Assembly: GCA_015232465.1 (NCBI GenBank)
Contig: JADFZO010000005.1
Span: 1-64,000, forward strand
Source of the DNA: Desulfamplus sp.
Lineage (GTDB): Bacteria > Desulfobacterota > Desulfobacteria > Desulfobacterales > Desulfobacteraceae
Direction: 5' to 3'
Length of the DNA: 64,000 bases
Made by a program: the position numbers and the translations under genes. Shown one piece after another: positions 1-64,000 of this stretch (within the stretch, counting starts at the first letter, position 1; each line of letters starts with the position of its first letter). The notes below the pieces were generated by a model. The model saw only the letters and a program-made list of their open reading frames with translations. It did no database searches and was not told the origin of the DNA.

Positions 1-2
1 TT

Positions 3-74
3 TATAATAATGCAAATGAACTGAATCAACTTTCATTAGATTTAAAAAATTTGGTTCAGAAATTTCAAATTTAA
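3..74 (+). CDS. C-terminal tail of a probable methyl-accepting chemotaxis protein (partial)
   Basis: The window opens inside a reading frame that ends at TAA 72-74. The 23 visible residues end in NELNQLSLDLKNLVQKFQI. This resembles the last amphipathic helix of many chemoreceptors, where a heptad-like 'A.eL..ls..L..lv..Fki' pattern closes the signalling coiled coil. Only the tail is present, so the assignment rests on this pattern alone. It could be the end of another coiled-coil signalling protein. Confidence 0.45.
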   Translation, partial: YNNANELNQLSLDLKNLVQKFQI

Positions 75-119
75 ACATAGATATAGTTGAAGAGATATAA
101 CAATATTATGGAGATAAAA

Positions 120-1634
120 ATGACAAACAAAGTGCAAACAGCAATCACACCAACACGAGAAGATGACTATCCACAGTGGTATCAGGAGGTTGTTAAAGCC
201 TCAGAGATGGCGGAAAAATCTTCAGTAAGAGGCTGCATGGTTATAAGACCTTGGGGTTATACACTGTGGGAAAATATAGCATCTACTCTTGATGTAATGT
301 TTAAGGAGACAGGGGTTAAAAACGCATATTTTCCCCTATTTATTCCATTGAGCTATCTTGAAAAAGAGGCAGAGCATGTTGAGGGTTTTGCAAAAGAGTG
401 TGCAGTTGTAACTCATCATAAACTTGAAAAGGGGAAAGATGGAAAACTTGTTCCAGCAGGCGAGCTTGCTGAGCCTCTGATTGTGCGACCAACTTCAGAG
501 ACTATAATTGGTGAATCTATGTCAAGATGGGTCTCAAGCTATCGAGATTTGCCGATTCTTATCAATCAATGGGCAAATGTTGTTCGATGGGAGATGCGAA
601 CACGAATATTTTTAAGAACAAGCGAATTTTTGTGGCAGGAGGGGCACACGGCACACGCAACAGAGTCAGAGGCAAGAGAGCGAACCCTTATGATGCTTGA
701 TGTCTATACAAAATTTGTTGAAGAGTCTCTTGCAATGCCAGTTATAAGGGGTGCAAAAAGCGAATCTGAGAGATTTCCCGGGGCTGTGGATACTCTTTGC
801 ATTGAGGCAATGATGCAGGATAAAAAGGCTCTTCAAGCTGGAACTTCTCACTTTTTAGGGCAAAATTTTGCAAAAGGTTCAGACATAAGATTTCAAGATG
901 CAAACAAGCAAGAGCAGTTTGCCTGGACAACCTCGTGGGGAGTCTCAACAAGAATGATAGGCGGCATGATTATGACCCATGGAGACGATGATGGCGTTAT
1001 CATGCCCCCAAGAGTTGCCCCAGCTCATGTTGTGCTTTTGCCAATATTTAGAAATGATCAAGAAAAATCAGCAGTTATGGAATACACAAACTCACTTGCC
1101 AAAGAGTTGAAGCAGATTATTTATCATGATCGCAAGATTGTTGTTGAGGTTGATGATAGAGATACAGGCGGAGCAAGGGGGTGGGATTGGATCAAAAAGG
1201 GGATTCCAGTAAGGGCTGAGATTGGTCCAAAAGATATTGAAAATGGCTCTGTATTTGCGGGCAGACGTGATAGATCGCCAAAAGAGAAAAGGGCGATAAA
1301 ACGCTCTGAATTTGTAAATAGTATGGTATCTGTGCTTGATGAGATTCAGAGTACTCTATTTAATAGGGCATTGGAGTTCAGAACGGCAAACACAGTTGAT
1401 ATTGATGATAAAAAGGAGTTTTACGATTTTTATACTTCATCAAGTGAAACTCGTATTCATGGCGGATTTTGCATGGCTCACTGGTGCGGCTCAAGAGAGT
1501 GTGAAGCAAAGATAAAAGAGGATTTGTCTGTAACAATAAGATGTATCCCGTTTGATAGTAAAGATGAAAAGGGGCGTTGCATCTACTGCAGCAGTGATAG
1601 CCCCAAAAGGGTACTCTTTGCCAAAGCCTATTAA
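120..1634 (+). CDS. proS: Prolyl-tRNA synthetase, archaeal/eukaryal (type 3) form
   Basis: Charges tRNA-Pro with proline in the cytoplasm (class II aminoacyl-tRNA synthetase). The 504-residue length, the N-terminal TPTREDDYPQWYQEVV stretch and the absence of the bacterial editing insertion place it in the type 3 family. The C-terminal domain keeps the zinc cysteines as CGSREC and CIYC, and the protein ends in Tyr. In the Thermus-type enzyme the terminal Tyr carboxylate folds toward the active site (family knowledge). A longer frame begins at TTG 87, but ATG 120 has a GGAG Shine-Dalgarno sequence at 110-113 with 6-base spacing and gives the family N-terminus. It converges on murJ with a 5-base gap. 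Confidence 0.95.
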   Translation: MTNKVQTAITPTREDDYPQWYQEVVKASEMAEKSSVRGCMVIRPWGYTLWENIASTLDVMFKETGVKNAYFPLFIPLSYLEKEAEHVEGFAKECAVVTHHKLEKGKDGKLVPAGELAEPLIVRPTSETIIGESMSRWVSSYRDLPILINQWANVVRWEMRTRIFLRTSEFLWQEGHTAHATESEARERTLMMLDVYTKFVEESLAMPVIRGAKSESERFPGAVDTLCIEAMMQDKKALQAGTSHFLGQNFAKGSDIRFQDANKQEQFAWTTSWGVSTRMIGGMIMTHGDDDGVIMPPRVAPAHVVLLPIFRNDQEKSAVMEYTNSLAKELKQIIYHDRKIVVEVDDRDTGGARGWDWIKKGIPVRAEIGPKDIENGSVFAGRRDRSPKEKRAIKRSEFVNSMVSVLDEIQSTLFNRALEFRTANTVDIDDKKEFYDFYTSSSETRIHGGFCMAHWCGSRECEAKIKEDLSVTIRCIPFDSKDEKGRCIYCSSDSPKRVLFAKAY

Positions 1635-1639
1635 ACTTT

Positions 1640-3241
1640 TTAAAATAGCCTTTTAACACGGCTAAATATTTTGTTTGTAAAAACGGTTATCTCTTTAATT
1701 TTAAAAATAGTGCCAGATAAAATAAAAAGCACAATAAACAAAAAAGCGATAACCGTTGATACAATCAATGATTGATAAATTGGTGTTACACCACCCAAAA
1801 TAGATTTTAGCTCTAATGTAATTTTCCACAATATTAGACCAATACCGCAACTTAAAGCTATAACTTTTACCATAAATAGATAGACTGAGCCAGCACCTAT
1901 ATTGCCTGATTTTTTGTTCCAAAGGGTAAATAGAAGACCGCTATTTATAAATGCTGATAAAGATAGTGCAATAGCAACCCCTTGTGCACCTATCCATCTC
2001 ATTAGAATAAAAAAGAGCGGAATAGAGCCAATTGTAGCAGCAGTGCTAAAAATGGCGGGAAACCATGTGTTTTGTGTAGCATAATATCCTCTGACTACAA
2101 CTGTTTGGGCTGCAAATGCAAATGTGCCAGCCATTATAAATGGAAGGATTTGCGATGTTATGCGGGTGGAATTTGGATCAAATCGTCCTCGCTCAAATAG
2201 AAGAAAAATTATCTCATACCTTAGCACCATAAATAGAACAGAGATGGGTATTACAAGCAGAAGATATTTGAGTGTTGTATTAAGAAGCTCATTTAGCTCA
2301 TCAATTTTTCCAAGTGATGCAAGATTTGCCATAAATGGGTATGATGCAACTCCAACAGCTTGTCCAAAAATTCCAACAAGGATAAACATCACCCTAAGGG
2401 CATAATTTAGTGCAGCAATGGTTCCGTTAGGCAAGTATGAACCGAAATATTTTAAGAATATTTCGGTTGAAAAGGTCATACTAACACCTACAATAAGGGG
2501 AACTGTTACAACTATGTATTTAACAAACTCAGGGTGTTTTAGGTTTACAATAAAAGAGATTTTCATTCCAACACGCTTTGCCCCAAAATATTGGAGTGCA
2601 AAATTTCCAACAAAAGCTCCGAGCAAAACACCCCACGCAAACCCCTCCATGCCAGTTGAGTTTTGGGTCTCTTGATTCAAAACTAAACCTATCAAGCCGC
2701 CAACAATTATTCCGAGATTGTATAAAAGAGGAGCAAGGGCAGGGATAAAAAATCTTTCTTTTGTAAATTGAACTGCCATAAACATTCCGCCTGCAAAGAA
2801 AAATAGTTGTGCTGGCATGATTATTCTTGTCATCTTTACTGCACTATCAAAAAGGGCTGGCTCTTTAAATCCTGGTGCAAAAAATCTTACAAGTTGAGGG
2901 GAGTAGTAGAAGGCTATGGCTATAAATATGATAAGAGCTATTGAGAAGGTATTAAAAATGGTTGAAAATACACGCCACCCCTCACCTTCGTCATCTTTTG
3001 CAAGGTACGATGAAAATATTGGAATAAAGGTTACAGATAAAAATCCGCTTGCAACAACATGGTTTAAAATCTCAGGAATTATAAAAGCTATCTGATAGGC
3101 ATCAACCTCTCCAGCAGCTCCGCCTGCAAATGCAATTGTCATCTCCCGTACAAGACCAATAACACGGCTTGAAAATACAGATAGAATCATTATAAAAGAT
3201 GCTATCCCAACTTTTTTTAGTGTAGAGCTGTTTTGTCTCAT
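1640..3241 (-). CDS. murJ: Lipid II flippase MurJ (MviN family)
   Basis: Integral inner-membrane protein of 533 residues with about 14 predicted hydrophobic segments, of the MOP exporter superfamily. It moves lipid-linked peptidoglycan precursor across the membrane. The N-terminus shows the family pattern SRVIGLVREM followed by DAYQIAFIIPEIL, with the early Arg/Glu residues lining the MurJ cavity. The central FGQAVGVASYPFMANLA stretch is also typical. It is a single-gene leftward unit converging on proS, and the 244-base gap upstream separates it from a divergent small gene. MurJ versus a related polysaccharide flippase is decided by length and N-terminal motif. Confidence 0.93.
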   Translation of the reverse strand: MRQNSSTLKKVGIASFIMILSVFSSRVIGLVREMTIAFAGGAAGEVDAYQIAFIIPEILNHVVASGFLSVTFIPIFSSYLAKDDEGEGWRVFSTIFNTFSIALIIFIAIAFYYSPQLVRFFAPGFKEPALFDSAVKMTRIIMPAQLFFFAGGMFMAVQFTKERFFIPALAPLLYNLGIIVGGLIGLVLNQETQNSTGMEGFAWGVLLGAFVGNFALQYFGAKRVGMKISFIVNLKHPEFVKYIVVTVPLIVGVSMTFSTEIFLKYFGSYLPNGTIAALNYALRVMFILVGIFGQAVGVASYPFMANLASLGKIDELNELLNTTLKYLLLVIPISVLFMVLRYEIIFLLFERGRFDPNSTRITSQILPFIMAGTFAFAAQTVVVRGYYATQNTWFPAIFSTAATIGSIPLFFILMRWIGAQGVAIALSLSAFINSGLLFTLWNKKSGNIGAGSVYLFMVKVIALSCGIGLILWKITLELKSILGGVTPIYQSLIVSTVIAFLFIVLFILSGTIFKIKEITVFTNKIFSRVKRLF

Positions 3242-3394
3242 ATTATTTAAAATCTATTTTTTTAAAAGTATATCAAAATTTTATGGTTTAGCCTCAATAG
3301 CTCAAACCGTGTCATTAAATCAAATTAAAAATAAGTTTTAAAATTAGGGTTATGTTAGCCGATATAAAGTAAAAGGGTGGCTTGTGAAAAATAT

Positions 3395-3426
3395 TTGACT
3401 TATTACAGACTGACAGAATATATATT
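3395..3426 (+). promoter_or_regulatory. Possible sigma70 promoter for the 3486 gene
   Basis: TTGACT at 3395-3400 is followed after 18 bases by TATATA (3419-3424), about 60 bases ahead of the small membrane protein gene. The rest of the 3242-3485 gap is AT-rich, with only a weak bulged hairpin near 3285-3308. The -10 match is moderate, so this is tentative. Confidence 0.35.
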
Positions 3427-3485
3427 ATGAGATTTCAATGGGATATTAATCTTAATATATTAAATAGTTCGGAGATATTTAAATT

Positions 3486-3770
3486 ATGGGTATGAATAGT
3501 GTTATGATAAATGGGCTTTTAATCTGTGCTGGTGGAGGTTTTGTGCTTGTTTTTCAGTGGATCGCCTCTTTAATGGGAAGAAGTGAGTGGACAAGTTTTC
3601 TTCTTGCTGACTTTGGACACGATACATGGGTCTCACTTTTAGATAAGCTGCCCACAGGCTTTATGCAAAACGGTTTTGACTACCTTGTGTTTGAGTTGCC
3701 TTTGTGGATTTTTTTAGCGGGACTTGGCGGTTTAGTAACAGTTATAGGCTCGTTTATGGAAAAAAAATAA
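3486..3770 (+). CDS. Small membrane protein of unknown function
   Basis: A 94-residue protein with two hydrophobic segments, roughly residues 5-27 and 70-90. The second ends in GLGGLVTVIGSFMEKK, so a short basic tail probably faces the cytoplasm. GGAG at 3471-3474 lies 11 bases ahead of ATG 3486; an internal ATG at 3492 is an alternative start. I do not recognise the family. It lies ahead of a UPF0306-type gene and a DUF5610-like gene on the same strand, and may share a transcript with them. Confidence 0.6.
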   Translation: MGMNSVMINGLLICAGGGFVLVFQWIASLMGRSEWTSFLLADFGHDTWVSLLDKLPTGFMQNGFDYLVFELPLWIFLAGLGGLVTVIGSFMEKK

Positions 3771-3832
3771 AAAAGAGAATAAAAAAAATAACAGTGCACA
3801 ATAAAGGTCTAAAAAGTGGGGTATTTAAAGTG

Positions 3833-4324
3833 ATGCAGTGTGAGCAAAATTGTTTACCTTCTGATCTTGCACAACTGCTTGATAATCTAAAAGTTATGAC
3901 TATTGCTACACCTTGGGAAAATGGCGTGTGGTCTGCTCCTCTCTATTATTTATATAAAAATAGAGCTTTTTGGTTCTTCTCATCTCCTGATTCTCGACAC
4001 ATTACTGGGGCTAAGTTATCTTCTGATATGGCTGTTGCAGCTTCAATTTTTATGGACGATCCAAATTTTAGCAATATCAAAGGAGTGCAGATGAGGGGTA
4101 AAATTGAGCTCACAGCTAATATTGATAAAATAGATGTTTTATCGGCAGTTTCATCTTATATAAAAAAATTTTCAATCCCTTTTAATGGCTCAAACATGGT
4201 TGAGGCTCTATCGTTTATCAGCCAAAAGTATAGAGCCAAGTTTTACAGATTTATACCAACAGAGGTTATATACATGGATAATACCATTGCGATTGGTTTT
4301 AAACAGAGAGTTTTTAATATTTAA
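3833..4324 (+). CDS. UPF0306/YhbP-like split beta-barrel protein (pyridoxamine-phosphate oxidase fold)
   Basis: A 163-residue protein. The order MTIATPWENGVWSAPLYYLY, FWFFSSPDSRHITG, VAASI, IKGVQMRGKIE and a terminal YMDNTIAIGFK matches the E. coli YhbP/UPF0306 family. That family has the split beta-barrel fold of FMN-binding pyridoxamine-phosphate oxidases; its biochemical role is unknown. The open frame extends upstream to 3704, overlapping the preceding gene, but the residues before 3833 are lysine-rich and unlike the family. GTG 3830 is also possible, with GGGG at 3818-3821 as ribosome-binding site. Flavin or substrate identity cannot be read from the sequence. Confidence 0.7.
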   Translation: MQCEQNCLPSDLAQLLDNLKVMTIATPWENGVWSAPLYYLYKNRAFWFFSSPDSRHITGAKLSSDMAVAASIFMDDPNFSNIKGVQMRGKIELTANIDKIDVLSAVSSYIKKFSIPFNGSNMVEALSFISQKYRAKFYRFIPTEVIYMDNTIAIGFKQRVFNI

Positions 4325-4345
4325 GGGGAAATATAGGAGGGTAAC

Positions 4346-4888
4346 ATGGATAGTGGAAATATTAATAGGGTATCAGCAAATTTGAGCTACGATATAAAGC
4401 AGTTCTCTGGCTCTATCAAAAGTGCTTACTCAAACAGCGAAAACAGTGGCAAAGTTGAAAAAGACATGGAGTTTAATGTGATGATGAGCAGCTTTAAGGT
4501 TGATGTCTCATCTAACACATACGAAAATATCAATAATCAAGGTGAAATATTGGAGAGATTAGGAATTGGAACTGCACCTAAAACTTCAGGTTCATCTAAC
4601 TTTTCGCCAAAGATAGAAAATTCAAATGACCTTTTTGGTGAAGATGGCTATTGGGGGGTCAACAAGACCGCTGGTCGTATCAGCGATTTTGTCCTAAGCG
4701 GTGCTGGAGATGACATTGAAAAACTAAAAGCTGGTAGAGAGGGAATTCAAAGAGGGTTAAAAGATGCAGAAAAAGTTTGGGGAGGCAGAATGCCAGATAT
4801 AGCCTACAATACTATTGATGCATCGTTAAAAGCTATTGATGAGAAGATAAAAGAGCTTGGTGGAAATGTGGTTGATATTAAAGCATGA
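4346..4888 (+). CDS. DUF5610-like hypothetical protein
   Basis: A 180-residue soluble protein. The first ~90 residues are polar and low in structure. The second half carries the conserved block FGEDGYWGVNKTAGRISDFV followed by a helical region with KAGREGIQRGLKDAEKVWGGRMPDIAYNT. A similar block (Y/FGEDGYWGV..TA.RI.DF ... GFK.AE...GG.LPEIS) is seen in proteobacterial proteins grouped as DUF5610. I am matching that from memory. No catalytic residues are apparent. AGGAGG at 4336-4341 supports ATG 4346. It is followed by an unusual nested inverted repeat and a promoter. Confidence 0.55.
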   Translation: MDSGNINRVSANLSYDIKQFSGSIKSAYSNSENSGKVEKDMEFNVMMSSFKVDVSSNTYENINNQGEILERLGIGTAPKTSGSSNFSPKIENSNDLFGEDGYWGVNKTAGRISDFVLSGAGDDIEKLKAGREGIQRGLKDAEKVWGGRMPDIAYNTIDASLKAIDEKIKELGGNVVDIKA

Positions 4889-4918
4889 TAGCCATCTAAT
4901 ATCTTTATTTGGCACATA

Positions 4919-4948
4919 TTGACAAATAATCAGTGGATATTGTATAAA
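4919..4948 (+). promoter_or_regulatory. Probable sigma70 promoter for the HDOD/adenylate cyclase pair
   Basis: TTGACA at 4919-4924, an 18-base spacer, then TATAAA at 4943-4948. The -35 box is a perfect match. The next rightward gene starts at 5082, giving a leader of about 125 bases. The left arm of a long inverted repeat (4931-4942) falls inside the promoter spacer. Confidence 0.55.
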
Positions 4949-5066
4949 ATGACTGTTTAAATAAAAAAAAATGTATTTCATGTTGCCTAAATATTTTGAC
5001 TGTGGTATAAAATTTAGGCATAGCTTTAAAGATAGTCTATTGGTATTAACAATCCAATATCCACTG
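4931..5066. repeat. Nested inverted repeat (three co-centred stems) between 4888 and 5082
   Basis: Outer arms CAGTGGATATTG (4931-4942) and CAATATCCACTG (5055-5066) are perfect 12-bp complements. Inside them, GACTGTTT (4951-4958) pairs with AAGATAGTC around 5030-5037 (8 pairs, two of them G-U). Inside that, TGCCTAAAT (4984-4992) pairs perfectly with ATTTAGGCA (5012-5020). It could be a structured RNA leader, a regulatory DNA palindrome or a small mobile-element remnant. No known riboswitch consensus is recognised. Confidence 0.6.
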
Positions 5067-5081
5067 GAACTTAAAAAAAAC

Positions 5082-6971
5082 ATGATTGATACTTTTTACA
5101 GAATCGTCTTGAAAAAATGTGGCAAAAAAGAGAATCTTAAAGCACTATCCCGTTTTATTGTTAAAGAGTTTAACCTTTCTGATGAAAATGCTGATTTTAT
5201 AGTCCACAATCCTCCTGCAATATTAGGAGATATGAACAATCAAGATAATGCTGAGCTTGCTCTTAAACATCTTGATGTGCTTGATGCAGATTGTGTTATC
5301 AGCACCATTATTAAAGATAAACGGCTTCCATTTAGCATTAAACAGAAGCAGTTAAAGTGGATATCTAAGGAGTTTAGTAAAACTCTTAGGGCTTGTGTTG
5401 AGACTACCCTCTTTTATGTTACGGTTGAACCAGCTAAGGCTGATATGTATCTTCCCTCTCTTATTGGCAAAAAAGATGAACTGGAAGATACCTTTAGATA
5501 TAGCGACTCTCTCTTTGTGATTGATGATAGCTCTTTTATTCTTCTTGGTTTTGCAAGCGATAGAGATGGCTCTGATGTTGTCTTTGATAAGATTGTCAAC
5601 TTCATAGAGAACAACATACACAAAGATACTATCGTCTATATTGGTATGGCAATAATACCAGAAGATGGCAAATCTTTTTATGATCTAATCGCTGTTGCTA
5701 AAAAGAACCTCTTTTCATTCAAAAAAGATGTTACTGGTTTTCCTCAAAAAATTGAGGTTGTGCAGCAAGATAATTCAGAGTCTCGTAAAAAAGATGTATC
5801 TTTATCTGATATTCAGGTTTTTACGCTCTGTTTTAACAAGGCTCGTGGAAAATTTTACAACGATCTTACCGCTCTTCCGCCTGATGTTTTGTGGGGAGCT
5901 TTAAGCAGAATCCCTATCTCAGATCAGAAAAAATTTTTTCTAAAACTCCCCCATGACTCCCATTTGACCCCATTTTTAGCTGAAAAGATAAAGACTCAAT
6001 CTGAATATGCTGATGTTGAGACTGCTCGCAAAAAAGTTCGCAGAGTTATAAGCGAGATGCAGCTTGTAGAGAACCTAAAGGAGCGAAGTTTAAACCAAAA
6101 GCATATAGTTGCTAATCTTAAACATGTTGATTCAATGTTTAACATACCAGATGTTGCTTTGCAGGTTTATAAAGTGGCATCTGATCCTGAGTCTGATATT
6201 GATGATATAGTATCAAATATTATGATTGACCCATCATTGAGCATGAAGATACTCAAAATCGTCAACTCCCCATTTTATAGGCGTGCGGGTCAGATGAACT
6301 CAATCAAAGATGCTGTTCTGATTCTTGGAAGAGATGAGATTGTAAATATGGCTTTTGGGCTATCTCTTTCAAAATCATTTTTAGATGCTGATCTAAAAGG
6401 TCTTATTGATCCTCTAACTCTTTGGAAACACTCAATGGAGACTGCATTTATATCAAGATACCTGTGCGAGTCTATTCCAGAGTTTAAAAATTTTGGAGCA
6501 TTTACTGCTGGTCTTTTGCACGATGTTGGTAAAGTCTATCTGATAGAGAACTTTTCAGAGCTTTATGGGTTGGTACTTAATAGGGCAGAGGAGCATGAGA
6601 TATTAACAGGCTCTATTGAGCAAGAGCTGCTCGGCATGGATCATGGCGGGATTGGACGCATGATAGGGGAGCATTGGAATCTTCCAGCCCCGCTTGTTCA
6701 AGCAATTGGTTTTCACCACCAACCATCAGGTGCTCCAGATTACTCTACATTTGCCGCAATAGTAGGTTTTGCCGACTACTTAGTCAATATGGCTTCAGTG
6801 GCACAAGAGATAAGAAACGCAAGGCTCAAACAGCTATTTAAAGTTGATCACATGATTATGATGAAAAAGCTATTTAGCGATTTTGGCTCTAAATTTATTG
6901 AAAGTGCATTTGAAGAGACACTAAAACTTCTTGATGAGAGTGTTGCAACTCTTAAAAACATTGGGTTATAG
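5082..6971 (+). CDS. HDOD-domain signalling protein with degenerate GGDEF-like N-terminal region
   Basis: A protein of about 629 residues. The HDOD domain (roughly residues 345-550) has FNIPDVALQVYKVASDP, IMIDPSLSMKILKIVNSPFY, AGLLHDVGKVYLIE near 480 and a GIGRMIGEHWNLP stretch. HDOD proteins are regulatory adaptors in bacterial signalling. Around residues 135-210, DSLFVIDDSSF ... SDRDGSDVVFDKI ... GMAIIPEDGKSFYDLIAVAKKNLFSFKK resembles the second half of a GGDEF domain with the signature replaced by DDSSF. I infer a catalytically dead GGDEF domain. The frame is open from 4971, but that extension would be encoded by the inverted repeat; ATG 5082 with GGAA upstream is preferred. The cyclase gene follows within 35 bases. 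Confidence 0.8.
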   Translation: MIDTFYRIVLKKCGKKENLKALSRFIVKEFNLSDENADFIVHNPPAILGDMNNQDNAELALKHLDVLDADCVISTIIKDKRLPFSIKQKQLKWISKEFSKTLRACVETTLFYVTVEPAKADMYLPSLIGKKDELEDTFRYSDSLFVIDDSSFILLGFASDRDGSDVVFDKIVNFIENNIHKDTIVYIGMAIIPEDGKSFYDLIAVAKKNLFSFKKDVTGFPQKIEVVQQDNSESRKKDVSLSDIQVFTLCFNKARGKFYNDLTALPPDVLWGALSRIPISDQKKFFLKLPHDSHLTPFLAEKIKTQSEYADVETARKKVRRVISEMQLVENLKERSLNQKHIVANLKHVDSMFNIPDVALQVYKVASDPESDIDDIVSNIMIDPSLSMKILKIVNSPFYRRAGQMNSIKDAVLILGRDEIVNMAFGLSLSKSFLDADLKGLIDPLTLWKHSMETAFISRYLCESIPEFKNFGAFTAGLLHDVGKVYLIENFSELYGLVLNRAEEHEILTGSIEQELLGMDHGGIGRMIGEHWNLPAPLVQAIGFHHQPSGAPDYSTFAAIVGFADYLVNMASVAQEIRNARLKQLFKVDHMIMMKKLFSDFGSKFIESAFEETLKLLDESVATLKNIGL

Positions 6972-7004
6972 TAATTTTAAAAAAAGGAGATGTTAAGCAA
7001 ATTT

Positions 7005-8315
7005 ATGAATGACAAAATTATAACTGTGGCTCAGTTTGAGTTATTTAGAAAAAATTACCTCTCCCTACAGACTCGATATGAAGATAAGATAGGCGAACTC
7101 TCCATCATAAAAGAGATGAACTCTACCATGCAGCAGATTGATCATCTTGATCAAGATGTTATATGGATACGCCATTTAGAGTGTATTAAAAAGTATAAGA
7201 ATCTCTCTGCTGCTGTGCTCTATTTCTCTAAAGACAATGCAATTAAGCGGGATCACTTTTTCTACACAGATTTTGAAGATCCTTTTGACTGCAACTCATT
7301 TAAAAATATCCCTTTTTTTAAAACAATACTGTCTGAAAAGACAACACAAGTTCTTGAATCTATTGACGATCCGCAGCTTTTTAGCGATTTTAACTACTCG
7401 TTTTATGGACAACCCATCTTATCAGGAGGTAAAGTTACCGCTATTCTTATGCTATTTTCAAGAGATGTGCGGGCATTTGAAAAATCAAATCACTTTTTTT
7501 ACTCAATTGTTTGCGAAAATCTCCATAACCACATGCTATTTTTAAGGCTCTATTATGGAAAATTAGATGAAGAGAAGCAGATGATTCAGTTGAGCCGCTT
7601 TTTCTCAAAAAATGTGATTGCAGAGATATTTAAAAAAGGGAAATTAAAATTGGGTGGGGAGAAAAAGAGTGTTGCAGTTATGTTTGTGGATTTAAAGGGT
7701 TTTACAACTCTATCTGAAGGTATGGATCCAGAAGATGTTGTAATACTGTTAAACCGCTTTTTTTCATACATGATCCCAATCATATTTAGATACAAAGGGA
7801 CATTGGATAAACTTATTGGCGATGGAATTATGGCTGTTTTTGGTAGCCCCATTGATGATCCTGACAGTTGTCTTAATGCTGTTAGAACAGCTCTTGAGAT
7901 GTTTACAGTCTTAAATACACTGAACAGAGACCTTCTTCAACACAAGATGGCTGATACTGAAAGCAAGATTGAGATGGGCATAGGCGGTGGTATTGAGATG
8001 AGAAGAAGTATTGAGATAAAAAATGGTCTTGCAATGAGCGTTGGGATAAATTATGGGGAGCTGGTTGCGGGATTCATGGGGTCAGAGCAGCATCTTAACT
8101 ACACAGTTGTTGGCGATGTGGTAAATTCTGCCCAGAGGATTCAATCTCTTGCTGGAAGAAATGAGATTTTTTTATCAGGCAGTGTCTATAACGAGATTGT
8201 TGAACATCTTGAATCTCTTGATAATCTTGCAGATGTTACACGTTTAGAGGATGTCAAGTTAAAGGGCAAAGAGAAGATGATCTCAATTTATAGGTTAAAT
8301 CCACAGGTTCAATGA
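7005..8315 (+). CDS. Class III adenylate cyclase with N-terminal GAF-like sensor
   Basis: About 436 residues. The N-terminal half (to ~185) looks like a GAF-type sensor domain. The C-terminal half is a class III nucleotide cyclase: VAVMFVDLKGFTTLSEG supplies the first metal Asp, TLDKLIGDGIMAVFG supplies the second Asp and a base-specifying Lys, and YTVVGDVVNSAQRI supplies Thr plus the transition-state Asn and Arg. Lys with Thr/Asp is the adenylate-specific combination, so cAMP is the expected product (family knowledge). Start choice is uncertain: ATG 6990 directly abuts a GGAG at 6986-6989, while ATG 7005 lies 15 bases away. It probably shares a transcript with the HDOD gene and may transmit its signal. 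Confidence 0.85.
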   Translation: MNDKIITVAQFELFRKNYLSLQTRYEDKIGELSIIKEMNSTMQQIDHLDQDVIWIRHLECIKKYKNLSAAVLYFSKDNAIKRDHFFYTDFEDPFDCNSFKNIPFFKTILSEKTTQVLESIDDPQLFSDFNYSFYGQPILSGGKVTAILMLFSRDVRAFEKSNHFFYSIVCENLHNHMLFLRLYYGKLDEEKQMIQLSRFFSKNVIAEIFKKGKLKLGGEKKSVAVMFVDLKGFTTLSEGMDPEDVVILLNRFFSYMIPIIFRYKGTLDKLIGDGIMAVFGSPIDDPDSCLNAVRTALEMFTVLNTLNRDLLQHKMADTESKIEMGIGGGIEMRRSIEIKNGLAMSVGINYGELVAGFMGSEQHLNYTVVGDVVNSAQRIQSLAGRNEIFLSGSVYNEIVEHLESLDNLADVTRLEDVKLKGKEKMISIYRLNPQVQ

Positions 8316-8330
8316 CCCCCCATTAGGTTG

Positions 8331-9146
8331 TTAAAATAGATTTTGCCCAGATTTAAAGTCGCTTTTCACCTTAGCCTCTCGTAAAGCAGCTTCAGCTTTA
8401 AGCAAATCTTCAAGTCTCTTTCCAAAATAGATTACAGATTCGTAATTTGGCTTACCAAACTGGTCTGGAACAAAAGATAAAATTAAAAGATCGTCTCCAT
8501 TTTGCCAGCACAGAGACTTTCCATTTTTCTCCTTCCATTTAATCTCTTTTGGCTCACCATATTTCTGTTTTAAAGTATCTACTACATTTAAATCATCTTT
8601 TTTAAAATTGACACGTATTAAAAGCGGTGTTGCGTTAAAGTCAGAAAATAAAAATTCCACATAGTTAAAGGGAAGATTTTTATTGATGGCATATCTGTAA
8701 GAGAGTTTTATAGTGTTGTGCTCAACACGTTCTGGAACCAGCTCTATTTTTCGCCCCCCAGTTATAGTTGTAGATGATGTGGGAAGTTTTCCAGTTGTAG
8801 AGTTTAACCTTAAATGAAGCTCGTAAAAGTATGGAAGGTGCTTCTTTAAAAATCCTTCACGGTTAATATTTAGGTTGATTGTGTTACGAGTCTCTGTTGA
8901 GTGATCACCTAAAATATTGTTGAGCCTGCTCTTTAGGCTATTTGATAGAGTTGAGTTCACATCAACATCAAAAAAGCTGTAAGTTACAGGATAGCTCTCT
9001 GCTCTGCTTGATATAGAGCTGCTGCTTGAGTCTGTGCAAGATGTTATCAATATTGATAATAAAACCAATAAAATAGATAATATAATAGGCTCTGTTTTAA
9101 TTTGTGTTGAATCTAAATTTTTGAATAATTTGAACATACAGGGCAT
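8331..9146 (-). CDS. Predicted lipoprotein of unknown function
   Basis: A 271-residue protein with a lysine-containing N-terminus, a hydrophobic stretch (residues ~21-33) and a lipobox ending ITSC with Cys37, followed by a serine-rich linker. It is therefore expected to be lipid-anchored in the envelope. The rest contains no motif I recognise. It has a YGEPKEIKWKEKNGKSLCWQNGDDLLILS segment and an alanine/lysine-rich tail. The start overlaps the cbiO end by 34 bases (an internal ATG at 9137 is possible), so it is co-transcribed with the metal transporter. Whether it takes part in metal uptake is unknown. It converges on the cyclase gene. Confidence 0.7.
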   Translation of the reverse strand: MPCMFKLFKNLDSTQIKTEPIILSILLVLLSILITSCTDSSSSSISSRAESYPVTYSFFDVDVNSTLSNSLKSRLNNILGDHSTETRNTINLNINREGFLKKHLPYFYELHLRLNSTTGKLPTSSTTITGGRKIELVPERVEHNTIKLSYRYAINKNLPFNYVEFLFSDFNATPLLIRVNFKKDDLNVVDTLKQKYGEPKEIKWKEKNGKSLCWQNGDDLLILSFVPDQFGKPNYESVIYFGKRLEDLLKAEAALREAKVKSDFKSGQNLF

Positions 9147-9874
9147 CTTTGCATTGTAAGTGGTTTTTCAAGTCCGCTTGTTTTAAGGAGATTTTCGTCA
9201 ATAAATAGCTCTTTGGTTAGTCCATCAGCAACAATCTGACCTCTATCCAAAATAATTGTTCTGCTGCAAACTTCAAGAGCCATATCAAGGTCATGTGTAG
9301 CAATTATTTTGGTATGTGTAAAGGTCTTGAGAAGATTAATAAGACGTCTTCGAGAAGATGGATCAAGATTAGATGATGGTTCGTCCATTATTAGAATATC
9401 TGGTGTGGTGGCAAGAACAGTTGCAATAGCAACAGCCCGTTTCTCTCCACCTGATAGTTTATGAGGAGATCGCCTTATCAGGTGAGGCACACCTACAGTT
9501 TCAAGCGAATCCATAACCCGCTGCTCAACCTCTTTTTCAGGTATCCCCAAGTTAATAGGACCAAATGCAACATCATCAAACACTGTTGGCATAAAAAGTT
9601 GATCATCTGGGTCTTGAAATACCATGCCAACTGATCGCCTTACTAACTTTAAGTTCTTTTTGTTTAAAGGAAAATCCCCAATCCTAATATCACCGTCTGT
9701 TGGGGCAAGAGAGCCAATAAGATGGAGCAAAAGGGTCGATTTACCAGCTCCGTTTGAACCAACTAAAGCAACAGACTCTCCATGATGAATTTTAAAATTG
9801 ATCTTATTTAATCCAACTGTCCCATCTGGATAGGTGTAGTGTAGGTTATCTGCCTGAACAATGTGATGGCTCAT
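9113..9874 (-). CDS. cbiO: Cobalt/nickel ECF transporter ATPase CbiO
   Basis: A 253-residue ABC ATPase that powers an energy-coupling-factor metal transporter from the cytoplasmic face. It has Walker A GSNGAGKST, Q-loop VFQDPDDQLF (the 'DPDDQ' form typical of CbiO/EcfA), signature LSGGEKRAVAIATVL, Walker B ILIMDEP and the H-loop in IIATHDLDMA. The C-terminus ends in CPVCSNYSKI, a CxxC tail that might touch metal. It sits directly after cbiQ and cbiM in the leftward order M-Q-O. Confidence 0.92.
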   Translation of the reverse strand: MSHHIVQADNLHYTYPDGTVGLNKINFKIHHGESVALVGSNGAGKSTLLLHLIGSLAPTDGDIRIGDFPLNKKNLKLVRRSVGMVFQDPDDQLFMPTVFDDVAFGPINLGIPEKEVEQRVMDSLETVGVPHLIRRSPHKLSGGEKRAVAIATVLATTPDILIMDEPSSNLDPSSRRRLINLLKTFTHTKIIATHDLDMALEVCSRTIILDRGQIVADGLTKELFIDENLLKTSGLEKPLTMQRCPVCSNYSKI

Positions 9875-9898
9875 TTAAATCTTGTCCACTTAAAAATA

Positions 9899-10780
9899 TT
9901 AACTCAATAGGAGATTTTCAATCATCATGCCAAGTTTAACTGGGATATTATATAACCTTAATATCACAAAAAGAGATGTCCAACCAGCAGTAAAAAGGGT
10001 CTCTGGAACTCCAAAGTTGATAGCTCTGAGCATCTGAATATCACCTTCAAAACCACGACAGCACATTGCAAGGTGGATTCTTTGTGCACGATCCATAGTT
10101 CGTAATAGCAACTGCCCAACCATTGATATAAAGATGCCAAATCTCATCTGATTGCTATTATCAAATGTTCTAAGTGATCTTGCCCTTACCATTCTTGAAG
10201 CTTCATCAATTAGCACAAACATATATCTGTATAAAAACATAAGCTGAACAATAAATGGTCTTGGCACACCAAATCTTTGAAGGGCAAGGCATACTGCATC
10301 AAATCCAGTTGTAGAGATTAGTATCAGAGCTGCCCCAACAGTTAGACAAAAACGGATCATGATTGAAAGAAATGAGACCCAACCCCCGCTTATATCTATT
10401 GTCCCCATTTTTCCTATATTCTCTTTAAAACCTATAAACTCCATCAAATCTACAATATCCTTAAGATCAAATGTTATAAGAGTTTTGTTGTCCATCAATG
10501 GGTTAAAAATTCCAATAAAAAATGCAAACGGCAAAAGAAGAAGCATCTTTTTGGCAAGATAGACAAAAGGGAGATCAGCCAAAGCTATTGCCACAGCAGG
10601 ATAGATAAAAAATGGAATTAACATTGCTATCTCATATTTATCAAATGAGACCACAATGCCAACAAATATTAGAGTTGTTAGAACCTTTGCTCTTGGATCA
10701 AGGCTATGAATCCAACTTTGCCTACATGCAAGGGTATCTATGTAAAATATATCAAATAGGTTGTTTTGAAGATTTGACAT
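9899..10780 (-). CDS. cbiQ: Cobalt/nickel ECF transporter transmembrane coupling protein CbiQ
   Basis: A 293-residue membrane protein (EcfT family) with four to six hydrophobic segments. The cytoplasmic coupling helices are visible as EASRMVRARSLRTF and HLAMCCRGFEGD, corresponding to the two Ala-Arg-Gly-type motifs that dock into the ATPase. The N-terminus has the family phrase HSLDPRAKVL. It lies between cbiM (50 bases upstream) and cbiO (24 bases downstream) and completes the transporter. Confidence 0.9.
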   Translation of the reverse strand: MSNLQNNLFDIFYIDTLACRQSWIHSLDPRAKVLTTLIFVGIVVSFDKYEIAMLIPFFIYPAVAIALADLPFVYLAKKMLLLLPFAFFIGIFNPLMDNKTLITFDLKDIVDLMEFIGFKENIGKMGTIDISGGWVSFLSIMIRFCLTVGAALILISTTGFDAVCLALQRFGVPRPFIVQLMFLYRYMFVLIDEASRMVRARSLRTFDNSNQMRFGIFISMVGQLLLRTMDRAQRIHLAMCCRGFEGDIQMLRAINFGVPETLFTAGWTSLFVILRLYNIPVKLGMMIENLLLS

Positions 10781-10829
10781 TGTATAGTTTGGTTGGCTCT
10801 TTTTAGTTGCACATTTTTAAATCAACAAA

Positions 10830-11894
10830 TCAGTTAGATTTTTTTTGCCTTAATGCAAATCCAATCGCAACTGCAAATATCAATGTGAGTATCCCCCCAA
10901 CAACTCCAGAGACAGATGTGCCAAGCTCAACTTTTACTGATTCAGCTGAAGATTCAGACAATTCGTTAGATTCACCAGACTTAAATCCATAATCTGGCAA
11001 AAATGCGGTCTTCTCCTGAATTGCAGATAGCGATGTGTGGATTCCATCTGGAGACTCAAGCTCTTCAACTCCTGCTGTTTTGAACATTGCCCACTCAAGT
11101 CCATCTGGGTTTGATGATGCAAACCAGCTTAAAGCTCCCCCAGTAATTAGGGCAGCAGCAGCAAGACCAACTACAACTTTGAAAATTGGGGTTCTGCCAA
11201 TTGGTGAAGAAGATGAGGCAGAGCTTAAAATTTCAGGGCGTGCTTTCCAGATAAATAGAACAACTGCTGCTGTGGTTAATCCCTCTACAACCCCAATTGC
11301 TAAATGGATTGGCTGCATCAACATCAAAAATGTGGTAAATGGAAGCTCTGATATTCCTGAAAACAGGGTCTCTATCACAACTGCAAATGCCCCCATTTGT
11401 AGAGCTACAATAGCTCCAATTATAGAGCCAGCAAGAATTTTTCGCTCAGTTTTTTTAAAGTCAATACTATTTGATCTCATATAGTTAGTGTCAGCATCTT
11501 TAACAAATGTTTTATAAATCAGAGGATAGGCAATAAAGCATGGGAAAAATCCTAAATTAAAGATGTTACATCCAAGGGCGAGCAACCCTCCGTCTGCAAA
11601 AAAGAGTGCCTGAACAGTTAGAACCGATGCCATAGTAAGAAAGGCAATATGAGGACCAAGTAAAATGGCAAGAATCATTCCCCCTCCAAGATGCCCGCTT
11701 GAGCCTGTAATCGGTATTGTAAAGTTGATCATCTGGGATGCAAAAATAAATGCACCTAAAACACCCATGAGAGGAATTTTCTGATCATCCATCTCATTTT
11801 TAACCTTCTTTGAGCAATATCCAATTAAACCCGCTGTTACTGCCCACATTGTTCCTCCAACTGCTGGTGAAATTAAAGCATCTGCCATGTGCAT
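10830..11894 (-). CDS. cbiM: Cobalt/nickel substrate-binding membrane protein CbiM fused to a PDGLE (CbiN/NikL-like) domain
   Basis: A 354-residue integral membrane protein. The N-terminus MHMADALISPAVGG gives the Met1-His2 pair, and GSSGHLGGG supplies His68. In the NikM/CbiM family these residues ligate the metal ion (family knowledge). About seven hydrophobic segments follow. After residue ~230 comes a second module with a membrane helix, SNPDGLEWAMFKTAGVEE and a C-terminal helix. This PDGLE domain often replaces the separate CbiN/NikL subunit, and no cbiN gene is present. AAGGAG lies 11 bases before ATG 11894. The 116-base gap to the upstream gene shows no cobalamin or NiCo riboswitch I can recognise. 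Co2+ versus Ni2+ cannot be decided. Confidence 0.88.
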   Translation of the reverse strand: MHMADALISPAVGGTMWAVTAGLIGYCSKKVKNEMDDQKIPLMGVLGAFIFASQMINFTIPITGSSGHLGGGMILAILLGPHIAFLTMASVLTVQALFFADGGLLALGCNIFNLGFFPCFIAYPLIYKTFVKDADTNYMRSNSIDFKKTERKILAGSIIGAIVALQMGAFAVVIETLFSGISELPFTTFLMLMQPIHLAIGVVEGLTTAAVVLFIWKARPEILSSASSSSPIGRTPIFKVVVGLAAAALITGGALSWFASSNPDGLEWAMFKTAGVEELESPDGIHTSLSAIQEKTAFLPDYGFKSGESNELSESSAESVKVELGTSVSGVVGGILTLIFAVAIGFALRQKKSN

Positions 11895-12010
11895 AACTTA
11901 AAATACTCCTTAAAAATTTAGATGTTTAATATTTTAGGTAGCTAATTAATCTTCTTTACCGACTAAAATTGTAGTTTATATAAAAAATTAAATGGTTAGA
12001 GCCATGTAAA

Positions 12011-13120
12011 TCAGAACCAATATTTGCAGATTTTTCCTTGATAGTTTTCAACAACCATAGAGTCTGCATCTCTTTTTTTTATGTAATCTGGCAAAATAGG
12101 CAATTTTCCATATCCACCAGGAAGATCAACCATATATTGCGGAACAGCAATGCCAGTAAGATTTCCCCTCATTGCCCTCATTATATCAAGACCAATTTCA
12201 AGTGAGGGTCTAAAATGGGTAGTGCTAATAACAGGATCAGGGTGGTGCAGGTAATATGGTTTAATCCTGATTTTTATAAGCCCTCTCATAAGATCAATCA
12301 TTGTTTCAGGATTATCGTTCACCCCTTTTAAAAGAACAGTTTGACAGCCGAGTGGAATACCAGCATGGGCAAGTTTATCAGCAGCAGCAGCAGCCTTATC
12401 TGTTATTTCAGATGGGTGGTTAAAATGGGTATTTATATAGAGCGGGTGGTATTTTTCAAGTGTTGAGGCTAAATTCTCTGTAATGCGATAGGGTAGGGTG
12501 CAAATAACCCTTGTGTGAATCCTGATTGTCTCAACATGCTCAATTTGCCTAAGTGCAAACAAAATTTTGTCAAGCGATTGAGTGCTAAGAAGAAGGGGAT
12601 CCCCTCCAGATAAAATAACATCACGAATAGCTCTATTTTCCTTTATGTAGTTTAGCCCCTGTTTAATGTTGATGTGGCTCTTTTGATTATCTATTGAGCC
12701 TCCAACTTTTCGTTTACGCATACAATACCTGCAATACATGGCACACTGGTTAGAGACAAGAAATATAACTCTATCTGGGTATCTGTGGATAATTGACGGA
12801 GTTGGCGATTGAGCCTCTTCATGCAGAGGATCAGAGGCTTTTATATGGCAAGAAGAGTTAATCGCTTCTGAATCTGAATCAAAATTTATAACATCATAAG
12901 ATAGCTCTGCAACATCAGGTATAGCCTGCCTCCAGATAGGGTCTTTTTCTGATTTGATTAAAGATAGATAGTATGGAGTTATTCGCATAGGAAATTTTTT
13001 AACCACACTATCTATATTATCAATTTTAAAACTAAAATATTGGGCAAGCTGAGATGGATTTACCATACTCTCTTTTAGCTCTAACCGCCACTTTACAGAG
13101 TTTGTATTTATAATAGCCAT
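12011..13120 (-). CDS. Lysine 2,3-aminomutase-family radical SAM/PLP enzyme
   Basis: A 369-residue radical SAM enzyme with the CAMYCRYC cluster motif (Cys126, Cys130, Cys133), SGGDPLLLS for SAM binding, and a PLP lysine in the VDLPGGYGKLPILPDY segment (Lys339). Asp295 and Asp332 align with the two aspartates that bind the substrate side-chain ammonium in Clostridium lysine 2,3-aminomutase. In glutamate 2,3-aminomutase these are replaced, so a lysine-type substrate is favoured. It is shorter than KamA (~416), with no C-terminal extension. No ablB-type acetyltransferase or kamDE genes are nearby. EpmB (EF-P lysylation) is an alternative, though EpmB lacks these two aspartates as I recall. It lies 36 bases after glgC. 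Confidence 0.72.
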   Translation of the reverse strand: MAIINTNSVKWRLELKESMVNPSQLAQYFSFKIDNIDSVVKKFPMRITPYYLSLIKSEKDPIWRQAIPDVAELSYDVINFDSDSEAINSSCHIKASDPLHEEAQSPTPSIIHRYPDRVIFLVSNQCAMYCRYCMRKRKVGGSIDNQKSHINIKQGLNYIKENRAIRDVILSGGDPLLLSTQSLDKILFALRQIEHVETIRIHTRVICTLPYRITENLASTLEKYHPLYINTHFNHPSEITDKAAAAADKLAHAGIPLGCQTVLLKGVNDNPETMIDLMRGLIKIRIKPYYLHHPDPVISTTHFRPSLEIGLDIMRAMRGNLTGIAVPQYMVDLPGGYGKLPILPDYIKKRDADSMVVENYQGKICKYWF

Positions 13121-13156
13121 TTATATTTTGTTATTCTCGTTATTGTTTTTGCTCTC

Positions 13157-14389
13157 TTAATCAAAGCCAACCCTTACACCTTTAGGAATAACTACGATTC
13201 CGCTCTCAGATACTTGAAATCGCTTTTTATCAAACTCAATATCTTCGCCAATAACAGTATTAGGAGCAACCACAACCTCTTGATCAAAGATTGCCTTTTT
13301 GATTCGGCAGCCAGCTCCAATATCGCAATTTGACATAATTACACACTTTTCAATATATGAGTGGCTATGAACATGAACGCTATAACCTAAAATGCTCTGA
13401 TTTACAACAGAGCCGCTAATAATGCAGCCAGATGATATTGCAGAGTTTATGGCATGTCCAACCCTATTTTGCTCATCATGGACAAATTTTGCAGGCGGAA
13501 CCGCTGGGTGGTAGCTTCTAAGGGGCCAATATTTGTTGTAGAGATCAAAAGATGGGGTTACAGCTATTAAATCCATATTTGCCTCATAATAGGAATCAAT
13601 TGTCCCCACATCTCGCCAATACCCTTTTGAGTTTTCAGGCTCTCCTCGTATTATATTTTGTGAAAAATCGTAAACATAGACATTGCCAAGGGGAAATAGC
13701 ATTGGAATAATGTTATGACCAAAATCGTGCATGGAGTTATCATCTTCTGCATCTAATTGGAGGTAATTGACAAGAGTATCTGCATCAAAAACATAGTTTC
13801 CCATAGATGCTAAGACATGAGTGGGGCGATCTGGTATTGTTTTTGGAGGCTCTTTTGGCTTTTCTTTAAATCCAACCATCTTTCCACTCTCATCAACCTC
13901 AATCACACCAAATTGAGATGCTTGAGCAACTGGAACAGGAATTGCCGCAACTGTCAAGCCAGCCAGCTTTGTTTTGTGATAATCAACCATCTGGCGAATA
14001 TCCATTTTATAGATGTGATCTCCTCCAAATACACAGACAATTTCAGGATCATAGGTGTCAATTAGATTTAAATTTTGATATATTGCATCAGCAGTCCCCT
14101 TATACCAGTGTCTTCCAGTTCTCATTTGAGCTGGTATTGGATCGATAAAGCGATCAGTTAGCCCTGTGATTCTCCAAGCCTGACTTAAATGTTTCATAAG
14201 TGAATGGGATTTAAATTGGGTCAATACAAAAATCTGGAGAAGGTCTGAGTTTACAAAGTTGTTCAAAACAAAGTCTATGATTCTGTAATTGCCACCAAAT
14301 GGGACAGCAGGCTTTGCTCTTAGACTTGTTAGAGAAGATAACCGAGTGCCTTCACCGCCAGCTAAAATCATTGAAAGGATACCAGTCAT
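13157..14389 (-). CDS. glgC: Glucose-1-phosphate adenylyltransferase (ADP-glucose pyrophosphorylase)
   Basis: Makes ADP-glucose for glycogen synthesis. The 410-residue protein begins MTGILSMILAGGEGTRLSSLT, with KPAVPFGGNYRIIDFVLNN, the KGTADAIYQN and FGGDHIYKMD motifs of the nucleotidyltransferase domain, and a C-terminal left-handed beta-helix (GCIISGSVVNQSILG and following). The frame continues upstream to 14440, but AGGGGG sits just before the ATG at 14389 and the family N-terminus begins there. No other glycogen gene is in the window. It probably shares a transcript with the downstream aminomutase-like gene. Confidence 0.92.
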   Translation of the reverse strand: MTGILSMILAGGEGTRLSSLTSLRAKPAVPFGGNYRIIDFVLNNFVNSDLLQIFVLTQFKSHSLMKHLSQAWRITGLTDRFIDPIPAQMRTGRHWYKGTADAIYQNLNLIDTYDPEIVCVFGGDHIYKMDIRQMVDYHKTKLAGLTVAAIPVPVAQASQFGVIEVDESGKMVGFKEKPKEPPKTIPDRPTHVLASMGNYVFDADTLVNYLQLDAEDDNSMHDFGHNIIPMLFPLGNVYVYDFSQNIIRGEPENSKGYWRDVGTIDSYYEANMDLIAVTPSFDLYNKYWPLRSYHPAVPPAKFVHDEQNRVGHAINSAISSGCIISGSVVNQSILGYSVHVHSHSYIEKCVIMSNCDIGAGCRIKKAIFDQEVVVAPNTVIGEDIEFDKKRFQVSESGIVVIPKGVRVGFD

Positions 14390-14601
14390 AACTTGCCCCC
14401 TTTGTGAAAAAATTTTATCCATTTTGATATTTTTTGCCATTCTAAAGCCTTAAATAATAAGATGTCAAGCAATGAAAATCAAAATAGATTCTCTCCATTT
14501 TTCTTGATTTGAGGCTATTATGCTGTTAAGTTTTTATTCAATAATATTAAGGCTCATTCTTTTTTTAAAAGCATGAATTGAACAACTTAAGGAGAACTCT
14601 T

Positions 14602-16494
14602 ATGAGAAACAGCAGTTATTGGGCAGATGATTATGTCTATAAAAAGCGGTCCGTTAAAGATGCAGTAAGTCAGATACACTCAGGTCAAAGGGTCTTTATC
14701 GGCTCATACTGCGGAGAGCCACAAGCTCTTGTAAGTGGACTTGCTGAAATATCCTACAAACTAAGTGATATTGAGATTATTCGTCTCATGTCAAGGGAGA
14801 CAACGCCTCTAATGCAGATAGCAGATCAGACAAAAGATCAGGCTATGAGTATCCGCTCAATCTATTTAGGCTCTGCCCGTTCTAAAGAGCTTGAGAAGAA
14901 CAAACGATTTTACACCCCCGTGAACATGGCTGAAGTTCCACGCCTATTTAGCAGCAGACGAATTCCAATTGATGTTGCTATGGTTCAGGTATCGCCGCCT
15001 GATGATTTTGGCTGGATGAGTCTTGGGGTCTCTGTTGATGTGAGCCTTGCTGCTGCTCTATCTGCTGATGTGGTTATAGCTCAAGTAAATTCCAGAATGC
15101 CAATGGTTTTAGGGCAGAGCTTTATCCATGTTAACGATGTTGACTTTATCGTTGAGATAGATGAGGAGTTAATGACAATAACATCAAGCCCTCCGCCTCA
15201 AAAAGCTGCAAAGATTGGTCAGCATATTGTGATGCTAATTGAAGATGGCTCAACACTTCAAATTGGGCTTGATGCAGCATCTCAGGCAACAATTCAGGCT
15301 CTATCTAATAAAAATGATCTTGGTATCCACTCTCAATTTCTTACTGATGATATGATGCACCTCTACGCAAAAGGTGTGATAACCAACAAAAAAAAGGGGT
15401 TTAACAACGGCAAGATGGTTGCTGGCTGTTCAGTTGGGACAAGCTCGCTTTATGAGTTTTTGCACATAAATCCAGCAGTTGAGTTTCAACCATTTGATTA
15501 TGTAAATGATCTTGAGATCATCTCAAAGCACAACAAGATGATCTCAATGAATGTGGCTCAAAGGATCGATCTTTTTGGGCAGGTCTCATGTGAAGCACAA
15601 TCTTACACCCTATATGCTGGTGTATCTGGCATAGCAGATTTTATTAGAGGTGCAAATCGATCAAAGGGTGGAAAGTCAATTATTATGCTAAACTCCACAA
15701 CCACTGTAAAAGATGATGATGGCAAAGAGAGAAGAGTTAGCTCTATTGTGCCTCAACTATTCGATACAATTATAACTATCCCACGCGAAGATATACGTTA
15801 TGTGGTTACAGAGTTTGGCTCTGTAAACCTATTTGGTCAAAGCACTCAAGAGCGGGCATTTGCCTTGATAAGCATTGCACACCCTGAGTTTCGAGACGAG
15901 CTTTTAAGTGAAGCAAAAAAGATTGGCATGATAGGTCAAGATCGCACGCTTGGCGAATCTGTCTATGGAATATACCCTGTTCAGCTTGAGGAAAATGTAG
16001 TTGTAAATGGTGAGACTATAACCTTTAGACCTGCAAAACCAGTTGATGACAGAAGGATTCAGGAGCACTTTTATCAGTTGGAAAAGGCAGATGTTATCTC
16101 TCGATTTTTCCATGAAAAGACCCAATTTTTGCGAGACGATGTTGAGGTTATGAGCCAGATTGATTATAAAAGAAATCTAACAATAATAGCCCTGATTGGT
16201 GAGATGGGATTTGATAGGGTTGTCGGTGTTGGCAGCTACTATCTTGAGCCTGCAACAAATATGGCTGAGGTTGCCTTTTCTGTTAGCAAAGGTTACCAAA
16301 ACAGGGGCGTTGGAATTATATTGATCAGAAAACTTGCAGAGTCAGCACGCAACAGAGGGATAAATGGAATGTTTGCCATAACATCAACAAGCAACAAAAA
16401 TATGATAAAGCTATTTAAGAGCCTTCCCTACAAGGTGCAATCTGAAATTGATGAAGATGTGCTTTTAAGTTGCAACTTTAGTGAACCAAAGTAA
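14602..16494 (+). CDS. Acetyl-CoA hydrolase/transferase fused to a GNAT acetyltransferase domain
   Basis: About 630 residues. Residues ~1-450 form a two-lobed family I CoA-transferase/acetyl-CoA hydrolase, with a YTLYAGVSGIADFIRGANRSKGGKSI segment and EFGSVNLFGQSTQERA typical of the acetate/4-hydroxybutyrate CoA-transferase group. Residues ~480-630 are a GNAT domain with VAFSVSKGYQNRGVGIILIRKLAESARNRGI, which contains the acetyl-CoA pyrophosphate loop. The fusion is a known architecture in delta-type proteobacteria; its substrate is not known to me. AAGGAG before ATG 14602 decides the start against TTG 14578. It may move CoA between acetate and other acids while sensing or acetylating a partner (inference). 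Followed 29 bases later by the antiporter. Confidence 0.82.
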   Translation: MRNSSYWADDYVYKKRSVKDAVSQIHSGQRVFIGSYCGEPQALVSGLAEISYKLSDIEIIRLMSRETTPLMQIADQTKDQAMSIRSIYLGSARSKELEKNKRFYTPVNMAEVPRLFSSRRIPIDVAMVQVSPPDDFGWMSLGVSVDVSLAAALSADVVIAQVNSRMPMVLGQSFIHVNDVDFIVEIDEELMTITSSPPPQKAAKIGQHIVMLIEDGSTLQIGLDAASQATIQALSNKNDLGIHSQFLTDDMMHLYAKGVITNKKKGFNNGKMVAGCSVGTSSLYEFLHINPAVEFQPFDYVNDLEIISKHNKMISMNVAQRIDLFGQVSCEAQSYTLYAGVSGIADFIRGANRSKGGKSIIMLNSTTTVKDDDGKERRVSSIVPQLFDTIITIPREDIRYVVTEFGSVNLFGQSTQERAFALISIAHPEFRDELLSEAKKIGMIGQDRTLGESVYGIYPVQLEENVVVNGETITFRPAKPVDDRRIQEHFYQLEKADVISRFFHEKTQFLRDDVEVMSQIDYKRNLTIIALIGEMGFDRVVGVGSYYLEPATNMAEVAFSVSKGYQNRGVGIILIRKLAESARNRGINGMFAITSTSNKNMIKLFKSLPYKVQSEIDEDVLLSCNFSEPK

Positions 16495-16523
16495 ATCTAA
16501 ATAGTTCAACTTGAGATTAAAAA

Positions 16524-18236
16524 ATGGAAAAAATAACACCTCACAATATTATGCTTATGATGCTCTCTATTGGAGTGCTGCTTGGTGTAGCACGAATACT
16601 TGGAGAGATTGTTCAACGTTTTCACCAACCAGCGGTTGTAGGTGAGCTGCTTGCTGGAGTTTTGCTTGGTCCAACTGTGTTGGGAAGTATTGCTCCAGAA
16701 TTATGCCTGTTTCTGTTTCCTCAAAATGGAACAAATGCAATTATATTTGATGCAATATCAACCCTTGCTATTGTGCTTTTTCTTATGGTTGCAGGAATAG
16801 AGGTTGATCTCTCAACGATTTGGAAGCATGGCAAAGTTGGGCTTAAAGTTGGAATTATAAGCATTGTGATTCCATTTATTTTTGGATTTATGACAGCTAT
16901 GGCTATTCCGAATATGCTTGGCAGAGAACTTCACGTCAATCAATTCACATTTGCCCTGTTTTTAGCAACTGCGATGTCAATTTCAGCACTTCCAGTAATT
17001 GCCAAAACTCTTATGGATATGGACCTTTATAGAAGTGAGCTTGGAATGGTTGTAGTGAGTGCTGCGATATTTAACGATATTGTGGGTTGGATAGTCTTTG
17101 CCGTTGTTCTTAGTCTTATGGGAGATAATCCATCAAATAGTGGTGGTAATCACATAATATTTACTATTTTTTTGACCCTTCTATTTGCTGGCACTATGCT
17201 CACATTGGGTCGATGGCTGATTGACAAAACTCTTCCTTTTGTTCAGGCTTACACAAGGTGGCCTGATGGAGAAATTAGCTTTGCTTTAGTTCTTGCTCTG
17301 CTTGGAGCCGCATTTACTGAATGGATAGGAATACACGCTATTTTTGGAGCTTTTTTAGTAGGAGCGGCAATTGGAGACTCATCTCATCTAAGGGAGCAGA
17401 CCAGAGTAACCATCTCGAACTTTATCTCATTTATTTTTGCTCCTCTTTTTTTTGCAAGCATTGGTTTGAGGGTTAATTTTTTTGAACATTTTGATTTTCT
17501 TTTAGTAATTTTGGTTTTAATTATTGCATGTTTTTGTAAATTAGTAGGTGGGGTGATTGGGGCAAGATGGGGAGGAATGGCTCTAAGAGATTCATGGGCT
17601 GTGGGTTTTGCAATGAACTCAAGAGGTGCAATGGAGATTATTCTTGGATTATTAGCTCTGGAAGCTGGAATTATTAACCAGAGGCTATTTGTTGCTTTGG
17701 TTATAATGGCAATAATCACATCAATAATAAGTGGACCTGCAATAAGACTAATTCTTTGCCCCGCAAAACCATGGAGGCTTCAAGATGCTCTTTTCTCAAA
17801 ACTTTTCATAAGAGAATTAAGGTCTCTTTCTCGACAAGATGCGATTAAGGAGATGGTAAATGTTGTATGCAGGGAGTTCAGTATGGATCAAACTGAGGTT
17901 GAGTGTATTGTTTGGGAGCGAGAAAAGGCTATGAGTACTGGAATTGGTAAAGGGGTTGCCCTCCCACATGCTCGTATTAGAGGGCTTAGCTCTCCTCTTG
18001 TTGTGGTTGGAATCTCTGAAACAGGGATTGATTTTGACTCACCTGATGGCAAGCCAGCCAATATTATTTTTCTTGTGCTAACCCCTGATAGTGCTTTAGA
18101 GTCACAACTTAACATTGTATCTGAAATTGCAAAACTTTTCCGTAATCAGGCTATACTCCAGGGCACTCTGAAAACCAAAACTTTTACAGATTTTTTAGCA
18201 TTGATAAAGAGTCAAGCTGTATCAAAACAGACTTAA
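16524..18236 (+). CDS. CPA2-type cation/H+ antiporter with C-terminal PTS EIIA (fructose/nitrogen-type) domain
   Basis: A 570-residue protein. Residues ~1-420 form about 12 membrane helices of the KefB/NapA-type monovalent cation:proton antiporter family, with FHQPAVVGELLAGVLLGPTVLG at the N-terminus and AMSISALPVIAKTLMDMDL at the ion-binding crossover. Residues ~430-570 form a PTS EIIA type-2 domain with the phosphorylatable His in GKGVALPHARI (His482). This implies that phosphotransfer through a PTS-Ntr-like chain controls cation exchange (inference). No HPr or EI gene is in the window. Cation identity (Na+ or K+) cannot be told. Confidence 0.85.
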   Translation: MEKITPHNIMLMMLSIGVLLGVARILGEIVQRFHQPAVVGELLAGVLLGPTVLGSIAPELCLFLFPQNGTNAIIFDAISTLAIVLFLMVAGIEVDLSTIWKHGKVGLKVGIISIVIPFIFGFMTAMAIPNMLGRELHVNQFTFALFLATAMSISALPVIAKTLMDMDLYRSELGMVVVSAAIFNDIVGWIVFAVVLSLMGDNPSNSGGNHIIFTIFLTLLFAGTMLTLGRWLIDKTLPFVQAYTRWPDGEISFALVLALLGAAFTEWIGIHAIFGAFLVGAAIGDSSHLREQTRVTISNFISFIFAPLFFASIGLRVNFFEHFDFLLVILVLIIACFCKLVGGVIGARWGGMALRDSWAVGFAMNSRGAMEIILGLLALEAGIINQRLFVALVIMAIITSIISGPAIRLILCPAKPWRLQDALFSKLFIRELRSLSRQDAIKEMVNVVCREFSMDQTEVECIVWEREKAMSTGIGKGVALPHARIRGLSSPLVVVGISETGIDFDSPDGKPANIIFLVLTPDSALESQLNIVSEIAKLFRNQAILQGTLKTKTFTDFLALIKSQAVSKQT

Positions 18237-18252
18237 TTTTTTAAAAAAATAA

Positions 18253-19263
18253 TCAGTAGTAATTTCTTAGCTTTAGCTCAACTGGATGTGGGTTTAGATA
18301 TGTCTGCTGGCTTAAATATTTTTGATCATACTTTAAAACATAATGTTTTATAAGTGTAAGTGGCACAATTAGAGGCACATATCCCAATCTGTAATTATCA
18401 AAATTGGTTAAGAGTTCAGACTTTTCAAAAGGCTCAAGTTGACGCTTAAAATAGCCCATCATGTGCAAAAGAACATTTATATTTTTTTTGGTGGTAGTAA
18501 GAAGTTTTAACGCCTGCATCAAAAGGTTCTCATACTGATCAAGCAAAATATCACGCTCAATTGATTTACAATCTGCAACAAGCCTGCCCATATTGCGATA
18601 TATCTTTTCGCTGTGAGAGAGCAAAAGCAGCTTATTTTTTGTATGAAAATCAACCAACGCCCCTATTTTGTTAGCCATTTTATTATATTGAGCTTTATTA
18701 TATTGATCTCTATCTTTAAAACCATTTACCACATCTCGCCACCGTTTAAGGGTAAAGATATTTTCAATAAAGTTCTCTCTTAACTTTGGGTCATGGAGCC
18801 TACCTGACTCTTCCACTGGTATTCTTGGAAAATGGCTTGTAAATGCCCGTGCAAACAAGCCAACCCCATTGTTGCTCTTTACCTGCCCATCTTCTCCATA
18901 GACTTTAATTCGATAAAGCCCACTGCTTGGAGATTTGTTTTTAAAGATAAATCCGCAAAGCTCCTCTTTTTCAAGCTCTTTGAGCTTTTTTTCTATCCAC
19001 CCCTGCATCATAGATGTTTTATCTATCCCTGTCTTTTGGGTCATAAGTTTAGGGTTATCAACATCGCCAACAAGGCGTATAGCCTCTCTTGGGGTAGTCA
19101 TACCGCACTCAACTTCAGGGCAGACAGCCACATACTCAAGAAACTGCCCAAGAGTTCCAGTTATAAAAGGATCGTGGCTATGCCCGCCATCATACCGAAC
19201 ATTTTTACCAAGAAGGCATGTGCTCACTCCAATTTTTATCGGTTCAATAGTGTCATATTCCAT
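18253..19263 (-). CDS. DUF523-DUF1722 protein (YbgA-like)
   Basis: A 336-residue soluble protein. Residues ~8-150 are a DUF523 domain (IGVSTCLLGKNVRYDGGHSHD, CPEVECGMTTPREAIRLVG, GFIFKNKSPSSG) with conserved cysteines. The rest is DUF1722, as in E. coli YbgA (DFHTKNKLLLLSHSEKIYRNMGRLV). Function is unsettled: DUF523 proteins are linked to 2-thiouracil desulfidase-type chemistry in some species, and YbgA genes often lie near photolyase. It ends facing the antiporter with a 16-base gap. Confidence 0.85.
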   Translation of the reverse strand: MEYDTIEPIKIGVSTCLLGKNVRYDGGHSHDPFITGTLGQFLEYVAVCPEVECGMTTPREAIRLVGDVDNPKLMTQKTGIDKTSMMQGWIEKKLKELEKEELCGFIFKNKSPSSGLYRIKVYGEDGQVKSNNGVGLFARAFTSHFPRIPVEESGRLHDPKLRENFIENIFTLKRWRDVVNGFKDRDQYNKAQYNKMANKIGALVDFHTKNKLLLLSHSEKIYRNMGRLVADCKSIERDILLDQYENLLMQALKLLTTTKKNINVLLHMMGYFKRQLEPFEKSELLTNFDNYRLGYVPLIVPLTLIKHYVLKYDQKYLSQQTYLNPHPVELKLRNYY

Positions 19264-19285
19264 ATTTGTTAAAGCCTTTTTAATC

Positions 19286-20527
19286 TCAATTGATAATTTT
19301 TAGCATCAAAGGGATAGCAGTAAAAACCCCAATAGTTGCCCCTAAATTTGTGAACACCACAACAAGCAAAATCCTTGTAACATTATTCTTCCAAAACCCT
19401 CTTATAGACATAATATCAGTTGGTATAGATTCAAGGTCTTTTACCTTAGGCTTTCGTGATACAGCCTCCACAAGCCCAGAGACCCAGCCAGCAGCAATCA
19501 TTGGGTGCAAAATTGTGATTGGTGCTGCAACCATAGCTGAAATTATGCTGTATGGGTGGGCAAGTGCAGCAAGTGCCCCTAAACCTGCAAACACCCCATT
19601 TACCACAATCCAGAGCCAGATCATATCACCTCCTGTATCTCCGCCTTTTACAAAAAATCCAGCTCCAAACAAAATAACAACAACTGCTGGTATTAACCAC
19701 TTCATAGCTTTAGATAGGGTACTTGGCTCAGGCAGAGTCTCAAGCTCTTTAATATCAATGGTTTTGTCAGTTTTGTCAGGCTTATTTTCTGTTGAGCCAT
19801 CTATCGTGCCAAAGCCTTTAACATCATACCCCATATATTTTTTGATTCCAGAAAGATGCCCAGCACCCACAACAGCTACAATATTTTCTCCTGGTGCAGT
19901 TTTTATCTTCGCTGCAAGATATTGGTCTCGCTCATCAATTAAAACCCTCTCCATTATTGGGTGAGATTTTTTAACATCAGCCAAAAGGGTCTCTAAGATA
20001 TCCTCTTGTTTCATCTTCTCAATCTCCTCTTCTGTAATATCTTCTGAAGTGATAAGCGATAAAAGAAGCTGAAACATCAGCTTTACCTTCTCCCAAAATC
20101 CCATGCCACGCCAAACTCGTGTAAGTGTTACCTGAATCTCACGATCAGCAGTTATAAGTGCTGCCCCCTCTTTATCAGCAGCTTCAATGGCATTAATCAT
20201 CTCTTGACCCGGCTTTATATCAAACTTTTGGGCTAACCGTTTTTGAAACGATGCAAGCATAAGATTGATTAAAAGTAACATTGCCTTTTTTTCACGAATC
20301 ACCTTTACAATATCCATGTTACGCCAACCTTCGCTGTCTCGGATAGATTTAAGACGCGTAGCACAAAGCTCAACGCACACTGTGTCTGGTTTTTCTTGAT
20401 GAATCACCTCTTGTACAAGCTCTGCACTCTCTTTTGAGACATGAGCTGTGCCAATAAGTGTAATATTTTTTCCACTGCAAAAGATTTTTTGAACCATTTT
20501 ATCTGTCTGTGAGATACTATCTTCCAT
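19286..20527 (-). CDS. TraB/PrgY-family membrane protein
   Basis: A 413-residue protein. The N-terminal ~240 residues form the TraB domain, with ITLIGTAHVSKESAELV (GxxH motif), DTVCVELCATRLKSI, and VAVVGAGHLSGIKKYM (second GH motif). These histidines and glutamates resemble a metal-dependent (Tiki-like) hydrolase site. The C-terminal ~150 residues contain about four membrane helices. Enterococcal PrgY/TraB limits pheromone activity, but the role of the free-standing chromosomal family elsewhere is unknown. DUF523-DUF1722 follows 22 bases downstream on the same strand. Confidence 0.85.
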   Translation of the reverse strand: MEDSISQTDKMVQKIFCSGKNITLIGTAHVSKESAELVQEVIHQEKPDTVCVELCATRLKSIRDSEGWRNMDIVKVIREKKAMLLLINLMLASFQKRLAQKFDIKPGQEMINAIEAADKEGAALITADREIQVTLTRVWRGMGFWEKVKLMFQLLLSLITSEDITEEEIEKMKQEDILETLLADVKKSHPIMERVLIDERDQYLAAKIKTAPGENIVAVVGAGHLSGIKKYMGYDVKGFGTIDGSTENKPDKTDKTIDIKELETLPEPSTLSKAMKWLIPAVVVILFGAGFFVKGGDTGGDMIWLWIVVNGVFAGLGALAALAHPYSIISAMVAAPITILHPMIAAGWVSGLVEAVSRKPKVKDLESIPTDIMSIRGFWKNNVTRILLVVVFTNLGATIGVFTAIPLMLKIIN

Positions 20528-20619
20528 TTAAAATTTTTTATCCTTATAAATTTATTTAAAAAACGTTGTAGATAACCTATTGACCTTAAAGATATTCTTT
20601 GATAATCACAAGAACCATT

Positions 20620-20814
20620 ATGAAAACAATAGATGAAAACATACTTAAAACAACAAAAGAGATTGTGGTCAAGTTTATTGAGATGGGCAGGCTTTCGCCA
20701 TCAAGTATCCATGAATCTTTCAGAGATATTTATGCCACTATAAGCCAAACTGTTAAGGCACATGACTCAGATTTTGAGATAACTCAACCCTCTTCTGATA
20801 GAGATAAGAAATAG
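20620..20814 (+). CDS. Small conserved protein, possibly MucR N-terminal-like
   Basis: A 64-residue protein beginning MKTIDENILKTTKEIVVKFIEMGRLSPSSIHESFRDIYATISQTV. The helix-loop-helix pattern with a 'G.LSPS...E.F..IY..I' stretch recalls a short family sometimes annotated as related to the dimerisation region of MucR/Ros regulators. No zinc finger is present, so DNA binding is not implied. A TTG start at 20599 is possible but lacks support. It converges on polA with a 9-base gap. Confidence 0.5.
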   Translation: MKTIDENILKTTKEIVVKFIEMGRLSPSSIHESFRDIYATISQTVKAHDSDFEITQPSSDRDKK

Positions 20815-20823
20815 CTATCTAAA

Positions 20824-23655
20824 TCAGTGAGCCTCTGCCCAGTTCATGCCTGCATCAATATTGACTTTTAAAGGCACTTTTAACTCAAAGAGACCTTCCA
20901 CAACTCTTATACCCTCCATCACGCTCTTTGCAAGGGCTTTTAACTCTTCTAACTCATCGTCTGGAACTTCAAATAGAATCTCATCATGGACAGATAAGAT
21001 CATTTTTGATTTCATCTTTTTTCCATCAGATCGACAAGTCTCATTTAACGCTCTATCCATCTTAATCATTGCAAGTTTGATAATATCTGCTGCACTTCCT
21101 TGAATTGGGGTATTTATTGCCATACGTTCTGCCATGCCTCTTACATTTGCATTTGATGAGTAAATATCAGGAAGCTCACGTTTTCTGCCAAGAAGAGTTG
21201 TAACCGCTCCCATCTCTTTTGCCTTTTGAATGGTCAAATCCATGTAGCGTTTTACACCAGAATATCTTGCAAAATAGTTGTCAATATAGGTTTGTGCCAT
21301 TTTTCTGCTTATAGATAGCTCGTTAGATAATTTAAATGCACCCATACCATAAACAATCCCAAAATTAATAGCCTTTGCTTGCCTCCTAAGCTCGCTATCA
21401 ACCATCTCTGGCATTGCCTGAAACACCTCTGCTGCTGTTCTTGTGTGTATATCTTCATCATTTTCAAATGCCTCAATCAATATCTTATCATCTGCAAAAT
21501 GGGCAAGAATACGAAGCTCAATTTGGGAATAGTCAGCGGAGACAAGTTTGAACCCATTTTCTGGAATAAACGCCTCTCTTATCTGTCTGCCCTCATCTGT
21601 TCTAATTGGGATATTTTGCAGATTTGGATCAGAGCTACTTAATCTGCCAGTTGCAGTTATTGCCTGATTAAATGATGTGTGGATCCGTCCTGTTTTAGGG
21701 TTAATAAGCTCTTGCAGGGCATCTGTGTAGGTTGATTTTAGTTTGCCAAGTGAGCGGTATCGTAAAACCATTGCAGGTAACTCATGTTGGGTTGCAAGCT
21801 CGGTTAATACTGCAATATCTGTTGAATATCCTGTCTTTTTTTTGGTCTTTTTTTGCACTGGTAAATTTAACCGTTCAAACAAGATATGCCCAAGCTGCTG
21901 AGATGAGTTTATGTTGAACTCTTGACCCGCAACTCTAAATATATCACTCTCAATGTTCTCAAGTTCAAGCTCAAAACCTTTTGATAGTGATTGAAGTTTT
22001 GATTTATCAACCTTTATTCCATTCATCTCAATATTTGCTAAAACTGTAATTAAAGGAATTTCAATTGTTTGCATTAAACTCTTAAGATTTTCATCATCAA
22101 TCTTTTTTTGCAAAATATTGTAAGCAAGAAGGGTTATATCAGCATCTTCAGCAGCATAATCTGTAGCCTTTTTAATATCCACCTCGCTAAAATCTTTTGC
22201 ATCTAAAGAGACCTCTTTGTAGGTGATATTTTTATGCCCTAAAAGATCAAGAGCAATCTGATCAAGTGAGTGTCCTCTGCCAGCAGGGTTAAGCAGATAT
22301 GATGCAATCATGGTGTCAAATTCAATCCCTTCTATCTTGATCCCCTCTTTTGCAAGAACAATATAATCATACTTTATGTTCTGCCCGATCTTTTTAATTG
22401 ACGGGCTTTCAAGTATTGGCTTTAGGATATTTAAAACAGCCAATTTATCTGACTGCACAATTTTAGATTTAGCCTCTGGTTTTGTATCTTGAGTAAAAAG
22501 CTCTGATGGCAAAGAGTTTGGCTCAACATGCCCAACTGGAATATAAAATGCTTGATTAGCCTTAAATGAGATAGATATGCCAACAAGCTCTGCTAAAATT
22601 GGGCTTATAGATGTTGTCTCTGTATCAATTGAAAGTGTTAATGGTTCACCAGAGGCGACAAGTGAGCCTATCTCTTGTGCAAGAGTTTCAACCTCTTTTA
22701 TCTTAGTTAAGCACCTGTAATCTTTTTGAACTTTTAGAGACTCCTCTTTTGGTGCTCTTTCAAAAAACTCTTGATGGAGTTTTCTAAATTCAAGCAATTT
22801 AAAAAGCTCAGTTAGTTTTTGGTTGTTGTATGGTTTAAGTTTAAACTCTTGAAGATGATCACAATTTAATTTAGACTCTTTATCTGTTTGGTTAAGCCCA
22901 TTAACATCAACAAACTGGTCAATGGTTACCAATTGTTGGCTTAAAAGAGCCTGCTCTTGATTTTCAATAAGTTTGCTGTAAAGAGATTTCTTTGATTTAA
23001 GTTTATCAAGATTGGCGTAAATCCCATCAATAGAGCCATAATCAGCAATAAGTTTGAGAGCAGTTTTAGGACCTATTCCAGTAACTCCAGGAATATTATC
23101 TGATGCGTCCCCAGATAACCCAAGCATCTCAATCACCTGCTTTGGTTCAATGTTAAACTCATTTTTAATAGCCTCTTTATCAAGATACTTATCCTTCATA
23201 GGATCCCATATTACGCACCCATCATCAACAAGCTGCATAAAATCTTTATCACCAGTAACCATAACTGTCTGCCAGCCCATCTCTTTGGCTATTCGAGAGT
23301 ATGTGCCAATAAGGTCATCAGCCTCAAAACCCTCTTTTTCAACAATAGGGATATTTAACGCTCTGATTATCTCTTTTATAGTTGGAATCTGCGACACAAG
23401 CTTCTCTGGCATTGCTGAACGGTTGGCTTTATATTTGTCGTAGAGTTTATGGCGAAAAGTTTTACCTTTTACATCAAAAAATATTGCTGCATACTCAGGC
23501 TGTCTCTCTTTAATCAGCTTTAGAAGCATTGTTGTTACCCCAAATGTGGCATTGGTAGGAACTCCCTTTGATGTTGAGAGGTTTGGTATGGCATGAAATG
23601 CACGGTAGAGGTAGGCACTTCCATCAATAAGGTAGATAGTTTGAGTCTTTTGCAT
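20824..23655 (-). CDS. polA: DNA polymerase I
   Basis: A 943-residue polymerase for repair synthesis and RNA primer removal. The N-terminal 5'-3' exonuclease (to ~290) has YLIDGSAYLYRAFHA, EADDLIGTY, VTGDKDFMQLV and SGDASDNIPGVTGIGPKTA. The 3'-5' proofreading domain keeps its acidic residues (LSIDTETTS, GQNIKYDY, YAAEDADIT), so proofreading is probably active, unlike in many Gram-positive homologues. The polymerase domain shows VSADYSQIELRILAHF (motif A), RRQAKAINFGIVYGMGAF (motif B) and LSVHDEILFEVP (motif C). It is transcribed alone. Confidence 0.97.
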   Translation of the reverse strand: MQKTQTIYLIDGSAYLYRAFHAIPNLSTSKGVPTNATFGVTTMLLKLIKERQPEYAAIFFDVKGKTFRHKLYDKYKANRSAMPEKLVSQIPTIKEIIRALNIPIVEKEGFEADDLIGTYSRIAKEMGWQTVMVTGDKDFMQLVDDGCVIWDPMKDKYLDKEAIKNEFNIEPKQVIEMLGLSGDASDNIPGVTGIGPKTALKLIADYGSIDGIYANLDKLKSKKSLYSKLIENQEQALLSQQLVTIDQFVDVNGLNQTDKESKLNCDHLQEFKLKPYNNQKLTELFKLLEFRKLHQEFFERAPKEESLKVQKDYRCLTKIKEVETLAQEIGSLVASGEPLTLSIDTETTSISPILAELVGISISFKANQAFYIPVGHVEPNSLPSELFTQDTKPEAKSKIVQSDKLAVLNILKPILESPSIKKIGQNIKYDYIVLAKEGIKIEGIEFDTMIASYLLNPAGRGHSLDQIALDLLGHKNITYKEVSLDAKDFSEVDIKKATDYAAEDADITLLAYNILQKKIDDENLKSLMQTIEIPLITVLANIEMNGIKVDKSKLQSLSKGFELELENIESDIFRVAGQEFNINSSQQLGHILFERLNLPVQKKTKKKTGYSTDIAVLTELATQHELPAMVLRYRSLGKLKSTYTDALQELINPKTGRIHTSFNQAITATGRLSSSDPNLQNIPIRTDEGRQIREAFIPENGFKLVSADYSQIELRILAHFADDKILIEAFENDEDIHTRTAAEVFQAMPEMVDSELRRQAKAINFGIVYGMGAFKLSNELSISRKMAQTYIDNYFARYSGVKRYMDLTIQKAKEMGAVTTLLGRKRELPDIYSSNANVRGMAERMAINTPIQGSAADIIKLAMIKMDRALNETCRSDGKKMKSKMILSVHDEILFEVPDDELEELKALAKSVMEGIRVVEGLFELKVPLKVNIDAGMNWAEAH

Positions 23656-23783
23656 TGTAGGGAATCTCCAAGCAGTTAAGATTTAACCATAACGCTAATG
23701 CTTTTAAAATATTGTCAAATCTTAAAAATGAAATATGTTATTATCAAAAAAACAAAGCTCGTTATTTTAAGGAGGCATATTAT

Positions 23784-23996
23784 ATGAATATTGATGAACG
23801 TAAAGAGAATAGACGCAAAAAGAGGATAAAAATTTGCCACTGCTGCACAAAAGAGGCTTCATTTTGTTGGAATTGCAAATGTGGTTTCTCAATATGTCAG
23901 AGCTGTATGTATGAAAATCAATGGGGAATGACCTGTAATGGCATAACTTGGGAGTGCCCAGATTGCAGTGAGCAGAACCATTACTGTAATCAGTGA
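23784..23996 (+). CDS. Cysteine-rich mini-protein (probable double zinc ribbon)
   Basis: A 70-residue protein with a basic N-terminus (NIDERKENRRKKRIK) and 11 cysteines arranged as CHCC, CWNCKC, CQSC, TCNG and CPDC before a final NHYCNQ. The pairs of CxxC motifs suggest one or two structural zinc sites. I do not recognise a named family and cannot assign a role. A strong AAGGAGG at 23769-23775 fixes ATG 23784 rather than the upstream TTG/ATG possibilities. A hairpin terminator follows, and hisD converges on it. Confidence 0.65.
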   Translation: MNIDERKENRRKKRIKICHCCTKEASFCWNCKCGFSICQSCMYENQWGMTCNGITWECPDCSEQNHYCNQ

Positions 23997-24044
23997 AAAT
24001 TGCTTTTGTTTGCCATTAGCGAATTTAAAAAAATTTGATTAAAA

Positions 24045-24088
24045 TTTATGTGAGGGGTGTATTAAAATTTTTGCCCCCTACACATAAA
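24045..24088. terminator. Bidirectional hairpin terminator between the Cys-rich gene and hisD
   Basis: TTTATGTG (24045-24052) pairs with CACATAAA (24081-24088), extended inward by AGGGG against CCCCT with a one-base bulge. A-rich sequence follows on the plus strand, and T-rich sequence lies in the loop and at the sides. Position between convergent genes supports a terminator role. Confidence 0.6.
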
Positions 24089-24092
24089 AAAA

Positions 24093-25391
24093 TTAATCTA
24101 ACCTCACCTTTATCGAATTTGCATGAGCACCAAGCCCTTCAATATTTGCAAGTGTGATTATATCTTGAGCCTCTTTTTTAAAGGCTGGCTCAGAGTAGTT
24201 GATAAGGCTTATCTTTTTTATGAAATGGTCAACTGAAAGGGCTGATGAAAAGCGGGCAGTGCCAGCAGTTGGCAGAACATGATTTGGACCTGCAATATAA
24301 TCTCCAACAGGCTCAGGCGTGTATGGTCCAACAAAAACAGCACCAGCATTTTTTATCTGACCAATATATTGAAACGGCTCTTTTACAACCAACTCTAAAT
24401 GCTCAGGTGCAAGCTTATTTGATAGATCAATTGCAGTCTCAATATCTGGAACAACCATGATTGAACCAAAATCATCTATTGATTTTTGTGCAATCTCTTG
24501 TCTTGGAAGCACTGCGAGCTGACTTTGAACAGCCTTTGATGTTGCTTCAGCAAGAGCCGTAGAGTCTGTAACTAAAATAGCAGATGCCAATGTGTCATGC
24601 TCTGCTTGAGATAAAAGGTCTGCTGCAAGATGATCAGGATTGGCATATTTATCTGCAATTACAAGGATTTCGCTTGGTCCCGCAATCATATCAATCCCCA
24701 CTGTTCCAGATACTATCTTTTTTGCCAATGTAACGTAGAGATTTCCAGGTCCTACAATCACATCAACTTTTGGAATCTTTGCTGTTCCGTATGCTAAAGC
24801 TGCAATAGCCCACGCACTTCCAGCCTTAAAAACCTTGTTGATTCCAACCCTTTGTGCTGCAACTAACATATATGGATTTATTGTACCATCAGCCATTGGC
24901 GGAGTCATCAAAGAGATAGAGCCAACACCAGCAACTTTTGCAGGAGTCGCACCCATTAGAACAGATGAGACAAGCGGAGTCTTTCCGCCCTTAGCCCCAG
25001 GAGCATAAATTCCAGCAGCCTCAACAGCCCTTACAAGCTGACCTACTATAACACCATCACGCGGGGTATCTATCCATGAGTTTTGCCTCTGCTTTTGGTG
25101 AAAACTTTGCAGTTGAAAAATTGCACGATCAAGAGCTTTTAAAAATTGGGCATCTACCAACTTCTCTGCATTTTCAAACTCCTCTTGTGTAACAATAAGA
25201 TTTGATTCTGTTACAGCTTGAGAGTCAAATCTGTTTGTGTATTCAACAACTGCCTTGTCTCCACGCTCTTTTACATCTTCAATATATGCTAAAACCTGCT
25301 TGTAGTCAGCCTCTGAAAAGCCAAGACCTCTTTTAATAATCTCAGAGACCCGTTTTTTTCCTGACTCAGAAGGGTAGGTAAATATCTTCAT
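24093..25391 (-). CDS. hisD: Histidinol dehydrogenase
   Basis: A 432-residue enzyme that oxidises L-histidinol to histidine with two NAD+ (last steps of histidine synthesis). Recognisable blocks are RAVEAAGIYAPGAKGGKTPLVSSVLMGATPAKVAGV, VIVGPGNLYVTLAKKIVSG, IDMIAGPSEILVIAD, DLLSQAEHDTLASAILVT and EHLELVV with PNHVLPTAGTARFSSALSV. These provide the zinc and catalytic Glu/His residues of the family. No other his gene is adjacent, so the pathway is dispersed here. The 62-base gap to the response regulator may be read through. Confidence 0.96.
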   Translation of the reverse strand: MKIFTYPSESGKKRVSEIIKRGLGFSEADYKQVLAYIEDVKERGDKAVVEYTNRFDSQAVTESNLIVTQEEFENAEKLVDAQFLKALDRAIFQLQSFHQKQRQNSWIDTPRDGVIVGQLVRAVEAAGIYAPGAKGGKTPLVSSVLMGATPAKVAGVGSISLMTPPMADGTINPYMLVAAQRVGINKVFKAGSAWAIAALAYGTAKIPKVDVIVGPGNLYVTLAKKIVSGTVGIDMIAGPSEILVIADKYANPDHLAADLLSQAEHDTLASAILVTDSTALAEATSKAVQSQLAVLPRQEIAQKSIDDFGSIMVVPDIETAIDLSNKLAPEHLELVVKEPFQYIGQIKNAGAVFVGPYTPEPVGDYIAGPNHVLPTAGTARFSSALSVDHFIKKISLINYSEPAFKKEAQDIITLANIEGLGAHANSIKVRLD

Positions 25392-25453
25392 TTTTTTCTT
25401 TTAAATCCTTATTTATCTTTATTTATTTTTAAATCTTAAATATTTGAGCAAAT

Positions 25454-26428
25454 TTATAGGATAACTCTACGCTTATCCATTACAAAACAGCTACCCTCAA
25501 TAGATTTTGCCTTTTTTTTCACGTCCGAGCAGGCATCATTAATCTGAATATACTTTTTATAAATCGGCAATGAGATATCAACACCAGCCATACTTATTGA
25601 TATTATTGGAAATGTCTGCTGTTCACCCTGCCTATTAGAAGAGACAATAGATTTTTTTGCAGCATCTTCAGCATTGTAAAAGGATAGAATTCCATCATCA
25701 AAGATAACAATAATGCTTTCAGCAACATCATTAGCCTTATTTAAAGGCAGAGTGATGATAAAATCATCGCCGCCAATATGACCAATAAAGTAGTCCTCTA
25801 CCCCATTTGCCTTTAACCCCATCTCCATTACATGAGCTGTAAATATAATAACCTCATCGCCTTTTGCAAACCCATATTTATCGTTAAAGGCTTTAAAGTT
25901 GTCAAGATCAGAGTAGATAACACATAGCTTTTCCCCATTAAAAATGGCTGCCTCTATATGTTTAGCAATGCTGTTGTTGCCGGGCAGCCCTGTGAGTGGA
26001 CTTGCATCTAACGCCATGTTGTATAGCCTTTTTAACTCCTTCATGGCACTGCTAAGACGTAGATGGTTTTTAACCCTGGCTTTTAAAATTGCAGGACTTA
26101 CTGGTTTTTGTATATAATCAATTGCCCCAAGAGCAAGCCCTTGTGCCTCGTCCTCTACCTGATTTTTTGATGAGATGAAAATCACTGGAATATCTGCCAC
26201 TCGGCTGTCGCTCTTGAGCCTTTGGCACACCTCATAGCCATCTATTTTAGGCATAACAATATCAAGAAGAATAATATCTGGTCTATTTTCATAAACTATT
26301 TCAAGAGCTTTTTCGCCATCTTTGGCAAAGAAGGTATCATAATCATCTTTTAACAGATTGACAAATATCTTAATGCTGTCAATTGCATCATCTACAATAA
26401 GAACCTTTTCTCTGTTGCATTTTAACAT
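25454..26428 (-). CDS. Response regulator with GGDEF-type (GGDDF) output domain
   Basis: A protein of about 324 residues. An N-terminal receiver domain (VLIVDDAIDSIKIFVNLL, PDIILLDIVMPKIDGYEVC with phospho-Asp, PVIFISS, IQKPVSPAIL) precedes a GGDEF-family domain (SPLTGLPGNNSI, YSDLDNFKAFNDKYGFAKGDEVI, FIGHIGGDDFIITLP). The signature reads GGDDF; the Glu-to-Asp change may lower or abolish diguanylate cyclase activity. There is no RxxD inhibitory site just before it. The frame extends upstream to a TTG at 26515, but ATG 26428 begins the receiver domain cleanly. Start support is weak (GAG only). Confidence 0.82.
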   Translation of the reverse strand: MLKCNREKVLIVDDAIDSIKIFVNLLKDDYDTFFAKDGEKALEIVYENRPDIILLDIVMPKIDGYEVCQRLKSDSRVADIPVIFISSKNQVEDEAQGLALGAIDYIQKPVSPAILKARVKNHLRLSSAMKELKRLYNMALDASPLTGLPGNNSIAKHIEAAIFNGEKLCVIYSDLDNFKAFNDKYGFAKGDEVIIFTAHVMEMGLKANGVEDYFIGHIGGDDFIITLPLNKANDVAESIIVIFDDGILSFYNAEDAAKKSIVSSNRQGEQQTFPIISISMAGVDISLPIYKKYIQINDACSDVKKKAKSIEGSCFVMDKRRVIL

Positions 26429-26620
26429 AGACGCTCTTTTTTGTTGCTTTTTTATATGATTATTTGTTGTATTAATTGCCCGATTGAGTGAATTTTTATT
26501 CTCTAACAATAGCAACTCTTCAAGTCAAGTTCAAAAGATATTTTATAATATCTAAAAAATAGATATAATGTAATTTGCGTGGTATCAACTTAATAACTTT
26601 TTATAAGGGGGGTAAACAGC

Positions 26621-27529
26621 ATGAAAATTGTGATAACTGGGGCATCTGGTTTTGTTGGAGGTAATCTTTGTCGTGTTTTGTTAAACAGAGGAGATTACGT
26701 TACTGGTATTGGAACATCAAAGCGGCTGAAATTAAAACATGTTAGTCCTGAGCATTCTGATTGGATAAGTGCAGATACAACTATTGCGGGAAATTGGCAA
26801 ACTGCTATTAAAGAGGCTGATGTGATAATCAACCTTACTGGAAAAAATATATTTGGATATTGGACTCAAAAGCATAAGTCTCAAATATACAACAGCAGAG
26901 TTCTTACAACTAAAAATATTGTTGCTGCTATGCAAAAAAAAGGTGATAAAAAGCAGCTTCTTTTAAACGCATCTGCAGTTGGATATTATGGAAATAGAGG
27001 TGAAGATAGCCTTATAGAGTCTGAATCTTTTGGAAATGATTTTCTTGCAAAGGTTTGTGTTGATTGGGAAAATGGTGCATTAAAAGCTGAAGATAAAGGT
27101 GCCAGAGTTGTTATTATGCGGTTTGGGGTTGTTTTGGGTAAAAATGGTGGTGCTCTTGAAAAGATGCTACCATCTTTTAAGCTCTTTGCTGGTGGACCTT
27201 TAGGAAAGGGGACTCACTGGTTTCCTTGGATACACATTGACGATCTTATTGGTGCAATTTTGTTTTTTATAGAGAATCAAACCATCTCTGGTGCTGTAAA
27301 TCTTGTAGCTCCACAAGCATTAAGGCATAAAGATTTTACATCAGCATTAGGAGAGGCTCTAAATAGACCAAGTTTTATGCCAGCCCCTGCATTTATGGTT
27401 AAAGCTGTGATGGGAGAGATGGGAGAGGCGTTTTTAAGTAGTCAAAAGGCTATCCCTTTTGTGTTAAATAAGAGCGGTTTTAAGTTTAAATATCCTGATA
27501 TTGAGGCAGCTTTAGAAGATATTTTATAA
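26621..27529 (+). CDS. TIGR01777-family NAD(P)-dependent epimerase/dehydratase-like protein
   Basis: A 302-residue extended SDR. The N-terminus has the nucleotide-binding ITGASGFVGGNLCRVLLNRG, followed by NLTGKNIFGYWTQKHKSQIYNSRV, YYGNRGEDSLIES (YxxxK-region variant), WENGALKAEDKGARVVIMRFGVVLGKNGGALEKMLPSFKLFAGGPLGKGTHWFPWIHIDDLI and the C-terminal DUF1731-like tail. This matches the YfcH/TIGR01777 (SULA) family, whose substrate is unknown. AAGGGGGG precedes ATG 26621. A TATAAT-like box lies near 26565. Confidence 0.85.
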   Translation: MKIVITGASGFVGGNLCRVLLNRGDYVTGIGTSKRLKLKHVSPEHSDWISADTTIAGNWQTAIKEADVIINLTGKNIFGYWTQKHKSQIYNSRVLTTKNIVAAMQKKGDKKQLLLNASAVGYYGNRGEDSLIESESFGNDFLAKVCVDWENGALKAEDKGARVVIMRFGVVLGKNGGALEKMLPSFKLFAGGPLGKGTHWFPWIHIDDLIGAILFFIENQTISGAVNLVAPQALRHKDFTSALGEALNRPSFMPAPAFMVKAVMGEMGEAFLSSQKAIPFVLNKSGFKFKYPDIEAALEDIL

Positions 27530-27531
27530 AA

Positions 27532-27570
27532 CTATTATGGGGTGCAGCACGTTTGTACCCCTCATAATAG
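27532..27570. terminator. Hairpin after the TIGR01777 gene
   Basis: CTATTATG (27532-27539) pairs with CATAATAG (27563-27570), continued by GGGTGCA against TGTACCC with a two-base bulge. It starts two bases after the stop codon. The 195-base gap that follows (27530-27724) is otherwise AT-rich with no clear promoter. Confidence 0.5.
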
Positions 27571-27724
27571 CATAAATTTCAGGGCTGATATAGATTTTAG
27601 AGCAATTGCTTTTATTGGTATGTTGAATTATATTTTAAGTTACGCAGCAGTTCTAATTTTTAAAAGTGTTTGTATGACAATTTTTTAAGATTTATAAAGA
27701 TTTCCTTAGATTTCTGGAGAGTGT

Positions 27725-28879
27725 ATGAGATATTTTCCTTTAAAGACAGCTATTTTTTGTATTATTATTATCCCTTTATTATTTACAACAACGCTAATTG
27801 GTATTGAGAGATACTTAGAGACTGAGCATCAAAATAAGATTAAAAGTCATATAGTTAATGGCTATAAAGCTAACGAGAGTTCTGTCTTAGACTCAATTGT
27901 AGATTTAATGGGCAACTACATTAAAGAGCTTTCTGATTCTGATCTGCTTGTAAAGAAGTTTGGGCTTGGTGCAAATATTAGTTTAACAGATAGCTCAGGT
28001 AATCTTATCTATCTGCACTGTAACGGTGCTGAAAATTCAAAAGATGAGGATCAAAATAGTCGTGTTGAATCTAAAAAGATAACTATTGCAAATGGGTTGG
28101 ATTTTGATCTTAAAGTATCTGTGTTGCTTAGACAAAACACCCTATTATCAAATATCATCTTATCAATATACACCCTATTTTCTCTCTTGATCTTCTTTTT
28201 TTTCTACAAACAATCTATCTTGAAAATAGCAAAAGATCATAAAAGCAGAAGAGAGGCTATCTCAAGTTTAGTAAAAGACGAAAAAGAGTATATTGAAAAA
28301 CTTGAATCTTTGAAAAAAGAGCGTGAGCTACTTCTTAAAAACTTAAAAGAGGTAAAAGCAGATTCCCAAGAGGAGAGCAGAAAGGCAAGCATCACTGAAG
28401 AGGGGCTATTTAATGAGATAGTTCAGCTTGAAAAGAGGCTTGAAGAGAACATAGCTCTTCAAAAACAGAAAGAGGAGGAGATAGAAAACCTTAAAAATCA
28501 GCTTGAAAAGGTTGAGAAAAAAAAAGGTGGTTCTAAAAGAAGAAAGAGTGTTGATGCTTTGGCAAAACGGTTTTCAAATCTTTATAAAAATATTGAGATG
28601 AATGAGAGGGCTATTGAGGGGTTGCTTGATCTTGATGACGATGATATGCAGCTAAAGGCAGAAGAGGTTATCCATCAGCTTAACTATGATCCATTAGACG
28701 TTACAGTAAAGAGAAAGGTCTTTGCTGGCAAAAAGAATAAAACAGCATCTTTTGAGGTTCTTTTTGCATATAATGGACGGCTCTACTTTAGAAATATTGA
28801 GGGAAATAGAGTTGAGATACTTGTAATAGGGACAAAAAACACCCAAGATAAAGATATGGAATTTTTGCACGGAATCTGA
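27725..28879 (+). CDS. Membrane protein with periplasmic sensor-like region and long coiled coil
   Basis: A 384-residue protein. A first hydrophobic segment (residues ~8-26), an extracytoplasmic stretch of about 115 residues, and a second hydrophobic segment (~140-162) give chemoreceptor/sensor-kinase topology. A charged coiled coil (~170-275) follows, ending in a basic KKKGGSKRRKS run, and then a ~100-residue globular C-terminal domain (ALAKRFSNLYKNIEMNERAIEGLLDL ... LYFRNIEGNRVEILVIGTKNTQDKDMEFL). I recognise no catalytic domain. The Hpt-REC-REC-GGDEF gene starts 60 bases downstream, so it may be the sensor partner of that protein (inference from adjacency only). Confidence 0.6.
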   Translation: MRYFPLKTAIFCIIIIPLLFTTTLIGIERYLETEHQNKIKSHIVNGYKANESSVLDSIVDLMGNYIKELSDSDLLVKKFGLGANISLTDSSGNLIYLHCNGAENSKDEDQNSRVESKKITIANGLDFDLKVSVLLRQNTLLSNIILSIYTLFSLLIFFFFYKQSILKIAKDHKSRREAISSLVKDEKEYIEKLESLKKERELLLKNLKEVKADSQEESRKASITEEGLFNEIVQLEKRLEENIALQKQKEEEIENLKNQLEKVEKKKGGSKRRKSVDALAKRFSNLYKNIEMNERAIEGLLDLDDDDMQLKAEEVIHQLNYDPLDVTVKRKVFAGKKNKTASFEVLFAYNGRLYFRNIEGNRVEILVIGTKNTQDKDMEFLHGI

Positions 28880-28939
28880 TTTTACATACTCCTGTGCTGT
28901 TATCTCTCCATAAAGGAGTTTAAATGAGGAGTTTAAATT

Positions 28940-30790
28940 ATGAAAACAAACAAATTATCAGTTGAGGAGAGGCTAAAAAAACTTAAAAACTCCTTTATCG
29001 CTCAACTGCCTGCACAGCTATTGAGTATAAAAAAGAGTTTTGCCAATGTTAACCCCGCACTCTATTTATCCAATCAAGATGAGGATAGCACCCAAGAGAA
29101 TATCAATTTAATAACTCTGCCCCAAAAAGAGCTTCAAGAGCTTCATCGAGCCATTCACACTCTAAAAGGGGCATCTGCCTCTTTTGGATTAAAGGAGTTG
29201 AGCCTTCAAGCATCTGATGCTGAAAATTTGGTCAAAAAGTTAGTAAAGTCTGAATTTGGCTTAAAAGATAGGTGCGATCCCCCATCTTTGAAATCAGAAG
29301 AGCTTTATGAATGGTATAACCTTATAGCAAGCCATATATCAAAAATAGAGGTAAAAATTAACTGTCTTGATCCTATCTCTAAAGAGTGCATTGATGCCTC
29401 TGTCTCTGATGTATCTGAATTTATTGAAAGTGGCTCTTTAGAAAATAGTTCACATAGTTCAAAAATATTAAATCCAAATGATAAACTTCATTTAAACAGA
29501 GATTTTTTAGAGCGAGTTGTCTATATTTGCGAAGATGACCTATTTCAGTGTGCAAATCTTGCTGATCAGATAAGGTGTTTTGGATTTAGGGTATCTGCAT
29601 TTAACGATTTAGATAAGTTTAAAGTTGCAGTTAGCACCTCGCCCCCTGATGTGGTTGTTATGGATATGATGCACAACAAGCAGCCAACAGGCGGGGCTGA
29701 CGTTATTATGGCTCTTATGGCAGAGCGTAAAATTTCAGTACCAGTTGTCTTTGTCTCTGCCCATAGCGATCTTTTATCTCGCATAGCTGCTGTTCGTGCT
29801 GGCTCAAGTGCCTATTTTGTAAAGCCTGCAAACCCATCTGTGCTCTGTGCAGCTCTTCACTCATTAACCACTTCAGAGGAGAGCGAGCCATGCAGAATTA
29901 TGATTGTGGAAGATGACCCATATCTATCTGCAATGTATGCAACAATCTTAAAAGATGCTGGAATGAAGACAACCATTTTAAACGATCCTCTAAAATCTAT
30001 GCCTGTTTTAGCAGAGTTTAGACCTGATCTTATCTTGATGGATATGCACATGCCCGGTTGCAATGGTATGGAGCTTGCCAAAGCTATTCGTCAGATGGAG
30101 GAGTATATCAGCATTCCGATTCTATTTTTATCAAGCGAAACTGATATTGATATTCACTTTAATGCAAGGCGTATGGGTGGTGATGAGTTTTTGGTTAAAC
30201 CTATTAAGCCTCACCATCTTATATCTGCTGTATCTGTTCGTGCAGAGCGTATGAAACTTATCCGCTCATTTATGATAAAAGATAGCATGACAGGACTCTA
30301 CAACCACAGTGCAATAAAAGAGTATTTGGCTATTCACATAGAAAAGTCGATAAGAAGCCAAACCAATATGAGTTTTGCAATGATCGACATAGATAAATTC
30401 AAAACAGTAAATGACACTTATGGACACCCAGTTGGGGATCAGGTGTTGGTCTCTTTAGCAAGCCTTTTAAAGCAGAGGCTTCGTAAATCAGATGTTATTG
30501 GTCGATATGGCGGTGAGGAGTTTGCTGTTATTCTTCCAGACTGCTCAATAAAAGAGGCTATTTCAATACTTGATCAACTGCGTAAAAATTTTGCTGCTAT
30601 CTGCTTTACTTCTGGAGATTCCACATTTTCATCCTCTTTTAGTTGTGGTGTTGCAACCCTCTTAGATAAAGATAGATTAAGCGATGTTCAATACAACGAT
30701 CGCATGGATAGAATCTGTGCTGCTGCTGATGATGCACTTTATTCTGCTAAAAAAGGTGGGCGTAACCTTGTTGTTGCTGCACCAATTTAA
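28940..30790 (+). CDS. Hpt-REC-REC-GGDEF signalling protein (diguanylate cyclase)
   Basis: A 616-residue protein. The N-terminal Hpt domain has LHRAIHTLKGASASFG with phospho-His73. The first receiver (~190-300) has EDD and VVVMDMM. The second (~315-430) has MIVEDD, LILMDMHMPGCNG and the KP pair. The C-terminal GGDEF domain (~445-616) shows SMTGLYNHSAI, IDIDKFKTVNDTYGHPVGDQVL and an intact GGEEF. RKSD lies exactly five residues before it, the RxxD inhibitory site for c-di-GMP. An active, product-inhibited cyclase controlled by a phosphorelay is expected. The kinase is not identified; the preceding membrane protein is a candidate input. Confidence 0.9.
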   Translation: MKTNKLSVEERLKKLKNSFIAQLPAQLLSIKKSFANVNPALYLSNQDEDSTQENINLITLPQKELQELHRAIHTLKGASASFGLKELSLQASDAENLVKKLVKSEFGLKDRCDPPSLKSEELYEWYNLIASHISKIEVKINCLDPISKECIDASVSDVSEFIESGSLENSSHSSKILNPNDKLHLNRDFLERVVYICEDDLFQCANLADQIRCFGFRVSAFNDLDKFKVAVSTSPPDVVVMDMMHNKQPTGGADVIMALMAERKISVPVVFVSAHSDLLSRIAAVRAGSSAYFVKPANPSVLCAALHSLTTSEESEPCRIMIVEDDPYLSAMYATILKDAGMKTTILNDPLKSMPVLAEFRPDLILMDMHMPGCNGMELAKAIRQMEEYISIPILFLSSETDIDIHFNARRMGGDEFLVKPIKPHHLISAVSVRAERMKLIRSFMIKDSMTGLYNHSAIKEYLAIHIEKSIRSQTNMSFAMIDIDKFKTVNDTYGHPVGDQVLVSLASLLKQRLRKSDVIGRYGGEEFAVILPDCSIKEAISILDQLRKNFAAICFTSGDSTFSSSFSCGVATLLDKDRLSDVQYNDRMDRICAAADDALYSAKKGGRNLVVAAPI

Positions 30791-30865
30791 AATTTTGTTT
30801 TGATTTTTGGTTATAAGAATTTTGATCAATTTTCGAAGTTATAAATTATAAAAATAAGGAGAAAA

Positions 30866-31396
30866 ATGGCTATATATCGTTTTAACAATCAGACCCCTTC
30901 AATTCACCCAACAGTTTACATCTCCCCCAATGCAACCATAGTTGGTAATGTAACCATATTAGAGCGATCATCAATATGGTTTAACTGCGTATTACGTGGA
31001 GATTGCGATGCCATCTTTATTGGCAAAAATACCAATATTCAAGATATGACAATGTGCCATGAGGATCACGGCAAACCGCTCACTATTGGCGATGGGGTTA
31101 CTATTGGGCACAACTGCGTGGTTCATGGCTGCACTATTGAAGATAACTGCCTTATTGGTATGGGATCAATTGTTATGAATGGGGCAAAGATTGGCAGAGG
31201 AAGCATTATTGGGGCTGGTTCAGTTATCCTTGAAAATAGCGTGATTCCGCCCTTTTCTTTGGTTGCTGGAGTTCCGGGAAAAGTTAAACGCCAGCTTGAT
31301 GAGAGTGCTTTAGAGCTTATTAAAATCACTGAAGATATTTACTCAAAAAGGGCTTTAGATTACGCCTCTTTAGATAAACTCCAAAAGATTGGGTGA
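30866..31396 (+). CDS. Gamma-class carbonic anhydrase-like hexapeptide protein
   Basis: A 176-residue left-handed beta-helix protein of the YrdA/CamH group. Histidines at 65, 82 and 87 (MCHEDHG and IGHNCVVHGC) match the three zinc/iron ligands of gamma carbonic anhydrases, and the RGD in LRGDCDAI matches the conserved Arg/Asp pair. It lacks the long acidic loop with the proton-shuttle Glu of methanogen Cam, like other CamH proteins, so CO2 hydration is possible but unproven. AAGGAG lies ahead of ATG 30866. The next gene overlaps or abuts. Confidence 0.88.
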   Translation: MAIYRFNNQTPSIHPTVYISPNATIVGNVTILERSSIWFNCVLRGDCDAIFIGKNTNIQDMTMCHEDHGKPLTIGDGVTIGHNCVVHGCTIEDNCLIGMGSIVMNGAKIGRGSIIGAGSVILENSVIPPFSLVAGVPGKVKRQLDESALELIKITEDIYSKRALDYASLDKLQKIG

Positions 31397-31401
31397 AATT
31401 T

Positions 31402-32262
31402 ATGCAAAATAAGATGGAGACTAAATGGTCGAGGTTTAGTACAGGGATTTCAAATATAACATTTATTGGTTCAAAATCTCACTACAACGCAGTTATCAAG
31501 CCTATTTGCGATCTTATCTTAACCGATTCTCTCTTAGCTGCTCCTCAAAAATCTCAAAATCTTTCTGATAAACTTAAAGCCAATCTTGCATCAATTACAA
31601 CTTTAGTTGACGTTACACTTTACGTTGCAAGCCAGTGTGCCCACTGCCCAAGTGTGATTGGCTTGATTATTCCAATTGCAGCAGCATCTTCAAATATCAA
31701 TCTAACAATAATTGATGGAACTCTTGCAACAGAAGAGGCAGCAAAAGATGGTATTATGTCAGTACCAACTTTGATTCTAAATGAAGGGTTGAGATTGACA
31801 GGGGATCAGATTGATGCAGAAAAATTTCTTGATCTGCTTGCAAATAGCCTTATAAATGGGAAACCTTCAGCTTTGAGCGTATCATCGCTAAAATCAATAC
31901 TTGAAGATGGAAAAGCTGGCTGGATTGCCCAGCAGATTCTGGATCAAGGTAGAATATTTGATGGATTTATAGGTCTTATAACCCATGAGATATGGTCAGT
32001 CAGACTTGGTGCAATGGTTGTGCTTGAAGAGATTGCAGCCAAATCCCCTGAGCTTGCTTTAAGTGTTGCACCTAAACTTTTGAGCATATTTGATAAATTT
32101 GATATTCCAACTCAAGGCGATATTCTCTATGCACTTGGCGAGGTTGGAGATGTTGCAGTAAAAGATGAGATAGATAAAATGGTAAGTTCTGAAAAAATAG
32201 CCCACTCAGAGCTTTTAGAGGCAGCAGATGCAGCTATTGAGTCCATTGAGTCAAGAATATAA
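31402..32262 (+). CDS. Thioredoxin-like (CAHC) domain protein with HEAT-like C-terminus
   Basis: About 286 residues. The central region (~65-150) is a thioredoxin/glutaredoxin-like fold with redox motif CAHC (Cys79, Cys82) and the cis-proline in SVPTLIL. The C-terminal ~120 residues (WSVRLGAMVVLEEIAAKSPELALSVAPKLLSIF ... ILYALGEVGD) resemble two or three HEAT repeats. This looks like an archaeal PDO-type redox protein fused to a docking module (inference). A GTG start at 31393 would overlap the preceding stop by four bases; ATG 31402 is preferred. Confidence 0.72.
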   Translation: MQNKMETKWSRFSTGISNITFIGSKSHYNAVIKPICDLILTDSLLAAPQKSQNLSDKLKANLASITTLVDVTLYVASQCAHCPSVIGLIIPIAAASSNINLTIIDGTLATEEAAKDGIMSVPTLILNEGLRLTGDQIDAEKFLDLLANSLINGKPSALSVSSLKSILEDGKAGWIAQQILDQGRIFDGFIGLITHEIWSVRLGAMVVLEEIAAKSPELALSVAPKLLSIFDKFDIPTQGDILYALGEVGDVAVKDEIDKMVSSEKIAHSELLEAADAAIESIESRI

Positions 32263-32282
32263 AAGAGAGCCTATCTTAAAAT

Positions 32283-34088
32283 ATGAAGATATTTCTTGTA
32301 AATCCTGCCTGCCTTGATCAAAGAATCACTGATGACGATGCTACTGCTACTCCAATGGGTATTTACTCAATTGGTGCTCTTATGCTTGATAAAGGGTTTG
32401 ATATAAAGATTGTAAATCTTGCATCTCAATTAAACATAAGTGTAAAATCTAAGGGTGAGCCAAAAAAGGTTGCTATTGATTATCTGTTGCAGATTGCAGC
32501 AGTTGAAAAGCCTGATATTGTTGGCTTTTCAGTTATGAATGCCAATCGCCACTCTGCCATAGATGGTGCAACTGCCTTAAAAAAACTTCTTCCTAATTTA
32601 CAAATCATTTTTGGGGGACCTGCCCCAACTTTTATGCCCCAATATTTTTTTAATGGCTGTCCAGCTCTTGATTATATTGTAAAGGGCGAAGGAGAGCTGA
32701 CCTTTTTTGAGTTGGTATCTTATCTTAAAAAACATAAACAGAAAAAAGATATTGATCCAAATGAGATAGAGAAAATAGATGGGCTGATTTTTCGTAGTAC
32801 CTCTAAAGCTCTTTTTGAGACTCAATCAAGAGCTTTAATAACAGATTTAGATTTGCTGCCTCACCCTGCAAAATATTTTGCATTTCAACATATATCTCTA
32901 TCAAGGGGGTGCCCTGGTACCTGCACATTTTGCGGCTCTCCAGAGTTTTGGGGCACAAAAAGGGTTAGATTTCACTCTGCAAAGTGGTTTGTTGATGAGA
33001 TGGAGCTTCTTGTAAATAGAGGGGTTGTACACTTTTTTGTCTCTGATGACACATTTACAATGAAAAGAGAGCTGGTTGTAGAGGTGTGTGATCTGATTAT
33101 TGATAGGTTTATAAGTCAAGGTATAAAAATTACATGGTCAGCAATCTCACGGGTTGATTTTATAGATGAGAATATTTTGATAAAGATGCGAAAAGCTGGG
33201 TGTATCCAGATAAGTTTTGGAGTTGAGAGCGGCTCAGAAAAGATACGGAAAAATCTTGGCAAACATTTTAAAAATAAGACCATTATTAAGGCATTTAAGC
33301 TAACCGCACAGTTTGGAATTTTGCCAAGAGCATATTTTATCTACGGCTCACCAGAAGAGACAGAAGAGACTATAAATCAGAGCATTGAGCTTATGCTGCA
33401 AATAGAGCCTCTTAGCATGGTCTCATATATGCTTGTGCTCTTTGCTGGAACATCACTTTATAAAAATCTTATTAACTCTTTGGTTAATATTAAAAATTTT
33501 GATCCTAATAATATATGGAGTCAAAAGATTGAGGATATTGCATGGTTTGAGGTTGACCCAAATTTAAACTTTGAGCAGGTCAAAAGTTTTGGCAAGAGAT
33601 TAAGGGAAGCGTTCTACTCTAATGTTCACAACTTTGCACTTAATGTAAGGCTTGTGGATAATAAAGAGCTATATCCATATCATGCTGATTTTCTCTCAAG
33701 ACTTGCAATGACATTTAGCCATGGAGACTATTCAGCCAATTCAAAACTTCATGGGTCCAATGTTAAGAATCAAGATAGCACAGCAAGAGTTTTGTATGAG
33801 CGTGCAATCTCATATTATCCAGATGCACGGGCATATCTTGGTCTTTCAATGCTCATGCAAAAGGGGCGTAACTTTAATGGTGCAGTTGAGATAATTAAAG
33901 AGGCTTTAAAAAAAATTCCTAAAATAGACTCCAAAGCAAATATTTTTGATAAACAGCAACTTACACTTAGCATGGCTGTAAGCCTTATGAACATGGCACG
34001 ATTTAAAGAGGCTCTTGATTATCTTGAGCCATTTAAAGAGTCTGATGAGATAAAACAATATATCAGTGTCTGCATTTCAAGATTATAA
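32283..34088 (+). CDS. B12-binding-domain radical SAM protein with TPR-like tail
   Basis: A 601-residue protein. Residues ~1-150 form a cobalamin-binding-type Rossmann domain (KIFLVNPACLD, GIYSIGALML, KPDIVGFSVMNANRH, GGPAPTFMPQYFF) without a clear DxHxxG, as is common in this family. The radical SAM core follows with CPGTCTFC (Cys210, Cys214, Cys217), FVSDDTFTM and SFGVESGSEKIRKNLGK. The C-terminal ~110 residues look like tetratricopeptide helices (ARVLYERAISYYPDARAYLGLSML). Such enzymes often do methylations or thioether chemistry; the substrate is unknown. Its 3' end overlaps the opposite-strand gene by six bases. Confidence 0.83.
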   Translation: MKIFLVNPACLDQRITDDDATATPMGIYSIGALMLDKGFDIKIVNLASQLNISVKSKGEPKKVAIDYLLQIAAVEKPDIVGFSVMNANRHSAIDGATALKKLLPNLQIIFGGPAPTFMPQYFFNGCPALDYIVKGEGELTFFELVSYLKKHKQKKDIDPNEIEKIDGLIFRSTSKALFETQSRALITDLDLLPHPAKYFAFQHISLSRGCPGTCTFCGSPEFWGTKRVRFHSAKWFVDEMELLVNRGVVHFFVSDDTFTMKRELVVEVCDLIIDRFISQGIKITWSAISRVDFIDENILIKMRKAGCIQISFGVESGSEKIRKNLGKHFKNKTIIKAFKLTAQFGILPRAYFIYGSPEETEETINQSIELMLQIEPLSMVSYMLVLFAGTSLYKNLINSLVNIKNFDPNNIWSQKIEDIAWFEVDPNLNFEQVKSFGKRLREAFYSNVHNFALNVRLVDNKELYPYHADFLSRLAMTFSHGDYSANSKLHGSNVKNQDSTARVLYERAISYYPDARAYLGLSMLMQKGRNFNGAVEIIKEALKKIPKIDSKANIFDKQQLTLSMAVSLMNMARFKEALDYLEPFKESDEIKQYISVCISRL

Positions 34089-35078
34089 ATTTGTATGTGT
34101 ATGGTAAAAAACTCCCCTTTGCTGAACAGTTGAGGCTATCTTTCCACCCTTCTCAAGATTTATCAGATACCTTTCTATCTCCTCTTTTTTAGAGCCTAAA
34201 ATTGAGGCTAAATCTTTTAAAGTGCAGGGTCTTCTGTAGATAATCTCCAAAATAGCAGACTCCATGTCGTCTCTGTATCTTTTTGTCTCATTAGAAGAGG
34301 CTGGATTAGCTGACGAGGCAACAATATCAATCTGAACAGATTTAAGTCTATCGTCAGATTGTAAAAATGCTCTTATCTCCTCAAGCATCTGCCTTGAAGC
34401 AGGGGTAAGATTGGCAACTGTTCCTGGTCTATCTAAGGTGTTTAGCTGTATGGAATCAGGATTAATTTTGCAGCAGGCATCTTTTAGGGCATCAAGATCA
34501 GCTTTGCTCTCATTAAACCCTGGCAAAATCAAAATCTCAAGAGCCAAATTACCTTTATAGAGTGCTCTAAAATCAACAATCCCTTGAATATAGGCATCTA
34601 AATCGATCCACTTGTGTGGTCTGTTGATTCTTCTAAATGATGATACAGTTGCAGCATCAAGAGATGGCACAACAAGATCAGCAAGAAGAAGTTCATCTCT
34701 AAGAGCTTTATCTGATAAAAGTGTGCCGTTGGTAAGCACTGCAACTGATACTTTAGCCTTATCAGATGGGCTGTTAGAAGACCAATCTCTTGATTTTATA
34801 TATTTTATGACATCGCCAATGCGTATGTTTAGGGTTGGCTCCCCTGAACCTGAAAATGTTACATAATCTGGGGTGGGGTGGTTTGCAAAGTAGTGCTCAA
34901 GCTCTTTAATCACATCATTGTATGGGACATACTCTTTGCGTTCAAGAGTTAGGTGGGTAGTTTTACCACATTCGCAATAGACGCAATCTAAGGAGCAGAT
35001 TTTATGCGTAACCAGATCAACTCCAAGAGAGACTCCAAGTCTGCGTGAGCGAATTGGTCCAAAAAGATGTTTATACAT
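34083..35078 (-). CDS. COG0731-type radical SAM protein with C-terminal winged helix
   Basis: A 331-residue radical SAM protein starting MYKHLFGPIRSRRLGVSLGVDL, with cluster motif CSLDCVYC followed by ECGKT, then TFSGSGEPTLN for SAM binding and VAVLTNGTLL. These are the hallmarks of COG0731 proteins, distant relatives of wyosine-synthesis Taw1. The C-terminal ~60 residues (ESAILEIIYRRPCTLKDLASILGSKKEEIERYLINLEKGGKI) form a winged-helix-like module. The function in bacteria is unknown. It lies downstream of ssb, separated by a hairpin. Confidence 0.8.
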   Translation of the reverse strand: MYKHLFGPIRSRRLGVSLGVDLVTHKICSLDCVYCECGKTTHLTLERKEYVPYNDVIKELEHYFANHPTPDYVTFSGSGEPTLNIRIGDVIKYIKSRDWSSNSPSDKAKVSVAVLTNGTLLSDKALRDELLLADLVVPSLDAATVSSFRRINRPHKWIDLDAYIQGIVDFRALYKGNLALEILILPGFNESKADLDALKDACCKINPDSIQLNTLDRPGTVANLTPASRQMLEEIRAFLQSDDRLKSVQIDIVASSANPASSNETKRYRDDMESAILEIIYRRPCTLKDLASILGSKKEEIERYLINLEKGGKIASTVQQRGVFYHTHTNL

Positions 35079-35116
35079 TTAAAATTATCTCTTTATTGAT
35101 TAGCCTGTGTAGTGGT

Positions 35117-35155
35117 GTGTTAAGGGTGTGCAAAAAAGATGCACGCACTTAACAC
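35117..35155 (-). terminator. Hairpin between ssb and the COG0731 gene
   Basis: GTGTTAAGGGTGTGCA (35117-35132) and TGCACGCACTTAACAC (35140-35155) form a 16-bp stem with one mismatch and one G-U pair, around a short A-rich loop. It lies downstream of ssb on the minus strand and probably acts as a terminator or attenuator. No strong U-tract follows in that direction. Confidence 0.5.
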
Positions 35156-35176
35156 AATCACGAGATGTTGTTTGGT

Positions 35177-35704
35177 TTAAAATGGAATCTCATCGTCTGG
35201 TGGAATATTTGAAGGGGTATCGTTATTCGGCATCTGTTGTGTGTTTACACTTTTCTGTGGTGGTTGCTGCTGTTGAGGTGCTCCCCCTTGATTGGGTTGC
35301 TGCTGTTTTGGGGTGTAACCTCCTCCCCCTTGTTGAGATGGTTCTCCCCCCTGATTTGATCCAATGCTATCTTGTTTTGTTCCAAGAAAATGGACAACAT
35401 CTGCAACTATTTTTGTGATATAGTGAGTCTGCCCATCTTTTTCGTAAGAGCTTGTCTGAAGTCTGCCCTCAACATAAACCTGCCTACCTTTTGATAGATA
35501 CTTTGCACAATTTTCAGCAGTTTTCCCAAAGACTACAATTTTATGCCACTCGGTCTTCTCCTGTTTTTCACCTGTAGCCTTGTCAGACCATGAGTCTGTT
35601 GTGGCAACTGAGAAGTTGGCAAATGCAGTTCCTTGAGGTGAGTATCTAAGTTCTGGGTCAGCTCCAAGGTTACCAATAACCATAACTTTATTAAGACCAG
35701 CCAT
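35177..35704 (-). CDS. ssb: Single-stranded DNA-binding protein
   Basis: A 175-residue protein with an N-terminal OB fold (MAGLNKVMVIGNLGADPELRYSPQGTAFANFSVATTD, WHKIVVFGKTAENCAKYLSKG, VYVEGRLQT). A glycine/glutamine/proline-rich disordered linker follows, and the tail is DDEIPF, the acidic tip that recruits repair proteins. AAGGAG precedes the start. The plus-strand reading of the low-complexity linker gives a spurious frame. It is transcribed away from the catabolic island. Confidence 0.97.
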   Translation of the reverse strand: MAGLNKVMVIGNLGADPELRYSPQGTAFANFSVATTDSWSDKATGEKQEKTEWHKIVVFGKTAENCAKYLSKGRQVYVEGRLQTSSYEKDGQTHYITKIVADVVHFLGTKQDSIGSNQGGEPSQQGGGGYTPKQQQPNQGGAPQQQQPPQKSVNTQQMPNNDTPSNIPPDDEIPF

Positions 35705-35938
35705 TGATGATCTCCTTAAAAAAAATTAATATTTCAAAATTATTTTTTTAAAACATCTATAATTCACTCTTAAAAACCAAATAAAATCAACATATTAACT
35801 GAGTTAATGGTTGTTAAGTAGTTTTAAAAGTGATGTTAGCTTTTACCTTAATAATCAAGATGTGTCAAACCATAGAAGATAGATGGGTAAATTACTTGTT
35901 GCATTTAATCATAGCCAAAAATATAGGTTAAATTATAC

Positions 35939-35967
35939 TTGACATCAATTGAATCAGGGGGTAGGAT
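35939..35967 (+). promoter_or_regulatory. Probable sigma70 promoter of the 2-oxoacid oxidoreductase/CoA-transferase operon
   Basis: TTGACA at 35939-35944, a 17-base spacer, then TAGGAT at 35962-35967. The leader to ATG 36077 is about 100 bases. A perfect palindrome begins on the last base pair of the -10 box, which suggests repression. No sigma54 (GG-N10-GC) match is present in this 372-base gap. Confidence 0.55.
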
Positions 35968-35989
35968 TTGATTAAATATTTAATCAAAT
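35966..35989. promoter_or_regulatory. 24-bp perfect palindrome, candidate operator
   Basis: The half-site ATTTGATTAAAT at 35966-35977 is followed immediately by its exact complement. It overlaps the end of the -10 box and covers the expected transcription start, the classic location for a repressor. The binding protein is unknown. A partial third copy (TTTATCAAA) follows at about 35992-36000. Confidence 0.6.
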
Positions 35990-36076
35990 TTTTTATCAAA
36001 TACCCAAAAGGTTAAAATCAAAGTAAAAATTTAAGAAAAAATAACGCTTTAACACCCTAAATATCTGGAGATAAAA

Positions 36077-37216
36077 ATGGCATTATCATTTATGGAAGGA
36101 AATGAAGCAGTTGCAAGAGGTGCAATCGCTGCTGGTTGCACCTTTTTTGCTGGTTACCCAATCACACCAGCTACAACAATTTTTGCAAACATGCTCACCA
36201 TGCTCCCATCAAAGGGGGGAATTTGCATTCAAGGAGAAGATGAGATTGCATCTATGGGCTACTGCATTGGTGCATCAATGGCTGGCAAAAAGGTTCTGAC
36301 TGCAACGTCAGGTCCGGGAATTAGCCTTTATAGCGAGCAAATATCTTTTGCTATTGGCAGCGAAATTCCTATGGTTATTGTTGATGTGCAAAGACTTGGT
36401 CCATCTACTGGGTCAGCTACACGCGGGGCAGATGGTGATGTTCAGTTTTTAAGATGGTGCAACACAGGGGGCTTTCCAATGGTTGTGCTTGCCCCAAAAG
36501 ATGCCCTTGATTGCTACCTTTTGACTCTCCACGCATTTAACTTTTCAGAGATGTTAAGATGCCCTGTTTTTATTGCATCAAATAAAGAGATTGGCATGAC
36601 AAGAGAGAGCGTTGATCTTGACTCTGTAAAGCTGCCTCCCATCATTGAGAGAAAATATTTTCAATCCAACCAAAACAGCAACTATCTGCCATTTGAGGCA
36701 GCTCAAAACTCTGCCCCAGATTTTCTTCCAATTGGCGATAGAACCCTTGTTCGCCAAACATCTTCAACCCACGCCCCAGATGGATATATCACAATTGATC
36801 CAAATGTTATTGCCCAAACTCAAGAGAGGCTTATCAACAAGATTGAGAGTGCCCAAGATAAACTTACACTTTACGAGTCAAACCACAGAAAAGGGGCTGA
36901 TACCCTTGTAATAAGTTATGGGGTTACATCAAGAGCTGTAGAAGATGCCTGCTCAAAACTTGAAAAAAATGGGCACAGAATCTCAACACTTACGCTTAAG
37001 ACCCTATTTCCAGTTCCTCAAAAGCTAATTTGTGAAGAGTCAGCCCCATACAGACGTATTGTTGTAATTGAGATGAATATGGGTCAATACATTGATAACA
37101 TCGAGAGGGTATTTTTTAAAAATAAGATGCACGATAAAAAGATAGATTTTTATGGTCAGATGAATGGTGTGCTTATAACCCCTGCAAAAATTATGGAGGT
37201 GATTTCAAATGGATAG
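36077..37216 (+). CDS. korA: 2-oxoacid:ferredoxin oxidoreductase alpha subunit (2-oxoglutarate type)
   Basis: A 379-residue protein: N-terminal pyrimidine-binding domain (FMEGNEAVARGAIAAGCTFFAGYPITPATTIF, GEDEIASMGYCIGASMAGKKVLTATSGPGISLYSE, IPMVIVDVQRLGPSTGSATRGADGD), and domain II after ~270 (DTLVISYGVTSRAVEDAC). It resembles the alpha subunits of 2-oxoglutarate and branched-chain 2-oxoacid:ferredoxin oxidoreductases. With the next gene it would convert a 2-oxoacid to an acyl-CoA, CO2 and reduced ferredoxin. 2-Oxoglutarate to succinyl-CoA is the simplest assignment given the glutamate dehydrogenase in the island; 2-oxoadipate to glutaryl-CoA is an alternative. GGAG at 36067 supports the start, and the partner gene overlaps by 8 bases. 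Confidence 0.85.
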   Translation: MALSFMEGNEAVARGAIAAGCTFFAGYPITPATTIFANMLTMLPSKGGICIQGEDEIASMGYCIGASMAGKKVLTATSGPGISLYSEQISFAIGSEIPMVIVDVQRLGPSTGSATRGADGDVQFLRWCNTGGFPMVVLAPKDALDCYLLTLHAFNFSEMLRCPVFIASNKEIGMTRESVDLDSVKLPPIIERKYFQSNQNSNYLPFEAAQNSAPDFLPIGDRTLVRQTSSTHAPDGYITIDPNVIAQTQERLINKIESAQDKLTLYESNHRKGADTLVISYGVTSRAVEDACSKLEKNGHRISTLTLKTLFPVPQKLICEESAPYRRIVVIEMNMGQYIDNIERVFFKNKMHDKKIDFYGQMNGVLITPAKIMEVISNG

Positions 37217-38504
37217 CTTTCTTAACACCAAACGCCCGCCAGTCTTCTGTCCTGGCTGCACACATGAGAGGATCACAAAAGCTGTTGATAGTGCATTTGT
37301 AAAGATGGGGCTTTTACCTGAAAATACAGTTATTGTAAGTGATATTGGCTGTTCTGGTCTTTTTGACACATTTTTTAATGTTCATGCTCTTCATGGTCTT
37401 CATGGTCGTGCTCTAACCTATGCTGCTGGCATTAAATTATCAAACCCTGCTCTAAATGTTATTGTTACAATGGGAGATGGGGGGCTTGGAATAGGAGGTG
37501 CTCATCTTCTTGCAGCTTGCAGAAAAAATCTTGATCTTACATTGATTATTCTTAACAACTTTAACTTTGGCATGACTGGTGGTCAATACTCTGTAACTAC
37601 GCCATCTAACGCTGTTGTTGGCTCTGAGTTTTTAAATCAAGCTGAAATTCCAATTGATGTTTGTTCAGTTGCTAAAAGTGCTGGTGCAACTTGGATAACA
37701 AGATGCTCTGGGCATGATGCAGCTTTGAGCGATATTTTGTGTGAAGCTATAAACCATAAAGGATTTTCAGTTGTTGAGACCTTAGGAATGTGTACAGGTC
37801 GATACACTAAACGCAATCAGCTTACCCCAAAGGTGATTGATGAGATGGTTGAGCATCTTCCAGCTTACAGAGGTGTTGTAGAAGAAAATCAGCGTCCTGA
37901 ATATGGTGATCAGTATAGAAAACTTGCTTCAGATAAAAAAAATTTTCCTGAACTTTTTAAGGTTGAAAAAAAGTTTGATCTCAAAGATGTAAAACGTCAA
38001 GAGATTGTAATTCTTGGCAGTGCTGGCATGAGAATTGTAACGGCTGGTGATATGGTCTGCTATGCTGCAATTTCAGCAGGTCTTAATGCTTCAATGAAAA
38101 ACGATTACAATATTACAGTTCTTCGCGGGCAATCTGTAAGTGAGATTATTCTATCGCCTGAGAAGATAGGTTATGCTGGTATTGAGTCTCCAACTGTGGT
38201 TATTGCCATAAGTGATGAGGGTGTTCAAAGAAGAGCAAAACTTTTTGGAAAACTTAGCCCATCAACTTTAGTGCTAAAAGAGAAAAGCGTCCCTATTCCT
38301 GAAACATCTGCAAATGTTGTTGAGATTGACTTTAAAGAGTATCAGATTAAAAAGCAGGATTGGGCTTTGGCATCTTTGGGCTTTATTGCATCAAGAGGGG
38401 AGGGGATAACAATGGAGATGCTCGACTTTGCCCTAAAATCACGGTTTAAACCAGCAGTTTATGACTCGGCAGTTGAGATTGTTAATAAATTAGCAAAGGT
38501 ATAA
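37209..38504 (+). CDS. 2-oxoacid:ferredoxin oxidoreductase beta-gamma fusion
   Basis: A 431-residue protein. Residues ~1-250 are the thiamine-diphosphate beta subunit: FCPGCTHERI (Cys14, Cys17, cluster ligands), DIGCSGLFD, HGRALTYAAGIKLSNP, and the ThDP/Mg motif MGDGGLGIGG ... LIILNN followed by FGMTGGQYS. Residues ~258-431 are a gamma-type domain (IVILGSAGMRIVTAGDMVCYAAISAGLNASMKNDY, SEIILSPEKIGYAGIESPTVVIAIS). In most bacteria these are separate genes. No ferredoxin-type delta subunit is encoded nearby. A perfect GGAGGTGATT precedes ATG 37209. Confidence 0.86.
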   Translation: MDSFLNTKRPPVFCPGCTHERITKAVDSAFVKMGLLPENTVIVSDIGCSGLFDTFFNVHALHGLHGRALTYAAGIKLSNPALNVIVTMGDGGLGIGGAHLLAACRKNLDLTLIILNNFNFGMTGGQYSVTTPSNAVVGSEFLNQAEIPIDVCSVAKSAGATWITRCSGHDAALSDILCEAINHKGFSVVETLGMCTGRYTKRNQLTPKVIDEMVEHLPAYRGVVEENQRPEYGDQYRKLASDKKNFPELFKVEKKFDLKDVKRQEIVILGSAGMRIVTAGDMVCYAAISAGLNASMKNDYNITVLRGQSVSEIILSPEKIGYAGIESPTVVIAISDEGVQRRAKLFGKLSPSTLVLKEKSVPIPETSANVVEIDFKEYQIKKQDWALASLGFIASRGEGITMEMLDFALKSRFKPAVYDSAVEIVNKLAKV

Positions 38505-38512
38505 AAACCATT

Positions 38513-39490
38513 ATGAACTTAAAACAGAATAAAGAGACTGACCTTAAAAGTGTGATAAGCACCTACGTAACCTCTGGTTGCCACCTCTCAATCGGAGGAT
38601 TTACAATCAACAGAAACCCTATGGCTGCTGTGTATGAGATAATCAGGCAGAAGATACAAGGGCTTCATATCTACGCCCACTCAAACGGACAGGGGGTTGA
38701 TGAGCTTATTGGAGGAGGCTGCGTATCATCTATAGAGATAGCTTATGCTGGAAGTGGTAAATTTGCATCAACTTGTATTCGATTTAAAAAAGCGGTTCAA
38801 GAAAATTTTATAAAAATAGAGGATTACTCCAACTATCAAATGACTTTAAGATTTTTAGCTGGCTCAATGGGTGTCCCTTTTTTGCCTACACGCTCATCTT
38901 TAGGAAGCGATATTATAAAGATATGGGGATTTTCTCCTGAAATGAGAAAAGAGAATTCTAAATTTCCTAATGATAAACTAAAGGTTATGGATAATCCGTT
39001 TGATAACTGGTGCGACACTCAAAAGGTTGTTGTTGTTCCTGCTATTAACCCTGATGTTACTATTTTGCATGTTCAAGAGGCTGATCTGCGTGGTAACTGC
39101 CGTATTCAAGGCTTATCTTTTGCTGATGTTGAACAGGCAAAATCAGCTAAACATTTGATTATAACATGCGAAAAACTATACAAGGGTGATGAGCTAAAGA
39201 TAGATTCAGATCGCACGCAGATTCCCTTTATCCATGTTGATGCTGTGGTTCACGCCCCTTGGGGAGCATACCCAACAGCTTGCTATAACTACTATGATTA
39301 CGATCCACGCTATCTTAAAGATTATGCTACTGCTGCAAAAGATGATGGACTTTATAACGATTATCTTAAAAAGTTTGTCTATGATTTAAATGATCATAAT
39401 GCTCTTTTAAAAGTGGTTGGTGATGAGCGTCTTAACACCATTAAAGCTGATCCAAGAACTGGTTATGCTGCAAATTTAGATAGGCGATAG
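38513..39490 (+). CDS. gctA: Glutaconate-type CoA-transferase subunit A
   Basis: A 325-residue class I CoA-transferase alpha subunit. VTSGCHLSIGGFTINRNPMAAVYEIIRQ, the long LRFLAGSMGVPFLPTRSSLGSDI loop and IPFIHVDAVVHAPWGAYPTACYNYYDYD are characteristic of GctA rather than acetoacetate-type enzymes. With subunit B it transfers CoA between acetyl- or other acyl-CoA and a C5 dicarboxylate. No 2-hydroxyglutaryl-CoA dehydratase genes are present, so glutarate activation, feeding the glutaryl-CoA dehydrogenase of this island, is more likely than the hydroxyglutarate fermentation role (inference). It follows the oxidoreductase genes by 8 bases. Confidence 0.88.
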   Translation: MNLKQNKETDLKSVISTYVTSGCHLSIGGFTINRNPMAAVYEIIRQKIQGLHIYAHSNGQGVDELIGGGCVSSIEIAYAGSGKFASTCIRFKKAVQENFIKIEDYSNYQMTLRFLAGSMGVPFLPTRSSLGSDIIKIWGFSPEMRKENSKFPNDKLKVMDNPFDNWCDTQKVVVVPAINPDVTILHVQEADLRGNCRIQGLSFADVEQAKSAKHLIITCEKLYKGDELKIDSDRTQIPFIHVDAVVHAPWGAYPTACYNYYDYDPRYLKDYATAAKDDGLYNDYLKKFVYDLNDHNALLKVVGDERLNTIKADPRTGYAANLDRR

Positions 39491-39505
39491 GAGATTTTTA
39501 AATTT

Positions 39506-40267
39506 ATGGACTACACACTAAAAGAGATGATGGCAATTGTTGCAGCACGCGAGATACGAAATGAAGATATAGTATTTTGCGGAACAGGAATATCAATGCT
39601 TGCAGCAATGGCAGCTAAAAATATCAATGCCCCTGAAAGTGTTATATTTTTTGAGACTGGTGCTATTGACTCCCAGCTTGAGGAGTTGCCCCTTGCTGTG
39701 GGCGACTCAAGGGTGATGTATCGCACATCTGCAAATGGAGGGCTTTTAGACTCCTTTGCCACAATGCAAAATCCAATTACAGGAAAGCATGTTGTGGGCA
39801 TTTTAGGGGCTGCTCAGATCGATAAATTTGGAAATCTGAACTCAACTGTAATTGGGGATTATTACTCTCCAAAAACACGATTTTCAGGAAGTGGCGGAGG
39901 GTGCGATGTTGCCTCTTTTGTTCCACGATCAATTATTTTTATGCAGCATGAAAAACGAAAATTTGTGCAAAAACTCGACTACTTAACAAGTCCAGGATAC
40001 TTAAATGGTGGAAATAGCAGAAAAGAGGCAGGGCTTTTAGATGGCGGACCTGTTATGGTCATAACCAATTTAGGTGTAATGCGATTTGATGATACCACAA
40101 AAGAGATGTATCTATCAGGTGTCTATCCCGGGGTTACACCACAAAAGATTTTAGATAACATGGAGTTTAATGTTGATATATCGCGTGTAAAAGAGGAGAT
40201 TCCCCCATCAGAAGAGGAGTTACGACTTCTTAGAGATAAGTGCGATAATCAGCGTCTAATTCTTTAA
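39506..40267 (+). CDS. gctB: Glutaconate-type CoA-transferase subunit B
   Basis: A 253-residue beta subunit. It carries the probable catalytic glutamate in FFETGAIDS (Glu50), the residue that forms the CoA-thioester intermediate in the Acidaminococcus enzyme (Glu54 there). SGSGGGCDVASF provides the oxyanion/CoA loop, and LLDGGPVMVITNLGVM closes the fold. It is paired with subunit A 15 bases upstream. The sigma54 activator gene follows after 28 bases on the same strand, so pathway and regulator may be co-expressed. Confidence 0.9.
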   Translation: MDYTLKEMMAIVAAREIRNEDIVFCGTGISMLAAMAAKNINAPESVIFFETGAIDSQLEELPLAVGDSRVMYRTSANGGLLDSFATMQNPITGKHVVGILGAAQIDKFGNLNSTVIGDYYSPKTRFSGSGGGCDVASFVPRSIIFMQHEKRKFVQKLDYLTSPGYLNGGNSRKEAGLLDGGPVMVITNLGVMRFDDTTKEMYLSGVYPGVTPQKILDNMEFNVDISRVKEEIPPSEEELRLLRDKCDNQRLIL

Positions 40268-40295
40268 ATAGGCTGTTTGTTGTGAGGATTTCAAT

Positions 40296-42101
40296 ATGTT
40301 ATCAGAACTTGGGCTTTTATCGTTAAGCGATATTTCAGATAAAAATTTCAGCGGATTGGGCTGGAGAACATTTAGCAAAGCACTACTTAATGCTTCGCCA
40401 AATGGAATTGCGGTTCTTGATATTAATTTAAATGTGATACTCTCAAACAAACTTGCCCAAGATAGTTTGGAGCTTTTCCCTGGCTCCATGCTATCTCCTA
40501 CGCTGCCAGAGCTTGCTGATTGTGCGAAATCGCTTCTTAACACCAGAGAGCCGATTAAAGGGGTTGTTGTAAAGCGTAATAACTCAAGTTATTCGATAGT
40601 GCTAAACCCTATAATGCACGAAAATAGCCTACTTGGGATTTTGTGCATTATACAAGATGTTACTGATATAGAGACAGTTACAAGTAGCATGTATTCATTT
40701 AAAGAGCTATCAATAGAGCTTGATACCATAATTGAATCAAGTAATGATGGATTATGGATATGCGATGGAAACGGCACTGTTCTTCGCATCAACCCTGCAT
40801 CTGAACGGTTTACTGGTGTTAAATCTTCTGATGTTGTGGGTAGAAATATGCGTGATATAGTCAAAGAGGGGTTGGTTGATCAATCTGTTACTTTAGAGGT
40901 TTTAAAAACAGGAAAAAAGGCAAATCTTATCCAAAAGACACGAACTGGAAAAGAGCTTTTTCTTACTGGAAATCCTGTATTTGATCACAATGGCAAGCTA
41001 TTTAGAGTTGTTGTAAATGAGCGAGATATTACAGAGATAAATGAGCTTCAAAGGGAGTTAGATGAAAAAGCTGCTTTAAATGCCCAGTATCGACAAGACC
41101 TCTTAGAGATGCAGATTGAAGAGACCCGCTCTATGAAGATAATTGCCAAAACTCCTGAATTTATGCGGATTGTTCAGCAGGCAGTAAAACTTGGCAGTGT
41201 TGACTCTACAATCTTAATTCTTGGCGAATCTGGCACAGGAAAAGGGGTAATTGCAGATTTAATCCACAAATACTCAAGCAGAAGCAGCGAGCCGATGATT
41301 AAGTTAAATTGCGGATCAATCCCTGAATCTCTTGTTGAGAGTGAGCTTTTTGGATACGAAAAAGGTGCATTTACTGGAGCAAAAACATCAGGAAAACCTG
41401 GCAAATTTGAGATGGCTGATAAAGGAGTTATCTTTCTTGATGAGGTTGCAGAGCTTCCCCTTGCATCGCAAGTAAAGCTATTGCGATTTCTTGAAGATGG
41501 GACAATCACAAGGGTTGGGGGCACTACTCAAAAAAAGGTTGATGTTAGGATCATTGCTGCAACCAACCGCGATCTAAAACAGATGATGGAGAAAAAGCTA
41601 TTTAGAAGTGATCTATATTATCGCCTAAATGTCATACCAATTACCATGCCCCCTTTAAGAGAGCGTAAAGAGTGCATAATTACAATGCTTCACCATTTCA
41701 TGGAGCAATCTTGCATTCGATATAAAAAAACGATGGTTACACTATCAAGAGAGGCTTTAGATGCACTTTTATCCTACTTTTACCCAGGCAATGTAAGGGA
41801 GCTTATAAATATTTGTGAAAGGTTGGTTGTGCTCTCAAATGATGGGCATATCACCTTTGATGATTTGCCATCCTCTGTGCGGGCATCTGCTCAGGCTAAA
41901 GAGCAAAATATTGAAACTGGCTGCGATCTTACAAAAGAGGGAGAGGGTGGAAAACTTCGTGAAATTATGGAGAGAGTTGAGATGCGAATCCTTCAAAATG
42001 CGTTGCAAATACATGGAACTCAAACTCTTGTTGCCAATTTTTTGGGGCTTAACCAATCAACAGTTGGACGAAAACTAAAAAAATATAACCTGTTAAGATA
42101 A
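40296..42101 (+). CDS. Sigma54-dependent transcriptional activator with two PAS domains
   Basis: A 601-residue enhancer-binding protein. Two PAS-like sensor domains (~20-125 and ~145-255; the second has WICDGNGTVLRINPASERFTG) connect by a short coiled coil to an AAA+ domain with Walker A GESGTGKG (~310), GAFTGA (~357) for sigma54 contact, Walker B VIFLDEVAELP and the LYYRLNVIPI sensor region. The C-terminal helix-turn-helix (LVANFLGLNQSTVGRKLKKYNLL) is of the TyrR-like kind. Small-molecule sensing through PAS rather than phosphorylation is expected, since no receiver domain is present. It is the natural candidate to drive the two divergent sigma54 promoters at 45.4 and 45.7 kb. Confidence 0.92.
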   Translation: MLSELGLLSLSDISDKNFSGLGWRTFSKALLNASPNGIAVLDINLNVILSNKLAQDSLELFPGSMLSPTLPELADCAKSLLNTREPIKGVVVKRNNSSYSIVLNPIMHENSLLGILCIIQDVTDIETVTSSMYSFKELSIELDTIIESSNDGLWICDGNGTVLRINPASERFTGVKSSDVVGRNMRDIVKEGLVDQSVTLEVLKTGKKANLIQKTRTGKELFLTGNPVFDHNGKLFRVVVNERDITEINELQRELDEKAALNAQYRQDLLEMQIEETRSMKIIAKTPEFMRIVQQAVKLGSVDSTILILGESGTGKGVIADLIHKYSSRSSEPMIKLNCGSIPESLVESELFGYEKGAFTGAKTSGKPGKFEMADKGVIFLDEVAELPLASQVKLLRFLEDGTITRVGGTTQKKVDVRIIAATNRDLKQMMEKKLFRSDLYYRLNVIPITMPPLRERKECIITMLHHFMEQSCIRYKKTMVTLSREALDALLSYFYPGNVRELINICERLVVLSNDGHITFDDLPSSVRASAQAKEQNIETGCDLTKEGEGGKLREIMERVEMRILQNALQIHGTQTLVANFLGLNQSTVGRKLKKYNLLR

Positions 42102-42146
42102 TTAAAAAATTTGGCTCTTTGAAAATTTGTTATTTTTTATCTTTAC

Positions 42147-42186
42147 AATTTAAGAGACGCACAGTGGGGCGTGCGTCTCTTAAATT
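42147..42186. terminator. Perfect 16-bp hairpin between activator and aldehyde oxidoreductase genes
   Basis: AATTTAAGAGACGCAC (42147-42162) and its exact complement (42171-42186) surround the 8-base loop AGTGGGGC. It lies between convergent genes and is flanked by A/T-rich sequence, so it can terminate in both directions. Its core stem recurs at 56724 and 61211. Confidence 0.75.
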
Positions 42187-42202
42187 ATGGAGTATGAGGG
42201 TA

Positions 42203-43954
42203 TCAATTTTGAGGGATTCCCTCGTCGCTCCAGCCTCTTAGTTGGTAGTAATCTTTTACAAGATACTCTACCTGTTCACTTGTGATCTCTTTGCCATCTT
42301 CTAATTTTTCACTGATCAGACGTTTAGGCAGGCGATCGTCTTTAAATGTCAGACCCTCTCTTATGTTGAATCTTCGAGTGTTGTCTGTAACTCTTGCTGC
42401 AACTGCCTGAAGCTCCTCTTTTGATAAGCTCATGCCAGTTGTCATCTCAATAATTTTTCCAAGCTCCTCCCATGGGTAGAAGTCTCTGTAAAATCGGCAC
42501 AAAATAAGGGTATCAAACAGGGTGCATCTATCCTCAAAGTCAATGAAAAGCTCAGCTTTATTCTCAATCTGATCAGGATCAATAACTCCGCTTAACTCTG
42601 GCTTGTAAAATGTGCTCCTAAGATGGCAGGCTCCCCTTGGGCTAACAGAATAGGCAAGCCCCATACCTTTTAAAGCCCTTGGATCATAGCCAGCAGGCTC
42701 AAGACCCTTTACATGCACAGCCTGATCCTCCATGCCAAGCTCTGCACTTGCAGCCTTAATGCCATCAGCAATAAGTCCGCCAAGCCCCTCTCGTCTTGCT
42801 ATTTTGTAGAGCAGTTCTGCTACAAGTTTTGCATCGCCGTATTGAAGTTTATCAGCGATCTTTCCTTGAAGAGATGCCTCAATAGCAAGTGCAGATAGAT
42901 TGCCTGCACTCATGGTATCCATGCCAAGACGGTCGCAGATGTCGTTGAGCCACGTTATATCTTCAATTGAATCTATCATGCAAAGACCGCCAAACGAGTA
43001 GATGGTCTCATATTCAGGACCCTCAATTTTAAGCCCTTTGTGCTCGCCCTCTTTGACAGTTGAGAGTTTTCCGCACCCCATAAAGCAGCTTATACAAGAT
43101 TTTGGCACAACATTTAGCCTCTCGTTCATGCTCTGGGCATTTATCTTCTCCCAATGCCCGCATGTCCCTTTTGACCAGTATCTTGTGGGAAATCCACCTG
43201 CTTTATTAAGAACCCCAACCATGACTGGCGTGCCTTGTGTCTTGTAAATGTTTGTTGCTGGGTGATCTTTAAACTCCTTGAAAATTTCGTTTGCATAGTT
43301 TTTGATGCGATCTTCATCATAAAACTCTCTTTTTGCGTTGCCGTGAAAAACAAGAGCTTTGATCTTTTTAGAGCCAAGCACAGCACCCATTCCAGTACGT
43401 CCAGCTGATCTCCAGTAGTCGTTCTCTACAACTGCAAACTTTACCAAGTTTTCGCCAGCATGACCTATAACCATAGCTCCGCAACCCTTTACACCGCAAC
43501 GCTCTTTGACCTTATCTTCAGTCTGATATGTATCCATACCCCAAAGATCAGAGGCGTTATGAAACTTGACTCCAGTATCAGAAATCTCAAGCCATACAGG
43601 CTCTTTAGATGCACCTTTGATAACAATTATATCATAGCCTGTTCGACTCATTGGAACTGCAACTCTTCCGCCTGAATATGACTCTGCGTAAAAGCCAGTT
43701 AAGGGGGATTTGCTAAATATACCATAACGGCAGCTCCCGTAAATTTTGCTGTCAGTTACAGGACCAAGAGCTATGATAAAATGGTTCTCTGGCGATAATG
43801 GATCAACTTTTGGAGGGTTTTTCTCCAGCAGAAGATGGGTTGCAAGACCTTTACCGCCAAGATATGCTTTTAATGTTGTATCATCTATTGACTCAACAGA
43901 TGTTTCCTGCTTGGTAACATCAATAGTGATAAGTTTTTGGAAAAATCCTTTCAT
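42203..43954 (-). CDS. aor: Tungsten-type aldehyde:ferredoxin oxidoreductase
   Basis: A 583-residue enzyme that oxidises aldehydes to acids with ferredoxin, using a tungstopterin. The N-terminus (KLITIDVTKQETSVESI..LKAYLGGKGLATHLL) and YAESYSGGRVAVPMSRTGYD are family hallmarks. The [4Fe-4S] ligands are CISCFMGC (Cys287, Cys290, Cys294) and Cys486 in DTLILCRFY. It lies 31 bases downstream of a GabT-type aminotransferase, so its aldehyde is probably the semialdehyde made by that enzyme: glutarate semialdehyde from 5-aminovalerate or succinate semialdehyde from GABA (inference). Transcribed from a predicted sigma54 promoter. Confidence 0.9.
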   Translation of the reverse strand: MKGFFQKLITIDVTKQETSVESIDDTTLKAYLGGKGLATHLLLEKNPPKVDPLSPENHFIIALGPVTDSKIYGSCRYGIFSKSPLTGFYAESYSGGRVAVPMSRTGYDIIVIKGASKEPVWLEISDTGVKFHNASDLWGMDTYQTEDKVKERCGVKGCGAMVIGHAGENLVKFAVVENDYWRSAGRTGMGAVLGSKKIKALVFHGNAKREFYDEDRIKNYANEIFKEFKDHPATNIYKTQGTPVMVGVLNKAGGFPTRYWSKGTCGHWEKINAQSMNERLNVVPKSCISCFMGCGKLSTVKEGEHKGLKIEGPEYETIYSFGGLCMIDSIEDITWLNDICDRLGMDTMSAGNLSALAIEASLQGKIADKLQYGDAKLVAELLYKIARREGLGGLIADGIKAASAELGMEDQAVHVKGLEPAGYDPRALKGMGLAYSVSPRGACHLRSTFYKPELSGVIDPDQIENKAELFIDFEDRCTLFDTLILCRFYRDFYPWEELGKIIEMTTGMSLSKEELQAVAARVTDNTRRFNIREGLTFKDDRLPKRLISEKLEDGKEITSEQVEYLVKDYYQLRGWSDEGIPQN

Positions 43955-43985
43955 AATCTAATGCCTCTTTATCAAGGTATTGCAT

Positions 43986-45293
43986 CTATTTTGTAAGCTC
44001 TTTGAGACTCTCTTCAAGAATATTTAGACCTTTATCAAGCTGTTCATTGGTTATGACAAAAGGCATTAAGGTTCTGATAACATTGCCAAAATTGCCGCAT
44101 GAGAGCAAAATTAGCCCCTTATCGTAGCAGAGTTTTGTCAGCTTTTTTGCCTCATCTGAAGCAGGCTCTTTGGTCTTTCGGTCGCGAACAAGCTCAAGTC
44201 CAAGCATTGGACCTTTGCCCCTTACATCACCAATTATCTCATACGATTTTTGAAGCTCTAAGAACCGTTTTTGCAGAACTTCGCCAAGCTCTTTTGCACG
44301 ATCGAGCAATCTATCTTCAAAAAGAATCTCAAGAACAGCAAGAGCAGCACTGCAAGAGACAGGGTTGCCGCTGTATGTTCCGCCAAGACCGCCAATGTGC
44401 GGAATATCCATAAGCTCTTTTCTACCAGTTACAGCACTAAGCGGCATTCCACCAGCAAGGCTTTTTGCCTGTGTTATCATATCTGGAACAACTCCCCAAT
44501 GCTCAATTGCATACATTTTTCCTGTTCTTCCAGCACCAGCTTGAACCTCATCAAGAATAAGAAGGATTCCATGTTTTTTGCAGATATTGGCAAGTTTTGG
44601 GAAATACTCTTGAGGCGGAGTTACAAATCCACCTTCCCCTTGAATTGGCTCAACAATAACAGCAGCAGTAGATTCAGCAGCTACATTGGTGATGAAAAAA
44701 TCCTCTAAATGGTCAGCACAATGGGTATTGCATTTTGGATACTCAAGACCAAATGGGCATCTATAACAGTAAGGGTAGGGCATACGGTATATCTCTGGAG
44801 CATAGGGTCCAAATCCCAATTTATATGGTTTAACTTTGCTGGTGAGGGTCATGGTCAAAAGGGTTCGTCCATGAAAGCCATTTTCAAAGCAGATAATTGC
44901 AGGGCGTTTTGTCGCATATCTTGCAATTTTAACTGCATTTTCAACAGCTTCAGCACCGCTGTTTGCAAACATGGTCATCTTTTCAAAATCACCAGGTGCA
45001 AGATCATTTAGCTTAGTTGCAAGTTTTATATAAGATTCATACATACCCACATGAAAGCAGCTATGAATTAGCTTTTCTGCCTGTGATTTGATTGCAGCCA
45101 CAACCTTTGGGTGGCAATGACCAACATTATTGACCCCGATACCGCCTGCAAAGTCGATAAATTCGCGACCATCAACATCAGTCATAACAGCACCAGAGGC
45201 GTGGCTGATTATTGCTGGTGTCATGTTGGCAGGTCCTTGTGGAACACTCTTTTTCCTTAGATTTAAATATTGTTCAGATTGATTGTTGGTCAT
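43986..45293 (-). CDS. gabT: 4-aminobutyrate/5-aminovalerate-type aminotransferase
   Basis: A 435-residue class III PLP aminotransferase. The PLP lysine is Lys277 (TQAKSLAGGMP), preceded by ILDEVQAGAGRTG with Asp248, and NSGAEAVENAVKIARY binds the phosphate. It transfers the amino group of an omega-amino acid to 2-oxoglutarate. GABA and 5-aminovalerate cannot be told apart by sequence alone. A four-cysteine segment (CYRC at 176-179 and Cys188, Cys192) may hold metal; mammalian GABA aminotransferase has a bridging iron-sulfur cluster on a CxxC pair, though equivalence is unproven. GGGAG precedes ATG 45293. Confidence 0.88.
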   Translation of the reverse strand: MTNNQSEQYLNLRKKSVPQGPANMTPAIISHASGAVMTDVDGREFIDFAGGIGVNNVGHCHPKVVAAIKSQAEKLIHSCFHVGMYESYIKLATKLNDLAPGDFEKMTMFANSGAEAVENAVKIARYATKRPAIICFENGFHGRTLLTMTLTSKVKPYKLGFGPYAPEIYRMPYPYCYRCPFGLEYPKCNTHCADHLEDFFITNVAAESTAAVIVEPIQGEGGFVTPPQEYFPKLANICKKHGILLILDEVQAGAGRTGKMYAIEHWGVVPDMITQAKSLAGGMPLSAVTGRKELMDIPHIGGLGGTYSGNPVSCSAALAVLEILFEDRLLDRAKELGEVLQKRFLELQKSYEIIGDVRGKGPMLGLELVRDRKTKEPASDEAKKLTKLCYDKGLILLSCGNFGNVIRTLMPFVITNEQLDKGLNILEESLKELTK

Positions 45294-45401
45294 TTGGTTT
45301 ATCTCCCTTTTTGGCGTTTTAATAAAAATTGCTAAAATATTATGATAGTTTCTAAATAATTGGATTTTGATAACTTAAAAATTCTCTTTTGAAGGAGTTT
45401 T

Positions 45402-45418
45402 AGCAAGAGCTATGCCAT
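45402..45418 (-). promoter_or_regulatory. Sigma54 promoter for gabT-aor
   Basis: Read leftward, the sequence is TGGCATAGCTCTTGCT (45417 down to 45402). This has GG and GC separated by exactly ten bases and a full TTGCT -12 box. The expected start near 45391 leaves a ~98-base leader before gabT. Confidence 0.72.
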
Positions 45419-45524
45419 TATGGTTTCAGGATTAAATAGACAAAATTATGTAAGATAGCTTTGAGGGTTCAATCTTAAATTTATATTTAATGTAGGGGTA
45501 TTGAGTTAATCTCTACCATCAAAT

Positions 45525-45538
45525 ATGCTTTTTTGCAT
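45525..45538. promoter_or_regulatory. Candidate activator (UAS) site 1, ATGC-N6-GCAT
   Basis: ATGC at 45525-45528 and GCAT at 45535-45538 flank TTTTTT. It lies between two divergent sigma54 promoters. A degraded copy with the same spacing follows at 45544-45557 (only the GCAT half intact). Confidence 0.5.
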
Positions 45539-45672
45539 TTTATATCTATTTTTGCATATCTTAGTCTTGATGCTCTCTTGATAGCTATTTATTGTAATTA
45601 AATTACAACATGTTATGATAAATATCTTGTTGTGAATTATCTTCTTTAATTTCTAAAATCATAGAGATTATT

Positions 45673-45686
45673 ATGCACTTTTGCAT
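45673..45686. promoter_or_regulatory. Candidate activator (UAS) site 2, ATGC-N6-GCAT
   Basis: ATGC at 45673-45676 and GCAT at 45683-45686 flank ACTTTT. The flanking T on each side and the NNTTTT centre are the same as site 1, whose centre is 148 bp away (about 14 helical turns). It sits roughly 76 bp ahead of the expected rightward transcription start. Confidence 0.5.
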
Positions 45687-45729
45687 TAAATCTTTGATAA
45701 ATAACACCTTAACTTCTTAAATATTAAGC

Positions 45730-45746
45730 TGGCTTGGAATTTGCAA
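45730..45746 (+). promoter_or_regulatory. Sigma54 promoter for the TRAP transporter/glutamate dehydrogenase/glutaconyl-CoA operon
   Basis: TGGCTTGGAATTTGCA: GG at 45731-45732 and GC at 45743-45744 with ten bases between, and complete TGGC and TTGCA boxes. The expected start near 45756 gives a ~97-base leader before dctP, nearly the same as the divergent promoter. Confidence 0.72.
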
Positions 45747-45852
45747 ATTTTGGCTCTTAATATTTTTAGGTAATGGTTTATGAAAATATTTTTTTTATTA
45801 AACCATGATTAATCAAAACAAATTTTAAAAAAAATGTTAAGGAGAGTAATTT

Positions 45853-46896
45853 ATGAAGCATCTACTAAGATCAATTGCAATTGCAGCCGTTACTACCACA
45901 CTTTTGCTGGCAGGATTTACATTTGGCTTTTATGGGCAAGCCCATGCAGAGAAAACCTACAAGTTCACCATGCAAAATATGTTTTCGTTAAACCACCCAA
46001 TAACCATTGCTGTAGAGAAGATGGGAAAAGATATTAAAGCTGAGAGTAATGGTCAGATCGATATTCAGATTTTGCCATCAGGAGCTTTAGTTGGCGGACC
46101 AAATATTTTTGAGAGCGTAGGCAACGGTGCAATCAATATGGGTACAAGCTGCTCATGTTACCATGACGGAATACTTCCAGTTGCAGCCACAGCATTTGCT
46201 CTTCCTGGTGATCCAAGGGGCGTTGATCAGATAATTGATTTTATATACAAAGATGAGGTTTTAAAGTTCTACAGAGATGCGTACGCTAAGGTTAATGTAT
46301 TTTACGCAGCTCCAATGGTAATGGACGGTTACACTATTGTCTCTAAAAAGCCTATTCAGACTTGGGAAGATTTGAAAAAACTTAAAGTTCGCGCATCTGG
46401 AACCATTGCAAAGACACTCCAAAAAATGGGCATTCCAACTGTATTTATCCCATTTTCAGAGATTTATGTTGCACTATCAAGAGGAACTATTGATGCTGAA
46501 ATAAGTGGAAATCATGCTGAGAGCTTTTTAGCTGGAACTTATGAGGTTGCCAAATATCAGACCACTCCTGAAATCTCTGGTGCTCAAAATTGCGAAGTTA
46601 TCATGAATTTAGATAGCTGGAAGGAACTTCCTGACAATTTAAAGGCAATATTTGAGAAAAATCTAAAGAGCTGCTCACTTCAGGTTGCAGAGCTTTTTGC
46701 TGCTGAAAATAAAGATGTAAAGGCTAAGATGGAGGCAAAAGGGGCACAATATACTGAACTATCTAAAGATGTTATGGAAAAATGGCTCGCAACAGCGATT
46801 GCTATGTGGAGCGAGGATCTTTCAAAAGACCCACTCTCTGCACAATATATTGAGCTTGTTAAAAAAGACCTAAAGAGCAGGGGCTATGATTTGTAA
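45853..46896 (+). CDS. dctP: TRAP transporter periplasmic solute-binding protein (DctP family)
   Basis: A 347-residue protein with a signal peptide (basic KHLLR start, hydrophobic core, cleavage after AHA near residue 32). The mature part has the DctP pattern: HPITIAVEKMGKDIKAESNGQIDIQILPSGALVGGPNIFESV, and DLKKLKVRASG with the arginine that usually binds a carboxylate. It captures an organic acid in the periplasm. The ligand is not readable; glutarate, 5-aminovalerate, GABA or glutamate fit the downstream genes. AAGGAG at 45839-45844 supports ATG 45853. It is the first gene behind a sigma54 promoter. Confidence 0.92.
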   Translation: MKHLLRSIAIAAVTTTLLLAGFTFGFYGQAHAEKTYKFTMQNMFSLNHPITIAVEKMGKDIKAESNGQIDIQILPSGALVGGPNIFESVGNGAINMGTSCSCYHDGILPVAATAFALPGDPRGVDQIIDFIYKDEVLKFYRDAYAKVNVFYAAPMVMDGYTIVSKKPIQTWEDLKKLKVRASGTIAKTLQKMGIPTVFIPFSEIYVALSRGTIDAEISGNHAESFLAGTYEVAKYQTTPEISGAQNCEVIMNLDSWKELPDNLKAIFEKNLKSCSLQVAELFAAENKDVKAKMEAKGAQYTELSKDVMEKWLATAIAMWSEDLSKDPLSAQYIELVKKDLKSRGYDL

Positions 46897-46937
46897 TAGT
46901 TAAGTTGGTTTTGCGTTTTGCATTATCCCCCTAAAAT

Positions 46938-46977
46938 CCCTCTTATTTGAAAATAATTTGCAAAAATAAGAGGGTTT
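46938..46977 (+). terminator. Intra-operon hairpin between dctP and dctQ
   Basis: CCCTCTTATTT (46938-46948) pairs perfectly with AAATAAGAGGG (46964-46974), followed by TTT. Its location after the binding-protein gene fits partial termination or 3' protection that raises dctP mRNA above the membrane subunits, a common arrangement in binding-protein operons. Confidence 0.6.
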
Positions 46978-47027
46978 AATAATAACGCCCTACTTTTTGG
47001 GAATCAATTTTTAGGAAGCTATTAAAT

Positions 47028-47540
47028 ATGCAATCCTTAGAAAAATTTATAAATTTAGTTGAAAAGACCAACGAAAAGATAGGAAAAGCCTCAGCTTATC
47101 TTATCTTTGTATTTATGGCTCTCATGGTTTATGAAGTTATAGCTCGATATTTTTTTGAAAGCCCAACAATATGGGCACATGAGATATGCGGATTTATCTT
47201 TGCAGCTTATATCGCACTTACTGGTGGTTGGGTGCTGCTTGAAAAGGGGCATGTTGCTGTTGATATAATCTATCAATATTTTCCACGTAAATTAAAATGT
47301 TTTGCCGATATTGCAGTATCAATAACTGGTTTTTTCATGTTTGGCATTCTATTTTGGCAAGGTTATAAATTTGCATGGCACGCCATAAAGACAAATCAGC
47401 ACTCACACACCCTTTTTGCACCTCCTATGTGGCCTGTAAAAATTATGATTTCAATTGGTGCCCTGCTTTTTATCATACAGCTTGCTGCTAATATTTCACG
47501 CAGTGTCATTGATTATAAAAATGAAGGGGGGGCACGATGA
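47028..47540 (+). CDS. dctQ: TRAP transporter small membrane subunit (DctQ family)
   Basis: A 170-residue protein with four hydrophobic segments, including AYLIFVFMALMVYEVIARYFFESPTIWAHEICGFIF and GWVLLEKGHVAVDIIYQ, both typical DctQ phrases. It couples the binding protein to the large subunit in the inner membrane. dctM starts within its stop codon (ATGA overlap). Confidence 0.9.
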   Translation: MQSLEKFINLVEKTNEKIGKASAYLIFVFMALMVYEVIARYFFESPTIWAHEICGFIFAAYIALTGGWVLLEKGHVAVDIIYQYFPRKLKCFADIAVSITGFFMFGILFWQGYKFAWHAIKTNQHSHTLFAPPMWPVKIMISIGALLFIIQLAANISRSVIDYKNEGGAR

Positions 47541-48859
47541 GTCCAGTATTTGTAGTTGCTTTAATGTTTTTAGCTGTAATTGTGCTATTTGTTATTGGAA
47601 CTCCTGTAGCCTTTACCTTAGGCGTTGTAGGAATTGGAACACTTCTTATTATGAATGGTCCTCATTTCCTACTTATATTGCCCCCATCAATTCTTGAAGT
47701 TATGACAAGCATTATTTTGCTTGCTATTCCGCTTTTTATATTTATTGGCTGTATGCTTGAAAAATCAGGCATTGCTGATGAAATCTTTGATATGATTTAT
47801 AAATGGTTAGGTCCTGTCCCCGGTGGTCTTGCAATTGGAACGGTCTTTATCTGTGTTGTATTTGCTGCTATGGTTGGAGTTGTTGGTGCTGCAACAGTAA
47901 CTATGGGTCTTATTGCACTTCCAGCAATGCTTAAACGCAACTACAAATCAACTCTTGCGGTTGGTTGTATCTCTGGCGGCGGTGCATTAGGATTTTTAAT
48001 CCCACCAAGTGTAACCATGATTGTCTATGCTTCGCTCTCTAACCTATCTATTGGTAAGATGTTTTTAGCTGGAGTTGTGCCTGGACTTCTACTCTCATCT
48101 CTATTTATAATTTATATCTTTGTACGAAGCATAATTGATCCTACCCTTGCCCCGCCTATCCCAAAAGAGGAGCGTGCAACATGGGGTGAGAAGTTTGCAG
48201 CTCTTAAAAATCTATTTATGCCATTTTTGCTTATATTTTCAGTTATGGGCACAATCTTTTCAGGAATGGCAACACCAACTGAATCTGCTGCTGTTGGTGC
48301 ATTGGTCTCTATAATAATTGTTCTTATAAGAGATAAATCGATCTCACGCACTCTAAAAGTTATTGCCCAAGCTGCTGAAAAGTCAGCTCATCTTACCAGC
48401 ATGGTGCTCTGGATTATCATCGGCTGTCTTGCATTCTCTGCTGTAGTCAACACATTGGGGCTTCCAAATATTGTAAAGGAATTTATTGACTCTATGGGGC
48501 TTAATCCATGGGTAGTCTTAATAGCCATGCAGCTTAGTTTCTTCCTGCTTGGAATGGTTATGGACGATCTGCCAATCATAATGATCACTGTTCCAATATA
48601 TGTGCCTATAATTACACTCTTAGGATTTGATCCGCTCTGGTTTGGTATTTTGTTTATTGTAAATATGCAGATGGCATACTTGACCCCGCCTTTTGGCTTT
48701 GTGCTCTTTTACATGAAAGGGGTTGTTCCACCGCAAATATCAATGGGGCATATCTACCGATCTGTCTGGCCATTTATTGGGCTTCAAGCTCTTTGCCTCA
48801 TACTTATTATGCTTTTTCCTGAACTGGTGTTGTGGTTACCCTCTATTGCAAATATGTGA
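47537..48859 (+). CDS. dctM: TRAP transporter large permease subunit (DctM family)
   Basis: A 440-residue membrane protein with about 12 helices that carries the Na+-coupled transport path. Typical motifs are IGTPVAFTLGVVGIGTLLIM, AIPLFIFIGCMLEKSGIADEIFDMIYKWLGPVPGGLA, GAVTVTMG-like VGAATVTMGLIALP, SGGGALGFLIPPSVTMIVYASLS and ATPTESAAVGAL. Uptake driven by Na+ would share the ion with the decarboxylase pump encoded downstream (inference). The glutamate dehydrogenase gene follows after 63 bases. Confidence 0.93.
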   Translation: MSPVFVVALMFLAVIVLFVIGTPVAFTLGVVGIGTLLIMNGPHFLLILPPSILEVMTSIILLAIPLFIFIGCMLEKSGIADEIFDMIYKWLGPVPGGLAIGTVFICVVFAAMVGVVGAATVTMGLIALPAMLKRNYKSTLAVGCISGGGALGFLIPPSVTMIVYASLSNLSIGKMFLAGVVPGLLLSSLFIIYIFVRSIIDPTLAPPIPKEERATWGEKFAALKNLFMPFLLIFSVMGTIFSGMATPTESAAVGALVSIIIVLIRDKSISRTLKVIAQAAEKSAHLTSMVLWIIIGCLAFSAVVNTLGLPNIVKEFIDSMGLNPWVVLIAMQLSFFLLGMVMDDLPIIMITVPIYVPIITLLGFDPLWFGILFIVNMQMAYLTPPFGFVLFYMKGVVPPQISMGHIYRSVWPFIGLQALCLILIMLFPELVLWLPSIANM

Positions 48860-48922
48860 TAGCATTTTAGTTTAAAATAGTGGTTGTAAAGAGTTTAATC
48901 AAATATAAAATAATGAGGAGAA

Positions 48923-51900
48923 ATGATGGAAAATCCTACAGAAAGTTACTCTAATAGTGCTGAAATATTTAGCAGGCATGGCTCTATATCAAAATCAAGC
49001 TATATTATTGATAAGGCACAAAGTGTCAATCTTGATACACGTATTTTGTATGAGGCTGTAATTGATCTTGCATCAGAGGGGCTTGTAACTGCCTCTTCTA
49101 TAAACATGGCAGCTGGAATTTTGCTTGATGAGCTTGATCTGCCAAACTACTTTTTTGAAAACATTAAAAAAGAGTCTTTAAAACACATCCTCTCCTCTAT
49201 TGCTACAAGCATGAGATTTCAAAATGGTAAGTTCATACTTTATGGGCTTGTTGCAGATATTGATTTTAATTTAGAGATTGCAACTGACGCACAGCGTGTA
49301 AGAATTGCCACTGAAGAGACAAGGGATAGATTAGAAATTATCTTAGCTCCATTAATGTCTGGGCATAGACGCGAATACCACTATAGCCCAAAAAGTCGCT
49401 ACTACACCTACATTATAAGACCAGAGACAGTCCAAGATTTTACCAAACAAGAGTTTGAGGAGTCTCGCTTTTTGTTTAACCTTGCAGGTGATTACAAATC
49501 AACACCAGAGCCAACAAGAAGACGATATGAGAGTGTCCTTAAACTGTGCGAAGAGTCTGTAACTCCTTTGATAGAGTCTTTTAATCTGCCAGCTACTGGT
49601 GAGACTCGCCTGATGTTTAACAGCGATTTTCCAACTCCTCAGTTGCCTGTGTTTAGAAAGTTATTTGAGGATCATGGAATTATTTTAAACAGAGCCTACT
49701 GGGAGCCATATTGGGGAAAATCATCTGTCCCATCATCAATCTGCTCTTTGTATGTGCTTGGCGAACTCTCAATGAAAAAAGAGAGGCTATTAATCAATGA
49801 TCTTTGTGCCTATCTATCGTTTAGAGTGAGCGAGATTACAGAGCTATATGTGCAGGGTAAAATTACATTTCAAGAGATGCTTTTTGCTGGCAATGCCATA
49901 GATTTTGTCCAGATGTTCATCTATAAAGAGAGCGAAAATGTTACAGACAGAGAGATAATGGCAAGCCTATCCAATGATGACTACAAAGATGCCTTTGCTG
50001 CAAGAGTTCACACATCAAATAAGTCAACATACACAGCAGAAGCTATTATGGATACTGTTAAAAGACACCCTGATCTTATAAAATTTCTATTTGAGATTTT
50101 TGATAACAGATTTAACCCTGAGATTATCAACAGAAATACAGGCAATGTAAAGTTGGCAGATGAGGCAAAAAGGGCAGTAAGAGATGAGAAGTTAAAGCAA
50201 AAAGCCATTGAGTTTGACAAGATGATTTCAGCCAAATTTATGGATTATAAGCCTGGATACGATATTTTTAATTTTATGTTTAAATTTGTATCTTGCACCC
50301 TTAAAACCAACTTTTATAAGGCTGAAAAACGCTCTTACTCCTTTAGGTTTGATGGCTCTATCCTTGATCCACTTGTCTTTAATCAATTTGTTTATGGTAT
50401 TTTTTATGTCAATGGTCATTATGCTTGTGGAACGCATCTTAGGGCAAGCGACATTGCAAGAGGTGGTTTGAGGCTAATTCGGGTAACTCCATCTAACCAT
50501 CATGCTGAACTTGATAATGTTGTTTTACTAAACTACGCACTTGGACCAAAGGCTCAAAGGCTCAAACATAAAGATATATGTGAGAGCGGCTCAAAAGGTG
50601 TAGTTGTTCCTCATGCTGATTATGCAACAGGTTACAGCCTTGATGCACTATATGACTACACAGAGGGTATCATGGATTTGATGCTTGGGCATGAGAGCAT
50701 TATTGATTATCACGGCAAATCAGAGATGATATTTTTTGGACCAGATGAGGGGACAGCTCCGCTTATGGACTCAATATCATACCACGCAAAAGAGCGAGGT
50801 TACAAATATTGGAGAACCATCACAACTGGAAAGAGCTTTGGGATTCCCCATGACACCTATGGCATTTTTTCAAATGGAGATACCTTTGGTCTGTTTGACA
50901 GGGAGGATCATGGAACAGAGTTGCAGATAAATGGAGAATCTGTTGTTCTAACCAAAGACATGGATCAAATAATGGCAAATTTTCTTGAGAAGAGCGGCGT
51001 ATCCTCTACTAAAGATAACCCAATTGCAACAAGCGGTATGACAACTACCTGTATTATGAGTTCATTTAGAACTATGATTGGCCACTATGGAGCAAAAGAG
51101 GAAAACCTCAATCTTATGATGACAGGCGGACCAGATGGCGATTTAGGGGCAAATCAGATTCAGTGCTATAAAGGTAAAATCTGCTTAATTATTGATGGCG
51201 GCTCAATTTTGTTTGATCCAAATGGTCTTGATAAAAATGAGCTTATGAAACTTGCATTTATGAGACACTCTTCACCTCGTGCAAATTCTCTTCAATTTCC
51301 GCTTGATAAGTTAAGTTCAGATGGATTTATGGTTCCAATGAAATCTAAAGAGATCACCCTGCCAGATGGAACATTTATTGAAAATGGGGCTATGTTTCAC
51401 CGCACATTTTTAACAGACCCTGCAAATAGGCGATTTATAGCTAAGGCAAATATTGAGGCATTTATCCCATGTGGAGGGTTTAAAGATACAATTAACCATG
51501 CTAATGTTCACAGTTTTGTCAATAACTTTAAAGAGTTAAAGTTTATTGTTGAGGGTGCAAATGTTTTTTTTGATGATGCCTCAAGACGCTACATTGCAAC
51601 ATCAACAAATATAAAGCAGATAAAAGACTCAACAGCAAACAAGGGCGGAGTCTTTAGTAGCTCAATTGCAGAGGTTTTAACTGCATTTTTGTTAGGCGAA
51701 GATTATGAGTCAAAGCTACTTAAAGATATTGCAACAAAGTGGGCATTGACAAAAGATATTATGCTTCTTGTTCAAAAATACTCATCAGCAGAGACGGGAA
51801 TGCTTATAAAAATTCATGATTCAAACCCATCTGTGCCCCTATTTGAGCTATCTGAAAAGACAAGTGAGCAGATTTTTGCACTCCAAGATATTTGTGAAAA

Positions 51901-52150
51901 GAACCTTGCAAATATAATTGAAAACGAAAAGGCTGTTTGGAACATTATGGAGAACTATATTCCGCAAATTCTTATTACCAAACTTGGACGTGAGGCTATT
52001 ATGAATACCCTTAACTCTGATGAACTTATTGCTTATAGAAACGCGATTATAACCAAAAAGCTCTCTTCAATGGCGTTTTATAAGCATGGTCTTGAGTGGG
52101 ATAAATTTATGAAAAAGGTAGATAAAGATTTTACAGTGATATTTGCTTAA
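48923..52150 (+). CDS. gdh: Large NAD-dependent glutamate dehydrogenase (GDH2-like, ~115 kDa class)
   Basis: A 1075-residue enzyme, far longer than the ~450-residue hexameric type. The catalytic core (~450-900) shows GTHLRASDIARGGLRLIRV, NYALGPKAQRLKHKDICESGSKGVVVPHADY with the catalytic lysine in GSKG, FGPDEGTAPLMD, MTGGPDGDLGANQI as the nucleotide loop, and EAFIPCGGFKDTIN. The N-terminal ~430 residues are the regulatory extension of this class. It oxidatively deaminates glutamate to 2-oxoglutarate. In this operon it could recycle the amino acceptor of the GabT-type enzyme and release NADH. GAGGAG precedes ATG 48923 (ATG 48926 is also possible). Next gene at 33 bases. Confidence 0.9.
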   Translation: MMENPTESYSNSAEIFSRHGSISKSSYIIDKAQSVNLDTRILYEAVIDLASEGLVTASSINMAAGILLDELDLPNYFFENIKKESLKHILSSIATSMRFQNGKFILYGLVADIDFNLEIATDAQRVRIATEETRDRLEIILAPLMSGHRREYHYSPKSRYYTYIIRPETVQDFTKQEFEESRFLFNLAGDYKSTPEPTRRRYESVLKLCEESVTPLIESFNLPATGETRLMFNSDFPTPQLPVFRKLFEDHGIILNRAYWEPYWGKSSVPSSICSLYVLGELSMKKERLLINDLCAYLSFRVSEITELYVQGKITFQEMLFAGNAIDFVQMFIYKESENVTDREIMASLSNDDYKDAFAARVHTSNKSTYTAEAIMDTVKRHPDLIKFLFEIFDNRFNPEIINRNTGNVKLADEAKRAVRDEKLKQKAIEFDKMISAKFMDYKPGYDIFNFMFKFVSCTLKTNFYKAEKRSYSFRFDGSILDPLVFNQFVYGIFYVNGHYACGTHLRASDIARGGLRLIRVTPSNHHAELDNVVLLNYALGPKAQRLKHKDICESGSKGVVVPHADYATGYSLDALYDYTEGIMDLMLGHESIIDYHGKSEMIFFGPDEGTAPLMDSISYHAKERGYKYWRTITTGKSFGIPHDTYGIFSNGDTFGLFDREDHGTELQINGESVVLTKDMDQIMANFLEKSGVSSTKDNPIATSGMTTTCIMSSFRTMIGHYGAKEENLNLMMTGGPDGDLGANQIQCYKGKICLIIDGGSILFDPNGLDKNELMKLAFMRHSSPRANSLQFPLDKLSSDGFMVPMKSKEITLPDGTFIENGAMFHRTFLTDPANRRFIAKANIEAFIPCGGFKDTINHANVHSFVNNFKELKFIVEGANVFFDDASRRYIATSTNIKQIKDSTANKGGVFSSSIAEVLTAFLLGEDYESKLLKDIATKWALTKDIMLLVQKYSSAETGMLIKIHDSNPSVPLFELSEKTSEQIFALQDICEKNLANIIENEKAVWNIMENYIPQILITKLGREAIMNTLNSDELIAYRNAIITKKLSSMAFYKHGLEWDKFMKKVDKDFTVIFA

Positions 52151-52183
52151 AACTATATTTTTTTTGAAGGAGAACAAAACAAA

Positions 52184-53347
52184 ATGGATTTCAAACTCTC
52201 AAAAGAACTTGAGATGCTTAAAAAAGCAGTTAGTGAATTTGCAAAAAAGAAGATAGCACCAAATGCTGACCAGTGGGATCATGAGCATCACTTCCCATAC
52301 AAAGAGGCAATAAGACCAATGGGAGAGCTTGGCTTTTTTGGAACAGTTATTCCAGAAGAGTATGGCGGAGATAATATGGGTTGGCTTGCTGCTATGATTG
52401 TAACTGAAGAGATTGCAAAAGCCTCATCATCATTAAGGGTTCAGGTAAATATGCAGGTTCTTGGCTGCGGATACACCATATACAAATATGGCACAGAAGA
52501 GGCAAAACAAAAGTATGTTGAAAAGCTCTGCACTGCTGAGTATGTAGGAGGCTTTGGAATAACAGAGCCTGACGCTGGCTCTGATGTTATGGCAATGGCC
52601 TCAACTGCTGAGGATAAGGGCGATCACTGGCTACTCAACGGCTCAAAAACATGGATTTCAAATGCCAACTTTGCTGATGCGCTTATCTATTACGCCTACA
52701 CAGACAAATCTGCTGGCAGCAAGGGGTTATCTGCATTTGTGATTGAGCCTAAGAACTTTGCTGGTATCACGACCTCATCATTGGAAAAAATGGGTTCTCA
52801 CGCATCTCCTACTGGAGAGGTCTTTTTAGATAATGTAAAGGTTCCAAAAGAGAATATACTTGGCAAACCAGGGGACGGGGCAAAGATCGTATTTAGTTCG
52901 CTCAATCAGACCCGTCTATCTGCTGCTGCTGGAGGAGTTGGTCTTGCTCAGGCGTGCCTTGATGTTGTAACAAAATATTGCAATGAGCGTCAGCAGTTTG
53001 GTAAAAAAATTGGTGAGTTTCAGATGAATCAAGATATGATTGCACAGATGGCAACTGACATTGATGCTGCTCGTCTTTTGGTTTACAAAGCTGCATGGGA
53101 AAAAGATCAAGGAGAGCTAAATAATGGGCTTAGTGTTGCTAAGGCTAAATATTTTGTTGGTGAGACTGTAACCAAATGTGCAAATTATGCAATGCGAATA
53201 ATGGGAGCTTATGGCTACTCAACTGAATATCCAATTGCAAGATATTACAGAGATGCCCCAACTTACTACATTGTTGAAGGTTCAACCAATATCTGCAAAT
53301 GGATAATTGCCCTTGATCAACTTGGAATCAGAAAGGCAAATAGATAG
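52184..53347 (+). CDS. Glutaryl-CoA dehydrogenase, predicted non-decarboxylating type
   Basis: A 387-residue acyl-CoA dehydrogenase with GGFGITEPDAGSD and SKTWISNA FAD-binding motifs and the catalytic base Glu365 in IVEGSTNI. Arg85 (SSLRVQVNMQ) matches the arginine that binds the substrate gamma-carboxylate in glutaryl-CoA dehydrogenases. The residue before the catalytic Glu is Val364. Decarboxylating enzymes have Tyr there, and a Tyr-to-Val exchange is the reported key to the non-decarboxylating Desulfococcus enzyme (established knowledge). The position of human Glu87 is Ala78. Product should therefore be glutaconyl-CoA, passed to the decarboxylase encoded just downstream. Confidence 0.85.
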   Translation: MDFKLSKELEMLKKAVSEFAKKKIAPNADQWDHEHHFPYKEAIRPMGELGFFGTVIPEEYGGDNMGWLAAMIVTEEIAKASSSLRVQVNMQVLGCGYTIYKYGTEEAKQKYVEKLCTAEYVGGFGITEPDAGSDVMAMASTAEDKGDHWLLNGSKTWISNANFADALIYYAYTDKSAGSKGLSAFVIEPKNFAGITTSSLEKMGSHASPTGEVFLDNVKVPKENILGKPGDGAKIVFSSLNQTRLSAAAGGVGLAQACLDVVTKYCNERQQFGKKIGEFQMNQDMIAQMATDIDAARLLVYKAAWEKDQGELNNGLSVAKAKYFVGETVTKCANYAMRIMGAYGYSTEYPIARYYRDAPTYYIVEGSTNICKWIIALDQLGIRKANR

Positions 53348-53396
53348 ATAATTTTGTATAAGTTACCACAATTAATCTAAGATTTAGAATTATGTA

Positions 53397-53418
53397 GGGG
53401 CGTAGCGTGCTACGCCCT
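53397..53418. repeat. Intergenic hairpin GGGCGTAGC/GCTACGCCC
   Basis: GGGCGTAGC (53398-53406) and GCTACGCCC (53409-53417) form a perfect 9-bp stem with a two-base centre, flanked by G-T and A-T extensions and followed by TTTAAAATT. It lies in the 114-base gap before the biotin carrier gene. It may be an attenuator or a divergent member of the intergenic hairpin family of this region. Confidence 0.55.
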
Positions 53419-53461
53419 TTAAAATTAAAAAAATTTAACTAAAAGTTAAGGAGAAAAAATC

Positions 53462-53677
53462 ATGTCTGAAGATATAGTTGCCCCATTGGCTGGAAAAATT
53501 ATTGCCATAAATATTGAAGCTGGTCAAAAGGTTGAGGAAGATGAGGAGATTTTTATAATTGAGGCTATGAAGATGGAGACATCTATCTATGCACCTTGCG
53601 ATGGAACAATAAAGGCTATCAAGGTGAAAAAAGGTGATTCAGTTGAAGAGGATGCCATACTTGGAACCATAGAGTAA
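53462..53677 (+). CDS. gcdC: Biotin carrier subunit of glutaconyl-CoA decarboxylase (minimal form)
   Basis: A 71-residue protein that is only a biotinyl domain: APLAGKIIAINIEAGQKV, IIEAMKMETSIYAP with the biotinylated Lys37, and GTIKAIKVKKGDSVEEDAILGTIE. Classical GcdC proteins are longer because an Ala/Pro-rich linker precedes this domain; here no linker exists. It carries CO2 from the alpha subunit to the membrane beta subunit. AAGGAG precedes ATG 53462. Gene order gcdC-gcdA-gcdD-gcdB is compact. Confidence 0.88.
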   Translation: MSEDIVAPLAGKIIAINIEAGQKVEEDEEIFIIEAMKMETSIYAPCDGTIKAIKVKKGDSVEEDAILGTIE

Positions 53678-53706
53678 CATATACACACAGATTTTGGAGA
53701 TAAATA

Positions 53707-55440
53707 ATGAGACCCTATTTTGAGCAGATGAACACCTTTGGAACTGAGATAAAAAAGGGTGCAATCAAAAGAACAGAAGAGAATGTAGAGGCTTTTCTTG
53801 ATGCAGAAAGCCAAATTGATGCTGAGGTTGCGCGTGTTAAAAATGCTGGCTTTTCAACTGAAAAGATAAATGCAAGGGGCGAGATGACAGTATGGCAGCG
53901 TATTGATTATCTTGTTGATGAGGGGAGTTGGACTCCTCTTCACACCATCTACAACCCTGCTAATAATGAAGAGGGGACAACCAATGTAATTGATGGTTTG
54001 GGTAAGATTTCAGGTAAATGGGCTGTTATAATTGGATTTGATAATAAAGTGATGGCTGGAGCATGGCTTCCTGGTCAATCTGATAATATTTTGCGAGTTA
54101 CAGACCTTGCTAAAAGATTAAATGTCCCCCTAATTTGGCTTGTCAACTGCTCTGGTGCAAAGCTGCCTGAACAGGAGAAATTTTACGCAAATAGAAGAGG
54201 GGCTGGCACACCTTTTTTCAGACACGCAGAGCTTGAGCAGATGGGCATTCCTGTACTTGCTGGAATTTACGGAACAAACCCTGCTGGAGGAGGTTATCAG
54301 AGTATTAGCCCAACTGTTCTGTTTGCTCATAAAAATTGCAACATTGCTGTTGGTGGTGCTGGCATTGTGAGTGGAATGGCGCCACAAGGCGGGTTTACAA
54401 CTGAGATGGCTGAAGTTTTGATTGAAAAGGCAAAAGAGAATAGGGCAAAACCCCCTGGTTCAGTTAAGACTCACTATGACGAGACTGGTTTTTTTAGGTA
54501 TGTTTTTGAAGAGGAAAAAGGGGTTCTTGATGGCTTAAAAGATTATATGAAAGATATGCCAGCATATAACCCTAAATTTTTTAGAGTTGCAGAGCCAAAA
54601 GAGCCAGCATTTGCCCAAGAGGATATTTTAAGACTTCTGCCAATTGAGCAAAAAAAGGTCTATGAGTTTGATGAGATTCTTGCCCGTGTTGTAGATGGGG
54701 CAGAGCATTTAGAGTTTAGAGCTGGCTATGGACCTGAGATTTACACAGGACTTTGCAAAGTTGATGGATTTCTTGTTGCCTGCATTGGTAACCGTCAAGG
54801 CTATCTTGGAAAAGATTATCCAGAATACGCAGATTACCCAGGTATTGGCGGAAAGCTCTACCGTCAAGGGCTTATTAAAATGAATGAGTTTGTAACTTTG
54901 TGCGGACGAGATAGAGTTCCAATAATCTGGTTTCAGGATACATCTGGAATTGATGTTGGAGATATTGCAGAAAAGGCTGAACTTTTAGGGCTTGGTCAAT
55001 CTTTAATCTACTCAATTCAGCAGACAGATATTCCAATGATGCTTGTTGTGCTAAGAAAAGGCTCTGCTGCTGCTCACTATGTTTTAGGTGGTCCTCAGGC
55101 AAACAGACACAACGCATTTACAATTGGCACTGCAGCAACTGAAATCTATGTTATGCACGGAGAGACAGCCGCAGTTGCAACCTATGCAAGACGCCTTGTA
55201 AAGGAAAAAGAGTCAGGAAATGATCTTCAGCCAATAGTGGATAAGATGAATGAGCTTGCAAAGAGCTATTATGATAAATCTCGACCTATCTTTTGTGCAA
55301 AAAACGGACTTGTTGATGAGATTGTAAAACTTACAGATATTAGAAAATATATGCAGGCATTTGTAGGCTCTGCGTATCAAAATCCTAAATCAATATGCCC
55401 GCAGCACCAGATGATTCTGCCAAGAATAATTAAAGGATAA
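53707..55440 (+). CDS. gcdA: Glutaconyl-CoA decarboxylase alpha subunit (carboxyltransferase)
   Basis: A 577-residue protein with two crotonase-type carboxyltransferase lobes. The first has WLVNCSGAKLPEQEKFYANRRGAGTPFFRHAELEQMGIPVLAGIYGTNPAGGGYQS. The second has FLVACIGNRQGYLGKDYPEYADYPGIGGKLYRQGLIKMNEF, IIWFQDTSGIDVGDIAEKAELLGLGQSLIYSI and VVLRKGSAAAHYVLGG. The length and the paired lobes on one chain match GcdA of Acidaminococcus. It transfers the gamma-carboxyl of glutaconyl-CoA to biotin, releasing crotonyl-CoA, and works with the Na+-pumping beta subunit. Confidence 0.94.
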   Translation: MRPYFEQMNTFGTEIKKGAIKRTEENVEAFLDAESQIDAEVARVKNAGFSTEKINARGEMTVWQRIDYLVDEGSWTPLHTIYNPANNEEGTTNVIDGLGKISGKWAVIIGFDNKVMAGAWLPGQSDNILRVTDLAKRLNVPLIWLVNCSGAKLPEQEKFYANRRGAGTPFFRHAELEQMGIPVLAGIYGTNPAGGGYQSISPTVLFAHKNCNIAVGGAGIVSGMAPQGGFTTEMAEVLIEKAKENRAKPPGSVKTHYDETGFFRYVFEEEKGVLDGLKDYMKDMPAYNPKFFRVAEPKEPAFAQEDILRLLPIEQKKVYEFDEILARVVDGAEHLEFRAGYGPEIYTGLCKVDGFLVACIGNRQGYLGKDYPEYADYPGIGGKLYRQGLIKMNEFVTLCGRDRVPIIWFQDTSGIDVGDIAEKAELLGLGQSLIYSIQQTDIPMMLVVLRKGSAAAHYVLGGPQANRHNAFTIGTAATEIYVMHGETAAVATYARRLVKEKESGNDLQPIVDKMNELAKSYYDKSRPIFCAKNGLVDEIVKLTDIRKYMQAFVGSAYQNPKSICPQHQMILPRIIKG

Positions 55441-55445
55441 CACTT

Positions 55446-55586
55446 ATGTCTGACTCAATTATCATATTTATTGTAGGAATTACTGGGGTTTTTGTGGGAA
55501 TGGGTTTTCTTTGGTTATTTATAACTCTCACATCAATTATAACTGATAAAATTGATAAAAATATCAATAAAGAGGAGGCAAAGTAA
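55446..55586 (+). CDS. gcdD: Small membrane subunit of glutaconyl-CoA decarboxylase (delta/OadG-like)
   Basis: A 46-residue protein. One membrane helix (residues ~5-30, IIIFIVGITGVFVGMGFLWLF) is followed by a charged tail (TDKIDKNINKEEAK). It sits exactly where GcdD/OadG, the subunit that anchors the complex, is expected. Its last base is the A of the gcdB ATG, and its GAGGAGG is the gcdB ribosome-binding site, so translation is coupled. It lacks the long periplasmic or zinc-binding tail of oxaloacetate decarboxylase gamma. Confidence 0.75.
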   Translation: MSDSIIIFIVGITGVFVGMGFLWLFITLTSIITDKIDKNINKEEAK

Positions 55587-56707
55587 TGGAGTATATTTCT
55601 GCCATGCTCTTTAAAACAACAGGACTCTTTCATTTAACATTTCCAATGGTGATAATGTGGATCATTGGTCTTACATTGATATATCTTGCAATCTCTAAAG
55701 ATTATGAGCCTATGCTTCTTCTTCCAATTGGATTTGGAATTATTGTTGCTAATTTGCCGTTAGCAGGTCTGATGACGCCAGAAGAGGGGCTACTTTGGAA
55801 ATTTTATCAGTACGGAATCCACTGGGAGATCATTCCGCCTGTAATCTTTTTAGGGCTTGGTGCACTCACAGATTTTGGTCCTCTTATTGCCAATCCAAGA
55901 CTTATTTTCTTAGGCGCTGGCGCACAGGGAGGCGTTTATGTTACCTTTTTTGCTGCAACTGCAATTATGGGATTTGATCTTAAAGAGGCTGCAACCATTG
56001 GAATTATTGGAGGAGCAGATGGTCCAACAACCATCTTTCTTGCAACCAAACTTGCCCCTCAACTTCTTGGAACTTGTGCTGTGGCTGCCTACTCATATAT
56101 GGCATTAGTTCCAATTATCCAGCCCCCAATTATGAGACTTATGACCACAGTTGAAGAGCGTAAAATCAGAATGACAAAGTCTCGCAAGGTAAAGAAGTTA
56201 GAGAAGATTCTGTTTCCTTTGGTCTCAACATTTGTTATTATTCTTCTTGTTCCAGCATCAGCCCCTTTGATTGCAATGTTTATGCTTGGCAATCTATTTA
56301 GAGAGTCTGGCGTTGTGGAGAGGCTAAATCATGCTTCACAAAATGAGCTTTTAAACATTGTTACTATATTTCTTGGGCTGCCAGTTGGTGCAACCATGAA
56401 TGCAGAGAACTTTCTGCAGCCTAAAGTTATCTTTATCTTTGTGTTGGGGCTTCTTGCCTTTATTTTCAGCACAATAACTGGAATCGTGCTTGCAAAACTT
56501 ATGAATCTATTTTCAAAAAATAAGATTAACCCTCTGCTTGGTGCGGCTGGAGTCTCAGCAGTGCCAATGGCTGCACGGGTGGTTCATAAGGTTGGTGTTG
56601 AGGCTGATAAAAAGAACTATCTGCTCATGTATGCAATGGGACCTAATGTTGCTGGAGTTATTGGAACTGTGATTGCTGCTGGGATATTTTTGAGTTTGCT
56701 GTCGTAA
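55586..56707 (+). CDS. gcdB: Glutaconyl-CoA decarboxylase beta subunit (Na+ pump)
   Basis: A 373-residue membrane protein of the OadB/GcdB/MmdB family with about 10-11 helices. It decarboxylates carboxybiotin and exports Na+. Key motifs are LLPIGFGIIVANLP, IFLGLGALTDFGPLIANP, GAGAQGGVYVTFFAA, and IGIIGGADGPTTIF with Asp145 at the Na+/proton site, then PLLGAAGVSAVPMAARVVHK. It closes the operon; a hairpin lies 16 bases after its stop. Confidence 0.94.
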   Translation: MEYISAMLFKTTGLFHLTFPMVIMWIIGLTLIYLAISKDYEPMLLLPIGFGIIVANLPLAGLMTPEEGLLWKFYQYGIHWEIIPPVIFLGLGALTDFGPLIANPRLIFLGAGAQGGVYVTFFAATAIMGFDLKEAATIGIIGGADGPTTIFLATKLAPQLLGTCAVAAYSYMALVPIIQPPIMRLMTTVEERKIRMTKSRKVKKLEKILFPLVSTFVIILLVPASAPLIAMFMLGNLFRESGVVERLNHASQNELLNIVTIFLGLPVGATMNAENFLQPKVIFIFVLGLLAFIFSTITGIVLAKLMNLFSKNKINPLLGAAGVSAVPMAARVVHKVGVEADKKNYLLMYAMGPNVAGVIGTVIAAGIFLSLLS

Positions 56708-56723
56708 AATTTGGTTTTATAGC

Positions 56724-56748
56724 GTAGAGACGCACTGTGCGTCTCTAC
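56724..56748. terminator. Hairpin at the end of the glutaconyl-CoA decarboxylase operon
   Basis: GTAGAGACGCAC (56724-56735) and GTGCGTCTCTAC (56737-56748) are perfect complements about a single base. The position between convergent units fits a bidirectional terminator. The stem shares AGAGACGCAC with the elements at 42147 and 61211. Confidence 0.7.
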
Positions 56749-56752
56749 TTTA

Positions 56753-57343
56753 TTATTCAACGATTTCTTGATTTGATTCAAATAGTATCTGTTTTTTAGC
56801 CATCTCATACTCCTCATCATTGATTAGCCCCCTATTATAAAGAGCTGCAAGCTCTGTAAGTCGCCTCTCAATATTTGTGTGTCCCTGATTTTGATGTTTT
56901 TGTTCAAAAACTTCTGTGTAATCTTGGTTATCAGAATGGTGGTCTTGATTATAATTGGCTGTTGTCTGCTCTTGAAGCAACTTTCTACTTTGCCCATCTT
57001 GCAACAAGATATTATCGCCCACAGTTGGTGGCATACTTAATTTAAAAGTTGCAACGCCTCCTAAAAGTTTTATCTCAACATTTCTATTTTGAAATGCAGG
57101 GTGAGATAGCACATCATGTATATCTGTTGATGACTGTTTTATTCTAAGATAAAAAATCCAAAAAATTGCAATAACTAAAACTGCAATTCCAGATAATATC
57201 CAAGGCAGATACTCATAAACTCCTTTAAATAGCACAACTGTAACTCCAACACCAACAACAAGAAAAATATGGAGCAAAAGCACAAAGTATGCTGCAAAGA
57301 GGCTCTTAAAGACCCCCTCTTTATCTGTTGGTTTAAATTTCAT
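56753..57343 (-). CDS. SHOCT-domain membrane protein
   Basis: A 196-residue protein. Two hydrophobic segments (~13-36 and ~46-67) precede a polar region and a C-terminal SHOCT motif (IERRLTELAALYNRGLINDEEYEMAKKQILFE), a short helical oligomerisation domain. The Q/N-rich stretch YNQDHHSDNQDYTEVFEQKHQNQ separates them. No enzymatic function is suggested. Its start codon overlaps the stop of the upstream DUF1992 gene by four bases, so the two are translationally coupled. Confidence 0.72.
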   Translation of the reverse strand: MKFKPTDKEGVFKSLFAAYFVLLLHIFLVVGVGVTVVLFKGVYEYLPWILSGIAVLVIAIFWIFYLRIKQSSTDIHDVLSHPAFQNRNVEIKLLGGVATFKLSMPPTVGDNILLQDGQSRKLLQEQTTANYNQDHHSDNQDYTEVFEQKHQNQGHTNIERRLTELAALYNRGLINDEEYEMAKKQILFESNQEIVE

Positions 57344-57786
57344 AACATCCTTTTGATTAACTTTTGTCTGTAATTTGATGGAAAAGATTTAGAGTATGGA
57401 GAGTCTGTACCTCGAGATGTGTTGAGTTTAAGGAGCAAAAAATCGAGCTTTTTTTTAATTTGTACCCTTTTTTTAATATCTGCCCGCCTATTTTCATCTA
57501 TGTTTGTATTTGACTCAAGATGCTCCTCAAAATCGCTCTGGTATGGGCAGTTTTCATCAATTGATTTTAGCATATCTTCAAGCTCTCGTATCTGTTTTCG
57601 CAACTCAACTTCAGGCGGCACAAATCCTGAATTTTTCAAAACCCGATGAACCATTCTAAACTCTTCTGGTATGCTCATATCTTCAAGATTTAAAGGTTTG
57701 CCTTGACCAGGAAGGTTGTCCATTTCGCCATTTTTCTGTGCTTTTAATATTCGCTCTTCAACTAAAGATTCAAACCCCAAAAGCAT
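57340..57786 (-). CDS. DUF1992 protein (DNAJC28-like, YhdN-type)
   Basis: A 148-residue protein with the strongly conserved block VEERILKAQKNGEMDNLPGQGKPLNLED, followed by MVHRVLKNSGFVPPEVELRKQIRELEDML. This is the DUF1992 domain seen alone in bacteria and fused to a J-domain in eukaryotic DNAJC28. No J-domain is present here. Function is unknown. It is divergent from the elongation factor G gene. Confidence 0.82.
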   Translation of the reverse strand: MLLGFESLVEERILKAQKNGEMDNLPGQGKPLNLEDMSIPEEFRMVHRVLKNSGFVPPEVELRKQIRELEDMLKSIDENCPYQSDFEEHLESNTNIDENRRADIKKRVQIKKKLDFLLLKLNTSRGTDSPYSKSFPSNYRQKLIKRML

Positions 57787-57886
57787 ATAAATCGCTCTCC
57801 TTTTTCATAGAAATTTCGTTAATAAAATAGTAGTTGATACTATAAAAAAGATGCCCTGTTTGCAAGATAAAAAGGTGTTTATTTGC

Positions 57887-57915
57887 TTGACACTTTATGG
57901 CTGCTACTATATCAA
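57887..57915 (+). promoter_or_regulatory. Probable sigma70 promoter of the elongation factor G gene
   Basis: TTGACA at 57887-57892, a 17-base spacer, then TATCAA at 57910-57915, about 50 bases before ATG 57967. The -35 box is perfect and the -10 box is moderate. Confidence 0.5.
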
Positions 57916-57966
57916 TTATTTCTTTTTAGATGTGATAAATTTAAGATAACAGGTTGATATAATAAT

Positions 57967-60090
57967 ATGAGTAATAAAAAGCCAAGTATTTCAAATATAA
58001 GAAACATAGGCATCATGGCACACATTGATGCTGGTAAGACCACTGTAACTGAACGAATCCTCTACTATACAGGAAAATCTCACAAAATAGGTGAGGTGCA
58101 TGATGGGCAAGCTGTTATGGACTGGATGGAAGATGAGCAAAATCGTGGAATAACAATAACCTCTGCAGTTACAACTTGCCAGTGGAAGAGTGCACGGGTT
58201 CAAATTATTGATACTCCAGGTCATGTTGATTTTACGATTGAGGTTGAGCGTGCTCTTCGCGTTTTAGATGGTGCTGTTGGGGTCTTTTGTGCTGTTGCTG
58301 GTGTTGAGCCTCAATCTGAAACAGTCTGGAGACAGGCTGATAAGTATGCTGTTCCCCGAATTGCATTTATAAACAAGATGGATCGAGTTGGTGCTGATTT
58401 TTATAACGCAGTTGACATGATACATAATAGGCTCAATGCAAATCCTCTGCCCATTCAAATTCCAGTTGGAAGTGAAGATTCATTTACTGGGGTCGTTGAT
58501 CTTATCAACATGAAGCAGATAACTTGGGACGATGAGACTTTAGGGGCTGAGTTTACTGTATCTGATATTGATCAATCTGACGAGGCTCTTGTTGAAAAGG
58601 TTGATGAGTATCGCATAACACTTCTTGAGACAATCTCTGAATTTGATGACAACATAATGGAGCAATATTTAGCTGAAGAGGAGATTTTAGCCTCAGATAT
58701 TATAAAAGCCATCAGATTAGCAACCATTGATCGCAAAATCGTTCCAGTTTTGTGTGGCACAGCATTGAGAAATAAGGGGATTCAGCCTCTGCTTGATGCA
58801 ATTAATGATTATCTGCCAAGCCCAGCAGATGTACCGCCAGTTAAAGGGGTTCACCCGCACACCCACGCAACTGTTGAGTATCCACCTCAAAAAACTGCAC
58901 CATTATCAGCTCTGATTTTTAAAGTCTCAATGATTGAGGGGCGAAAACTCTGTTTTGTAAGGATATACAGCGGCAAAATGGTTGCTGGCGAAGATATTTT
59001 TAATCCTTGGCTTAAGAAAAAAGAGAAGCCATCTCGAATATTTCAGATGCACGCAAACAAAATGGAGCGAATTGAGGAGGCATCTGCTGGCGATATTGTG
59101 GGGGTTATGGGGCTTAAAGAATCCTCAACTGGAGAGACCTTATGCTCATCAGCAAACCCTGTTTTGCTTGAGAGAATTGAGTTTTATAAGCCAGTTATAT
59201 CTATTGCAATTGAGCCTAAAAGCCACGCTGATCAAGAAAAACTTGAAGATGTGCTCAAAAAATTTACGATGGAAGACCCAACCCTTGCTGTTAAAACTGA
59301 CGAAGATACAGGTCAAACCATTCTTTCTGGCATGGGAGAGCTGCATCTTGAGATTATTATCAGCCGCATGATTCGAGAGTTTAACACCAATGTAAATGTT
59401 GGAAAACCGCAGGTTGTCTATCGAGAGGTTATGGAGTCATCATCAGATGGTCATGCTATTTTTGAGCGAGATATTGCAGGCAAAACACACTTTGCAGAGC
59501 TTGAGATAACGCTAAATCCTTTGGAGCGTGGAGCTGGAGTCAAATTTACCAACAATCTATCTAAAGAGACAATTCAAGGATATGCAGAGACAGGACGTAG
59601 TGCTGCAGAGAGCCGTCGTAATGCTGCTTTAGGAGCTGCTGAGACTCTTCTTCCCGCTGAATTTATTGCTGCTATTGAAAAAGGTGCAAAAGAGGCTCTT
59701 GAGAGTGGGTTTATAAAGGGCTATCCTGTTGTTGATACTGAAATTGTTGTAAAAAGATGCTCTTTAAAAGAGGGGCAAAGTTATCCTCTGGCATTTTCAG
59801 TTTGTGCATCAATGGCTTGTAAAGATGCAATGGAGAGGGGAAAAATGGCTCTTTTGCAGCCTATCATGGAGGTTGAGGTTTTAGTGCCTGAAAACTACAT
59901 GGGTGATGCAATCTCTGATCTCAACACAAGAGGGGGCAAGATTGAATCTATTACACCACGCTCAAATATTCAGGTTATCAAGGCAACTGTGCCATTATCT
60001 AAGATGTTTGGATATTCAACAGCTTTGAGATCAGCAACTCAAGGCAGAGGCAACTTTAGCATGAAATTTTCACGTTTTGGCAGAGCATAA
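57967..60090 (+). CDS. fusA: Elongation factor G
   Basis: A 707-residue translational GTPase that moves tRNAs and mRNA through the ribosome. G-motifs are visible: [19 protein letters not shown] (P-loop), [31 protein letters not shown], and [10 protein letters not shown]. Domains II-V follow, with [14 protein letters not shown] and the C-terminal [23 protein letters not shown]. It stands alone, outside an str operon with rpsL, rpsG and tuf. It may therefore be an additional EF-G (such as an spd-type paralogue with a recycling or translocation role); the sequence alone does not decide this for me. Confidence 0.9.
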
Positions 60091-60145
60091 AACATTTATC
60101 TAAACAAAAATAGTTTTTAACAGATATTTATCAGGGAGTTATCTT

Positions 60146-61180
60146 ATGAAAACAGGATGTTATACAGCATTAGCAACACCATTTACCGCAACTGGAGAGT
60201 TAGACACAGAGGGGCTTGATAGCCTTATTAGGTTTCAAATTGAGAACAACATAACTGGAATACTTGCCGCTGGAACTACTGGAGAGAGTCCAACTCTTCA
60301 ATGGGAAGAGCATAACAGGCTTGTTGCTGCTGTTGCTAATCGAGCAAAGGGAAAATGTTTGTGCATTGCAGGTGCAGGAAGCAACAACACAAAAGAGGCT
60401 TTTGAGGCTTCAAAACATGCTGTTGATGAAGGTGTTGATGCAATCTTGATGGTTGATCCCTACTACAACGGTCCAAGCTCGATTGAGATTCGGCGTGAAT
60501 ATTATGAGCCTATTGCAAAGGAGTTTTCAGGTACAGAGATAATTCCATACATAATTCCAGGAAGAACAGGCACACAGTTGTTGCCAGAAGACCTTGCAAT
60601 TTTGAGCCGTGAGTATAAAAATATTTCTTCTGTAAAAGAGGCTACTGGCAACATTGAAAATATGAGACGCACAAGGGTCTGTTGCGGCGATGATTTTAAT
60701 ATCTTTTGTGGAGATGATGCAATTTTGCTTCAAATTATGGCTGATCCCTCAATAAAGGCTTGTGGAGGCATTTCAGTTATATCAAACATTGCCCCAAAGG
60801 CTCTTACAGATATGGTAATGCTTCAGGCAAAAGGTGATACAATAGGTGCAAAGGCTCTTAACAAGGCTCTATCGCCTCTTCTTGGTCTTGTTACTGTAAT
60901 AACAGAGGAGCAGACCCCTTATGGTGTGGTCAAATGCAGGGCAAGAAATCCGCTTGCACTAAAAACTCTTATGCAGCTTCTTGGTATGCCCTCTGGTCCT
61001 TGCAGACCTCCTATGGGAAAAATGACACAAAAGGGTCTTGATATAGTTATTGAGACAACAAAAAAGGTTCAAAAAGAGAATCCTGAAATTTTAGCCCCTA
61101 TTGCACGCTTTTTTGGTGTTGATATTGATGAGAGGCTTAATAATCCTGAGTTTAGAAAAGATTTATATTACCACAACTAA
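60146..61180 (+). CDS. dapA: DapA-family aldolase (dihydrodipicolinate synthase-like) with C-terminal extension
   Basis: A 344-residue class I aldolase. The Schiff-base lysine is Lys164 (SVKEATGN), with Tyr135 and Arg140 in YIIPGRTG and Thr44-Thr45 in GTTGESPTL. All these catalytic residues match true 4-hydroxy-tetrahydrodipicolinate synthase, which condenses pyruvate with aspartate semialdehyde in lysine synthesis. The protein is about 50 residues longer than typical DapA; the extra C-terminus (KVQKENPEILAPIARFFGVDIDERLNNPEF) is helical. A catabolic aldolase role cannot be excluded, given the neighbouring P5C dehydrogenase. It converges on that gene. Confidence 0.75.
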   Translation: MKTGCYTALATPFTATGELDTEGLDSLIRFQIENNITGILAAGTTGESPTLQWEEHNRLVAAVANRAKGKCLCIAGAGSNNTKEAFEASKHAVDEGVDAILMVDPYYNGPSSIEIRREYYEPIAKEFSGTEIIPYIIPGRTGTQLLPEDLAILSREYKNISSVKEATGNIENMRRTRVCCGDDFNIFCGDDAILLQIMADPSIKACGGISVISNIAPKALTDMVMLQAKGDTIGAKALNKALSPLLGLVTVITEEQTPYGVVKCRARNPLALKTLMQLLGMPSGPCRPPMGKMTQKGLDIVIETTKKVQKENPEILAPIARFFGVDIDERLNNPEFRKDLYYHN

Positions 61181-61210
61181 AAATGTGCTTTTTTAGCCTT
61201 ATAAAACTCA

Positions 61211-61235
61211 AGAGACGCACGTTTTGTGCGTCTCT
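61211..61235. terminator. Hairpin between the dapA-like gene and P5C dehydrogenase
   Basis: AGAGACGCAC (61211-61220) and GTGCGTCTCT (61226-61235) pair perfectly around a GTTTT loop, between convergent genes. The stem is identical to the core of the elements at 42147 and 56724. Confidence 0.7.
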
Positions 61236-61265
61236 CTGATTTTACCCCTTCCAGCCCTTTAAATT

Positions 61266-62897
61266 TTAAGCCTCTTTCATCAGCTCCAATCTGTAGTTTT
61301 TAGGAGGATTCAAGTTCTCTTTAATTGTTCTTGGAATTAGCCAGCGATAAATATTGTGTTTGCTGCCCACCTTTTCGTTTGTTCCAGATGCTCTTGCCCC
61401 ACCAAAAGGCTGAAGCCCTACAAACGCACCTGTTGTTTTATCGTTGATATAAAAATTACCTGCTGAATAGGTGAGTTTTTTCTCAAGCTCTGCAATAACC
61501 CTTCTATCTCTTGCAAAGATAGAGCCAGTTAAGCCATAATCTGATGTTGATTCGCAAAGATCAAGAGCCTGATCGTAATCGTTATCTTTATAAACATAGA
61601 TTGTTACTACAGGTCCAAAAATCTCTTCTGTCATGGTTTTAAATTTTGGATTTGTAGTTACAATAATTGTTGGATCAACAAAGAAACCAACTTCACCATT
61701 GCACTTTCCGCCAGCAATAATCTTTGCTTCAGATGACTCTTTTGCATAATCAATATATGATTTGATATTGTTAAAAGAGTTTTGATCAATTACAGCACCC
61801 ATGTAGTTTGTAAAATCTTCAACATCACCCACCTTTAAATCAGCAATCTGCTCAATCAATCCTGATTTTATTTTTGACCAAAGACTCTCTGGCACATAGA
61901 CTCTTGATGTTGCTGAACATTTTTGTCCTTGATAGCCAAATCCGCCCCCAATAATTGCAATAACAACAGCATCAACATCAGCAGAGGGGTGGACGAAAAC
62001 AAAATCTTTTCCGCCAGTTTCGCCAACAATTCGAGGATATCCTCTGTAATTGCCAAGATTATTGGCAATTGTTTTCCACATATCATTAAAAGTTCCAGTA
62101 GAGCCTGTAAAGTGAACACCTCCAAGCATTTTATGAGACATTGCAATTGGTCCAACAACGCTTCCGGGACCCGGAACAAAATTGATAACACCATCAGGAA
62201 GTCCAGCCTCTTGTAACACCTTCATTATGTAATAGTTTGAGTAGATTGAGGTAGATGCTGGTTTCCAAACAGATGTATTGCCAACCATTGCTGGAGCTGA
62301 TGGAAGATTTCCGCCAATTGCAGTAAAGTTAAATGGAGTTACAGCAAGAACAAACCCTTCAAGTGGGCGATACTCCATACGGTTGCAATATCCTTTTATC
62401 TGATCTGGCTGCTCCTCAAAAATCTCTCTTGCAAAGTAGCTGTTAAACTTAAAAAAATCTATAAGTTCACATGCTGCCTCAACCTCTGCTTCATAAACGC
62501 TTTTGCTCTGCCCAAGCATGGTTGCACCATTTAAAGTATCTCTCCATGGTCCGGAGATAAGTTCAGCAGCTTTAAGAAAAACAGCAATTCTGTGATCCCA
62601 ATCAAGACGCTCCCACTCTTTTTTAGCCTCTAAAGCACTCTCAATTGCCATTTTCATCTCTTCTGGTCCTGCAGTATGATACTTTGCTAAAATGTGCGAG
62701 TGGTTATGGGGAATGATGCAGTTGTGGATTTTTCCAGTTCTAACCTCTTTTCCATTTATGATAAGTGGAATATCAATTGCAGTCTCTTTCATCTCCTTTA
62801 ATCTCTTTTTTAGAGATAGCTTCTCAGCACTTCCCGGAAGATATGATTTGATTGGTTCGTTTTGGGGCTTCATAACCTGATAGATGGCGTTTGACAT
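61266..62897 (-). CDS. 1-pyrroline-5-carboxylate dehydrogenase (glutamate-forming)
   Basis: A 543-residue aldehyde dehydrogenase of the type 1 P5C dehydrogenase group (eukaryotic-like, not PutA-fused). It oxidises glutamate semialdehyde/P5C to glutamate with NAD+. The catalytic Cys327 is in GYQGQKCSATSR, with Glu293 in RIVGETGGKDFVFVHPSAD, nucleotide contact WKPAST and GSTGTF. The N-terminal PLIINGKEVRTG and C-terminal TTGAFVGLQPFGGARASGTN match the family. No proline dehydrogenase gene is in the window. Its glutamate would enter the glutamate dehydrogenase reaction encoded at 48.9 kb. GAGGAG precedes the start. It is divergent from the LysR gene. Confidence 0.9.
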   Translation of the reverse strand: MSNAIYQVMKPQNEPIKSYLPGSAEKLSLKKRLKEMKETAIDIPLIINGKEVRTGKIHNCIIPHNHSHILAKYHTAGPEEMKMAIESALEAKKEWERLDWDHRIAVFLKAAELISGPWRDTLNGATMLGQSKSVYEAEVEAACELIDFFKFNSYFAREIFEEQPDQIKGYCNRMEYRPLEGFVLAVTPFNFTAIGGNLPSAPAMVGNTSVWKPASTSIYSNYYIMKVLQEAGLPDGVINFVPGPGSVVGPIAMSHKMLGGVHFTGSTGTFNDMWKTIANNLGNYRGYPRIVGETGGKDFVFVHPSADVDAVVIAIIGGGFGYQGQKCSATSRVYVPESLWSKIKSGLIEQIADLKVGDVEDFTNYMGAVIDQNSFNNIKSYIDYAKESSEAKIIAGGKCNGEVGFFVDPTIIVTTNPKFKTMTEEIFGPVVTIYVYKDNDYDQALDLCESTSDYGLTGSIFARDRRVIAELEKKLTYSAGNFYINDKTTGAFVGLQPFGGARASGTNEKVGSKHNIYRWLIPRTIKENLNPPKNYRLELMKEA

Positions 62898-62949
62898 GGT
62901 GTTATCTCCTCATCTTGTATTTATATTTTATTTGGTTTTAAAATCGCCT

Positions 62950-62968
62950 ATTTTCAAGGCTTGAAAAT
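62950..62968. promoter_or_regulatory. 19-bp perfect palindrome between P5C dehydrogenase and LysR genes
   Basis: ATTTTCAAG and CTTGAAAAT flank a single G. It lies 53 bases upstream of the P5C dehydrogenase start and 146 upstream of the LysR start, a good place for a shared operator. The binding protein is presumably the adjacent LysR regulator (inference). Confidence 0.55.
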
Positions 62969-63061
62969 TAACTTAATGATCTAATTTTCTACTATTTTTT
63001 ATTCAAAGGGTTTAATTATTATAATAAATAGATTGTATCAAACCTTTCATATATAAGTAAA

Positions 63062-63100
63062 ATTCATAATATTCATAAGTAAGTTGAATAATATTCATAA
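63062..63100 (+). repeat. Triple ATTCATAA direct repeat ahead of the LysR gene
   Basis: ATTCATAA occurs at 63062-63069, 63071-63078 and 63093-63100, and TGAAT-N3-ATTCA forms an inverted repeat with the last copy. The sequence is very AT-rich, so chance is possible. Location suggests autoregulatory sites. Confidence 0.4.
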
Positions 63101-63113
63101 TAGAGTCTCAATC

Positions 63114-63995
63114 ATGGATTTAAATAAACTTAAAATTTTTTATGTGTTAGCACAGGTAAAAAGCTACTCTAAATGTGCAGAAAAGTTATTTGTAACTCAA
63201 TCTGCTGTAAGCCATGCTATCAAGGCTTTAGAGCAAAGTCTTGATATGAAGCTGATTGAAAGAAAAAAGAGGCAGAAGGGCTTTGCATTAACTGATCAGG
63301 GAAAAATTCTATTTAGAAGCTGCCAAACTATATTTTCAGAGATAGCAAAAACAAAAGAAGAACTATCAAAAAGTAACGGAGGTATGGAGTTTATACGACT
63401 TGGCTCAACTGTTGAGTTTGGCATGAGCATTATTCTTAAAAATATAAAAATCTTTTTTGACAACAACCCCAACATCCATATTGATTTTAGACTTAGCCAT
63501 AACCTTTTCCAGCCTCTGCTTGATGATGAGCTTGATATGATAGTTGATTGTCGTCCCCATGCACACCCTGAAATAAAATCTATCCACCTTTTTCGTGAGG
63601 AGTATTCTGTGATTGCAACTCCTGAGTATGTAAAACAAAATAAAATCAATAGATTAGAAGACTTGGGACATTGCAATATCATATCTATGGACAGCGAACT
63701 TATATGGTGGAGCAACTTTATAAATGTTATTCCTGTATCAAAACAGAGTATATTTAACAGAGTTACAGAGATAAACCATGTTAGGGGAATCATTATTGCA
63801 ACACTGTGCTCTATCGGAGTTGGATTTGTGCCTAAATATACGGTCTTAAGAGAGTTAGAACAGGGTTCATTAGTAGAGCTTTTTCCTGAGCTTGATATTT
63901 TGAATGACAACATCAACATTTTTATCAAACACAGAAACCTATCTGCAAAGAAAAACATCTATCTTATAGATTTTCTCAAAACTCTTATGCTTTAA
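63114..63995 (+). CDS. LysR-family transcriptional regulator
   Basis: A 293-residue regulator. The N-terminal winged helix-turn-helix (LNKLKIFYVLAQVKSYSKCAEKLFVTQSAVSHAIKALEQSLDMKLIERKKR) is followed by the periplasmic-binding-like effector domain (IRLGSTVEFGMSIILKNI ... LDMIVDCRPHAHPEIKSIHLFREEYSVIATPEYV ... GVGFVPKYTVLRELE). The frame is open from TTG 63084, but ATG 63114 gives the standard LysR start. Divergent orientation to P5C dehydrogenase is the usual layout for a LysR target. The effector is unknown. Confidence 0.9.
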   Translation: MDLNKLKIFYVLAQVKSYSKCAEKLFVTQSAVSHAIKALEQSLDMKLIERKKRQKGFALTDQGKILFRSCQTIFSEIAKTKEELSKSNGGMEFIRLGSTVEFGMSIILKNIKIFFDNNPNIHIDFRLSHNLFQPLLDDELDMIVDCRPHAHPEIKSIHLFREEYSVIATPEYVKQNKINRLEDLGHCNIISMDSELIWWSNFINVIPVSKQSIFNRVTEINHVRGIIIATLCSIGVGFVPKYTVLRELEQGSLVELFPELDILNDNINIFIKHRNLSAKKNIYLIDFLKTLML

Positions 63996-64000
63996 TCTAC

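Follow-up and report, generated by a model that had tools for sequence, protein, structure and literature searches.

Divergent operons controlled by σ54 and a cognate activator have been described at the orp1/orp2 locus of Desulfovibrio vulgaris (PMC3897727; PMC4641369). In the Clostridiales, the activator PrdR controls proline reduction, which is a source of 5-aminovalerate, and its operator is TGT-N10-12-ACA (PMC6615313). In Bacilli, genes for 4-aminobutyrate aminotransferase are reported to be under σ54 control, as reflected in the enrichment of COG0160 (PMC12316311). We analyzed a 64,000-nucleotide stretch of the Desulfamplus sp. contig JADFZO010000005.1 (hereafter the window), in which the genes for an aminotransferase (gabT) and an aldehyde:ferredoxin oxidoreductase (aor) diverge from a transporter operon across a gap at 45294-45852 (Table 1). 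A first-pass annotation had placed outward-facing σ54 promoters in this gap and proposed that both arms answer to one signal and belong to a single pathway. From the sequence comparisons below, we consider it very probable that the gap is a bidirectional σ54 control region served by one activator and that both arms form one omega-amino-acid regulon, with 5-aminovalerate as the likely substrate.

Table 1. Coordinates of the control region and of the genes around it, in window positions.
Feature	Position	Strand	Remarks
σ70-like promoter before the 36077 operon	35939..35967	+	TTGACA-17-TAGGAT; consensus match only
2-oxoacid:ferredoxin oxidoreductase and glutaconate-type CoA-transferase genes	36077..40267	+	upstream of the activator gene
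σ54 activator	40296..42101	+	two PAS-like stretches, AAA+ with GAFTGA, Fis-type HTH; proposed palindrome reader
Aldehyde:ferredoxin oxidoreductase (aor)	42203..43954	-	minus arm
gabT-type aminotransferase	43986..45293	-	minus arm; TIGR00700, 562.7 bits (cut-off 506.65)
σ54 promoter (-24/-12), gabT-aor arm	45402..45417	-	TGGCATAGCTCTTGCT; exact TGGC-N7-TTGCT; predicted start ~45391
UAS1a, palindrome	45524..45539		TATGCTTTTTTGCATT; 140 bp to minus start, 224 bp to plus start
UAS1b, degenerate palindrome	45543..45558		19 bp from UAS1a; 2 mismatches to ATGC-N6-GCAT
UAS2, palindrome	45672..45687		TATGCACTTTTGCATT; 76 bp to plus start, 288 bp to minus start
σ54 promoter (-24/-12), dctP arm	45730..45745	+	TGGCTTGGAATTTGCA; exact TGGC-N7-TTGCA; predicted start ~45756
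dctP, dctQ, dctM (TRAP transporter)	45853..48859	+	plus arm
Large NAD-type glutamate dehydrogenase-like protein	48923..52150	+	plus arm; PF00208, PF05088
Acd, non-decarboxylating glutaryl-CoA dehydrogenase	52184..53347	+	plus arm; NF045552, 787.6 bits (cut-off 470); 3mpi, E 1e-213
Small biotin-carrier ORF, likely decarboxylase subunit	53462..53677	+	EAMKMET; sequence reading
Glutaconyl-CoA decarboxylase A	53707-55440	+	3gf3, E 5e-225
Glutaconyl-CoA decarboxylase B	55586-56707	+	TIGR01109, 502.7 bits
Terminator-like hairpin, end of plus arm	56724..56748	+	11-bp stem, then T-rich tail

The two promoter elements lie where they had been placed, both are exact, and both are conserved in 15 relatives; TGGCATAGCTCTTGCT and TGGCTTGGAATTTGCA alike contain GG-N10-GC together with the TGGC and TTGCW boxes. 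Setting the GC at -13/-12 to predict the transcription starts gave leaders of 98 nt on the minus strand (start 45391 to ATG 45293) and 97 nt on the plus strand (start 45756 to ATG 45853), and a Shine-Dalgarno sequence precedes both ATGs. The first-pass annotation had remarked on leaders of close to 98 bases, which is correct for the window, but equal lengths are not conserved among relatives (the gabT leader in L083 is about 75 nt); because the relatives differ in this respect, the near-equality looks like coincidence. The genome encodes rpoN (PF04552 at G000:C22, E 9.7e-62).

A σ54 match alone proves little because the relaxed motif (≤2 mismatches) occurs in the window at chance level (440 found against 424 expected). 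Thus, we dropped the presence of the motif as proof in itself and relied on conservation to decide. Exact matches number 183 in the 3.02-Mb genome, so that about 0.03 would be expected in the 559-bp gap; the window contains four, two of which are inside genes. An outward-facing pair arose in none of 400 dinucleotide shuffles of the window gap and in 0-0.5% of shuffles at the individual loci, and the pair together with the palindrome described below was absent from all 400 shuffles at every locus. With a σ54 weight matrix built from relatives only, excluding the window, the minus-strand site ranked first and the plus-strand site second over both strands (18.4 and 16.4 bits; the next match scored 14.0). 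The gap also has boxes resembling σ70 promoters, 5 of them against an expectation of 3.9, which is a chance frequency.

To compare gene neighborhoods, we gathered relatives with the gabT protein and then with the activator protein. Fifteen further genomes of the family, spanning several genera, have gabT and a second operon in divergent orientation, and all 15 have a σ54 site toward each arm despite divergence of the surrounding DNA. Between the promoters we found a palindrome that had gone unnoticed in the first-pass annotation, with the core ATGC-N6-GCAT and the consensus TATGCA-N4-TGCATA. One to three exact copies of the core lie between the promoters in 16 of 16 genomes, and none lies elsewhere in the gap in these genomes. 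A blind alignment of seven gaps, in which mean column identity was 40%, placed 21 of its 32 invariant columns within the -12/-24 elements and the palindrome half-sites. When the window was scored with a palindrome matrix derived from six relatives, the window itself being left out, UAS2 ranked first and UAS1a second in the 64 kb (20.1 and 15.9, with the next best at 10.9); column-permuted matrices gave a mean of 0.1 hit at the score level of the window copies. At 14 of 15 loci, an exact copy has a partner palindrome, often degenerate, at a distance of 18 or 19 bp, and 19 of the 20 offsets counted between 14 and 40 bp are 18 or 19. The conserved palindromes in the window are 76-288 bp from the predicted starts, a placement suited to upstream activator sites (~80-250 bp). 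Some loci count against the common pattern: L208 has a single exact palindrome in an unusually wide gap, and L215 and L216 have weaker copies only. In L064 and L205, all copies are close together. Searching the window's own genome with up to two mismatches returned 141 places, none of them an exact match to the full consensus; this search was too loose to define the regulon and was dropped.

IHF sites are used by many looping systems. A single match to the IHF consensus (TATCAAAGATTTA, 45687..45699, minus strand) lies in the window gap, between UAS2 and the plus promoter. It is not kept in the gaps of relatives, and its function is doubtful.

As the first-pass annotation had stated, the island contains a σ54 activator gene; we identified its product by PF00158 (227.9 bits) and PF02954 (32.1 bits), and the GAFTGA motif is present. 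To extend the comparison out of sample, we looked at relatives of the activator in other families within the same order and found palindromes scoring at least 13 bits in 19 of 20, against 10 palindrome hits in 1.21 Mb of control loci around unrelated activators. In one activator relative (L262, 45% identity), the palindrome was not found. Nearly all palindrome carriers have the recognition-helix region TQ...NQST[VI][AG]RK, and distant activators that sit beside gabT homologues without the palindrome have a recognition helix of another type. The genome encodes more than 20 σ54 activators, any other of which could bind the palindromes. The best explanation of the co-occurrence, in our reading, is that the palindromes are bound by the activator encoded in the island.

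Some of the palindrome-free loci with distant activator/gabT pairs carry σ54 sites of their own, as at L073:12338-12660 (TGGCACGCTTATTGCT) and L076:11440-11790 (TGGTCTGCAAGTTGCA). At another such pair (L078:8319-8620), repeated GGTG-N8-CACC palindromes accompany a σ54-like sequence (TGGCATAGATTTAGCA) upstream of gabT, which hints at a sister activator that reads a separate operator.

The activator gene is the last part of an operon at 36077-42101 whose CoA-transferase matches 1poi (E 4e-68). Before this operon, we found neither a σ54 site nor a palindrome, and auto-activation of the activator was dropped for this reason. The operon has only the σ70-like promoter listed in Table 1, which makes it probable that synthesis of the activator does not depend on the switch it operates. 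The earlier proposal that both arms respond to one signal is supported by the conserved promoter pair and the shared palindromes, with the qualification that the CoA-transferase/activator operon lacks these signals. The strongest evidence for a common signal comes from the shared candidate activator sites. Among nine congeners searched, several of them incomplete genomes, none had a close homologue of the activator, while L083, from another genus, matches the island proteins (36077-56707) at 75-89%; the distribution is patchy, and the island was possibly transferred.

Other arrangements retain the palindromes. Loci with one promoter keep the same palindromes with the same activator. In L070, from another family, an activator with 47% identity is divergent from gabT, and the gap holds two palindromes and CGGCATATCTTTTGCT; L217 and L223 likewise have palindromes between divergent activator and gabT genes. 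L066 encodes a TctCA (tripartite tricarboxylate) transporter in an operon that is preceded by palindromes and a σ54 site (TGGCATTAAACGTGCA) and runs on into gabT and aor. L069, whose gabT is 73% identical, shows neither signal, and the 20 kb examined there contain no homologue of the activator. The plus arms of relatives are often without acd and the decarboxylase (gcd) genes and carry other transporters or front-end enzymes, and in many relatives CoA-transferase genes follow the transporter.

Palindromes, mostly with a σ54 site, also precede other front ends. These comprise a hydantoinase B-type enzyme in L214, octopine dehydrogenase-type and SBP_bac_3 proteins in L208, an MttB-type methyltransferase in L243, a glutamate dehydrogenase in L261, and ABC-type binding proteins in L245, L253, and L256. 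Such varied front ends may mean that different substrates feed one core. We regard as reasonably probable a regulon that extends across the clade, in which one activator family would read TATGCA-N4-TGCATA, usually in tandem 18-19 bp apart, and the σ54 cassette would join a constant core, made up of the aminotransferase and usually also the aldehyde oxidoreductase, to front ends that are exchangeable (TRAP and tripartite tricarboxylate transporters, ABC-type binding proteins, glutamate dehydrogenase, methyltransferase, and hydantoinase-type and octopine-dehydrogenase-type enzymes), the shared inducer being 5-aminovalerate or a close relative. What was established computationally is where the sites lie, that they are conserved, that they co-occur with the activator, and which gene families are present.

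Anaerobic breakdown of 5-aminovalerate proceeds through glutarate semialdehyde, glutarate, glutaryl-CoA, and glutaconyl-CoA to crotonyl-CoA. The island encodes together the predicted functions for this order of steps: transamination by an aminotransferase of the GABA/5-aminovalerate type, aldehyde oxidation, CoA activation, non-decarboxylating glutaryl-CoA dehydrogenation, and glutaconyl-CoA decarboxylation. The gene families of the two arms and the CoA-transferase fit one route, in agreement with the single pathway that had been proposed, and this route is most likely 5-aminovalerate to crotonyl-CoA, the substrate being assigned from these families. The acd and decarboxylase genes run in the same direction as the transporter genes up to the terminator-like hairpin. 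Control by the plus promoter of genes 6-11 kb downstream would presume read-through. A GC-rich hairpin (GGGCGTAGCGTGCTACGCCC, 53393-53425) lies between acd and the biotin-carrier ORF; it might be a repeat element, or it might reduce the read-through that reaches the decarboxylase genes. In the vicinity of the island, though not part of it, 61266-62897 encodes an L-glutamate gamma-semialdehyde dehydrogenase (TIGR01236, 764.7 bits), and a LysR-type regulator gene adjoins it.

In the mechanism that we infer, which covers binding, looping, σ54 dependence, the inducer, distal read-through, and the substrate, σ54-RNA polymerase would be held closed at both outward promoters until the PAS-type sensor part of the activator is switched on by a signal from catabolism, probably an intermediate or the substrate itself. 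The activator would bind TATGCA-N4-TGCATA at the tandem pair, which is separated from the minus start by about 140 bp, and at the single site, 76 bp away from the plus start, loop to either promoter, and open it using ATP. The minus output would be the aminotransferase and aldehyde oxidoreductase, and the plus output the transporter, glutamate dehydrogenase, glutaryl-CoA dehydrogenase, and glutaconyl-CoA decarboxylase; together, they would constitute one regulon for anaerobic omega-amino acid breakdown.

The spacing of the palindromes would also suit separate responses of the two arms, in which the minus promoter would depend on the tandem site and the plus promoter on the single site, perhaps through different activators: UAS1 lies closer to the minus start, at 140 bp, and UAS2 closer to the plus start, at 76 bp, and the genome has many activators to offer. 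We think this improbable because one consensus is common to all sites, the sites are clustered in L064 and L205, and one-promoter loci retain the same sites with the same activator. Perfect palindromes are typical of dimeric repressors too, so they might instead bind another local regulator (a repressor or other HTH protein) while an activator encoded elsewhere serves the σ54 promoters. This is very unlikely: the palindrome tracks the island's activator across genera and families despite differing neighbor genes, its presence follows the activator's recognition-helix type, and the stretch of the window from the activator through gabT to the transporter shows no other regulator gene. To the idea that the σ54-like strings are coincidental and that transcription really starts at σ70 promoters, we assign next to no weight; the background frequency of the relaxed motif in the window and the σ70-like boxes in the gap speak for it, but both sites are conserved in 16 genomes, the outward pair never arose in the 400 shuffles of the window gap, and an independent matrix ranks the sites first and second.

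The identity of the substrate is the point on which an alternative carries more weight. The same control region may respond to 4-aminobutyrate or another omega-amino acid, with the glutaryl-CoA genes handling a separate input, for example glutarate or lysine; the aminotransferase model takes its name from 4-aminobutyrate, and the frequent absence of acd and gcd from the plus arms of relatives, which have other transporters or front-end enzymes, is compatible with this. We hold this to be possible but unlikely, given that in the window the acd and decarboxylase genes are collinear with the transporter up to the terminator, that glutaconate-type CoA-transferase genes are in the island, and that many relatives have CoA-transferase genes after the transporter. 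Our preferred reading is a bidirectional control region read by one activator, with 5-aminovalerate as the likely substrate.

This analysis turns a pattern spotted by eye into a testable regulon of one activator, one operator, and two promoters for a predicted anaerobic 5-aminovalerate pathway. It provides a sequence signature for finding and annotating such catabolic islands, helps to predict the cargo of the otherwise generic TRAP or ABC transporters in them, and, in its divergent layout, offers a natural test case of one enhancer acting on two σ54 promoters. In the open-access literature, we found no description of this operator, regulon, or pathway in sulfate reducers; within that literature, divergent σ54 operons are already known, while the operator and regulon seem to be undescribed.

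Among described systems, orp1/orp2 shares with this locus a sulfate-reducing host, outward σ54 promoters around a shared control region with candidate activator sites between them, and an activator encoded in the locus. The genes, activator, and operator are different, and functional IHF sites lie between the orp promoters, whereas there is one IHF-like match here and it is not conserved. PrdR (NF041552) is the nearest named activator model, and both proteins have AAA+ and Fis-type HTH domains. We rejected the identification of the activator as PrdR because it scores 448.9 against a cut-off of 795 and because the operators differ: TATGCA-N4-TGCATA resembles the PrdR operator in overall span only. 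The targets here would consume 5-aminovalerate, whereas those of PrdR make it, the layout here is divergent, and proline reductase is not among the identified island genes. With Bacilli, the locus shares an enzyme class under σ54, in a different phylum; that comparison gave us no sign of a related operator or of a transporter arm in divergent orientation. Known enzymes of anaerobic glutarate and glutaryl-CoA metabolism (Acd, 3mpi; GcdA, 3gf3; Gct, 1poi) match the plus-arm and CoA-transferase proteins strongly; the island differs in linking them to a TRAP transporter as well as to an aminotransferase and an aldehyde oxidoreductase, with a shared σ54 control region.
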